A stretch of 64,000 bases of DNA from Xiphias gladius. Its lineage: Eukaryota > Chordata > Actinopteri > Istiophoriformes > Xiphiidae. Numbering within the stretch: the stretch's first letter is position 1; the number at the start of each line of letters is the position of its first letter. Shown here piece by piece: positions 1 through 64,000 of this stretch. The notes below the pieces were generated by a model. The model was not told the origin of the DNA, ran no database searches, and worked only from the letters and a program-made list of their open reading frames with translations. Position numbers and translations under genes: made by a program. The DNA is taken from assembly GCF_016859285.1 (NCBI RefSeq), contig NC_053417.1, forward strand, positions 11,049,206 to 11,113,205, written 5' to 3'.

Positions 1-1079
1 GCGAGCGAACCAAAGTCATCCTCTTCTGATGATTCTCTGGCTGGAGCTGTGTTTAGCTGGAAATGGCTCTCAAAAAACTGACCAAAACTGTAGCAAGCTT
101 TAAGCTTTTTTTATGTGTGTGTTCTTTACATAGCTGCTTGTACCAAGACAGCATAAGATTCTGTGTTGTAATGTCAACATAACAACATTGAGGGGAAAAA
201 AAACCAACAAACGAAAAAAACAGAAACACTTTACAATACAGTAAAGCCTTGTAAATCAACACCACAAAGTGATGTCTACAAATTGCTGTCAAGTTGAATC
301 AACAACTCTATCACAGCATCAGCAAAAAATAACACCATAAGCACGATTGCAACTCACAGTTATTTTAATTATGGTTTCATATATTGATTAAATATTATCA
401 GCATTAATCTTTTCGTCTATAAATTGTCAGTTATCTAATCAACAGCCCAAAACCCAAATGATATTCAATTTACAATGATATTAAAGCAGCAAATCTTCAC
501 ATTTGAGGAGCTTGGAACAGCGTATATTTTACATTGTTGCTTGATGAATGATTTTAACAATTAATTGATTATCAAAGTTCTTGTCAATGAAGTTCTAATT
601 GATCAGCTATTAACTGTTATTTATTAACTGTTTCAGCGCTAACTCTCAACTTTTTTTTTTCATTTTTTCGTGGCATCATATGCAAAGGATTCCCATCATG
701 CTGCTATTCGGTATTTATAGCTCCCTGCATACCTATGACCATTAGAGCAGTTTGGCTTTACTTTTGTGATTCACGTTTTTTTCTGTAAAATAGCAGTCGT
801 ACGTGACTGTAGCTTTGTGCAATTCTCTGTCATATTGCCCGCAGCATTTTTGAAATTAGCCCTGCTGACTGTTTACTGTTCTCACTTAACCACATGATAT
901 GGATGGCTTTAAGTATTACAGTAATAGTTCAACTGTTGTGATTAATGTAACCCTATTAGTCCACTGGGATGAAGGATTATGTAGGAATAAGGATCATTTT
1001 GAATTGGACTGACTAATATAATTTTATTTACATCCTCACTCCCTCTGTCTCTAATCACTACCCCCCCCCCCCCCCCCAG
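1..1079. other. Upstream flank or 5' intron of gpr153; no gene seen
   Basis: AT-rich, with no credible open frame. It holds the degenerate short repeat at 345-620. If the acceptor at 1078-1079 is used, this is intron sequence of gpr153. Confidence 0.6.
345..620 (-). repeat. Degenerate short interspersed repeat (hAT-like MITE type), copy 1
   Basis: Read on the minus strand it matches in order the teleost repeat whose end reads like TAATCGATTAATC and whose middle reads CTTCTCAAATGTGARGATTTGCTGC (quoted from memory). The same element, better preserved, lies at 10428-10670. The class (hAT-like non-autonomous) is from memory, so the family name is uncertain; the relationship between the two copies is visible in the sequence. 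Confidence 0.55.
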
Positions 1080-1336
1080 CCTCAGGCTTCTAAAGAAACG
1101 GGCCCGGCTCTACCATCCTGCCCCTCTAACGTCCAACTGTGTCCCAACACTGCTATGACCTTTCCCCGCTGTGCCCAACCAATGGAGAGTGCACGCCCAC
1201 CCAGATAGGATGCCTGCCTTGCCCAACGCCCTGCATCCCCTCCTGCCCATCACCACCTCCTCCTTCTCCTCGCGTGTACCTGCTCTTGCCAACAGTTCCT
1301 TGAGGCGCCCGAGGCTCCGCCCTGCCCCACTCCAAC
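1080..1336 (+). other. gpr153: gpr153 5' untranslated part of the first visible exon
   Basis: The bases before the start codon follow a pyrimidine tract with a run of 17 C (1061-1077) and an AG at 1078-1079, a plausible splice acceptor. The exon therefore probably begins at 1080, with one or more non-coding first exons and the promoter upstream of this window. An in-frame TGA at 1301-1303 separates it from the coding sequence. Confidence 0.6.
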
Positions 1337-4300
1337 ATGGTGGATGAGGTAACCACCATGAAGGATGACGTCATCAACGCCAACACGCTGGCTTGGCTGG
1401 TCTGCTCGGGCGTGTCCATCCTGGCCAACACTTGGAGCATCCTTAGTGTCAGTGCCAAGCAGAAAAAGTGGAAGCCGCTGGAGTTCCTTATCTGCACGCT
1501 GGCGGGCACGCACATCCTCAACATGGCCATCCCCATCACCATGTACTGTGTCATAACGCTGCGCCGTCGGCACTCCAACTACGAGTGGAATGAGGGTCTG
1601 TGCAAGGTGTTTGTCTCCACCTTCTACACTCTCACTTTGGTCACCTGCTTCTCTGTCACCTCGCTCTCTTATCACCGCATGTGGATGGTACGCTGGCCTG
1701 TAAACTACAGGTAAGACAGTTTATGATTTTGTTTTTATTAAATTGTCCTGTTGATACTTGTTCAGATTACACTCCTAACTTAGGTAGTGCCATTTTTAAA
1801 AAAAGGTCATTTCAGCCAAATAACAAACCTATCTCTGGTAGTGTATCATACCACAGGAGATCATTTTGGCTTTATTTGCCACGTTTTAGATACCTGTCTC
1901 TGAGATTTCTGCTTTGAATTTTTTTTTTTTATTTCTATTTTCCTCACACCATTAAAAATGGCATTAAAAAATCTCTAGCAACATTTCTTTCCATGAACAA
2001 TGTCCTGGTTACTCTGATTTATACAGAGAGTGTGCTGTAAACAGTTTTTATTTGAACTACAGTACATTTCACTGAAGAAATGGTCACCATGAAAACTGCT
2101 GACAGTGTGTTCTGTGGATTATTTCCATGGCTAGATACCACTAGAGGAAAGAGAGAGAATATATTTTGATTTGTTATTTAAGTGGAACTTACCCTTTAAG
2201 ATGTGTTTGCAAATTCCATCACACACATTTCAACTTGGTATATTCTATAAATATGCAGGTGAATTAACATGAATGTGTTTTATTCAGCAAGATACTGTAG
2301 ATGCACTGATATACTGAAAATGAAACACCTTTTTATAGACTCTGATCTGGTAACTGTACTTTTTGCATTTTTTACATTCAACCATTCCTTCTTTTAAAAA
2401 AATACTCAGCAATATAATTTCTAAAAAGATGTTAAATTTTAACCTCTGACAAGGCTTTCCATAAACACAACATCTTGCAAAGACACATTGAAAGACAACA
2501 TTCTGGCATTTAATCTGCAAATTTTGGGCCTCTCCCTGCATTTCTGACCAGACTCCTCAGATGGGATGGTACTGCTGTTTAGATTAGTGTCACTTGTTAG
2601 CTTGTTAGTTTTTTGAGAGGGATGCTCTGCATCAGGTGAAATCTCTTTCCTGCCAACACATCTGCTTGTTGCAGGTATTTGGGGTAACACCATGTAAAAC
2701 CCTCTAGACAGAGCATCTGCCAGCTCTAGCCTCTCGCTTCATTTGGCTCCACACAACAAACGATTTTACAAAGTAACACTGAATAATAAAGATCAGGTTC
2801 ACCTCACATTAACAGCCAGCACCCTGTTGCAGTAAAACCAGTTTGGTCTTGTTAGACTCCCAAGACATCTGCTGTTCACACGTAATCAGATGTTCTGAGC
2901 AACATTGCTGCTTCCTTGGCACCAAGAGTTTGATGCTATATCTGTCTGTATTCAGGGATGCATACATGACCTGTGCTGATGATAATTAAACAGCAGCCTG
3001 TATTTTTGTTCCAATGCCAGATCCAATGCTTTTGGATACAGTTGCTTTGAAATTTACACTTTTACGAACACATTTAAGGACAAAATAATACTATTATGTT
3101 GGCATATTTCTTAGATCATAATTATGAATGAGAAAAAAAACTATTTGGATTGCATTGATTTCTACATTTTTACACTCACTTCTGATTTAAATACCAGAGA
3201 TTTATTGTACAGTGTCTTTGATTATAGTCTGGTATTTTATCTGTAATGATACATGATAATGATAGTTGCACAGTAACACATTTAAAAGCATACTGATCAC
3301 ATTCAATGATCAATATGTCATTTGCAGATGAATGCATTTCTAGAGGAAATACTGTGGCAAATACAGGCTGAGCAACTGCGTTGGTTTTTGAAATGGTGTA
3401 GAAACTGGTGCTGAGGTACAGGTGCTGAGAATCAGTATTATATTACTTTGCTCTTCCTTCCTAGCAGAAAAACAGAGGGGTTGTACTTCCTGTGGCATCA
3501 GGCCTGCAGAACCTCAGCCTACAGTCAGCTTGGCCAATTTTGGAGCTGCATGCAGATAAGCAGACATTCAAACAAGATATGCACAATTCCTTTTAAATCT
3601 ATCTCAATCTAGCTATCTATATTGCTTGTGCAGCTGTCACTATTGGCTGATGCCCACACAGAGATATCAGGCTTTACACAAATGCTTTTATCTCCCTCAT
3701 CTGTTCTCTCACTCATCTGACTATATTGTCTCATCTCCTGTCTGGAAACATTGACTTTCCTCTCAGCAGCTCGTCCACTTGTTTTCCAGTCACTTCTAAC
3801 AACGATATGGTGAAGTGATGGCTCAGGTGATGCACCGTGTAATTGCCGTTCATCTTTGATTTAAATTCCTCCACGTTTCCCCTGCTGAGCTAGCAGGGCT
3901 GCCTTGTCTCTGACATTAACGCACACTGAAGGCCTGAATTATGAATTCCAACCTTGTGCTTCGGCAGCTGTTCTCATCACCCTGCGCTCACTATCTCTTA
4001 GGAGCATTTTCCCTTGCAATGCTCTTTCTCTGGTAATAGATTCAACCAGCTTGGTCACGTAACCTCCCCATCATAAGTACCCCAGGCGCATTCAGGAGAG
4101 GCTAGCATTATTACTCACAGTGACAACAAGACCCACTTGTCTTTGCACAAAGCCATAGTGCAAAGATAGAGGCTGCTGCTGCCCCTCTTTGCCACTCAAT
4201 ATGTGTCGGTGCATGTAACCTGATGCCTTACTAGTTCCATACATTTTGAACTATATTTTAGGCGACATGCTTGGTTCTCTTGAGAGAGACAGATCGGGTT

Positions 4301-7300
4301 TCCGATCTGTCTCAAAACTGCTCCCAGATAACTGACAGTTAAAAGAGACTTTACTGTATTCTTTGGCAAACACAGATGGAGAGGTACATTTATGTAAACT
4401 GTAGAATTCTGTCCACATGCCCCTTGTTATTATATCCACTTTTAACGGAGGCTGATTTAGAGATGCTGATCTGAAGTGACTAAAAAGTGATTAAAAAGTT
4501 TCAAAAGTCATATAATAGACTTTATCTATATATTCTACAAGACACAAAGAATTTGAATCCATGTCTGATTTTTTTGCTGATGCTTTGAATATCTCAAATA
4601 ATGTTTTGGCGGGATACAAGAGTCTTTTGTCAAGTTTTGGAAATGAGCTCACCAGTCACTGCCTGCCATATTTTTAGATGTACGTGCGCTGTTGCAAACC
4701 TTGAAAAGTGCCACACTGCCAGAGGCCACAAACACATTCAGCAAATTGCTCGACTGTAACAATTACTTGGAGGTGAGAGGAAACAGAAATCCCTTCTCAG
4801 TGAAATAGACCTAGATGACAAATAGACAGTGGGATGTGAAAACACATTCTTTTGCCATCAGCAAAGCATTGATTTCCCTCCATTCATCTCCATTTTATCC
4901 AAGTGATGGCTGTGTGGGATGGTGCTTTTTTAACTTATATGTTCGAGCTGCAGATCTGCCATTTTGTGGCATTTAAACTAATTTGCCAGAGCTTAATTAC
5001 GGTGCAGTTTCTGGAAGGTTCTTTCTGCTGACATGTTTCTTCACAATCTGTCTCCTTATAAAATTAAACCACCTTGTCTGACCTCTCATTAGTGGTGAAT
5101 TTGAATTATTTTATGCAACACACTGTGAGTTCACAAACAGGTGAGTGGTGTGAGTTGGTGGCCCTCGATGTGCTGTATTTACTATTAGGGGCCCACCTTT
5201 CACTATCTTAAAATTTCAATATTTTATATCACGCTAATATAATTTTTAGAGTTTTTACTCGTTAGACATGGTTTATTTTGAAGTTTGTTTAAAGTTTTAA
5301 AAATTCCAGTATGTACTTTTAGTATTATTGGCCCAAGCACCTGCACAGTTTGTGTCAAAAGTCTTAGCAGAAGTAGAATCGTGATTTTTCAGATCCCCCA
5401 ATAGCAGAGTCAAGATCCACAAGTTTAAGACTCTTACAGGATGTGCACAGCAGAAAAAAAGCCAGAGCCATTTTAACTTGAAACTTACTTTGTGCTAAAA
5501 TCTATGGTTCTGCTTCCAGGTTGAGTAACACCAAGAAGCAAGCGGTACACACAGTGATGGGCATCTGGATGGTCTCCTTCATCCTTTCCACGCTTCCGGC
5601 AGTGGGCTGGCATGACACCATCAACCGCTTCTACACGTCTGACTGCAGATTCATTGTGACAGAGATTGGCCTGGGCTTTGGCGTGTGCTTTCTGCTGCTG
5701 ATCGGTGGCAGCGTGGCCATGGGTGTGATCTGCATTGGCATTGCTCTCTTCCAGACCTTCTCCATTCAGGCAGGCCACAATGCAGACAAGAACAAATTCA
5801 ATGTCCCCACCATAGTTGTTGAGGATGCCCAGGGGAAGCGCAGATCATCCATTGATGGATCGGAGCCGCTAAAGACATCGCTGCAGATCACCTACCTGAT
5901 CAGTGGTATCGTCTTCATCTACGACTTTCTGACTGGCTTCCCCATACTGGTGAGTTCACTGCCTAAACATGCAGTTACTGATGGACCAAATTAGGACATT
6001 AGAGGGTTGCCCTGGGCTTGGTCATATCGGCCAACAGGTCAAACTTATTACGCAGATGTTAGACTTCTGGATCAGTTGTGGCTGAGTGTGTAAACATCTG
6101 TTTTTCTACAAGATTAATGCCTAGTGAGCCTTCAAAAACCCAGAAGGTCAATTAACAACACTTCCCACCGGTTTAGAGGCATTTCCTGAATCTTAAACAC
6201 TCTTCTGCCCATTTATATCAAAAAATGTTTTAACTTGCTTCCAAAGTTGCAGCTGTATTTCCTAATGCAAACAAACATGGTAGCTGCAAGGAACACATGT
6301 CCTAGTTTGTTTTCTAAGGCCATGTGCAATTATTAAGGAAATACAGTATAAAATTATTGTTATATAATATACTGTTATTATAAAAGCATTTTGAAAATAT
6401 TCGGAGTACTTTGCAGTGTAGCTTTAAACCTGACAGACAAAAAAAAAATCATATGTTGAATTAAGGTTTGTAGACATATCAACTAAGTTTGTGTGTTATG
6501 ATTATGACTTGAGTCAGTTATGAGGTTAAGTAAGTTCCAACGTGTGTCCCCCATTGCTGTCTTTTTGTGGCCTTTCTTTGTGTAAGCTACTCACAGTAAG
6601 AACTTGTATGTACAGTATTTTCATATGAGTCAGCTGGCAGCCTCTTAGAAAACAGTCACACGCGCTAACATACAGTGAGGTCAGACTGATGACTGCCTTT
6701 TTTGTGACCTCTTTGTCACTCAAACTGTTTGCTGAGGATGAGGGAAGTTAATTGAGTCAGCACTGGAAAGAGAGAGAGACCGTGGAACAGTGATGGTTGG
6801 GGTAAAAATAAAAAATTAAGGTGAAAAGAACAGTTGGAGGGTGGAGTTTTTCCGCTGTAGTTCCTTTAACTGTACCATTCTGTTTTATTATTTACATGAA
6901 CTTGAATGTTTCTGCTCATGTGGAGCTGTAAGTAGGTCAGACTAAATGTGTATGGAGGGTATGTGTGTCATTATAAACTGACTATAGTGTGTGTCTATTG
7001 GAGGAGGGGTAAAGCGCTGACGGAATTCTCTCCAAAAAAGGACAAATAAATAACAGCAAATAAGAGCAATGATAATAATAAAATGAAGAACATTTTGCCC
7101 AATACATTTAGAAAAATCCCCAACAATCCCATTAATCCTGACCTGTGACATAATGTGTGTAGGTCACAGACCTGACCCTGCTGTCCCAGTTACAGGTTAC
7201 AGTTAAGCACCGGATTCGTCTTCCCTGTGTTGTCTCTCAGGGAACTCCAGCCTTTAAAAACGGCGTGTAACTCCCTCCTGGGGAAACTGATCGCCATTTG

Positions 7301-10300
7301 GTTTGAAAATTCCACCCTGAGGTTCTCATTCATTTCTGAACAAGTTAGTTCATTGGTTTTCTATGCAGACTGGAGAGCCGGTGGAGAGCTTAAGGCTTAT
7401 TGTTTGTGATGCAGCTATGTCAGCCATCCTGTCATCTTAAAAGCAAGTCAACATGGTAGAGCTTTTCCCATATGGAAAATTAACTGAACTTAAAAGTTTT
7501 TGTTTCTGTTATAGCATGTAGCCTCTGCTCATGTTTAAGCCATCTTAAATTTTAATGGTACCAATTTGAATGGTTTTGTAAAATGAGGTTGACTTGTATA
7601 TGTTATCACTCTCTTATTACTAAGTCAATGAACACTGTGTGCCTCAGTTTCAATATAATACATTGCCTCACTTCTGTTATCATTTGTACAAGCAATCTGT
7701 TAGTAGTCATTTTCATATTAAACAGACCTTTTTTAATTACAGACAGTGTTTTACACCTGAGGCAAGCCAAACATAAACTCCTGTGCAAAGCATCTCTATC
7801 TGCACAAGCCTTTAATGTTGAAATCTGAAGCACACAGGAAGATAATACTTCCTTGGCATTCAATCAAGTAGTATTCTTAATTGCATGGTTTTATTGTTTG
7901 CTGAATTTTGGGGAAGTTTTGGTCAATTACTAACCTCGAGGGAATGATTTTTGAACGTTAATGGTTACTTTAATAATAATAACATTATACTGCTTCAAAG
8001 AAACAATGAAGAACAAAAGTTTTAAATCATTTTTTGAATATTCTTTTCTACTGCAGGTTTTTGCTCACTTGAGTGTTTTTTGAGCTCTAACCAAATATCT
8101 CACTGTTTTGTAGTGAAGATGAAAAATCAGCAGTACATAAGATTCCACATAGCTTCTCCTCCAGAAGTGACGATAATATCCAGATCATAAACAATATAAT
8201 CTAATCTTAATTGTTTCATATAGCAATACACTGTAAATACTTCTTTTAAAGGCCTCAAGCTGGAATTATCCTCTTCATGCCCCTTACATTATGTGTGAAT
8301 ACTCTCCAAGAAAGGTTTCCTATGAGGACACCATAGCACCTTGCAGGCTTTGGCTGTTAAAATGATCTGAAATTAGGCCGTAAAGTCATGCTTTTGGTTT
8401 TCTGTAGGATTATCCAAATCTGCTGCCATTAGCAATATCTGCCCTCCAAAGCTTGGCTATCACAACCCTTCCCCAAAAATCCTTCCCTTTCTCACACAGA
8501 CAAAAAACATCTCTCTTTTAATAAGATGATAAATTAATTTCTTTCTGCGTGTGGCTTCTACCGGCCACCTCTGTGTTTCTATTTTTGCTACCAATGTCAT
8601 CATCTTAAAAATAATTAAATTTGAGAGATTTAGGGGAGATGTTAGCACATCATAGCTTATTCCAAAAATGAATGGGAATAAAGGTATAGTGATTGAATGA
8701 ACTTCATTATTAGATCCTTGTTGGAGAGAGTAATTACTCAGTACCGATGAGCTCACTGGTCTTGAGGCACCACAGCTGCTGTTTGTTGTTCAAAAAGAAT
8801 ACACTGGGACACACACGGACACTGGGAGATGCTTTTTATGAATTAGTGAATTTCAGTGTAAGATGAAACATGAATAGTAGAATGCCACCATTTCTTTGTA
8901 CAATGGCTCTGTCGTTTTTGTGTGTTGATTAATTAGTGCGTGCGTCATACTTGTGAAGTTTAAAACATCACGCCTCTAGACTGACTTGTTTTGGTTCAGG
9001 ATCAGAGTTGAAACTGCATTCTGGTTGATCAAAGACTTCATTTGAAAAGACAGTAGTATATTACTTTTCAAACAACATCCTTTAGTGTCTCTGGATGTGT
9101 GTGCATAACAGAGAGGGTAGTATGGTGCTGATGAAAAATCATTTGTCCAGTTCAGTGACAGAAACAAGAAAAGGTCTGTTATTCATATGTATTACCTGAT
9201 GTAATGAGCAATTTAAATGCATGGAAAGCTGTTACACACATTTAAATGAATGTGTATACTTGTTTTCAACTGTAAGGTATTCTACAGAGAAATACTGAGG
9301 ATCTAGATATATGAACAGAAAAGAATAGAATCACCACTATTGGAAAACTATTATAGATGCTAAAAAACAAAAACAAAAATAGTGTTATTTACATGAGTAA
9401 GCAGTCAAAAATTGGCCAGTAAGTTGATATACTACTTGAAAAAACTATTCTTGTACCCACAACATTTTTATATGAAAGTGAAAGCTGGTATGGGATGTCA
9501 TAGCCAAACCATGGCTGTAGTATATTCGATTTTTGGAAGATGGAATGTGATTTCTTAGAGAAACAAAGCAAAAATGGAATTTCTGAAACCTGAAATCCTA
9601 AATATATTCAAAATATGTCTGATAAAGAAATCTGTACTTTATTATGCAGCACCAACGCTCATTATGTAACCCCTCGTACCAGTAGAAGATAAATCCTTAT
9701 TGTTTATACGGGTCATTTTTAGCCATTTTTACCATGGTGTTAAAGATCCTGTTATCCATTCATAGGCTTTCAGAGAAAATCTTTAGAGTTTAAAACACTG
9801 TGGTACACTTGTGAGAACCTGTCGGTGGAAAATACATCAGCTGTAACAGCAGTATAACCTAGTTTTTCAAGAATCACAATGCGTTATCATGTGTTATAAC
9901 ATTTTCTGATGCAACGTGAGTTTTTTAAATTGTATGTGAGGTCTGCATTCAGATATTATGCACTCTAGTTGAAAGTGGTGAAAAATCAGCATGCTTTGTG
10001 TTTTGATGGAAAGAAAACCTGTGTTTATCTACTCAGTACTGGGTCAACTCAGTAGACAAACAAGATCAATATCGGGCTGAAACTTCACAACTTCATCAAG
10101 TCACGTAGTATATGGTTGGTGCTCAAGTTCAAGGCATGACCAGAGGAGGTGACACCCAAGACAATGAGTTTTAGTTAATCAGTCTGATCAGTGTCTTGGC
10201 CCAACACATTAGAAATGAGGATTAGACACAGAACCTGTCAACTTTAATGATCAGACAATGCACTCTATTGCCTCACTGATAACCCATGTTAGCCCTAATG

Positions 10301-13300
10301 CTTGTTGTAAAAAGGGCTCCTGCCCAAACTGAGGTCACCTTTTCCCTACAGTAAGAAGCAGTTTGGTGGCTGAATTCAAAGATGAAATGAATGAATAAGA
10401 TAATTTGATGCAACTTATTTCTAGATCAGCAAGGATTGGTTAATTAATTGATTAGGTGATCAGCAGAAAATGAATTGGCAGCTACTTTAAAAATCGACAT
10501 TTTCTGGTTCTAGCTTCTCAGATGTAAGGATTGGATGCGTTTCTTTGTCATGAAAGTAAAGAATGTTTTCATTATTTTCTGATATTTTATAGAAAAAATG
10601 TAGGCAACTAATTGAGAAAGTAATCGGCAGATTAATCAATAATGACAGTAATTGTTAGTTGCAGCCTTACTATGTTCATTCCAAATCCAAAGAGTGTCCT
10701 ACATGCATCTGAGCCAGTTAGGAAAGATGTTAGGAAACACGATTACAAAACAATCTTTTTATTTCTCATTTCTTACACAGTGGCAACCTGTACATAAAGG
10801 ATTCAGCTTTGATTGATGTGCTTTTAGGTGCACGTTATAAAATATGTAATTCCTCATATTTGATTCATACTGTATATTTGGATTTTGAATCTACATTCTG
10901 CAGAGGATGCACCAAATGGTTGCATTACAGTATCAGTGCTGGAGCTCAGTCATGATTTGAATATATTTTATATCTCAAGTCAAGTCAAGTCACATTTTAT
11001 TTATATAGCCCAATATCACGAATCACAAATTTGTGTCAATGGGCTTACAATCTGTACAGCATTACAACACCCTCTGTCCTTATACCCTTGAACCGAAGGA
11101 GGTAAAAAAATCCCCAAAAAAACCCTTTCGAAAAAACCTCAGGAAGAGCGACAGAGGAGGGATCCCCCTTCCAGGACAAACAGACATGCAATAGATGTCA
11201 GAGTAGAGCAACAAAGTAGATTTACAGTATTGACAATCAGGATGACAACAATATAGATTGTAAACATATATGAGAACAATGGTCCAGGAAGAGCAATTTA
11301 CAGGTGCCGCCAAAGAGTTACGACCTGAGCCACACGACCCCCTCTCGAGGAAAGATTACTCCAACACACAAGGCAAAACCAAGCACATCATTCACACGTG
11401 TAGGAGAAGAAAAACAAACACACAGAGGGAGAGAGGAAAAAAAGATCCAGATCCAAAACATCTGGAATGAGACACTGAAAGCCAGGAGAGGGAGAGAAGT
11501 CGTCCAATGGTCCTGCACAGAGGGCCTGAGTGAAAAGAAAGGACAGGGAGGAGAAAATAGGGGGAGGGAGAGAGAGAGAGACAGAGCAATAGGGACATAG
11601 CCTGGACGCTTGTGTGCTTGAGGGAATAAACAAACAGAGTGATGGTTAGAGAGATGTAGTAGTTATCAGAAAGTTTACAGAAATCTCGTCGGCAGGTAAA
11701 CATCCATAAAAAGCACTACACTGTACGTGCTAGGTTTCATTTAATTTGATTATTTGAGAAGGGTCATCAGCTTTTACGGGCACATACAGCTGAGTATCAT
11801 CAGCATACCACTGGAAACTAGTTCCATGTCTGTGTATAATTTGGCCAAGAGGTTAAATATAAAGAGAGAAAAGCAGAGGGCCAAGGGCCTCGGGTACTCC
11901 ATATTTTACATCAGAAAATACTGTTGTAGTATTATTGTAGGAAACACACTGTGTTCTTTCAGATAAGTAAGACTTTAACCACGTGAGAGCCAGGCCAGAG
12001 ATGCCAAATTGGTTTTCCAGTCAGTCTAGGAGTATTCAGTGATCTGTGGTATTAAAAGTTGAACTGAGATCAAGTAAGAGAAGCACAAAGGTGGAATCTA
12101 AATCCATAGTAAGCAGTAAGTGCAGTTTCAGTGGAGTGACAGGCCCTGAAAGCAGACTGAAAAGGTTAAAGGTGATCATAGATAAGTGGGACAAAACTAT
12201 TTCTAGTTCTTTTGAAAAAAATGGAAGGTTATAGATTGGTTGATCATTTTTAAGAACCTGAATCAAGGTGTGGATTCTTAAGTAACGGTTTAACCGCAGC
12301 AGTTGTAAAGCGAGTGGGGATGATGCCAGATGTAAGTGATAAATTATAATATATAGGACTGTAGGCCCCAAAACTGGCCAGTGATCTTTGCAAAGTTTAG
12401 CTGGTAGAGGTCCAGCGCTCCAGTCTCGTGCAGGCCTGCTTAAGGGCACATGTTTCTTCAGTTAACCAGGGTGTAGAGCTCCTTGACCATCTGGTTTTGA
12501 TTGTAAGAAATTCATCAGAATAAAGAACACTAGACAGAGCTGTGTTTAAGTCACTGATACAGTTTTCAACAGGGCCTGTCACTGCAGTGAAAGGAGTCAG
12601 GACCGCCAGTAATCGTTCACCAAGAGCAGTTAAAGTTGACGGATCAATGTGTGTGCGGGTAAATAAATCAGCGCCAAATTTACGAAGACAGGCTAATATC
12701 GCTCCGAATTTGAGGAGGTCATGATCTGACATAATGTGATGGGGAGAAATACAGATCAGAGACCCCTATCCTGTGAGATAGATTCAGGTTAAGCGTGTTA
12801 CTGCAGTGAGTAGGTTACGCACCAACTGGTTGAAACCAAAAATATCAGTAAGTGTCAGAAAGACTTCACTGAGAGGATCAGAGGCCTTATTCAGGTGAAT
12901 ATTGAAGTCACCTATAATTATAATCTCATCAGAGTGAGTAACAAGGTCTGAGATAAAATCTCCAAATTCTTCTAAAAACCGTGTATAAATGCCAGGTGGT
13001 CTGTAGAGTATCACTGGGTGTAATGGTCAGAGTCTGTTGCCCTGAACAAAGCAACTTATAGCTGATAGAGATGGTTTAAATATAAGAGCCTCAAAAGAGG
13101 TCAAAGTAATATCCAGTTTAAAGGTTAAATTGAAAATAGTCTTGTACCTTTAGGCAACTCCCCCACCTTGTTTAGTAGCCTGAGCAACATGGGCATTGGT
13201 ATACTCAGGTGGGGGAGCTTAATTTAATGGTAAGAAAACTGTTGGTTTAGGACATGATTCACATAAACCGATCATATCCAGATTACGCTGAAGAATTACA

Positions 13301-16300
13301 TCATTTATCAATAAGGCTTTAGTAGATGATAATCTGATATTTATCAAACCAAAATTGAGGGTCTTGTTGACACTGGACTTTGCGGTAGTCGGCCAACATG
13401 TAGAGCTGCTAATAGACGATGTATTTATTGGAATAAGACATCTTGTGTTTTTAGAAGAAAATTTTGGTGGCTTGCACACACAGCGATGTGCGAATACAGT
13501 TGTGATTACCTTAGGACTTTTGCTCTGGGGGATTTTATCAGGTGTTTTGTGGTACACTTCAACACTGATATGACATGGAGGATAATTACATCTGTAGATA
13601 TTAGATATCAGATAAATTAGCAGCACCTATTCCAGTAGGATGAAGGCTTCCAGCAGGTCAGGGACAAAGCTCCCTAGTCACATTTACTGTAGGACTGGAT
13701 CTGAGAGATAATGCTTAGTATTTTTTTTCTCTCAGTGGACACTCAGCTACCTTGTGCTCAGTACCTACTGAGAACACTATAGCTTTAATATTAAAAAACG
13801 GAAGGTGTGGTGTTAGAGCAAGTATCTCTCAAAGGTTTTAACAGAGACACTTTTCACAGCAGGTCTGTCACGGAATTTAGGCCAACAACAACACTTGAAG
13901 TGCGGAATAGGTTCTGTAATGCAGGTTCTGTTATCTGGATGAGGCTGGATCTGAACTAAAATAATTTCTACGGCAGCTTATTTAACTTTGCAAGGTTTGC
14001 ACCTTGCTAATTCTCTTAGTTCCTGTTTCATATTCTACGAGTGACTCAGAGAAGTCATTTGATATCCTAAATACAGTAGCAGGAGTAGGTAGTTACTCTG
14101 TGTTTAGCCCATAATATTATAATATTGTACAGAACTTTGCTATGATTCAATTTGGTCTCTATGGTCTTTTTGGGGACTGTTTCAAATGGCAAGTGTGAGC
14201 TGTTACATTTACCTGTTGATGCTGAGACCAAGGACATGGCAGTACCATTTCATGACCTAAGTGATCTACTTGCACTCACTCACTTTGCTCATTTAACCTA
14301 ACAAATGGCAGTGTCTGGTGATTCTGCAGAATGAGTCTAATGTCCTCTAAAGTCACCACTGTATGATAGTATATTATTGTTTGAATGTCTGAATTAAGCT
14401 TTGTTTTGTTGATGAAGACACCTACTCACAGCTGGAACCTGAGTAGAACCCCAGTCATATCCGGTGACCACTGAGCAGTCTCACTGGAGCAGTTAGGGAT
14501 TAAGCACCTCGCTCAATGACAACTCAACAGGATTACTGAGGGAAGGGCCTGTGTAGCTCATCCGGTCAACCCCCTCACCGTCCTGTGCTCTACATTGAAT
14601 TACCAACTACTGAATACATACAACAGGTTATTTGCAGAGTTGTCATTATTGAAATAACACGATCTGTTTCAATTCAGTCTCTTGAAACCAGGAGGTCCAC
14701 CGATGTTAAATACATGTAAGAGTTAAGAAAAACCAAAAAAATGCCACCTTGCCTCAGTCTCCATGTTGACAACATTTATTATTGCTAACTTAAAAAAAAA
14801 AAAGCCTGAAAAATAATTTTGCAGTTAGTGCTCAGGTACAGAATTTTTTCAGTCTTTTAACTGTGCTTCACACTAAATGAAGAGCAGCTTTGAGATCATG
14901 GTTTCTTTCGTTTACTGACCTGCCTGCCCAAACCATTTTATTATCGCCAAAATTTGTTTTATCTTAGTTCTGTTTTCTTAATCTTGCAGTGTGGATTTTC
15001 ACAAGACTTTGGAATTTAAGATAGTAGGCAGTCCAGGACCTAACCATAAAGTAAAGTAGCTGATCATGTTTGTTCTAACCCTGTCCTGACACTGTGCAGG
15101 TGGTGAGCTTTGCCAGTCTGAAGTTCGACCGCTCCTACAACTGGATGGTGTTGTGTGTGCTGTGGTGCTCCATTGCCCAGTCCATCCTCCTGCCCATGTT
15201 CCTCTGGGCTTGTGACCGCTACCGGGCTGACATCCGCATGGTGTGGGAGAAGTGTGTTGCCATCATGTCCAATGACGACGTGGATGAGGGTAAGCCACTG
15301 TCGGGCATCTCCCTCCTGTCCTGTCTCCTTTTCCCCTCCTCTTCACCTGATGAAGTGAATGATTCCTATTTCCTAAAACAGTTCAGTGTGGATTAGTAAG
15401 AGCACTGAGGGTAGAGTTTGTCCCGTTGAATGTTATGTGAGAACATGTACAAAGTGAATTGGCAAATTGTGTTCCAAAGATATCTGGTATATTTTTGCAG
15501 TGTTCCAGTGAGAGGCACTTTGAACTGAAATAGCAGATAATTTGTTTATAAAACCCTAGTTATAGTTAAAGGCATGACTCTGAAACCAGGGTTTGGAAAC
15601 AGAAAATTGTGTTGTGAAGTCTTCTGGACTGTCTTTGGCCATAGTAATTACAGTGACAAATGTGATGGATCAACCTGAATAGTTTTATCTCTTAGCCTAG
15701 GGAGCAGTTGTACTGGGGTAATTGAGGGTTCTAATATTGCAGGGACGGAACAAGGTCAGTATCAAAAAATCTGTACTTTGTAGCCTGAGGTTTGATAGAG
15801 ATCTCCACCTCTGGTCTTTGAGATAGAGTACAGTATGACCTCTGTGCTGTACAATTGTGTGAATGTATTCACATTCCATTTGGGCATCTCAGCAACAGCT
15901 GAGACACACTGTAATTCATTATACCATTATTTCAAATTAAATTTAGACTAATAATCAAGCAGTCATGATAATAAACGTGAAAAAGTCACCTCATTAAATT
16001 AACACACCTCCTTATGAGCCAGTTAACATCAAAGATTTGTCACAAGACAAGCAAACATTTCAAAATGTTGCAGAGAAAAGGTGCCTTACTGTATATTAGC
16101 TTTTCTCAGAGTGTCTTGAGTTAACTGATGCCATCAAATCACGGGATGTAACTTTAAGAACATAATGTATGTCAGCAGCATTGTTACATGTCTGTAGCCA
16201 ATTACAACACAAGATATACACAAGTATGGCTAAAGTTTGGACAGACAGTTATTATTTAGAAAACTCAGATGTGGTTTAAGGGAGTTTCTGTGGATGCTTT

Positions 16301-19300
16301 GACACAATCTTTTTGTTACCAGCCACCGATTGTCTACAGAGGGTCAGCATTTCATTCCCAAATTATAGATTATTTGGTGAAGTATCACTTTAATAACAGG
16401 CTTGTCTTGTGACAGTTGACTTAATAACTGTAAGCTGCTGCCAAGAAATCACAGGTTTATCATAAGTCTATCTCCACATAAGATATCAAAATTGCTCCAG
16501 TGAGAGATAGTAGAAATGAAAGAAGATAATTTATTCCTGTTTTCTAGCTTATGTTGAAGGTTTAAATTGCCCCTTGACTCTAGATGACCCATGATTAATG
16601 CAGTTCCAAATCCTCACTGCTTTGCTCGTTGCTCTAAACTATGCAATTACACTAGGTTTTAAAAATGACACTAGAAATAGTGATGCTACATTATTATTTT
16701 CATGGAAAAATGTAACTGTCTGTGTTAGTCTCACTGATTTGCCCAATCTCTGATCTTAACTGGCTTTAAGGTAGGATTCAGGAATACCCCAATATGTTGT
16801 TTACCGGGAAAATTGCTACTAAACTGTACATTGCAAAATATTGGAATTGGTAATCCTAAACTTGGCAAATTTATGTTTTTGAATGGATTGACTCAATTAT
16901 TTATTCCTTTTTTGTGGGAATATGGACACAAAATTAATATCATTTATTACAGTTTCAGCCTATTTAGATGGATATTTGATGAATTTATTATTAGGCAGAG
17001 GTAAAGCGTTTTTTACAATAACAATCACGAGTTTAGTTGTTTCTACATGTTTCTCAAATAAAGAATTATACATATTTAGTTTCTTTTGAATGGTCATTAT
17101 TACTTACGTTATATTTTGCTGTAGTTAAAGGTCTAAAATCAGTGGTCAAATGTTATCATGTGACCTATCATGTGACCTTTGTTGTCAGGAGATGAAACTG
17201 AAATGACAAGTGTCTGTGTAATATCATTTTCTATACTAAAATATATTTTTCTATGTTTTTGTACGTGGTGTGTACTTTATAAAATGCTTTGCGTTACCAT
17301 GCTATGATATTGATGAAAAAAAAAGAAAGAAAGAAATATTGCTGGGCAAAGGACATATTTACCTTGCGGTACTTTTTTCTTTTTCACTCCAGTGCATTTA
17401 AACTGGACAATCTTCCTCTACAATGCCCTGGCATGAGAGGATGATAAAATAAATGGTTTCCCATTTATTTGTTAGGATCCATAGTGAAAGTGGAACAAAC
17501 GCACTGAAGCTGAAAAGCATTTTCGTGTCATTATGATGGTCATATTTCCCTCAAGTCACAAAGGGATACAGCCATGTTTTATTCTGGAACAGAACAGAAA
17601 TAGATATAACTGAATTATTGATTTATATATCTATATATTTATTTATTTATTTTGTTATTTTCTTTTTTTTGTTTGTTTCATTTTACTTTTATTTTTGTGA
17701 TGTGGACTCCCACCTACTGGTCAGATCATAGTGACTTAAAGAGCAAAATACTGTATATTTTAAGGCAGAAGTAGAAAAACGACTTCCACGACTTCTGTCT
17801 TTCATCACAGAAATGTAGATGTATTCCAAAGGGGGTGAAAATAAAACATTTCACAAGGAATCACAGACACTTCAGCAAAATTTGCTCCCAAAATTAGGTC
17901 ACATGATAATCATACAAAGGATTGTGGACTGGGTCCATGACCAGATCTCCACAAGTCATGCAAACTAATGACAGTGTGAACCATCTGTCGTTTTTTTTCT
18001 ATTGGCACTGTATAAAATCAACCTTATCTCAACCCCTTCTCTCCTGTTTCTAACCCTTCAAACCTTTTGATCCTCTCCCTCTTGACACCCTCCCCAATAA
18101 CTGCTCGTTGTCCAGCAGGAGACATAAAATAACACAGGGCAGTCCATATTCTGTGTGATAATTAACACTGCCAGTTCTCTGCTTTTTTTCCAGAGGGCTT
18201 GCCATGTATAACTCATCACAGTTGTATGTATAAGGATTGTTTCCTGTTTTTCCAAAGCTACTGACTTGCATGCCAAGCTGCCTGTGCTAATAGCCACTTC
18301 CATCTTCCATGACCAACATTTTCCTTAAGATCAGCATTTTACACCCATCTCCAATTGATCTTTAATGAACATGAATGCAGCAATTGGGAAAATAAACTTG
18401 CTAGATGGGTATCTATACACCAAGAAAACTTGACATTTTTTGTAGGATTTTGTTGTTCAGAATGTAAGTCCTATACCTTTTTTAGCCTATTCATTCAACT
18501 ATTTGGCATGGTTTCTGAATTGAGACCCAATCTGGGGCTTTTTCCTCCCTTTGCTAAACATTTCAATTAAATTATTGGTCATTTTTGAAGCAAAACAGTT
18601 TTTGATCTAAACCTCATTTTCCGGAGGAGGCTCCTAAGAAACTTAATCAGAGAACAATTGAACTTGTCTCTCTTATCTATTCGTCTGTCTGTCTGTCTGT
18701 CTTGTGTATTGAGTCCGTTGCTCTCTAATCCTGACGCCCGTACTTTTCTGCACTTTGCAGAAAACAGCCAAGATGGAGGAATTCATGCCGACTTAATATA
18801 TGACAGACCATATGACTATAGCTCGGCGCCTGAAATCGTGACGGTAGACCGTAATGCCAAGTATGAGTTCTCAACCTTAGAAAGGGGGGTTCTGCAAGGG
18901 TATCCATTGAGGGAACAACAGGAAGATAAAATGCAGTATTTGCAGGTATATTTTTTATTGATTTTCTTCATTTCTTTTACTTGATCAATTGAACTATTTT
19001 AAAATGATACTTCATTGCTAATGTGCATGGTGAAATGGCCTTGTGAGCCTTTACAGTATCTTGCATCTTGCATTTTGTGATGCTATCTCTTCCAGATATG
19101 CCACTGATTTTTTTGGTCTTTTTTACGTGAATCAAAAATACACTCTGGCTGACTAATGTCTGGTAAATATGACCATCAGCAGTCCCTTCAACATATTAGA
19201 TGTGCTTCATTTATTGACTAGTGTGTCCTAGTCATGGACTTACATGCAACTGATTACATTTTTATTTTGTAAGAGGATAAGAGTTTAGTAACTGACTTAC

Positions 19301-21963
19301 CTTCTACATTTCAGGAACCCTTCAATGTTTCAGGAAAGCAGTACAAACACCTGCTCATGTTCTACCCAAAAGCATTGTGTCCATTGGATCCAGCATCCAT
19401 CCCAGTCAGATGCAGAGCTATGAAATGCTGCTTTTCAGCCTGCATTAACGCCAAAGCTTGTTCTAACACGCAGCCTTCAAGGGCAATACAACAAAACCCT
19501 ATTTTCTGCTTTGATTTCAATACTGGTTTAACTCTATAAACTACAAATTCTGGCCCAAAGTCAGATACTTAATCAATATTAACGAAAAAAATTATGATTA
19601 AAGTAGTGATGATGACGAAAATCTTGCTGGACTTGGCCTGGAAGACTGTGTTGAGGATATGAATCTTTAGAAACAACTGATGCAACCCACACAATATTAC
19701 CCTTAACAAAGCATCTTAACACTGTGTCATCTTTGTCATCAACAATTTAGCAAGGGCTTCAGGATTCTCTGTACAGCCTGCAGCCCAAGCAGTTAACATT
19801 TATTTGTATAATTTGCGTATTGAATATAAAAAAAGTTTATTTTTAAATTGGTATAACACCCCAGATTATAATGGATGTCCACTATAATCTGGGGTGTTCA
19901 AAGACCAATGCTCTATTCCATTTGACTTTTTAAGAAGCCTTGAAACAGAGATGTATACAGTAGCTATCACTTCACTACGTCAAATCATTTTGCCGTCCAT
20001 TGTTTTTGTGTCCGATACGCCTTTATTCATGACATTAGAGTCCTTTGATTGTAAACAAATATATGACTGTTGTGTCTTGCTGTATATGTGTGGTTGTGAA
20101 ACAAATTAGGCGCATTTCTTCAGTTACAGGATGGCTGGTTTAACAGTCACATTATTGTTGCCGGCGGAGGGGTTGAGGCACATTCAGGCCATGAATCAAC
20201 AAAACCCTTCAACTCATTATCAAGTAACACCTCCATTTGAGAATTGCTATGGCACTTCTCAAGTGGTTCGATTGCAGAATAAAGCCTCTTTGGCTTTATT
20301 GGCTTGTTGTATCAGTCTCTCTCTCTGTCACTCTCTCTCTCCGGTTTTTCATTCTGCCAAGTCTGTCCTGCATCTTAATTCATTCTATTGCTTGTGCTGC
20401 CCTCTGCTGTTCAGCGCTCCCACCTAACACACCCAATGCTACTGTATCATCTGCTGTCTCATTTCTCTGCATCTACTAAAAGCTGCCACAGGGGGGCAGG
20501 CTGATATCAATCTTGTGGCTCTTGACATCACCTTGACAAACCCTCTCTCTCTCGCATAGTTGTCAGAACAGAATGGAATGTGAGTATAACATTTAGGGAA
20601 CCATCAACCTTTGTAATTTCATTTCCAAATAAAGGTGGTGAATGATGAATCATAGATGAATGTTAGAATTTTAAAAAGTTCATAGATATCTGAGGGATTA
20701 ATTAAATAAATTAAAGTTGCACTTACCATCTTGGACAAACAACTCACATGTGCCACATGTAGGATTTTACACAAACACTGCAGCTGAATCAGGTTACCAA
20801 AGATAGAATAAATTCTGAAATGAACCTGTTTTCTGTATTGAGATAAGGGTTAGAGAGACATTCATCAACCCAAATATTTGCAAAAAGTAGTTAATTGGGG
20901 TTTCAGCTTATTGAGTGCAAATAAGCCCCATCACTAAAATTATAGCGCACTATCAAAGTGGCACTTACGGCATCATAACCTTGAAGAATCCTACATGTAA
21001 TATCTTTTATAACTGATAATGTAGGTGAGTCAAAATCTATGATAATGTAACATTACTTATGAATGAATTTCAAAGTAATTTAGAGGCTGAAGAGTTTGGT
21101 CTGTGTCTTGCGTCCAGGTGCCCCCTACAAGAAGATACTCCCACGACGAAACCGACATGTGGACCAGCGACCGGATCCCCTCATACCTTCACCGATGGGG
21201 CTCCACCGAGGACATGATAGTGAGTGCCCACTACAGCTCCACCTTGCCGCGCCACGAGAGGCGCAGGAGCAGCCTAGTCTCCTACCACGAGGAGAGCCAC
21301 CATCACCATCACCCACATCGCAAGCGGCGACGCTCTGAGGATAGTATGCACTCCCTCAAGCACTTACCACGAGTGGTTTGTGGCGGGGAGCGCTATGAGG
21401 ACGAACTGCGGTGTTTCAGCCGCGATGAGGTGATCAACTTTATAGATGAGACGCCGCTGCCGAGCCCCAGGAAGAGCCCGCGGCGCACATCAACCATCTC
21501 ACTTATCCCCAATGTGTATGAACAGCACACAGTCATCCTTCCTCACTTCCCGCTCACAGACTTTGAGCGCGAACCTCAAGTGCTCAGGCGGCTCGCAGAA
21601 CACAAAAGGAGCAGTAGTCGGGGCAACTCGCCTGAGAGTTCCCCCAAACCAGACAGACCAGGGGGAAAGAAGAGCCTCGCGGCTTGTGGCTCTGGTAAAG
21701 GTTACCGGGAACGCCTGCGAGACGGGAAAGAGCAGGTTGAAGTGGCCTCACCTGGGCGCAGCCAGCAGATTCTAGGGCACTCTGCCTGTAGGTCCAGGAC
21801 AGGCAGTGGAGCTGGGGCTGGTGCGGGAGCTGACTGGGGGCATCAGAAGCACACGAGCAAGGCCGAGAGCAAAGGAAGCACAAACAGTTTTGTAAACACA
21901 CCCTCGGCATCTTCCTCGGGATACATCACCTTTCACTCTGATTCTGTAGGCTCCACCACCTAA
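1337..21963 (+). CDS. gpr153: Orphan rhodopsin-like GPCR, GPR153 (5 coding exons, 674 aa)
   Basis: Coding exons are 1337-1710, 5520-5949, 15100-15289, 18761-18945 and 21118-21963. All junctions are GT-AG, and the phases join to 675 codons including TAA. The protein is a seven-helix orphan receptor of the GPR153/GPR162 pair, expected at the plasma membrane; no ligand is established that I know of. Exon 1 holds TM1-TM3 (residues 1-125) with [12 protein letters not shown] and [14 protein letters not shown], exon 2 TM4-TM6 (to 268) with [17 protein letters not shown] and [20 protein letters not shown], and exon 3 TM7 with [11 protein letters not shown]. Exons 4-5 are a long cytoplasmic tail containing [18 protein letters not shown] and ending [15 protein letters not shown]. 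The usual DRY triplet after TM3 is HRM here, as in the human protein. The start is the first ATG after an in-frame TGA at 1301, with A at -3 and G at +4. It is somewhat longer than the human protein (about 609 aa), mainly in the tail, which carries a five-His run followed by PHRKRRR near residue 460. Assignment to GPR153 over GPR162 rests on recalled identity across all exons. Confidence 0.96.
1711..5519 (+). other. gpr153 intron 1; no gene, one perfect hairpin
   Basis: No coding sequence is recognised. The only structure I can support is the 12-bp hairpin at 4286-4313. Both splice sites, GTAAGA at 1711 and TTCCAG ending at 5519, are good. Confidence 0.7.
4286..4313. repeat. Perfect 12-bp inverted repeat with 4-nt loop
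   Basis: The arm GAGACAGATCGG at 4286-4297 is the exact reverse complement of CCGATCTGTCTC at 4302-4313, with GTTT between. It lies inside gpr153 intron 1, far from the exons. No function is assigned. Confidence 0.9.
10428..10670 (+). repeat. Degenerate short interspersed repeat (hAT-like MITE type), copy 2
   Basis: The segment runs from a TTAATTAATTGATTAGG-like end through CTGGTTCTAGCTTCTCAGATG to AATCGGCAGATTAATCAAT and ends GTTGCAGCCTTA. This order and wording match a very common teleost non-autonomous repeat and the inverted copy at 345-620. It lies 0.3 kb before the LINE in the same intron. Confidence 0.6.
10975..13650 (-). mobile_element. Decayed non-LTR retrotransposon (LINE, Rex1/L2-like), antisense in gpr153 intron 2
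   Basis: Read on the minus strand the order is: endonuclease pieces near 13360-13300 ([17 protein letters not shown]) and 12990-12880 ([12 protein letters not shown]), reverse transcriptase pieces near 12450-12036 ([19 protein letters not shown]) and 12000-11750 ([18 protein letters not shown], then the catalytic [11 protein letters not shown]). A 3' region follows, ending in GGGCTATATAAATAAAATG and a short ACTTG tandem tail at 10975-10992. Frames are broken by shifts and stops, so it is dead. The 3' end and tail unit are clear; the 5' limit is uncertain and remnants may reach about 13.9 kb. The Rex1/L2 placement is from memory of motif wording. Confidence 0.85.
15290..18760 (+). other. gpr153 intron 3; nothing recognised
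   Basis: AT-rich with GTAAGC and TTTGCAG ends. A short GTCT run occurs near 18683-18702. No open frame of interest and no clear repeat boundaries. Confidence 0.7.
18946..21117 (+). other. gpr153 intron 4; long palindrome only
   Basis: No coding sequence recognised. It holds the 44-nt near-perfect palindrome at 19855-19898 and a CT-rich patch near 20310-20345. Confidence 0.7.
19855..19898. repeat. 44-nt near-perfect palindrome (16-bp perfect outer stem)
   Basis: AACACCCCAGATTATA at 19855-19870 is the exact reverse complement of TATAATCTGGGGTGTT at 19883-19898. Inside it, TGGA (19872-19875) pairs with TCCA (19878-19881), leaving a 2-nt loop and one mismatch. Both strands can fold into a long hairpin. 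I saw no target-site duplication to call it a transposon. Confidence 0.92.
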
Positions 21964-22790
21964 AGGCAAAGTTTTCCCTTGTTAATGTCAACATTATTAC
22001 TAAAGTTATTACCATAATGACAACCACTTGGATATTGGTGGTTATGGATATTGGTTAGTGACATACCTGATTATTTGGCCTTTTTACTTGCGCCACTACT
22101 CTGTTTTACTATATATACCACCATTATGCTAAATGGCCTTGGGAGTTTTGGACATATTTTCTGAATGGGCCTAATGTTGATTTAGTATGTAGGCTGGTGA
22201 AAAGGTTCAGTGGTCCTATTATTCAGCTTTCACATCACAAAATATCCACCGAGGACACTTTTTGTTTCCAGCACTGACACGAATAAACTGTTTTTAAATG
22301 GCGTGACCATTTCCACATCTTGTTTTTGCTGTTTGATGTTGTTTCTTATGAAATGCTCACGAAATTGGGGGATTGGTAGTTGTTAGGGTTGTGTTTTACA
22401 CTTTCTTTTTTGTTTTTTGTTTTTGCACTTAGAACTGAAACTCACATTGTATTTTATTTGGCCTGTAACGGTTTTGTGTTTTGTTGTATGGACACATTTG
22501 CTTTTAAACCAAACTTTCCCGAATACCGCCCATTTACCTTTGATTGACTTAAGAGTATGCTACATTATACATATTTATTTTGTTTTGATCACGATGTACA
22601 ACTATTAACATTATTATTCACAACACATGATTTTTTAAAGCACCCTATATTGACGTAAACTGAGAGTGGTAATCCCAAACTCTTTAATGCCTAATAGTTT
22701 TACAGCTTACTGTGAGAGTTATTGAAATACAACATGAAGACCCCAAAATTCTTACTGAAAATAAAGTCAGTTTTTAAAGAAGATTGACAT
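21964..22790 (+). other. gpr153: gpr153 3' UTR with candidate polyadenylation signals
   Basis: AT-rich sequence after the stop codon. AATAAA hexamers occur at 22282-22287 and 22760-22765; the second is followed by a T-rich stretch and is a good candidate for the main end. A further AATAAA at 24406-24411 could serve a much longer form. No other coding sequence is seen. Confidence 0.5.
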
Positions 22791-25281
<2,491 letters not shown>

Positions 25282-25324
25282 GGGGTAGGGTTATAATGTG
25301 TGGATGAGACAGGTCGCTCCTGTG

Positions 25325-25396
25325 AGCAGAGTGGCGCAGCGGAAGCGTGCTGGGCCCATAACCCAGAGGTCGATGGATCGAAACCATCCTCTGCTA
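25325..25396 (+). tRNA. Initiator methionine tRNA (anticodon CAU)
   Basis: A 72-nt tRNA without intron. It starts AGCAGAGTGGCGCAGCGGAA and ends CCATCCTCTGCTA, so the acceptor stem AGCAGAG pairs with CTCTGCT. The anticodon stem CTGGG/CCCAG encloses CCCATAA, with CAT at 25357-25359. Initiator hallmarks are visible: the three G:C pairs at the foot of the anticodon stem and GATCGAAA in place of TTCGA in the T arm. It appears identical to the vertebrate initiator sequence as I know it. The internal A box (GTGGCGCAGCGG) and B box (GGATCGAAACC) are intact, and a TTTT Pol III terminator follows at 25400-25403, so it should be functional. Confidence 0.98.
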
Positions 25397-25399
25397 AAC

Positions 25400-25403
25400 T
25401 TTT
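25400..25403 (+). terminator. Pol III T-run terminator of the tRNA
   Basis: TTTT four bases after the tRNA 3' end, the usual RNA polymerase III stop. Confidence 0.75.
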
Positions 25404-25409
25404 AATTTA

Positions 25410-27660
25410 TCGTTACCCTGACGGCATCTTCAACATATTCTCCTAACGTTGTTCTGTCTGAAAAGAAGTGTAATGTTTTTAGTGCGGGTCTTAGAGCCCT
25501 GAATGATATGAGAGTAGGCTCTATGTAAGGGATGGTCTGTTCCACTTTTAGTCGGTAACTAAATGTTGTCATGTTAAACACCACCCACTTTTCAAACCCC
25601 TTGCCTTTCTTCCTTCCCATTGCTCTATTTATTCGAGTCGCTGTAATTGCTGTAACCGAATACAGTGTGTCGAGCTGTGTTTGTAGCCTGATACTGGACT
25701 CGAGCATTTTCCAGCCAAGGCCAGCCCCGTTGTTTAAGGTTCACGCTTAATTAAAAGTCTTCGGACGAGTCGCATGCTGTGTGTTGTCATTGCACAGGTC
25801 GCCGAGAGACAACGCTGTACGACACTGCGGCAGAGAATATGCAGAGGTTGCGCTGGACCTATTTTTTTTGCAAAGACGTATTTACCAGTAAAAATGAACA
25901 GGGGAAGCGGGAGTCTGCGGCGCACTTCATCCACGTCTGCTCTCTTAAGAGCGCTTGACTGGCCCCAATCTAATGCTAATAACTTATTCTCTCCCGCCCT
26001 CCGGTTCTCAGCTCTAATATGCGTTGCTATTATAGTGGCTAACCAACCTAGGCTACTTAAAACAATGCGGAGAAGAGTTCATAGAAATTCTTCGAAAAAG
26101 TTTAAGTGCATTCAGTGTGGAAGTCACGTGGCATTTCTTTTCTTGGTTAAAACAAACTTTTCTTGAGAGTATTTAAAGACGGGCTTTATCGGGCGGTCAG
26201 GCCGAACAAAAAGCTGGAAGAACCTACACTTGCCATACAGTGGTTTGGAGCCGTGAGTTGAAGTTGTCCATTTTCGGGAAAAGAACGTTTGAACCAGGCA
26301 GTGGGTCAAGCCACCGGGTCCCTTTTCACTGCACAGGGGCGGCCCTCTTCTGTGGGGTAGCGGGCTTTTCAGCCTGGACCGTCTGAAAGAGCTGTGGGCG
26401 TTTCGGCGATTCTCCTCGCTGTAAGGTGCCATCCTTTCCAGCGCTGCTCTTAGAGAATGGAGAGACACTTTATGACATCCCCGCCAAAGAGGCGGAAAGA
26501 AAAAAAAGAAAAAAACCCCACTATAGAGCACTTTAAAAGATCTGACTGGTAGACAGCTTGGGTATCGTGCGCATATGGCCTAAAGCCCAACAGTATATTG
26601 CGATGAGTGTAGTGCAACAAGTTGATGTATGTTACACAGTTTTCAGTATACTAAAAATATAGAAACTATAAGATGTACAAATACTACTACTACATTCAAC
26701 CTGTTTGCTTATCTGACATGCACAGGAAGAGGAAGATGATATATATATATATTGGATGAAGAATAAATGTTCCAGGAGCAGCATAAGAGACGTAAGAATG
26801 GGGTTTTCTTTCGACATGAGCGCAGAGTGGGCCTATAGTGCTGAGCCTTAACGTTTCAGAAGCGCTGGCAACAACTAATACCGGCAGAAATTCAACTTAA
26901 AATCGGATCATAAATTTGAACCGCAGTGTTTTTTCTCGTCCCAAGTGATGGGCCGCAGGATATCTCCATGTCCCGAGGAGGCCGAGGGGAGAGCAGGGCG
27001 TGTAATTTGTAGCCTGTAGCAGAAAATCGTCGCGCTGTCGCAACAAGCATTTGATTTGCCCGCCACTGTTTCGGTCCTTTATGCGTGAAAGCAGAGAAGA
27101 ATGAGGGAAATCGCAGCCACGCCGACTCTCCCCTGGATCTTGCTTTGTCTCTACATGTCGACTCCCAAAAATGATTCCTTAACTGTGGATAAATTCCACG
27201 TGCTGCGTAGACGACGGGTGGAGTTTGAAAACATGGCACGGTCTCAGTGTTTTATAAAATGGATTTCTCCGAAGTTTAAACCGGGTTGATGAATGTAAGA
27301 TAAGTTTTAATTCCACGCCCACTCATCTCCTCTGGCCTTACAAAAACAGAGAAAACCACCAACTTGTTTGAGGCCCAACAGACAACTTATCGTATCAATT
27401 TTCTTTCAGTTTGACAGCTTCGAGTCCCGTGCATCTGGAGATCATCTTCCACACAAAACCACTTTAGCTTCTTCGGCCAAGGCGCGGGTACCCACAGTCC
27501 ATCAGGCTTTTCTCTTACATTTTACAAATTTGACGTAAAAAAAATCAACAATCGACTCTACAGATCATCCTTTATTTCCTCTAACTCTACTACACGTTGT
27601 ACTACACGAGGCTTTTTTTGGATAAGCGGAAGGTTAAGCTCTAAACCAACTTTTAATAAG
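25410..27660. other. Intergenic between tRNA and her3, no gene seen
   Basis: More CpG-containing than the preceding region. Open frames at 25774-26166 (+) and 26124-26531 (-) have no recognisable domain and look like chance. A short AT microsatellite is at 26740-26752. Confidence 0.55.
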
Positions 27661-27673
27661 AGACAACACCTTC

Positions 27674-27693
27674 TTTATTTCACCGGTTTTATT
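27674..27693 (-). promoter_or_regulatory. Polyadenylation signals of her3
   Basis: Two AATAAA hexamers on the minus strand (27688-27693 and 27674-27679), about 110-130 bases after the stop codon, giving a short 3' UTR. Confidence 0.6.
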
Positions 27694-27802
27694 AAGAAAA
27701 TAAACCATATACAGCATTGCCTATATAAGTAATAACATATTGTGGAAATCCATACAGTGCAATTATAAACATTCAGTCAAGCTATAACTCAGGACATCAG
27801 TC

Positions 27803-28890
27803 CTACCAAGGCCGCCAGACGCTGAGCTGAGTGCTGGCAGCTTCATTCCTGTGACGGACAGAGTGACACTTCTCGTGACCGGCACCTTTCTCGCGACTGT
27901 TTGGTGCGGGCGCCGCGGCCAAGACCGCCCGTGTGGATCCGGGCGACTGCCGCGCGTCTTCACTCGGGAGAGAGCGAGGCGTGCTCGCACCGTGGCGTTT
28001 CTGTGCTTTCGACCGGTGCTGTGCTCTCCCCTCCTCGGGTCCGGCCGCCGATGGAAGAAGTCTCGGCGCCTCGTCCTGTACCTCAGCTTGGCCCGGGCCG
28101 CTGTCCATGGTGCTGGAGGCTCCCCCGCGTCCCAGAGAGCGGCAGAGCTTACTGGAAAGCTGCGATAACATCCAGCGGTCGCCCCCGTTCAAGGTGTCCG
28201 CCGCGACCAAGTATTGGTTGACGTTCGCCAAACAACTACGGAAGCCAGATTGGTAATCGGAAAGCTCGGAAGCAGCGGTAGAGCCTGAAAGCAATCGAGA
28301 GACATCTTAAGGTGAGAGACGCACAGGAAATACGCATAAAGCTGCGCGTAAAGCTGCGCTTGAATCACCCATGCGACCGTCTTAAATTGGCCCAGTGTTT
28401 GGAATAGTGTGGGGGCGAGGTTAAAACTCACAGCTCTGGATCTTTTGGAGGTTCCTTAGATGTTTCACAGTGAGCTCCAAGATGTCGGCCTTTTCCAGTT
28501 TACGCTTTCGGATCTGAGTAAAGAGACGACATGATTGAGACAGTTTCCCCTCTAAAGATCACATTACTTGCAATAGGTCCGAAGTAAAAGTTGAATTGTG
28601 TTCGCTATTCTAAAGTTACAAGCTGCATACGTACATTGCTGCTGTAGTAGCTCTCCAGAAGAGATTTTAACTGGTCCAAACACTTGTTTATGCGAGCTCT
28701 CCGTTTCTTTTCCATCAGTGGTTTGGATACCTGTTAAGAAAGAGCGGGTAAAATTAATATTGCACACAACACTCTTCAGTGGAGTTCAGTTTTCTACCCT
28801 TAAATCCAGTTCCTCCAAATAAGTTGGTCTACACACCTTGTGTCCAGCGATGGGTTTTGACTTTTCTGCGCAGTCTGTCGTCGCCACCAT
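27803..28890 (-). CDS. her3: Hes/Her-family bHLH-Orange repressor, her3 (HES3 orthologue), 237 aa
   Basis: Four exons on the minus strand: 28837-28890, 28635-28730, 28432-28513 and 27803-28284. All introns are GT-AG, and the total is 714 bases (238 codons with TAG). The bHLH domain is at about residues 19-72: KPLMEKKRRARINKCLDQLK with the family proline in the basic region, then IRKRKLEKADILELTVKHL. The Orange domain follows from about residue 86 (SDYQSGFRSCLANVNQYL). The extreme C terminus is WRPW, the tetrapeptide that recruits Groucho/TLE co-repressors. The short linker and SGFRSCL wording match human HES3. In zebrafish her3 is a neural repressor acting on neurogenin1 (family knowledge). 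The start has A at -3 and G at +4. A TATA box lies upstream at 28972-28980, and polyadenylation hexamers lie at 27688-27693 and 27674-27679. Confidence 0.95.
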
Positions 28891-28971
28891 TCTCTTAGTC
28901 CTTTTCTGGTTTCCTTGAAGTTACTTTCTTTCCCTCTCTTGCATACGAATGAAGGAGGCGACCCTGAGTGG

Positions 28972-28980
28972 ATTTATATA
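28972..28980 (-). promoter_or_regulatory. TATA box of her3
   Basis: TATATAAAT on the minus strand, 82 bases before the start codon. Transcription would begin near 28945, leaving a short leader of about 55 bases, as is common for her/hes genes. Confidence 0.75.
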
Positions 28981-29294
28981 GAGACACTCACTTAACATCT
29001 CAATGCAAACAGTCCCGCCTGTCTCTTGCGCTCAGATGAGGACCACTGGCGTCATTTGACAGCCAAAACCAGCCAAAGGCTCCGACTCGCCACAGAAAAG
29101 TGAACAATTTTATGCAGTTTAAAAATACATTTTAAATGTCTATATGTTTGGTCACAACAACCTGTTGACGAATGCAGGCCCTACAGACTGCAGAGGAGTA
29201 GTCAGACAAACGTTTAATGGAGCCCAGGGAAATAAAAAATAGCGACACCTACATCACAGTTTATAAATGATGTGCATGAGGATTAATATAGTAC

Positions 29295-29333
<39 letters not shown>

Positions 29334-29336
29334 GTC
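29295..29336. repeat. (TATC)n microsatellite
   Basis: About ten CTAT/TATC units in a row ending in CTGTCTATA. Confidence 0.95.
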
Positions 29337-30630
29337 TATAACACAAAACTTGCACAGACCACCAATCTGGGTAGGTGTAGTATATGGCCTACTGCTTAAT
29401 GGTTACATCAAGTGCAAGTACTCAGGAAACAACGGGGGAGGCAAAAGGCTAAAGAGAAGCGTATAAATCATAAACCTAAAGGGTAATCATAATGGTTCTT
29501 CTCGGCGTGGCCACTATTGACTCCTATGTTCAGTCTTTTATACGTGGGTTTCACGCCACCCGCTCGAAGGCAGCACCGTGGTAATTTCCTGCGTGTCCAC
29601 ACAGCGTTTCGATTTTCTGGTGGCCACATGCAGTAGAACTGTTACACCTGCTCGGTGTTATTATCAGCTATAACCTCGGCTATTTCTAGGCATAGGTGCA
29701 GGTATACTTTTGTTTACCACACAAACACAAATCATGTTACCACGAGGTTTCGAAAAATTGGTTAACACTCGAGGATTCCTCGGCTATTGTGCGTCTCCAG
29801 TTTTTGTTTTCATACCAGGCGCGCTGAGGCACCGAGGAGAATCGCGGGCCGCCCCTTGTCCTCGGTCCCTCGCCTCCCGATTTTCCACACTGCTCCCTGA
29901 AAGGAGCGAAGGCTTGGGAAATCCATACCAGCTGAAACAATGTATTGACTATGGGCTCACCGCAGTCCACTGCGCATCGTGTGCGCACACACAGACCATC
30001 TGAAAATACCAACTGGGGGTGAATTACAGCTCTATACTACACCCACTTATGGCACAAAAGGCTTTAGCGCTGTCCCGACGAGGTAAAACTGCTGGTCGTA
30101 TCCAGTTAACTATAGATGTGTTATTTGGGGCTGCTTGAAAATGTCCAGAGCTAAAGAAAAAAAAAAAGTTGGTTTAGATGTTGCGTTTTGACAGACAAAT
30201 GAGAATGGCGAGAGAGCCAATGTTACATTGCCCAAGTCTTCTGGCCTGATCCGGTGCACAATACGTGCGTTCAAGTGGCCGAGGGTCTGCCTAAAGGAGG
30301 GGTATTTGTATTCAGTCTGGGGAGAGCGCCCATGAAAAGAGGCCAGTTTATAATGGTGCGCCATTGATCTTTTCTTTTCCTCTGCTTTGTGACCACAGAC
30401 GTGTGGGCATCAAAAGATTCCCTCCTTTTCTAAAGTGAGCAAACAGAGCTGCTCTTCTCTTCATTCCGTTTTGACAACATCAAGTAGGCTTTCTGTAAAA
30501 TCTGCTGTTTCATCTGAGCGAGCCGTGTTTCATTCATACCGTAGCTCAAACTGCATGATCTGTATGCTGGCACACAACTAGTAGGGTGGTTTTAGTTGAT
30601 CCAACTGCTTTAGCTTGTTCTAAAACCGAT

Positions 30631-30633
<3 letters not shown>

Positions 30634-30663
<30 letters not shown>
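30634..30663. repeat. (TTG)n microsatellite
   Basis: About ten TTG units, directly before TTGAGACTAGACGG. Confidence 0.95.
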
Positions 30664-31336
30664 AGACTAGACGGAATGGCCCTGCGGGACTGAGTCACGG
30701 TTTCACGCGGAAGCCGTGATATCTCGAATAGACCTCAGCTGAAGCACAGGCACCCCAGGCTTGTGTCGTACGACACTAATTGCGTAAAATGTAGCGGATC
30801 ATTGCAGGCCACAGTTGGGGTGCTCCATACTGAAGCATTTAATCGGTATGAAATTTGGCCGAGGTGCTCTGGTGCAAGTGAGCTTTCTGGTGTCCTTTGT
30901 CCTATCTGAGCGCCACATTATCTGCGTTTTCACGCTTGGTTTTAACACAAGACCGTGGAGCGCCGATTTCAGCATGGAGTCGTGGCACCACAACGGTCGC
31001 CTGTCTCGTTATTCTGCGCCACAGAGGAGAGATTTCACCGCTGATTACGCGGTATAATTTCAATTAGTGTTGGCTCTCCTCTTTGGGGTCAAAAACGCGA
31101 ACGGAGATTTGCAAAATGAAAGGAGGGGACTGGTGGTTTTCTCAAAACAAGCAGCCCACTGGTCTGCAGCGAGGGAACGCGGGCAGGCTTCAGAACTGTT
31201 TCCCTCCAATACCACCTCGCTTCTCTCACAAGTCGCTTTGTCACCATCTCTCCATAAGAATAGCGCAACGAGAAACTTGTGTCCCAATTTGACGTAATAA
31301 TGCAAGTGCCATCAAAAGACAAGTTAAGTGTATGTT

Positions 31337-31346
31337 TATAAAAAGG
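31337..31346 (+). promoter_or_regulatory. Candidate TATA box in non-coding region
   Basis: TATAAAAAGG, a good TATA box match. A 34-codon frame starts 68 bases downstream (31414-31518). No known product; see the finding on this segment. Confidence 0.35.
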
Positions 31347-31494
31347 CTCGGGCTCTCGCTCCACTTTCACTTTTCAGCCCCAGGTCATTCATTAACCCTA
31401 TCGGACCTTTGTCATGGATGCCTGCCGGCGGGGACCCGACAATGCTGCCGTAATAATTGGACTATTGGGGAACTTGTTAACAACAATTAGCGAA

Positions 31495-31510
31495 GTAATT
31501 ATGCAATTAC
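31495..31510. promoter_or_regulatory. Homeodomain-type inverted repeat GTAATT-ATGC-AATTAC
   Basis: Two TAATT cores face each other across ATGC, and a SOX-like AACAAT lies just before at about 31481-31486. This resembles a transcription-factor cluster in a vertebrate enhancer. Inference only. Confidence 0.35.
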
Positions 31511-34500
31511 TGCAATAAACTATTTTCTTCCTAGAGGGAAACGGGAGACATTTGCAAGCCAATGGTTAGGCCTACGCCAAGCGGTAGAGCTAATAAAGGA
31601 AATGCAGAGGTAATCTACATCTTCCATCGAGGGGAATTCTGAGGACACACTATAGGAAGATAATTATGTTTACGAATGACAATAGATAACAAGCATGCTT
31701 TCTTTTAGCAACATGTAAATTTATATTAGTATAATTTCACCTTGCTAGCCATAAAAACAACACATCAACGTAACGCATTGTAATGACACCACCTTTAGAT
31801 CTTTAATAATTAAATAAACCTATGTTCTAGGCTGCAGCTCGTTGTGTTTTGCGGTGCATAATTACAAAAATGACCAATGATACAACGAGTTGCGCCCGCA
31901 CATTGTAAACGCCTGCATTTATGGGCCATACAGTGTTTGGATGTCATAGCAGAGCGCTGCTAAAATATGCAAACACAGGCCCACAAGTTGGCGCAGCGGG
32001 AGCGGAGCAAATCGATGCACCGCCTTCCATTCACACGGGCCCGAGGCGGCACTGGTGTGACCAAAACGCTCATTGTGAGTTACAAGGTCACCGTAAAAAG
32101 AGCAGGTACATGGACAAGTGCACTGGAAAAATATTAGAAATATAGACAGGATTTTCCGGGCAGCCACGCGACGGGCCCGTCGACGAAGCTCTGATCAAAC
32201 ATCAAATAGAAATAGCATCATGAATTTCTATGGACTGGTCTTCGGGTTATTTAAAGACTTCTTACTTGTGTTTGGGAACACAATGGCCGCTGTTTGGCTG
32301 TGTGTGCCGGGGTTACCGCATGAAAAGACCAGAGGTGCACATTAACATCGCTTAAGGTTTTTTCAAGGGCCGAAATGAACTGACTGGAAAGTAACTTTAT
32401 AACTCGCTGGAGGATGAAGCCTTTGTCGAGCTCTGAACTGAAAGACATAAGTGCCTAACAAAGGGAGAGCGCCATTGTTAAACACTAAAGCGCATGGGTA
32501 TTGATGCGCCTTGAATTGCAAAACATCTGCCATTTACGCTGAACGATTTGAGCAAGATTTGAATGAGAATAACCAACCACCCCTTCGCGCACTGTCTTTA
32601 GCTGTGCGTAAAACAACAGGCATATGACCGACGTGGAAATGGAGCTTAAAAGCATATCAAAACAAACCTTGGAGGAAATTCCTTTGCCTTTTCTCTTTAC
32701 GACCACATTACCTCGGCGCTGACTCACTCCCCACGGAGTGAAGCTGTCATCTTCCCAAGTTGCTCGTTTGCAGTATTAATGTGTCTGCGTGAGGCCACTG
32801 GAGAAGTTGTCCTGTCTAAATGTAGTCCACCTCACGGCATTTGGGTTTGGGCTTGACGGATTTATGACGATGAAGTCCTCTGGATGAGATCCATCTCTTT
32901 ACGCACAGCGTCAGCCTCTGTAGATTAAACCTACACTTAGTTTTGAACAATAGCACATGGACTAAAAATGAACTCCAACTGATTGTCATTGCTGAAAATG
33001 GCCTCGACTGTATTGATAGTGAGTAGATGCAAAGATATTCAAGCCCACTCAAAAATGAATTCGTTTGCTCATTAGCTATAGGCTACTCTTTGTTAATAAT
33101 CATATCGATATTCTCAAAGACACGACCAACGGTGTTCTGGTGGGGTTTTAAAATAAATTGCGCCCAGTTCTAATAACTGATCAATAAATGTGGAAATGGG
33201 ACTAATGGGGGTTATCTGAAGTTTAGGGAAATAGGAGGCCAGATCTCTCAGCATCAGCTTCCCTGAAGGGCGAGGGACCTACTGATTCAAAAGAAGACAT
33301 TTTTTTTGAAGGCAAATCCCATATGGCCACCAAACGCAAATGGCCTCCACTTAAAGTGCATTTTGTTTTTGCTTTGGGCGCAAAAGGGAGAACCAGTTGC
33401 TGGCCAAGTTTTTTCCCAGGGGTTTCCCTTTATCTGACCAAAGTGGAAAATTGAAAGGTACAAGTGAAAAGCCATGGGGCGTTCCTCCGATTTTCCTCGC
33501 TCCATATTTTGTAAAACAGTAATATGTGTCCCCTCAGAAGAATTGAAGCGAACAAAATAACCAATCCTTTAAAATAAACTTAAGCAAGGCATGATAGCCG
33601 TTAAAAATACAAACATGTTGCTGTAGTTTAAGTCTTTAGCTACTCTTCCTTTTAAATATTTAGACTAATTTAAATTCTAAACTATTTATGACCCAGTCAC
33701 TTTAAATGGGCTTATTTTAGTCACGCCAAGCTGACACCGTAGCAGGCTGCGCAAATCTCGACTTTGTCACAAGTGGACGAAAACGCTAAAACTCTGCCTG
33801 ACAACGTGTGTGGCCAATGTAATTCTGAAATTGGTATGAAATTGTCAATTTGTTGGTGTCAGCCTTCAGCTTCCCAGGCGCGCCATATGCCATGCTAAGT
33901 GGCACTATTTACCAATTCGTTCCTAGTTTCACGGTCCATCCTCCCCTTCTCCTTGTCAGTAAACTGAATGGCCACAACAAAATGGCAATTTACCCTCTGG
34001 AATTGTCACATACCCCCTGCTGCAGGGCTCCTTCCGTTTCACTTGGTAGGGCACCCCAGCCTTACTCAGCCTCACGGCGTGAAACTTCAAATGGAGAGGA
34101 AGATGGTCGAGCGTCAGTATGACCGTCACGCAGGTCGTCGGTGTTGATGCACCACTGTCTGCCCTTTCATCTCAGGGAATACTAGACATTAAAGCAGATG
34201 TGGAAAACACATGGTCCATATAGCAACACCACACATGGGCATATATTATTGGGCGACAATATGAAAGCTAGCTTCTAAACACTAGTGTTGGTCTAGGGGC
34301 CAGGTTGCACCAAAAATAAATAAGCAACAAAATAAATGATATAGAGATCCCTGTCACACATACTATTTGAGGTAAAAGATGTTTGAACTGGATCTATGAA
34401 AAAATAATCAATAAAATTAGGCAAAGGCACCTGGGAACTAACTTATTTAGGGTCACCCAGTTGCACACCATCTGAGTTGCCCACATCACAGTCTGTAGAG

Positions 34501-35934
34501 GTATTTAATGCCCCCAAAACACAGCCGTATACTCATCTAATCGGCGTCATGTCTGGCAATAGGGTTGTATAGGCCTATCATTGTACAATGAAGATGTAAT
34601 TCGTTTTCCGAACTAATGTACTGTAGTTTCGGAGATGGAACAAGAAGGTTCTATGTTAGTGTGTGGCATCGAGTAGGAAAAAGTTCAGGTGCTCCAGAGA
34701 TGTCTAGCATGCTTCTACTACACTGCAAGTATTTCTGGATTAAGGTGCTTATATCAAATGGTACCAGTCAAACCAGCATATTTACCTATGATTACAGAGG
34801 TGTAAATCTACACCACCTACTTTATTCAGAAACATTTTGTGAAAAATATCAAAAGAAACCTATTCAAACAGTGGAATGAGCAATAAACTACGACAACTGG
34901 AGACCTAATCCGTCCATAGGGGTAAAGAAAATGACACAGGTCAAAAAAAAAAATAAAAAAAAAATCAAGCAACATTGTAGTACTAAATAGTATTTATTAC
35001 TCCAGTGTATTAGTTTCATATGAATTACCTTTGGATTTATATTTGAACACAGTTGTGTATACAGAATGCATAAAATCGTAATCGGTACCACCACCACCCT
35101 TACTTTAACAGCAATACAAACGTTTTTCCCTTAGTGTTAGACCTGATTTTGCCTTTAAAATTTATTTCACATAATTCAGTTTAAAGTATTAAACAGTCTA
35201 ATTTTAAGGCAATGTCCCCATAAAGAATATGGCTTAAAGCTGGTATTGAAGGGGTGAAAAATAAACTGTATGTTTATTATCAGGCTTTTGCTTTGGTAAA
35301 TACTGGCATTAGAGGAAAAGAAATTCGTAGAAATATATGGTAGAACTGTAATCTAGCCTGTAGACTCGGTCACTGTGAGGTGGTGCCATCATGTGGTGAG
35401 ATTAGTATTACATCAACCTCAAAAACTGTTGAACGGAGAGCAAAGTACAAATCCATGTTATGTTTTTTTTAATTTAATCACTCTTACTGTTATATAACTG
35501 TACATGTATATGGAATTATCTGAATTAGTACTAGGACTTAACAGAATGAGCTTTATGTGGATTGCCACTAAATGCCCTGAGGATGTTAAATAACGCACAA
35601 CTTCAAAAGATGTTAAAGCAATAATTCATCAGCAACCAAATGTACATGTAACTCAATGATAATATAATCTTATATATTTTATGAAAATATAATCCATACC
35701 ATGTCACTGACACTATAGGCACATATTCTCAGAAATAAGAACTTCAAGAAATTGCAAAGAAGTGCACAGATTTCTTCTATATATTGTGGAATATATTCTT
35801 ATTATGGATGATGACTGCTTGTCTAGCAAGACCAGAAAGGTCTAGCAAGAAGTGACGTACAACTGTTACTTCATCTTCAATTTCCTTGCCAAAACTGGCT
35901 AAACAAATGGGAGGCAAACCATTATACATTCATT

Positions 35935-36401
35935 TTTTATCTCGAGTCTGCACAATTGAGCAATATCACCAAACACGGCTTATTTGATCATGATTAGTGT
36001 GACAGTCAGAGCAGTGCAGTATTCCACATTTCTGACACAATCAGCCATATAAAGGCTATGTGGAATCTTTAGCAAAGTCTTCTGTTTAGGAACATGTTGC
36101 CAACCATCTCTGAAATTACAGCAAATGTGCCTCTTGCTTGACTGTTTTTTTATTGCTTCTAGTTATTAAGTAATTTTAAGGTTGTTCTTGTCAAAACAGA
36201 CAATAATACACACTTCATAAAATAGTCATAGATATCTGTAAAATGTTCTTGAAAGAAAGACCCTTAAAAGAAAAAGTAAACAAGACAAATATTTAATACT
36301 ATTTCAAAAAGACAAATTATTAGCATTGGATTACAAGTTTTCAGAGAGCCCAATGCACATCAGCGTTTCTATTTATAGAGGCACGTATTTACTGGAGGCA
36401 G
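35935..36401 (-). repeat. 3' flank of T1R copy A, duplicated at 48350-48797
   Basis: Runs such as GCCATATAAAGGCTATG and AATCTTTAGCAAAGTC recur in order near 48470-48500. So the duplicated unit reaches at least 350-450 bases past the T1R stop codon. Identity is clearly lower than in the adjacent exon 6. A minus-strand AATAAA at 36148-36153 could end the transcript. Confidence 0.6.
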
Positions 36402-39400
36402 CTACTGGCTAATTGTTTTGGTATAATTCTGAATGAGACCTTGGAAGTACTGCTGTGTGTTTTTGTAGGGCTGAAAAAGGATGATGTAACATTTTGGGAG
36501 GAAATACCACAACAGAAAGGAGTAGAGACTGGAGAGTACTGCCAGAGCGTTAAGAGTTTGGATGTTCTTTCCATGGTAAAGCACATACATAGTGGCAAAG
36601 ATGATCCAGGTGAGGATCAGCAGGAGCAGGCAGAATGTTATTGCTTTGGCCTCATTGTAATTTTTTGGGAGGTCTTTTCCCATGTAGGAGAATATAAAGA
36701 AAAGGCAGGACAAAAATACAAGTAAAATCACAGAACCGGAGGAGGCTCCGAGACTGGTGTCACAACAAAGTAGGATTTTGCCTGGGTACAAAATTGTTTC
36801 ATTGTAGGGCTTGGGGGGTCCATAAGAGTAGCCAATAAGAATGAGGAGTAACTGAGTAACAAAAGCTCCAGTGATGACCAGCCATTGTCCATGACATTTC
36901 ATCCACCAACTGTGAAGCTTGGGGAACTTGCCAGCTATTTTGAAAATGCACACAATTTGAAAAGCGCGCACAACAAAGCATGCTAGAGATACAGTGTAGA
37001 ACAAAATGAATGGTAAGAGCCTTAAGATACAAAAAGAAACTGTTGGCTTATCAAAGTAAAAGAATGCACTTAGACTACACAGACTGAGACAGCCTAAGAT
37101 TAGGAAGCACATTGGTCCCCCAGCAGATCTGAAAACAGGGTGCTGTAGGTGATGGCAAAGAGAGCAGACATGGCTAGTGTGAGGCCCACCAAAGCCAAGG
37201 CCCCAAACATGAGCAGCACAGCTGCGCTGTCTGTGAATGGGATGTACTCCACCACCCGAAGATTGCATGATGTGCTTCCTTCTGCAGACCATTCTGTCTC
37301 CTTACAGTAGATGCACTCATAGGGATCCCCTGTTTTACATGAAACAATTTGGAAAAAAATTTTAAGGTAAACTTTTGGAATATCCTCTCTGGGTAAAGAG
37401 ACGTCAACCAGCTGCAGAAGCAGCATTAGATGTGTACTCTGTCATACTGTTATATTCTCCTAAAATGAGCTCTTTCTTAACGTAAAGCTTTCTTTAATTG
37501 TAGTCAGAACTATAGTAATAGCTACCCTAGAGAAAATTGTACCAGAACTTAGAATTTATTGCATGACAGGGAATTGGTAAATTGTGCTGTAAAAGACAAC
37601 TGTGAATTTTTAAAAGTATTTTTTACAGTTTATTGCATAGCCATTTTTAATTTATTAAGCCCCAATTGGCATGTGCATGGTCAAAATGAATGAAGTGAAG
37701 CCTACGTGTAGAGCTGTGTCAAGTAAACATGAAATGACTGTTAAATTCTCTTAGCTATGAAACCAAACTTACCAACTGTATGAAATCATCAAGGCAAGAA
37801 TGGCAGAACCACTTTTACTCGTTTTCTTGTTCTCCTGTGCAATAATTTACTTGTGGTGTCGACATTAGTTCCATTGGGACAGATTACACAAGTGAAGCAG
37901 CATTTGTGGATTCCATCTTGCTTTTTTGCATATCCTATAGGACAATCTGGGGAACATAGTAAAGTAGGCACCTGTACAACACAATTGTGTAGCAGCAAAA
38001 CAAATACAAGTTAAACAAAGATAATACTGTGATTGGTGGAGACAAATAAGTGAGAATTACCAGTAATTAGGCCTATATAGCATTTAAACATTTTAAAGAT
38101 TTTGTGTAACATGTACATGCCCAGACACACATTCTTATGGAAGGGGAAAAGCAAAACAAAGTATTTATTTATATCTCATTTACTGTATATAATGCTTGAC
38201 ACACTGTACGCACTGTACTACACATATTGTAATGAAGAAAAAACAACTTACTTCTCCTTTCGTGTACCAATGGATCTTGGTGTTGTTGATGAGATACTGG
38301 CCGATGGGTAAAATTTATTAAAGCCAACCTCCTCTGTATCACCAAGGTGATTCCAGAAAACTATGGAATAGGATCCAAACTTGGGGTCACCGTTCTCATC
38401 AAACTGAATACTTTGATTTAAAAGCATAAAGTTTGACTTCTTCAGCTCTTCTAGAACCTGTTGTGGATGTACAAAGTTCAGATGACCATTACTTCTTTTT
38501 GTTCACAATGAAAAAAGTATGTGCTGATTAAATAGTTTTAAAAAATGTTAAAAAATATTTCTGTGGAGGGAGGAACTGCAGTGAGATGCCTCCCTTAGGA
38601 AGTGGATTATCAGATAGTAGATTTTATCTATCTTTGAAATGACTTGTTCTTGATTTTTATACCAACGCTATGTTTGAAAGGTAACTAAGGTAGAGAGTGC
38701 GTATATCCTGGTGGTGGATCAAAAAAATTGAAAACTGAGGGCATGAAGGTTTTGGTTATGTCAGTAATTTATTTTTGGTAATTATGCCCATTTCTTTCTT
38801 TTTTTTTTTTTCCGGCGTATTTGAGTTCCCAAAAGTGAACTTGTATGTATGCGTGTTGAGACTGTATTACATCTTAATTACAACTACAAATTTGTATACT
38901 TACCATGAGTGGATAGACTGTAATATTGTCATTACATGTGCCAGCTCCACATTTCAAGGCACTGTGTAAGGCATGAGCGATGGCATATACAGCAGAATAA
39001 ACAGGAAAAGAGAAAGATGGGTCCGTGGCAAGGATTTTCTCTGGACTCAGGCTACTGCAGTTGCAAACCTGATTACAAAACTTCTGCTGTCCTGCATTTT
39101 CACAGAGAGTCTGGCTTTTGGAAGAATAGATAAAATCGCTGAAACCAGGTATCGTCACTACTGACTGAGACACCCCAAGTACAGTTCCAATATTTTTGAT
39201 TCTTTTCTTCTTGGGGAGCCTCTTGTTTAAGGACCATGCATCCCCTGCTATCCACACTTTGTTGGTGACATTTAGTTCTATTGCTTTGTCAATGAGTGCT
39301 TCAGCAGTCCATTCAGCAGCAAAAACAATAATGATATGTATCCTCTGTGCTGCTATCGTTTTAAACATTTGGGAGTAATTTGTATTGCCATTGAGACTGT

Positions 39401-40566
39401 TGGTATATGCCAGGCAAATCTCAGTATCCTTAATCCTCTTTATGAATAATTGCAGGCCATCATTGCCATAATTGTTATCACTATTAAGGAAAGCAACCCA
39501 GCGCCAGTTGAAATGCTGCATAATTATAATAATCACTTCAATGATGTCCTTATTAGGACGTACTGTTCGGAAGAAAGATGGGAATTTTGCTGTGTTTGAA
39601 AAAATTGAACTAGAAGATCCGTAACTGACCTGTTGACAGAGAATAAATATTGCAAGCTGTTTCAAATGAAAGAAATGACTATAACATATACTGAACTGCA
39701 TTGATTTAAGACGGTCTGTTTGAAAAAAACTTACCATAGGAATGAGATCCACCATGAACAGTGGGGCTACAGTCAAGACCTGAGTGCTTGTGAAAGGACC
39801 AACCACTGCTGTCACGTTGGACTTATGTCTTTGTTTCTTGTGTGGTTCACCCCAAGGTTGAATCAAGCCGTTGACTGAAATGAGGTTGAAAATACCTGGA
39901 AAATTCTGTGCATCTGAGCAGTGGTCCAATATCTCATAGCCAAGAGATACATTTGGCAGTAGGTTGGTAGAGTTATTGATTTCCTCTACAGAGAATCTCA
40001 TCAACTGAAATCTCAGATAATCTGAAAGAATGAAGGGTTGACTATGGACAGAGAAAGGAAGGCAGGAGAGTTTTCAAGCTTTAGAACGTCTTATTGCAAC
40101 AGTTATACCGCAGTGTTTTAAGCATCACTATTGTTAAAGGCTCAAATAACGCTCTTGGGACCCCTGTAGAGATATGGATACTACAAAAGGGAATTTTATT
40201 GAACAAGAACTGAATTCCAACCTAATGTTACGGAGCAACTTTGGTCAAGTAGCAATTAACCGGATTGTTTTTGCTACTAAGCAAAGCAATAATAATACTA
40301 CTACGACTAATAATAACAATAATAATAATAAAATTTTGTGTTCTTAATTAGTTTCATCATGGCATCCACCAAAATTTATTATAAGACTCACCTGGAACAG
40401 TCGATGGCCCCTGGTCTGTCATGATAAACAGGGGCACTGACATGATGGATATTAAAAAGTCCACCTAATCTCCTTCCAGCTGCAACTCTGAGGCTGGTAC
40501 AGTGCAATGAGCGAAGGCATATAGAAAAGGTCCCAGTAAACACAGAGAAGCAAGAAAATATTTCAT
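36402..40566 (-). pseudogene. tas1r2: Taste receptor type 1 (T1R2-like) pseudogene, copy A
   Basis: Six exon remnants on the minus strand: 40392-40566, 39735-40041, 38904-39629, 38252-38457, 37851-37971 and 36402-37329. The order and splice phases match the intact copy at 48798-53065. Three lesions break it. In exon 1 a 7-base deletion at about 40466/40467 turns the frame and gives TAG at 40465-40467 after 33 residues. In exon 4 one base is missing at about 38293-38305 (206 against 207 bases). In exon 6 one G is missing in the run at 37138-37140 (928 against 929 bases). Exons 2, 3 and 5 remain open, and the exon 5 donor base is A rather than G. The TM region is otherwise well preserved (SYMGKDLPKNYNEAK, FLPKCYIILFQP), so the loss is recent or the sequence has been refreshed by gene conversion. 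Single-base shifts could be assembly errors; the 7-base one is less likely to be. Confidence 0.9.
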
Positions 40567-40794
40567 AGTGGTAGTTACTATTTACCAGTCTGATTTGAAC
40601 TATATTGAGATTTGTCTCTGCCTTTAATAAGTTATGAACCACTGGTGATGGTTAAGCCTCAATGATCATTTCCATACATGAGGGAATGAAATTCATATAT
40701 ATAAATGGTTGGGGGAGAATTCACAAATCCGTATGCAAAAGCATCTAAACTGCTGCTGAACAGACTCCCTGTGATGTATACATGCAAGGTTTAA

Positions 40795-41000
40795 CAATCA
40801 TCATGAGCATCTATACCATCCCTGAGGTTTCAAGGACTAACATTAGTTTTAGAAAAAAAGAATAGTTTAAAAAAATAAAGAGTAAAAATGTCTTTAGCCA
40901 ACTTACCAAGGAGTAAAAGTATATTATAAGCATTTTTTAGTTGAGCATTTTTAAATGCTGACCAGTTTCGAACTTCAGCTATCATGGTGGAGATAATAAA
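40795..41000. repeat. Duplicated non-coding segment, copy 1
   Basis: TACCATCCCTGAGGTTTCAA, GGACTAACATTAGTTTTAGA, GGAGTAAAAGTATAT and TATCATGGTGGAGATAA recur in the same order at 44925-45100. In this unit the segment lies just upstream of the T1R pseudogene. Confidence 0.8.
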
Positions 41001-41579
41001 AACAAATTAATTAAATTTTTAAAAAAACAAAAAAACTAATATATATTACATAGAGAATACACTAGAAGTAAACATTATTCTCTCACATAATGAAATAACC
41101 AACAGATTCTATGGAAACATACTATCACAATTATATATAAGTACTGAAATAATGATATGAATAAAATAGTAATTATACAGATCACATCACACAATGTTAT
41201 GCTGTCCAATCAACAGGTGCAGTATAGTCCTAAATGTGTGTAACCTGTTTCTAAAGTTGGACCAGGATGTACCAAATGATCAAATCCAATTTTAAAATCC
41301 GACAAATTTTTCCACTGCCACAGTTTTTTTTTTAATGGTCACCAGCTCTCAGAAACTGTTTAACACATCATTTTCCTTCGACCCTCAAAAGATTGTCATT
41401 GCATGCAGGATTCTTAGCAAAGTGTTTTTCTCTTGACAGATCATTTTTATAATGTTGGAAACACCTTAAGACTGTTAACCAATGCTGTTGCATTGAATTT
41501 TTTGAAAATTTAATGGCCCTTTTAAAGAAGAAATTATTACCACAAGATTGATCTTACCAAGTATAGATGAGTTTTTATA

Positions 41580-41950
41580 AGATCAAACAGGACAGAGCTA
41601 TAAGCAAATACACGCAGATTAAAGCAATTCAACCCACTATCTTTAATTTACGGTAAAGATCATCTCCTCTTACAAATGATCCCTGCACAATTCAACATTG
41701 GACCCCACAAGTCATTTGAAAGAGGAAAATTTGCAATCACTCAGCAGATGCAAGTAATAAATGGCCAGGACTCTCGCCAGAATTTTAATTCAGGAAACCT
41801 CCTGGTGGAAGGGCGGAACTCTTTGTTCCACTCGGTAGGAGAGGATTGGCCCTCATCAAATAAAACAGATTACACAATGAAGTTAATAGAAGACCAAATA
41901 TCCTCATTAAAGGATATTCAAATAATGAGGTACATGTATGTAAAAGTAAT
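41580..41950 (-). pseudogene. Decayed duplicate of rer1 coding exon 5 with intron flanks, copy 1
   Basis: On the plus strand the block AAGCAAATACACGCAGATTA ... CAATTCAACATTGGACC ... GACTCTCGCCAGAATTTTAA ... AACCTCCTGGTGGAAGGGCG parallels 57830-58110, where the functional rer1 exon lies (58007-58085 on the minus strand). The exon part is recognisable but mutated, and the neighbouring coding exons of rer1 are absent. A 118-codon plus-strand frame over it (41676-42032) is antisense chance. Closest relative: the copy at 46450-46750. Confidence 0.85.
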
Positions 41951-42219
41951 CCCTGTGAGACAAAAGCTCAGGCGTCAGACTGCTCTGAATGCTAGGTTTT
42001 CAATGGTTGTTTCTACTTCCATGACGAGCTGATTTACAGTCATCCCCTCCAAGCACACCTTGTTCCAAAACAGTCTACTTTAGTTTTATAGACATTTAAT
42101 GCACTCCAGCATACAAATAACCAATGGTGCATGTTTACTATACACTTGTTTGGTGACAGCAGAGTAAAATTTTGATAGCAATGTTAGCTTTTGTATTTCC
42201 TGACAGCAGGATATACAGT

Positions 42220-44140
42220 CGTTATTTTAGTGCATTTTCTCCTGGGGGTCCTCCTGGGGAATCCAGAGGCGTTCCCACGCCAGATGAGATATATAATCTC
42301 TCCAGCATGTTGCATGTTCTGGGTTTACTCTGTGGCCTTCTACCAATTGGATAGGCCTGGAAAACCTTGAAAGCAAGGCGCTCAGGAGTCATCCTCATCA
42401 GATGCCCAAACCACCTCAACTGACTCCTTTCAACAAGGAGAAGTGGCAGCTCAACTCTGAGCTCCCTCCAGATATCTGAGCTCCTTACCCTATCCCTGAG
42501 GCTGAGCCCAGCCACCCTTTGGAGGAACCTTATTTCAGCCGCTTGTATCTGTGATCTCATTCCTATGGTCCCTACTCAAAGCTCATAACCATAGTGGAGG
42601 GTTGGAACATAGACTGGTAAATCAAGAGCTTTGGTTTCAGGCTCAACTCCCTCTTCACCACAATGGTCTTGTATAACACCCACATTACTTCTGTCACTGC
42701 ACCAATTCACCTGTCAATCTCTCTCTCTATCACTTGTAAATGAGAGCTCGTGATACTTGAACTCTGCCACCTGGGGGAGCAAATCACTCCCAACCTGGAT
42801 GGCTCAGTCCACCATTTTCTGGCAGAGAACCTCAGACTTGGAGGTGCTGACTCTCATCCTCACTGCTCTGATGAAGCCAACATCCACATCATCTGTAAAA
42901 AGCCAAGGAGTGATTCTTAGGTCCCAAACCAGACATTCTTCTCTCACTAGCTGCACCTTGAGATCCTATCCCTGAAAATCATGAATAGAATTGGTGATAG
43001 GGGACAATGATGGCGGAGCCCAGCACCAACCTAAAATGTGTTTGACTTCCTGCCAAGGATACGGAAACAGCTCTCACCCGGGTTATATAAGGATAGGATG
43101 GCTTGAAGCAATAGCCCTGGTCCAACATACTCCGACATAACCCCTCCACAAGACATCCCAGACACTCCACTGTTCCATGGCCAAGATGGACTCCGTATTA
43201 TCCCTCCTGGATGTGAGTGGGTTGCAGCCTCATTAGTACCCTGGCATAAGCTTTCCAAGGTAGACTAAGCAGTGTGATAACTCCTTTTTTTTTTAAAAAT
43301 GGGAACCACCACTTTGGTCTGCCAGTATACAGGCACTGTCCCCAACCTAGACACAACATTGAAGAGGTGTGTCAGCCAAGACTGGCCGAAAATGTCCAGA
43401 TCCTTCAGCATCTCAGGGCGAATTTCATTTACACCCGGTTCCTTGCCACTGACGAGCCTCTTAATTACCTCAGAGACCTCTGCCAGGGATATGGATAAGG
43501 CTTCTTCTGAGTCTTTCGACTCTGCCTCCTCCACAGAGGACGTGTTTGCTGGGTGTAGGAGTTCCTCAGAGTGATCTTTCTGCTGTTTGAGAATATCACC
43601 AGGCAGGGTCGGCAATTCTCCTCTCCTGCGGACATCCTGAGCCAAGCCCTGCTTCCCTTTCCTGAGTCACTGGTTTGGCAGAACTTTCTTGAGGCCAAAG
43701 AAAAGTGCTTCTCCAGGGCCTCCCTGACCTCCTCCCAAACTTGGGTTTTGCTTCGGTGACCATCGAAGCCACAGCCCTTCTGGCCTCTGGTACTTGTCTG
43801 CTGCTTAAGGAGTCCCCTGAGGGAGTCTGAAAGTCCTCATTCACAGGTTCTCAGGCCACAACAGGCAAAGACAACCTTCTGACCACAATTCAGAGTGTCT
43901 GACTCCACAATGGAAGGTTTGAACATGGCTCACACGGATTCCATGTCTCCAACTTCCCCTAAGATGCATGAGGAATTCTTCTGCAGGTGGGATTTAAAGA
44001 CCACGGGGGCCAGGGCTCCTACAGATGTTCCCAGTTTACCCTCAATAAATGTTTGGGTTTACCATGGTTGTAAGGCAGGCTAATCCTCTGCCTTACAGAC
44101 CCTCACCATCAGGTGGTGATCAGTTGACAGCTCTGTTCTG
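42220..44140 (-). mobile_element. Decayed LINE retrotransposon between the T1R copies
   Basis: Read on the minus strand: an endonuclease end near 44140-44090 (CTGATCACCACCTGATG, coding TDHHLM), then RT start motifs at 43645-43265 (SSVEEAESKDSEEALS, SGKEPGVNEIRPEMLKDL, VYWQTKVVVPIFKK). Its C-terminal part is at 42560-42220 (RVAGLSLRDRVRSSDI, VERSQLRWFGHLMRM, GRRPQSKPRT). Frames shift repeatedly, so it is inactive. This wording belongs to a non-LTR family very abundant in fish genomes; I do not fix the clade. It sits where the middle duplicated unit would be expected to hold a T1R gene. Confidence 0.88.
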
Positions 44141-44924
44141 TTTTGGAAAGTTTGCCCTGTTTAGACATTCTGGACATAAAAAGCACACAAAAACTCTGAT
44201 GGGTTGAGAAGAATAGAGTAAATGTATACAATACAGGTACCTTACAGCCTTGAAGCCAAGGGGGGAATCTCTCTGAATTAAGGTCTGAACATAGTGTACA
44301 GTTTTTCTTGGAAACAAAGATCATGATTGGCCATTTTCCCAAAAAAAATCTGATATTAACCAGTTGTCAAAAACCACAAACTGTCCACACGTTGTTCACA
44401 CTCTGATGTAAGCTGTGTATGCACAGAAGTTTGTATTACAATTCTGGGAGACAGAGGACCTTCACAGAACATCTGAAATGCATTTAGCATGATGTTTTCA
44501 CTTTCTTCAGCTACATAAATCACAAAAGGCATAGGTACAGAGTGTTCCAAAAGCACACAGTTATAACAAAGTGAATAAATGATTAACAAATGATTCATAC
44601 AAATTATACTTTCACAGCTCCTCTCTGCAGATCTGATGATACAACCACAAAGTCAATCATAAATCTTTGACCTGGAATGTTCTTATAACAAAGAATCATC
44701 ATTTAGCATGTTAAATGCCTCTATCATGAATAAATATTGTAATCCTTAGAAACAATATAGAACTTCCTTCCTTAAGCCATTATGACAAATTCACTTTAGT
44801 TGTTAAAATCATTCTGTGTGACAGATATTAGGATGACAAAAAAACAAAGACAAACATAGAAAATATATCTATGTTTAAAAAATCATGGAGACAGCTTCCC
44901 TTTGCAACAACATTTGGCATACCT

Positions 44925-45100
44925 TTGTCTGTACCATCCCCAAGGTTTCAAGGACTAACATTAGTTTTAGAGCGCAAAAAAAAAAAGAAAAATGTTTTTT
45001 AGGCAGTCCACCTAGGAGTAAAAGTATATATATTTAGTTAGCCACATTAATGGTTTAAAATGCTAATACGTTTTGATCTGCAGATATCATGGTGGAGATA
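44925..45100. repeat. Duplicated non-coding segment, copy 2
   Basis: Parallels 40795-41000 (GGTTTCAAGGACTAACATTA, GAGTAAAAGTATAT, ATCATGGTGGAGATAAC) at roughly 80%. There is no T1R exon next to it, unlike copy 1. Confidence 0.8.
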
Positions 45101-45348
45101 ACTAGATTAACACTGTGTTTACACAGTATCATAGCAGGAGAAGCACATTAGCAGTGCAGCAGCAGCAGCTTCAGTGCTCCATCTGTGTTTACACAGGACT
45201 GTATTGAGTGTAGGGAATTTTGGAATTGCTCAGAGCCCCATACACAATCACTATGGTTATTCACATAAAATGGAGGTAAATACATTTGGAGCGTAAAGAA
45301 TTTTGGTGTGTAGTGTGAGTGAAATGCAAGCCTTTAGATGGCCTGTGC

Positions 45349-45420
45349 AATTCAATTCAATTCAATTCAATTTTAGTTATATAGCGCCAAATCATACCAG
45401 AGGTTATCTCAGGGCACCGT
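45349..45420 (-). repeat. LINE 3'-end fragment with TTGAA tail
   Basis: Tandem TTCAA units are followed by TTTTAGTTATATAGCGCCAAAT and AGGTTATCTCAGGGCA, the typical 3' end (in reverse) of a fish LINE with a short tandem tail. The rest of the element is absent. Confidence 0.65.
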
Positions 45421-46084
45421 GGTGACCTCATGGATGGCTTGTCTTCAGTCAGGCCACATGGGGTCGTGATATACCATACTATGTGTTGTACCAAGTGAAC
45501 CTGCTTAAAGAGAAAAATGCTGCTAGTAAGAACCAGTCATATGAACAGATTCATTCTGACGTGAATAATCCAAGCGATTTAAGAGAACTGGTGGCATTCA
45601 TGAATTATCTGTAAGGTAAAAATAAAATTCACAATTGATCCAGGCCTCTTGTATGTGTCATGAACAGATAAACTGCCTTTCTTCACATGGGGAAAACATA
45701 CTTGTTTGATTTAAGAATTATAGTGGCTTAATCTGAATGATTTTGGAGTTCATATCAAAATTGATGCAATTAAAAAGTATATATAATAAACTTAATGGCT
45801 TGCCAATTTACAGAGAGGTTTTTTTTTTAAAGATTTTAGCATTTTTATTGGCATATTTTGTCACAGCAGCTTACACATATCAGTAGTTCTTAGGAAGATT
45901 CTTTATGCAGTTTTTTTTTATCCAGTATCATTCTCTGTTGCACCCAAATGTATAACAACACCTACTGTAGGCTGTAATATTCTCTCATATATATCTCAGT
46001 GATTGTCATCTCCTTGACTGCCTCACATATTAGTCATGGACTGCTTTGCTATAGAAAGAGGTTTTTTAGCATCTAACTTCATAT

Positions 46085-46170
46085 AGCCAAAACCATTTCT
46101 TCCACTCAGGTTTTTTTATGAGCAAATTGAAAATTCACCTAAAAACCTGAGTGGATGGAAACACCCCTTA
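46085..46170. mobile_element. Palindromic MITE
   Basis: TCCACTCAGGTTTTT at 46101-46115 is the exact reverse complement of AAAAACCTGAGTGGA at 46141-46155. The outer ends read like CATTTCTTCCAC and GTGGATGGAAAC. The GGATGGAAAC-type end is familiar from abundant teleost foldback MITEs. Confidence 0.6.
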
Positions 46171-46449
46171 TGAAACTTTTCCACATATGAAGCAGAACAG
46201 GTAGCCTTAAATGGCAATTTTAGGGTTGTTGATTATGCTAATGATCAAATCTCATAAACACGCACCTCTTCATGAACATATAGTAATCAGTCTGAAACGA
46301 GCAAAGTTTGTGCAGTCAAGAGATTTTGGTGAATCCAAATTGGAACACTCAAAGAAACAAGCCTCACATAAAAATTTGAAGGAAAAAGTTTAGGACAAAA
46401 ATACAAAAAGGATGTTGCCTGATGCTCATTGTCTTCCTTCCACCCACAA

Positions 46450-46755
46450 AAGTCACACAGAATATAGTCACAAGCAAATACACACAAATTAAACGAATTC
46501 AACCCAGTATCTTTGGTTTATGCTAAAAGGTCACCTCCTCTTACAAATTCTCTCTGCACGATTTAACATTGCACCACACAAGTTATTTGAAAGAGGTACA
46601 TTTGCAATCACACAGCAGACAAAAGTGATAAATGGCCAGGACTCTCACCAGAATTTGAATTCCTCCTGGTAGAGGCATAGAACTCCTCGTTTTGCTTAAT
46701 AGGAAAGGCTAGGCCCTCACCAAGTGAAACAGAATACACAGGGTAGTTAAAAAGG
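46450..46755 (-). pseudogene. Decayed duplicate of rer1 coding exon 5 with intron flanks, copy 2
   Basis: AAGCAAATACACACAAATTA, AACGAATTCAACCCAGTATC, GGACTCTCACCAGAATTTGA and GAACTCCTCGTTTTGCTTAA follow the order of 57830-58110. The donor context CTCACCAGAATTTGAATTC is still identical to rer1 at 58002-58020, but the exon interior has lost bases (CAGGCAAC is missing) and frame. No other rer1 exon lies nearby. Confidence 0.87.
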
Positions 46756-47254
46756 TAAAAGGTACATAAAAGAATGAATTAATTCACTTTATTTGATTTA
46801 CCATTTAATGCAACAAGGCTGTAAACGACATAAAGTTTAATAAGATTTTAAAGTGTTCATTTAAAGTATATTGTACAATGAATCTTACAGATGTTTTAAT
46901 TAATGTGCCAACAACATTACAAGACGTGTTCTCTTTGATTTAGTTATTCAAATGCAAAAATACAATAGCTGATTCTCTTATGTAATAACCGTTTCTCTTA
47001 TGTAAGTATATTTTTGAGTTTAAGTTTTGATCAACTGAGTGCAGAGATTTATTTTCCTAACTAGAGAATTTGTATTTAATGTGTGCAGTGTGAAAGATTT
47101 AATACTCTACAAGGCCAGAAAGCTTTAGCATAAAGGGACATACTATTCTAACTTTATCTGTTTGCTAGCTAATTTAGCTAAATCATTGGCTACATTATTG
47201 TAAGGAAACAATCGCAGTTAAATTTATATGCCCTCTTGCTGTGAGTTAGGTGAG

Positions 47255-47460
47255 GAGAGTGATACTGCTCTCATATTCGTTTGTTAGATATAAGGCTACA
47301 GCCGGTAGGTGGGATAGCTTAGCTTAGCATAAATACTGGTAGCAGGAGGAAACACTTTACCTGGCCCTGTCCCTAGGAAAAAAACTACCAGCAACTCTCA
47401 GTAATTAATATGTCATATCTCATTTGTTTTAAAACAACTTAAGTGTAAACAAGACTAGGT
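47255..47460 (+). repeat. Ancient teleost short interspersed repeat
   Basis: Contains TAGCTTAGCTTAGCATAAATACTGG, GGAGGAAACAC and CCTGGCCCTGTCC, then TAATTAATATGTCATATCTC. This order is a very common fish repeat of uncertain class. No coding content. Confidence 0.6.
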
Positions 47461-48349
47461 CAAAACCTAGTATATGGGTAGACTACGTATGGTCAATGTG
47501 CGAAATTGAGGACATAGTTGAAAACTGTTGTGGAACCCCTGTAAACAACTTTTTTCGATTGAAATGAGCTAAAGCTGGCTCTAAAAGTTGCTGAATGTCG
47601 CTCAATGACGTAATAAACTAATTAGCACATTCATGATGCCATTGCTTTGTATTTGTATTCTTCCCAGTGTCAGCCGGTGTCAGCCCTTTATCTTTTGGCT
47701 TCTCTCCTACTCTCTGTGCTCACATATACATATTTTAATACAGTTAATTCCCAATAAAGCTGTTCTCCTTTGCATGTTTTTCTGTTTCTGTTGTCAGACA
47801 ACAGAACAAGTATGAAATAGTGACTGAAACACGGCCCATTAAGACTACATGTTAACCAGCAGTCACTTCCAAGCCATTTCCAAGAAGCTGCTCTGCACTG
47901 CTGAAATCCTGATTTTATATCTACGATGTCATCTGACAAAACATCATACACACAAGTTAAAGACAACGGCTGTGCTGTGATTTCGGCTGTATTTACATGT
48001 AAAATGATCACTCAGAGAGAAAGTTAGAATCTCTTTCATGTCTGTGTTGGCTGCCGTGAAAAAACAGTCACTAAAGTTGTCTGAACTGTTTGCCCCAATT
48101 CATCTTGAAGGAGCAACAGCCACTGGGGAAACACCAACACGCGGCCAACTTCTTTACGCCCTCAACTCTAGTACTCAATCAGTCACTCAGTTACTAACAG
48201 ACATTTGGGGATGTAGCACTGGAATGTGGGCAAAAAAGACAAGCTGTAGCTTCATGTTTAAGAGACAGACAGGAGACAGAGAGTGGTATCAAACATCTCA
48301 TCTAACTCTGGGCTAGAAAATAAATAACCATATCTGCCAAAATGTAGAT
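47461..48349. other. Intergenic, nothing recognised
   Basis: No domain-bearing frame on either strand. Open frames at 47688-48011 (-) and 48038-48316 (+) have no recognisable features. Confidence 0.55.
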
Positions 48350-48797
48350 TATTCCTTAATGACACCTGCACAATGGAGCGGTATCATTAAAATGACTGAT
48401 CATAATTACTCTTACAATGAGAAAAAAAGCAACATCCCCATTACTGATTAAAGGTATCGTCTGAATACATAAAGGCTACTACATAGAATCTTTAGCAAAA
48501 TCCTCCGTTTAGGACTAAGACATATTGCAGGCCATCTCTGAGATTGTACAGTCTGTGCCACCATAATGTTTCTTACTTTATCTAATTTTAGCTCATTCAA
48601 AGACTTTGTTTACTGGCATATTCCTCAAAAAAATAAACAAACTTCAATAAAAATATACAAAAAACATTTGTTTACAACTCCAGGAATAAAATCACAAAGA
48701 TTTAAATTAAAATATACTCTGAAAAGCAAAATCATTAGTAAGGGCCTGAAGCACATCAGCTTTTCTATTTATACAGGCATGTATTTACTGGAGGCAG

Positions 48798-51700
48798 CTA
48801 CTGGCTAATTGTTTTGGTATAATTCTGAATGAGACCTTGGAAGTACTGCTGTGTGTTTTTGTAGGGCTGAAAAAGGATGATGTAACATTTTGGGAGGAAA
48901 TACCACAACAGAAAGGAGTAGAGACTGGAGAGTACTGCCAGAGCGTTAAGAGTTGCGATGTTCTTTCCATGGTAAAGCACATACATAGTGGCAAAGATGA
49001 TCCAGGTGAGGATCAGCAGGAGCAGGCAGAATGTTATTGCTTTAGCCTCATTGTAATTTTTTGGGAGGTCTTTTCCCATGTAGGAGAAAATAAAGCAAAG
49101 GCAGGACAAAAATACAAGTAAAATCACAGAACCGGAGGAGGCTCCGAGACTGATGTCACAACCGAGTATGATTTTGTCTGGGTAAAAAATTGTTTCATTG
49201 TAGGGCTTGGGGGGTTCATAAGAGTAGCCAATAAGAATGAGGAGTAACTGAGTAACAAAAGCTCCAGTGATGACCAGCCATTGTCCATGACATTTCATCC
49301 ACCAACTGTGAAGCTTGGGGAACTTGCCAGCTATTTTGAAAATGCACACAATTTGAAAAGAGCGCACAACAAAGCATGCTAGACAAACAGTGTAGAACAA
49401 AGTGAATGGTAAGAGCCTTAAGATACAAAAAGAAACTGTTGGCTTATCAAAGTAAAAGAACACACTTAGACTACACAGACTGAGGCAGCCTAAGATTAGG
49501 AAGCACATTGGTCCCCCAGCAGATCTGACAACAGGGGTGCTGTAGTTGATGGCAAAGAGAGCAGACATGGCTAGTGTGAGGCCCACCAAAGCCAAGGCCC
49601 CAAACATGAGCAGCACAGCTGCGCTGTCTGTGAATGGGATGTACTCCACCACCCGAAGATTGCATGATGTGCTTCCTTCTGCAGACCATTCTGTCTCCTT
49701 ACAGTAGATGCACTTGTAGGCATCCTCTGTTTTACATGAGAGAGAAACAATTTGTCAAAAAAGTTAAAGTTAACTTTTGCAAAAATAATAAGACAGACCA
49801 AAAGAGAGATCAAAAAAAGTAAAGAGAAGGCAAACAGCTGAGTAAGCAGTGTTAAATGTTTAATCTTTGATGTATGTTCTCCTAAGATGTGCTTTTACTT
49901 AATGTCAAACTTGCATTAGAGTTTACAGTGGTATACACAAATAACTTATTGCTGTAGTTTAATTTGCATGTTCAGAGTGCAGAGTGCACATGAAAGCCTA
50001 TGTGGATAGCTGTGTCCGATCAACATGAAAAGTCTGCTAAACCGACTCAGCCTTGAAAGTTTAACACTGCCAGAAATGAGCTCCCATCAAGGCAAGAATG
50101 GCAGCATCACTTTTACACGTTTTCTTGTTCTCATGTGTAATAATTTACCTGTGGTGTTGACATAAGTTCCATTGGGACAGATTACACAAGTGAAGCAGCA
50201 TTTGTGAATTCCATCTTGCTTTTTTGCATATCCTATAGGACATTCTGGGGAACATAGTGAAGTAGGCACCTGTACAACACAATTGTTTAGCAGAAAAGTA
50301 AATGTAAGTGCAGGAAATAGAAAGTTATAGGAGGGTATCTGATAGAGAAGTAGCAATAACTAGGCCTATACAGCTTTTTGAATTTATAATCAGGTTTTGT
50401 AAAATATAACCATCAAAGACCACAGTGATCAGCCACCATTGGTGGATGTTCCTGATATTGTAGTTGTCCTGTCACAGCTTTATCAAAGAAATGTATCTTT
50501 GAGCGAATGTGCACTCATATAGACATCCATGCAGAGGTTGGAAAACTAAAACAAAGTATTTTAATATCACCATTTACTATATAATGAAAACTACTTACTT
50601 CTCCCTCTGTGTACCACTGAACTTTGGTGCTGTTGATGAAGAACTTGACTGATGGGTGAAATTGATAAAAGCCGACCACCTGTGCATCACCACTGTGGTT
50701 CCAGAAAACTATGGAATAGGATCCGAACTTGGGGTCACCATTCTCATCAAAATTAATACTCCGGTTCAAAAGTGTAAAATTTGACTTCTTCAGCTCCGCT
50801 AGAACCTGATTTGGGTACACAAAGTTCATAATACTTGCATGTGTTCACAATCGACATTGGAGGTGTTGATTAAATAGGTTTTTAGGTTTAATACTCCTAT
50901 TGAAGAAAGAACTGCAGTCTAATGCCCCTCTTTAGCGGTTATAAAAAGTGCTTTATCAAACTCTACACTCCTCTATCACTGAAATTTGTTGTCTGAGATT
51001 TTGATATCAAGGCATTGTTTACAAGGAAATAAAAGAGTGCACACATCCAGGTGCTGGATGAAAAAACTCAATATTTAAGGCAGAAATCAGACAAAACATT
51101 TGCACACTGTGGTGGTACCCCCCAGTTAATTAAAATTTAATACAGCAAGGTTTTAACCTATCAGAGATGTGATGAGATTGAAACCTTTCACACGGCTTGA
51201 TGAAGCCTGGCAAAGAGCTCTCTGAGATTGAAACAGTTAAAGTTTTGAAAGTATTGGAAGCCATCAGTAGAGTGTGCAGATCTATTGTCTGATTTCTAAT
51301 ATTTAATAGGTAACAGTCAGTTTTGATTGTATTCTGATGATTTACAGGCTTTTTTTTTTTACATCTGTAATGTCATGATTAAATGATTTCTCATTTTTTT
51401 TGCATACTCACCATGTGTGGGTAGATTGTAATATTGTCATTACATGTGCCAGCTCCACATTTCAAGGCACTGTGTAAGGCATGAGCGATGGCATATACAG
51501 CAGAATAAACAGGAAAAGAGAAAGATGGGTCCGCAGCAAGGATTTCCTCTGGACTCAGGCTACTGCAGTTGCAAACCTGATTACAAAACTTCTGCTGTCC
51601 TTCATTTTCACAGAGAGTCTGGCTTTTTGAAGAGTAGATAAAATTGCTGAAACCAGGTATCGTCTCTACTGGCTCAGACACCCCAAGTACAGTTCCAATA

Positions 51701-53065
51701 TTTTTTATTCTTTTCTTCTTGGGGAGCCTCTTGTTTAAGGACCATGCATCCCCTGCTATCCACACTTTGTTGGTGACATTTAGTTCTATTGCTTTGTCAA
51801 TGAGCGCTTCAGCAGTCCATTCAGCAGCAAAAACAATAATGATATGTATCCTCTGTGCTGCTATCGTTTTAAACATTTGGGAGTAATCTGTATAATGATT
51901 GAGGCCTTTGGTGTACGCCAGGCAGATCTCAGTATCCTTAATCTTTTTTATGAATAATTCCAGGCCGTCGTTGCCATAATCATCATCAGTGTTAAGAAAA
52001 GCAACCCAGCGCCAGTTGAAGTGCAGAAGGATGTTAATGATCACTTGTATAACGTCCTTATTGGGATGTACTGTTCGAAAGAAAGAGGGAAAATTCTGTT
52101 TTCTTGAAAAAACAGAGCTAGCAGCTCCGTAACTGACCTGTTAAATGAGCAATAGACAAATTGTCATTATTTTTGATGACAATAAATTCTCAAAAGTTAA
52201 ACTGCTGTTAAAGGTGTTTTAATTCAACATACAATAGTTGGCAAATTTACCATAGGAATGAGATTCATCATAAAAAGTGGGGCTACAGTCAGTGTCTCAG
52301 TGCTTGTATAAGTGCCGACCACTGCTATCATTTTGGACACTTTGGACAGATTCTTGTGTGGTTCATCCCAAGGTTGGATCAAGCCATTGACTGAGATGAG
52401 ATCCAAAATACCTGGAAAATTCTGTATATCTGAGCAGTGGTCAAATATCTCATAGCCAATAGATACATTTGGCAGTAGGTCGGTAGAGTTATTGATTTCC
52501 TCTACGGAGAATCTCATCAACTGAAACCTTCGATAACTTGACAGAATAAAGGGTTGACTGTGAACAGAGGCAGGACAGCAAGTGTGTATGAATTAATTTC
52601 GCTGTTCAAGTATTACTGTTTATGAAGACTGTACAGATATGGATATTTAAAAGGATTTCATGCAACAAAGACAGAGGTCAATAATACAGACTTTAGGTCC
52701 TTCAATAACTTTGACAATAAAGCAATTTACTTGATTGGTTTACGGGGGAAATGTGTAATTATCAATAGCAATTGACCTCAAGTTTGAGTAAAACACTTAA
52801 ATATATACAGTAATCTGTTACACTAGGAATTCTTCATCAGTTTCAACTTCAGAAGATATCCATTTAGATTTATTATGACTCACCTGGAGCAGTCGATGGC
52901 TTCTGGTCTGTCATGATAAACAGGGGCACTGACATGATGGATATCAAAAAGTCCACCTATCAAATAATCTCCTTCCAGCTGAAACTCTGAAGCTGGGAAA
53001 GTGCATTGAGTCAAAGCACACAACAGAGGTTCAAGCAGACACAGAAAAGCAAGAAAATGTTTCAT
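48798..53065 (-). CDS. tas1r2: Taste receptor type 1, T1R2-like class C GPCR, copy B (6 exons, 823 aa)
   Basis: Exons on the minus strand are 52884-53065, 52251-52557, 51412-52137, 50599-50805, 50149-50269 and 48798-49726. All junctions are GT-AG, and the total is 2472 bases. It has a signal peptide (MKHFLAFLCLLEPLL) and then a venus-flytrap domain to about residue 470 (GDYLIGGLFDIHHVSAPVY, MRFSVEEINNS, VSYGAASSVFS, YSAVYAIAHALHSALKC). A nine-cysteine domain spans about 475-540 (KCCFTCVICPNGTY), and seven helices run from about 548 to 805 (VVRSAGGPMCFL, RSFQIVCIFKIAGKFP, YMGKDLPKNYNEAKAITF, FLPKCYIILF). T1R2 should pair with T1R3 on taste cells; fish T1R2/T1R3 receptors respond to amino acids (family knowledge). 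The T1R2 label rests on wording such as EIFDHC, YSAVYAIAHALHS and NTQQYFQGLIQ against human T1R1-3; fish paralogue numbering cannot be set here. An alternative in-frame ATG is at 53080, but the 53065 one is conserved in copy A. Confidence 0.93.
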
Positions 53066-53080
53066 AGCTGTAGTTAGCAT

Positions 53081-55611
53081 TTACCAGTCTGATGTGAACT
53101 CTAACTTGCCTTTGCCTTTAGTAAGTTATTAGACACTGGGTGACATCTAAGCCTCACTGATCATTTCCATGAACTTGGAAATACATGAGGCGTGCTAAAC
53201 GCCTATGAAGGGTTGGGGAATTCACAAATCAGAATGCAAAAATAATCTAAACCGCTGCTGCAGAAGCCCTGTGATGCCTACACACAGAGTTTAACAATAA
53301 TGGAGAAGCAAGTTTAGTGCCTCTATCATAAAAAGAAAATCGGGTAATCCTGCAAATTACACGTTCCTTCTTTTATCCAAATCACCAAATGCACTCAAAA
53401 TTTTTACTTAAAATGTGACATCCTCTTTTGGTACATTTGAATGTTTTAGTTTACCTTCCTCCATACAGCCCGGGATTACACAGGTAAGACTAACAGTGTT
53501 TATATGATGTTTCAGAGCAATTCAAGGAGAAAGTTATACTTGTCTCCTTTATGCAATTAGTGGCTGCAGAAATCACCAAAATGTAAAGTTAGATATCAAG
53601 AGAGCAAAGTATATTGGTACTTACTAATTCTGGTCATTTGCATTCATATCACACTTTGTGTCTTCTTCTCGTATCTCTTATCACTAACTTAGAGAAGGTT
53701 GAGTGTGGAAAATGTTAAGAGAATTATGAACCGCACTGAAATTGTTTTGACTAGAGGAAACAGGTATATTGACACCTATGGCCCAGATATGTTTTTTTTT
53801 TTTTTGGTTGTTTGTCCTTCAACCTCTCCTCCATGATTACCTACAAAATATGAAGCCAAGACACCAATGTACTGTTTGAAGGGACACAGCCTCTTTAATA
53901 GCATTTGGAGTGAAAAAATTACACTTAAGCTATTAAAATCAAGTTTTTGTTTTTAACTGTAGCACAAGAAAACAAGAACATGCAATCCATGAGAAACGTA
54001 TTTAATTCATTAAATCTAGAACCCAATTAACCAGTTCTGCTTTCATCAATTTCAACTGAAATGGATCTAAAAATAGGAAACAGTATGGTGGTTGAAAAAA
54101 AACAAAAAAAACAAAAATAAAAATAATCTCAAAAAAATTTCATATTTTAAAATATATATATATATACAAATCCTCCAGACAATCCTTTGAAACACAAACT
54201 TTTTACAGGAAAATGTTTTGATCCCTTACTACAGTGCTGATCAAAGTTTAGTAATGACAGATAATCCCCAGCATTATGATAAAAATGGGAAAAAAAAAAA
54301 TCAACAGGTTTATAGAAAAGAAAGTGTGATGGCCACCCACTTCATCCATTTGTTATAATAAAAGCTCTCAATCTCTGTTTTCTTATGTTTCCTCTGCAAA
54401 AGAAAGAGAACAACAGTTTGCTTGGAATGACTATATTTACCATAATCTTTTTCAAAGTAAACACAGATTATAAAAGGACTACAACAGCTAGTCTACACAA
54501 GTCGAATGGACCCCAGGCTTTGAAACACAGATGGGAAAATGTTTCAAAGAGAGAAGGTCGTTTGGGTGAAGGTGGAATTTTTTTATTACTGTGTAAGATT
54601 AGACCTTGTTATGAATTGGACTTGAATACTGATTCTGCACTTTGAAGACAGTATGTTTTGAATAATTATCCACATAATGGTGTAAAAATCTGAGGTAAAG
54701 CAAATTCATTGACTTGCCGTTTCAAGCTAAATGCCCCGTAAAATGATTTTAAAATTTGGTTTATAGGGGTTCTCAACGACACAGTATCCCATCTGTTAAA
54801 CTTTACAAAGGCTCAAAAGTAGAAAAAACTGGTTTAAAGGTAGACTACAGGCTACAGGAAGCTAAATGGGTTGGGGTTAGTGACATTCGCCTTGAAATAT
54901 GCATCCAGTGAAAGTGATGGTAGGTGGCTGACGATTCAAATGAAGTCAATAATAATCATCCATACTGATGCCTGCTACACTGGCTATGCTAGTGTGACTC
55001 GGGTAATACACAGAATTGCAATAGTAGCCAATTCAAGATATACATCAATCAAAAATTATTTGTGCTGAGTGTAATGATTTTCGTAGATGAATTATGATCT
55101 TTTTTCTACCTGTCATGAATGCATATTCAAGTGTAATGTGACTAGTCTCTTCAAAGTGTCTGTGTTAAGTACAGAGGACATCTGACTGACACACTTTTAA
55201 GCCAGAGCAGCTGCACACTTTTATCACAAAAGATGAAATGATTCAAATTTTAGACTGTTGCATTTCCTTCAGATTTCATCTTACACAACTAATCATGTTA
55301 TTTTGCTATTAGCACTACTGACTTTCATTATATAACTTGTCATAAATAAGTGGGAACCAATATATTAATCAAAAGTTGGAAGAATTATTCAATTTGGGAG
55401 AAGGACGTGCTGGAATCACCATAACCGAGGGGGGACCAAAAAAAAGGAAGGAAAGAAAGAAAAAAAAAAAAAAAAAAATCAACCAAAAAAATTTCACTGC
55501 AAATTTTTATTCAGTGTAGTTCCTTTTAGATGACTTTATACTTACCCCATGGGGCTAAAAAGGCAAAAGGCAGCGCTTAGTCTCACCTACTACTGAATAG
55601 ATGCAAACCAC

Positions 55612-55643
<32 letters not shown>

Positions 55644-55884
55644 ACCTCTTAATAGACTCTTAATAGACAAAGGCAAAATGCCCCAGACTAACTTGATCCA
55701 TGCTGCTCATATCCTCATCCAACACTGTGAAACCATGGATCAAAACTTCTATTTTTCATGTTATGTTTTCATGTTACTGTCCCACTTACAAAAGAAGAAA
55801 ATAAATCTCTGACCCTTGTCACTCCCCACTAGCTGAGACTGATAGATTTCAAATGAGAAGGAGGGGAAGGCTAAGTGGGAGTTT
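53081..55884. other. Intergenic between T1R copy B and rer1, including rer1 3' UTR
   Basis: AT-rich. Homology to the region upstream of T1R copy A continues to about 53320 (ATCTAAACYGCTGCTG, CCCTGTGATG). A minus-strand AATAAA at 55506-55511, about 375 bases after the rer1 stop, is a candidate polyadenylation signal. A 29-base A run lies at 55612-55640. No gene seen. Confidence 0.6.
55612..55640. repeat. Poly(A) run of 29
   Basis: Uninterrupted A tract after CAAACCAC; it lies within the presumed rer1 3' UTR, where it is a poly(U) tract in the transcript. Confidence 0.9.
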
Positions 55885-58800
55885 TTAACTAGCAAAAGTT
55901 TTCCCTGTGTCTTCCTTGCCTTTGTATGTCCTCTTCCCATGTGTGAAGGGTAGGTATCTGTACTTGATCATATGCTAGAGAAGGTGGAGAAGAAAAAGAG
56001 GAGAATTAGTGAGAGGTATTTGTAGGGTTTGACCAAACATTCTTACCAACTTAACCCATGAGATGGAGTAGCACAATGACTGCTGGTTTTATCAAGTAAA
56101 GAAAAAAAGAGAAGGAATTAGTGCTTAACACAAGGTATCCAGGTATTCAGAATAAAACAAATACACTGTGTATAAAGGGTGGACACAATAAGAGAAACAC
56201 CTGTACAATATAATGCAGTTGAATAAAATAGCCATTAAAAAAATATGACCTTTGTTAATGTCAAAATGTTCTGTTTTGGTAAAGGCTTTTTCAGAGTGTT
56301 AGAGTCATCTCTACTTTAATTTTTGTATTGCATTATATAGTCTGGTGTTTCTGACATGTTAAAAACTAAGGTACCAAAGTAAACAGCTATGGTGCATGAT
56401 AAATAGATTTGCTTCTAGACTTTGGCAGTAGATTTTCTGTCTGATCTGAAGAACACTTTTTGGATGAACCGCAGTGTTTGCATTACACATCTGTGACTCC
56501 AGTACAGCCACAGTGTCTACATATACAGTGCATGTACATGTCAGTCAATATATGCTTTTTACCTTGATCTGCCTCTTCATGGTGATGCAGAAGAGCATGA
56601 TGAAGTACATTACAAGTATAGGCCAGAACACTGGCACATTGAAGGCATCAAAAAATGTGCAAATCATGGCGATGACGATGCCTTTAGTCGCAGAATGCCT
56701 GGCAAGAAAAGAAACATAACATCAGTTAAAACAGTGTAATCACATTTGTGACACTGAGTACGCATAACAACATCCTGAACCCTAACTCAAAGTCATCTAC
56801 TGAATGTTTCATGTATGTACATTGTGTCAAGGCACTAAAGGATATTTCTTCTTGAGTGTAGTCAGAGACGTTGCAAGCCACTTAAAGCATTTTGAATATT
56901 AAAGTCCGTAACGAACAAGATGGTGCTTTTATGACACACACAACATGACAAGAGCTGGACCTGGAAACATATCTAGCCAATCGTGTTGTTGCACTGATGC
57001 AAGCGAAACCTTGAGCATGCATAGTAGAAGGTTAACCTTCTTCTACCTGGGGACGTTGCCAAGATGGCTGCCGAGTGGTGGGACTTGCCTATAACGACTT
57101 TGGAGTAGTGTGAGGAAGGGTTTTATGAGTTCCTAACATAAAATAAATCCATATTGGAAAATGCAGGAAGTCTTAATGGGAAGTATATTTGACTAATCTT
57201 ATCAGTAAGGCCAAAAGGTTGTTGGCTAAACCTAATATCTTAATATTTTTTAATGTAATTTATTTTCATTGGTTTGGTTAACTCAGTAAGTCTTCAAACA
57301 GTTGATGAATAAACTGTTCAGAACTCTTAAAGTTACTTCACAGTTTTAAAAACAACCTGGTCATTTATGTTTTCAAGTTATGAACCACATGAAAAGAGAA
57401 ACCAAAGATTATCTTTTCATACACCAGGCAAATGCAGGCTGTAGACTGACTGATGCAAAACCACTCCACTCTCTTCCTTCTTTATCTCTCTCTTGAAACA
57501 AGAGGATACAGAATTTGCATAAACACATGACAGACAAGGTTTAACACAAACTGTAAATGGTAGAACACATTGGGGCTGAAATGTATCTTTCATGACCAAT
57601 TAGTAGCATTTTCCTTGATACATAATTCTTATGCTGGCAAAAAATGCTCGAAGATGTGACCTGTTGCTGTGAAAGTTTGTCAAGCCATGCTTACAAAAGT
57701 CAAATGAAAAGTTTTTATATTCGATGTGTTTTTAGAAGTAAGACTTTTATGTTATAAGGATAATTTATGGATGATAAGACTGAAGTAGGGATAAAGTTGA
57801 GATAGGGATATAAGATCACATGGGGTCATAAGCAAATAGACAGATTAATTCAACCCAAATTCTTTGGTTTGTGCTGAAATGCTACCCTACAAATGAGGTC
57901 TGCATGACTCAACCTTGGACCACACAGATCATTTGGAAAGAAGATAATTTGCAATCTCTCTTCGGTTGAAGGTGATAGGTGTGAAGACCATGAAGTGGAC
58001 TCTCACCAGAATTTGAATTCAGGCAACCTCCTGATGAAGGGGCGGAACTCCTCGTTCTGCTTGGTAGGAAGGGATGGGCCGTCATCTGCAGGAGATTTAA
58101 GTTACAAGGTAATGTGGCGGTTAATAAAAAGGTGGAGTATTCAATCATGACACAGCCTTAATTCCAACAATATCCAAGCTTAAACATAAAAAACACTATC
58201 TGATAAAATCTATTACATTGCTTGTCTTTTTTTTTTCTTGAAGACACAGTTACTGTGGAACTGAAACTAGTTTGAAACATTTTCATATCAGTGTGGCTGG
58301 CACTATGAAATTTTATTTCACTGGATGTTTTAAGTTTGACTTTGTGGATGTAGTGCTCTTTTCGCTAACATAAAAAAAACAAACTGTGTTTAAGTGTTAT
58401 GTACAGTTGTAGGTCTATAAGTGTTTGGATAGTGACACAGTTTTTGTAATCTTGCCTCTGTACATCACCACAGTGGATATGAAATGAAGCTTTCAAGATG
58501 TAATTGAAGTGTTGACTTTCATCTTTAATTCAAGAGGTTTAACAATAAATACCACATTAAACGTTCAGGAATTACAGCCATTTTTATACATTGTCCCTTA
58601 TTTTCAGACGCTCAAAAGTCATTGGACAAACCAACAAGATTATTAATATTGGGATTATTTTTAATACTTGGATTAAAATCCTTTTGCAGTAACTGAAGTC
58701 TGGAACCTATAGACATCACCAAATGCTGAGTTTCCTCCCTCGAGAGGCTTTGCCAGGCCTTTGCTGCAGCTGCCTTCACTTGCTGCTTGTTAGTGGGTCT

Positions 58801-61550
58801 TTCTGCACTCAGTTCTGTCTTCAGGAAGTGAAAATCATGCTCGGTTGGGTTGACTTTGCCATTAAAGAATATTCCATTTCTTTACCTTGAGAAGGTCTTG
58901 GGTTGCTTTTGCAGTATGTTTGGGGTCATTATCCATATGTACTGTAAAGCACTGTCCTATCAGTTTTTGCAGCATTTGGCTCAATCTGAGCAGCTAGTAG
59001 AGCCCTATACACTTCTGAATGAATCTTGCTACTTCTATCAGCAGCCACATCATCAATAAACACCAATGACCCACTTCCATTGGCAGCCATACATGCCCAT
59101 GCCATAACACTGCCTCCACCATGTTTGACAGATGATGTGCTATGCTTTGGATCATGAGCCGTTCCTTTACTCCTCAATACTCTTCTTTTCCCATTATATT
59201 GGTACAAGTTTATCTTGGTTTCATCTGTCCAAAGAATCTTGTTCCTGAACAGTGCAGTTTTTTTTTTTAGATGTTTCCTAGCAAAGTCTAATCTGGCCTT
59301 TCTGTTCTTGAGTGTTACCAGTGCTTTGCCCCTTGGGATAACCATCTGTATTTACATTCATGAAAGTGTCTCTTTATTTTAGACTTTAACAATGATACGC
59401 CTACCTCCTCTAGAGTGTTCTTCACCAGGCTAGATGTTGTGAAGGGATTTTCTTCACCATGGAAAGAATTCTGTGATCATCCACTTTCGTTGTCTTCCAT
59501 GGTTTTACAGGCCTTTTGGTGTTGCTGAGCTCGCCAGTACATTCCTTCTTTTGAGAATGTACCAAATTGATGATTTGGCCTCTCCTAACGTTTCTGCTAT
59601 CTGTCTGATAGGATTGTTTTGTTTTTTCAGCCTAATTCCTAATTAAGCCTAATCAACCCTTCTATGGACCTCATATTCCCAAGAACAGCTATCAAATGCA
59701 AATTCAACACTTGGAATCCACTCCAGACCTTGTTCTCTGCTTCATTTGCCATGAAACAACAGGGGAACAGGCCACATCTGGCCATGAAACTGATTGTCAG
59801 TCAATTACCCAATTACTTTTGAGCCTCTAAAAATGGGGTTCCTTACAAATAACCAAGCCAGTAACAACCACATTATAAAAAACTGAACTGATTTAAAAGT
59901 CAACTTGCCTTCGTCAAGCAGTGAAGGATCCACTTTTGGCGATAGAAAAGCAATGAAGAGGTTGAGATGGTAGATTCCCAAAGCATATGTTACTATATAC
60001 CAACCCTGAAAAGCAATAATAGGAATATCACCACATTAAAAGGCTTTCTGGGCAGTCAGTAAACATGGAAGTGCACCTTTGTTAGTGAAAATTACATACA
60101 CAAATGAGCAGTAACATTTTTATGGAAACAAAACAGCTGAGTAGACAAGAATTTAACACATATATCACACATTAAACAGGTGAGTCATATATGAAGTTTG
60201 TTATTCAAACACCTAAGCAAGGAGCATCACCGTCCTGTTTTTTCCTCTCCTTTTTTGACGATTTTTTACCAAAAACAATGAGTCTTAAATATAATGCAAT
60301 CCAGCACAACAACAAAACAAACTACTAGTTAAATAATAAGTAAAGGTAAATGAACACCTCTCATTATGACAGTCTCAAAGAAAGTCTCACAAAGGTCGTA
60401 TTTATCACAGGGCAAGTGATTAGTTTGTAACATTGTTTGTGCTTTAATTACACCTACTTACAACACCTGACTTACATCTGCTGACTTCCCTGAGCAAATA
60501 ACAATAATGTAAATTGGAAAAAAAAAAACAGAAATATACAATTACCTGTAGTATGTACACTCTGATCATGTAGACAGCAGTAAGTAGTAGAGTGACTGCC
60601 CATCGCACTGCATAGAATGGCGTTGACTTGTCTAGCCATGACTGATAGATCTGTTACAAAAAATACACAGGAAACAAAATGTAGCCATCAGAGGTAGAGA
60701 ACACCACCTATGAACAAAACACAACCTTAAATAAAACAATACACAGCTTCTGTCTGTTTCACTTTCACTTTGCCAGGATAGTGATACTTCTCTACCTGAC
60801 TTGCCAATAAAATTGGACAAACTGGTGGCCACCTTCTCACTCACAATCAGGATGCGATGATGACACTTTTTAATCATTAATACCACCTATGAGTACAAAG
60901 CCTGAGGAACAGTACTACAGAGTGATTATTTTAACTACAAAGGAGAGAAGAATATGCCATTAGAAATAGGAAAGTGAAGGTCAAGTACTACATTGGAACA
61001 CTGTGCTGCTGATCAGCAGTATTAAACCTAAAAATACCACTGCAAATCATCTGTTTATTTGATTCCACTTAACTTACTGGAAAATATCACCCGTGTGTTG
61101 TAAATGTTATGTTTGTGCCTGTGATATTTTATGAAAAACTTGGAGATATCCACTGGGATACAAGGTGCAGCAGCAGCGGTACTGTAACATTCCAGTACAG
61201 AAGCATTTATGAAAATAAAATACCAGTAGCAAAACTAATTAATTCCATGGAAGTACCTTTAATCACCACCAGTTGAACTGATACCCATTTACTTTTTTAG
61301 CAGCATATCTGAAGATTTAAACTTGTGTTATCAAGGTAGGGAGACTGGTGGCTTGATGGTCATAAACTATACAATTCAGCATTTAGGCCAGATTATCAAA
61401 TAATTGAATCCCTAATTACTTAAATGATACGATATACTGTATGTGTGATCCGAGTGATAGACACGTTACCTGTCCGATCCGTGTGAAAAAGGCAGCAACT
61501 ACAGATGGTTTCCCATGGATTGACTCCCCAACACTGTCCCCTTCTGACAT
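55885..61550 (-). CDS. rer1: RER1 retention-in-ER sorting receptor (195 aa, 6 coding exons)
   Basis: Coding exons on the minus strand are 61470-61550, 60546-60650, 59909-60005, 58007-58085, 56563-56698 and 55885-55974, a total of 588 bases including TAA. RER1 is a four-helix protein of the cis-Golgi that returns escaped membrane proteins and unassembled subunits to the ER in COPI vesicles (family knowledge). Clear segments are [111 protein letters not shown] and the end KTFAS. Length matches human RER1 (196 aa). All junctions are GT-AG except the donor after 59909, which is AAG|GCAAGT, a GC donor required to keep the frame (G+AT = Asp). The start codon lies one base inside its exon, so the 5' UTR comes from an upstream exon. 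The intron between 58085 and 59909 holds a Tc1 element. Confidence 0.99.
57026..57041. repeat. 16-nt perfect palindrome in rer1 intron
   Basis: AGAAGGTTAACCTTCT, symmetric about the GTTAAC centre. A YY1-like CCAAGATGGCTGCC follows at 57059-57072. It lies in the intron between coding exons 5 and 6. Confidence 0.7.
58404..59845 (-). mobile_element. Inactive Tc1/mariner transposon in rer1 intron
   Basis: The left inverted repeat starts CAGTTGTAGGTCTATAAG after a TA at 58402-58403 and runs about 200 bases to TTTTCAGACGCTCAAAAG. The right end keeps only the inner part (CCAATTACTTTTGAGCCTCT near 59805-59830) and is cut off near 59845. The transposase on the minus strand has [12 protein letters not shown] (first catalytic Asp), [28 protein letters not shown] (second Asp) near 58900 and the Glu region with [10 protein letters not shown] near 58840. 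The DDE triad is present in order, but stops and shifts break the frame. A 138-codon piece (58929-59345) remains open. Confidence 0.9.
59909..59914 (-). other. rer1: GC-AG splice donor of rer1
   Basis: Minus strand reads GACGAAG|GCAAGTTG with the last exon base at 59909. The flanking AAG|GCAAGT is the strong consensus typical of functional GC donors. The acceptor is CTGCAG before 58085. Confidence 0.9.
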
Positions 61551-61551
61551 T

Positions 61552-63273
61552 CTGCCAGTAAAGATAAAAAAGACATTTTAATTAGTGGTGCATGAATATA
61601 AGCTACTTGGCTAGTTTGACTGGTAGAACTATTTACAACCTAAATAACTTTTGATAAGAGACATGACATGCATGTCAACATTCAATGGCCTAATCTATAA
61701 TCATGATCCTGTGATTCAACAATAATATATAAGAAGAAATAAAAATCTAATAGATTTATTTTCATAGAATTTTTTTTTTTTGGACATCAAAAATATAACA
61801 TACTTTATAATAATTTACTTTCCCACGAGGCCTTTTCAATTGATAGTCCTAAGGGCTCTGGTAAATTTGGATGAGATTATGGCAGTTTCAGGCCATTAAT
61901 ACCATAAAGCTAGCATAATGATGGTATTAAAGATCTAGTGCTGAAAGTGGTCCCAAGAAAACATGAAACATTAGAAGAAGACATGGATATTTCTATCTGT
62001 ATGCACCAGTACAGTAGGTGTGTTCTCAGTTCTAAATAATCTCTCTGCCTGCTTTTCACTAAAAGTACAGACAAATAGTCCATCCAGCAAAAGTAGTGAA
62101 GAAGGGAATGCACACTACTGAAATCTGTGATCATCTTTTTAAAGAACCAGCCATTCAGAGCTGTAAAGTGTAGAATCTAGTGGCAGTCTGTGTGTTATGA
62201 TTTATTTATTTATTTTTTAACTCTAATGAAATGAGTCCAGATGTGCAGCTGTCTGGCAATAGCTATATCTGTCAACTACACATGACCAGTACTGGCTCTG
62301 TTACGAATAAAAAGGTAAGTAATCTAACCAATGGTGACATATTTTGGCTACTTTTGCGCCGGATTTATCAGAGATCAATTGATTTGGTTAAGATTGGATC
62401 ATTCATTTTCTAGGTAACGTTACTGGTTGCCCACCTTTAGCATTCTAGTTTTGGGTCATGTTACATAAATTTGATTACCAACTGCACTGTGTTAATGTTG
62501 CGTTTACAGTCTATTTCAATTATCCATAATGACATGTACTGTTAGCTAAATAAAGGCAAGACCGTGTAGCACTGTTCGAGGTAGTGGCTAGCTAAGGTTA
62601 GCTGCATAACTAGCTAACAAGCTTAGGCAGTCAGGAAAGCAGCTAATGAGTAATATTTATCAAAATAGACGATCTAGGGAAACCATAACACCATTACGAT
62701 CGAAACAGATTATGCAGTAACTGTTACTAACGTTTCGTCGGTGGTAGTATTTTAAAGTTACCCACCTTAGCTTACAAATTAGCCATAGAAATAGCTAACA
62801 AGCTATCTAAATGACAATTGCCCCTTGGCCCAAATTACGGTGTGTATGGGTTATGTAGTTTTAGTAAAGCTTCAGTTAACACCTTCCGGCCCTTAAATGA
62901 ATTTTTTGTAACTACATTTCCCACAATCCCAGCGTAGAAAGCATTAAACCCTAGCAAAATAAAATGTAGTTCATGACTTGCTCTCTCCTCCATTACGATT
63001 ACTATATTTCAGGAAAACGTTGAACTACAAGTACCAGCAAGGACTGTGATAAGCTGACAACTCACTTCCGGAGATACGGTACTACGTTGCCAACGACTGC
63101 ACAGCTAGCCAGCTAGCCCAGTTGGAAATCAAACTAAACTCTAGTAACCACATCAGTATTCACTGAATAATACAGTCTTCTTCCAGTTTGTGTCTTATTT
63201 TCAATACCTCTCTGCGTCTCTTGGTTGTATTTGCAACTGCAATGAAAATAATCAATGACGAGTCCCTTCTTAC
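61552..63273 (-). other. rer1 first intron; nothing coding
   Basis: Contains several copies of AGCTAAC/TAGCTA-type short words (62580-62830), common in fish non-coding DNA, and the motif cluster at 62905-63075. No coding frame recognised. Confidence 0.55.
62905..63075. promoter_or_regulatory. Housekeeping-type promoter motifs (ZNF143-like and ETS)
   Basis: ACTACATTTCCCACAATCCC (62911-62930) and ACTACAAGTACCAGCAAGG (63024-63042) resemble the ZNF143 site. ACTTCCGG at 63064-63071 and CCTTCCGG at 62882-62889 are ETS-type motifs. They lie within 0.4 kb of the presumed rer1 exon 1, on its downstream side, so an alternative start or a second promoter is possible. Motif calls by eye. Confidence 0.4.
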
Positions 63274-63400
63274 CTGATACGGCCGTTGTTGTCACTACCC
63301 GGCTCTACCTAGCTAGCTAAACTAGCTACCTCTCGTGCAAACTGGTGCGAACACGTCAGTACTTCCGCAAGGACTCGAACAAACGCCAGGCAGGATAGTA
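63274..63400 (-). other. rer1: Probable non-coding first exon of rer1
   Basis: On the minus strand ACGGCCGTATCAG is followed by GTAAGAAGGG, a strong donor at 63273, preceded by CpG-bearing sequence. The coding exon at 61470-61551 starts one base before its ATG, so a spliced leader is needed. The 5' limit is not visible. Confidence 0.55.
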
Positions 63401-63419
63401 GATCCCCGAGACCGTTGAA

Positions 63420-64000
63420 CGACTGAGCGCTGATCAGTGGACTTCGGCCAGTGGGCCTCAAAAGCGCATACGTTTCTCGGCTCGAGTAATTAATATAAAT
63501 AAGATAATATTTTCGATGCTTGTTTTATCAAAGGTTGCCTAGATTTAGCCCATACCATTCAAATAGAACTGCAGTGATTGGTCTAAAACCATTTTTGACT
63601 TAAAAATAAAGTGAGACATTAAAGGGAGGCAAATATTTTAATATCCACGATTTTAAGAAAAAAACACTGAACTCAACAACCTCAGAAACTAATGGATATT
63701 GATGAACAGCAATAGTTACAAAGGTACACATCTTAATAATCTTTATAAAATTGATAACAAAACAAAAACCGACAAGGAATATAAAAACAAAGCACTGTTT
63801 CTATTTACATTATGGTAATGCATAATACTGATCATAAGCACAAATGATCCTAACTTATTTTATTTTTAAAGCATTAAGGTGCTCTTTCTTTGACCAGTTG
63901 GTGGTTAGTTGGTGGTTAAAAGTATGCGCCTTTTTAAGTAAGAGGGTCTAAATGACTGCAAATCAGGTACAGATTAATGTCATGGTACAAAGTCAAGTAC
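63420..64000. other. Upstream flank of rer1, no gene seen
   Basis: CpG-bearing to about 63480, then AT-rich. No coding sequence recognised. Confidence 0.6.

Follow-up and report, generated by a model that had tools for sequence, protein, structure and literature searches.

Partial copies of neighbouring genes are a general kind of feature found at the junctions of tandem segmental duplications. In zebrafish, medaka and fugu, the neighbours listed for the T1R2 taste receptor gene include rer1 and gpr153 (PMC7014666, figure legend), and lineage-specific duplications of TAS1R2B occurred in zebrafish and fugu (PMC10781636). Both the T1R2 duplications and the rer1/gpr153 neighbourhood are, as far as the available text of these papers goes, already known in other teleosts. 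Another system bearing on this locus is the lws opsin of anabantoid fishes, of which the available text describes tandem copies with patchy gene conversion (PMC11291592).

In this study, we have analysed a window of 64,000 nucleotides of the Xiphias gladius genome (contig C18), together with searches of the whole genome (690,834,319 bases in 1298 contigs). Two decayed fragments of rer1, here called F1 and F2, lie beside the T1R2 genes, and our results make it very probable that they are functionless relics of a tandem segmental duplication that ran from the T1R2 3' flank into rer1.

The T1R2 genes, rer1 and its two fragments

All three genes, rer1 and both copies of T1R2, are on the minus strand of the window (Table 1). 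The Pfam Rer1 matches of rer1 keep the exon order (60519-60656, 59910-60020, about 57991-58194, 56560-56697 and, below the cut-off, 55921-55980); its exons are numbered as in the first-pass annotation, exon 5 contributing a peptide of 25 residues. In rer1 intron 4 there is a Tc1-like transposase remnant (58929-59351), with a weak Pfam HTH_Tnp_Tc3_2 match below the cut-off.

Table 1. Positions in the window of the genes, rer1 fragments and flanking blocks.
Feature	Position	Strand	Remarks
T1R2-A 3' flank	35528..36222		Piecewise match to 46755-47189 and 48366-48652
T1R2-A	36345..40801	-	Exon 6 frameshifted relative to T1R2-B
X1, upstream of T1R2-A	40810..40996		Matches X2
F1, rer1-block relic	41583..41886	-	Last ~30 bp common to F2, absent from rer1
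Y2	44705..44809		Matches T1R2-B 5' flank 53307-53414
X2, between F1 and F2, no adjoining T1R2	44928..45101		Matches X1
F2, second rer1-block relic	46453..46750	-	7-nt exon deletion; acceptor lost; donor retained
Probable tandem-duplication junction	46750..46755		End of F1/F2 similarity against start of T1R2-B 3'-flank similarity
T1R2-B 3' flank	46755..48652		Piecewise match to T1R2-A flank
T1R2-B	48741..53301	-	Best solved relative is medaka T1R2a
rer1 block recurring in F1 and F2 (exon 5 and ~180 bp of intron 5; ~260 bp)	57828..58086	-	Self-BLAST, sensitive comparison
rer1 coding exon 5, source of copied block	58007..58085	-	Translation, splice sites, ordered Pfam Rer1 matches over 60656-55921

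The two receptor genes belong to T1R2 rather than to T1R1 or T1R3: exon 3 of T1R2-B matched 5x2m_A (medaka T1R2a) with an E value of 1.1e-102, the next match being T1R3 at 1.8e-37, and Pfam recognised 7tm_3 in T1R2-B (exon 6) and ANF_receptor in T1R2-A. When exon 6 of T1R2-B was used in a translated search of the genome, the closest of the 48 matches were T1R2-B and T1R2-A, and the next reached 39% identity (C18:10752290). The first-pass annotation had spoken of a taste-receptor array; this was overstated, as the search finds a pair of T1R2 genes genome-wide, both in the window and one of them frameshifted. More than half of the 48 matches (26) fall within C7:18293039-18451867, a cluster that we take to be probably V2R-type olfactory receptors. 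The frameshift of T1R2-A lies at about 37100-37140; either the gene became a pseudogene recently or the assembly is wrong at this point.

T1R2-A and T1R2-B are homologous over the gene and its flanks, with an uneven degree of identity. Windows of 200 bases give 95.5-99% identity in exon 6 and 94-97% in much of exon 3, against approximately 45-70% in the introns; near-identical stretches pair 36396-37300 with 48792-49690 and 38931-39430 with 51439-51940. Within exon 3, synonymous divergence is 0.96 over the first 45 codons and drops to about 0.07 over codons 90-225. Judged by these alignments, exons 3 and 6 look like the products of patchy gene conversion. Elsewhere in the window, rhodopsin-type GPCR exons lie on the plus strand at 1304-1714 and 5482-5994, just under or below the Pfam cut-off, which we presume, given the known synteny, to be gpr153; the Rfam and tRNA scans had a tRNA-Met gene (25325-25396) as their sole result.

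The rer1 block is repeated twice outside rer1, and the first-pass observation of these two copies is confirmed. By self-BLAST, the region around exon 5 (57830-58110) matches F1 at 41602-41857 (72.0%, E 4.6e-34) and F2 at 46496-46719 (69.1%, E 9.6e-24), and F1 matches F2 at 78.0% across 305 columns (E 1.4e-67), always on the same strand. In all, homology to the block spans 41600-41857 in F1 and 46467-46719 in F2, in the orientation of rer1. Aligned to 53302-64000, F1 and F2 score 235 and 207; the highest scores of 150 random pieces of about 300 bases drawn from positions 1-47300 were 165, 163 and 76, and our guess is that the first two of these pieces overlap F1 or F2. A tandem-repeat scan of 35-64 kb returned five rows, of which none falls within F1 or F2 and one (40844-40881) falls within X1.

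The first-pass annotation had described the intron flanks as alike. This holds on the donor side, and fails on the acceptor side, where the homology stops at the edge of exon 5: extension past the splice acceptor into rer1 intron 4 was no better than for shuffled sequences (73 of 150 scored as high for F1, 48 of 150 for F2). The tail of approximately 30 bp common to F1 and F2 was, in its F1 version, not found in intron 4 (288 of 300 shuffles as high), and its F2 version has a match in intron 4 that is not colinear (13 of 300). The acceptor AG is gone from both fragments, the donor is GC in F1 and GT in F2, and the F1 reading frame is open through the exon. Both fragments retain intron 5 sequence that a processed retrocopy would have had spliced out, which argues against that origin.

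Colinear flanks and the proposed duplications

On the 3' side of the two T1R2 genes, 35528-35910 and 46755-47189 form a chain with a score of 94 (maximum of 300 shuffles, 66), whose first block on its own was equalled by one of 300 shuffles, and 35948-36222 matches 48366-48652 at 63% (E 2.6e-14). On the 5' side, X1 starts 8 bases past the end of the T1R2-A gene homology and matches X2 with a score of 172 (maximum of 300 shuffles, 54), and Y2 matches its counterpart beside T1R2-B with a score of 67 (maximum of 300 shuffles, 38); 44705-45101, from Y2 to X2, holds remnants of T1R2 5' flanks. All of these blocks keep their strand and their order (from the T1R2 5' end through Y and X to the rer1 piece), which fits repeated units made of 3' flank, T1R2, 5' flank and rer1 piece.

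The T1R2-B 3'-flank similarity starts 5 bp past the end of F2, even in a comparison that takes in the last part of F2. The position 46750/46755 thus fits a join between units, the rer1-derived end of one lying against the T1R2 3' flank with which the next begins. Where exactly F2 ends is uncertain, because the F1-F2 similarity can be extended to 46783 in a start-anchored alignment or to 47031 in a looser one. With colinear, same-strand blocks flanking T1R2-A and T1R2-B and this probable junction, the first-pass idea of a duplicated unit that takes in a T1R gene together with part of rer1 is supported, and that reading was correct in its main lines.

Several other results count against the model in its simplest form. 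A duplicated junction predicts that the sequence right of F1 matches that right of F2, and it matched neither this (174 of 300 shuffles as high) nor the T1R2-A 3' flank (188 of 300). No T1R2 remnant stood out at 41.9-44.7 kb (24 of 60 against T1R2-B, 56 of 60 against T1R2-A) or just left of Y2 (141 and 260 of 300). X did not rise above shuffles upstream of T1R2-B (53302-57808; 5 of 60 for X2, 58 of 60 for X1), and Y was not found upstream of T1R2-A. The two X-F gaps lack similarity to one another (229 of 300); wider rer1 homology is borderline left of F1 (37 of 500 shuffles reach its score of 30, and 23 of 500 its score of 50) and at shuffle level left of F2 (224 and 248 of 500). The interval between F1 and Y2 also contains broken frames (42222-43836) that we take to be LINE-like, two of which had no Pfam match when tested.

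Tandem duplication is well supported by the homology, order and strand of the blocks and by the position of the probable junction. A first event would have copied the T1R2 3' flank, the gene, its 5' flank and rer1 as far as a point at or near the start of exon 5, yielding T1R2-A and T1R2-B separated by a truncated piece of rer1 that either lost exons 6-7 or never held them. In a second event, probably later, at least the 5'-flank blocks and the rer1 piece would have been duplicated again to give F1-X1 and F2-X2-Y2, after which the copies would have decayed neutrally, with LINE-like sequence now between them. We infer the number and order of these events, their mechanism (crossing-over or replication) and the deletion of exons 6-7 from the extra copies. 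As the X-F gaps are unmatched to each other and borderline against rer1, exons 6-7 may have been deleted afterwards or may have been left out at the time of duplication. Given the lack of a T1R2 trace at 41.9-44.7 kb, the second event may have copied the Y-X-F part alone, or a deletion may have removed a third T1R2.

A variant of this explanation is that a replication-based rearrangement, template switching, brought non-contiguous stretches of rer1 and of the T1R2 flanks together in one step, so that the extra copies never had exons 6-7. It draws on the presence of the same block in F1 and F2 and on the finding that neither exons 6-7 nor further intron 5 left a clear trace between the X blocks and either fragment. 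However, the shared limits are explained equally well by one deletion that preceded the second duplication, and F1 and F2 would need to descend from one such event anyway. We regard template switching as rather unlikely, bearing in mind that, as a variant, it overlaps in probability with the explanation that we prefer.

Decay and relatedness of F1, F2 and rer1

The first-pass annotation held that the fragments resemble each other more than either resembles rer1. The BLAST figures above agree with this, and so does the intron part of the three-way alignment, in which F1 and F2 are 82.7% identical to each other and 70.1% and 71.5% identical to rer1 (Fisher p 0.004 and 0.010). The exon part is reversed (73.6% between F1 and F2, 82.3% and 79.2% to rer1, with the exon taken as 58009-58090 rather than its exact limits), pooling both parts gives p 0.08 for each comparison, and optimal pairwise local alignments make the three identities nearly equal (80.3, 79.3 and 78.0%). 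The kinship of F1 and F2 is therefore carried by the intron part and by the indels common to both.

The contrast between intron and exon parts fits, at the sequence level, relics that decay freely and a rer1 exon held under constraint. Across 25 codons, 12 nonsynonymous and 2 synonymous changes separate F1 from rer1; when this is limited to the 19 codons that can be compared in all three sequences, F1 has 10 and 2 and F2 has 10 and 4. F1 thus shows no constraint. The fragments have the character of unprocessed pseudogene pieces, with no sign of purifying selection, disabled splice sites in both and a disrupted frame in F2, that of F1 being open.

These data also bear on the idea that selection maintains the copies, be it as a regulatory element, as an alternative exon of rer1 or in some other role. 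The open frame of F1 would suit it, and so would the higher F1-F2 identity in the intron than in the exon, a difference that is not significant (p 0.12). Nevertheless, the exon changes are mostly nonsynonymous, the acceptors are lost in both copies, F2 carries its 7-nt deletion, and splicing to F1 or F2 would require crossing T1R2-B; selection on the copies is very improbable. We give similarly little credence to a more specific form, in which each extra T1R2 unit retained an adjoining intron-5 piece of about 200 bp because this piece carries a regulatory element of the taste-receptor genes that resides inside rer1. If true, it would mean that the duplicated unit carried gene and enhancer together.

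In the intron part, the K2P distance is 0.20 between F1 and F2 and 0.36-0.39 between either fragment and rer1; local alignments give 0.26-0.44 for four T1R2-A/B introns (global sliding windows give a higher divergence) and 0.16 for X1 and X2. That the fragments are as far from rer1 as the T1R2-A/B introns are from each other, in order of magnitude, speaks for the duplication model. The values are compatible with an older split of T1R2-A and T1R2-B and a younger split of F1 and F2, the samples being small and the alignment methods not strictly comparable.

Copies elsewhere in the genome and comparison with known systems

With F2 as query, the 690-Mb genome contains three places that match, namely F2, F1 and rer1. 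The rer1 block is thus not a detectable dispersed repeat with this query, and the dispersed repeat that the first-pass annotation had named as its refutation did not appear. The same search with the rer1 block found rer1 and F2 and missed F1, which indicates that a genome DNA search can miss weak copies; the T1R2-A 3' flank found itself alone and missed its 63-70% match in the window. The Pfam Rer1 profile had 10 matches in the genome. Those on C18 are the rer1 exons and F1, which passes the cut-off (C18:11090928-11091068, 25.6 bits, E 0.0036) while F2 does not; elsewhere, one match is above the cut-off (C23:2689775-2689933, 25.8 bits) and three are below. This C23 place covers profile positions 105-157, a different part from that in F1, within an open frame of 130 amino acids, and represents a chance match or a second gene. 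As F2 falls below the cut-off and the unrelated C23 place scores like F1, the profile search plays a supporting role.

Capture of the rer1 piece by a mobile element that carried it to two places, an idea invited by a short block found twice outside rer1 with LINE-like and (weakly, by Pfam) Tc1-like sequences nearby, is very improbable, since F2 finds no further places, none of the three inverted-repeat pairs in each of two regions has arms bracketing F1 or F2, and the rer1 strand and T1R2 flank order are preserved.

In kind, F1 and F2 are an ordinary outcome of tandem duplication. Their interest lies in what they record: they mark a duplication boundary, and they provide a clock that does not depend on the coding exons of T1R2, which look homogenised in part between the two genes. 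Given related genomes, they could help to count and order the T1R2 duplications of fish. Our literature search on T1R2, rer1 and teleost duplication, within the text available, met no description of rer1 fragments in a T1R2 cluster, and the available text of the reports on teleost T1R2 duplications (PMC7014666, PMC10781636) does not mention such fragments between T1R2 copies; that of PMC7594079 has nothing bearing on the locus. The lws opsin copies, as described in the available text (PMC11291592), resemble exons 3 and 6 of T1R2-A and T1R2-B in that old tandem copies show very little synonymous divergence in patches; they belong to another gene family, and that text mentions no neighbour-gene fragment. 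The closest likeness is therefore with the partial neighbour-gene copies at tandem duplication junctions in general, which, like F1 and F2, are decayed fragments of exon and intron that keep the original strand and abut the duplicated genes. Nothing essential sets our locus apart from them; its particular traits are that there are two copies and that the fragment comes without the rer1 exons nearest T1R2.
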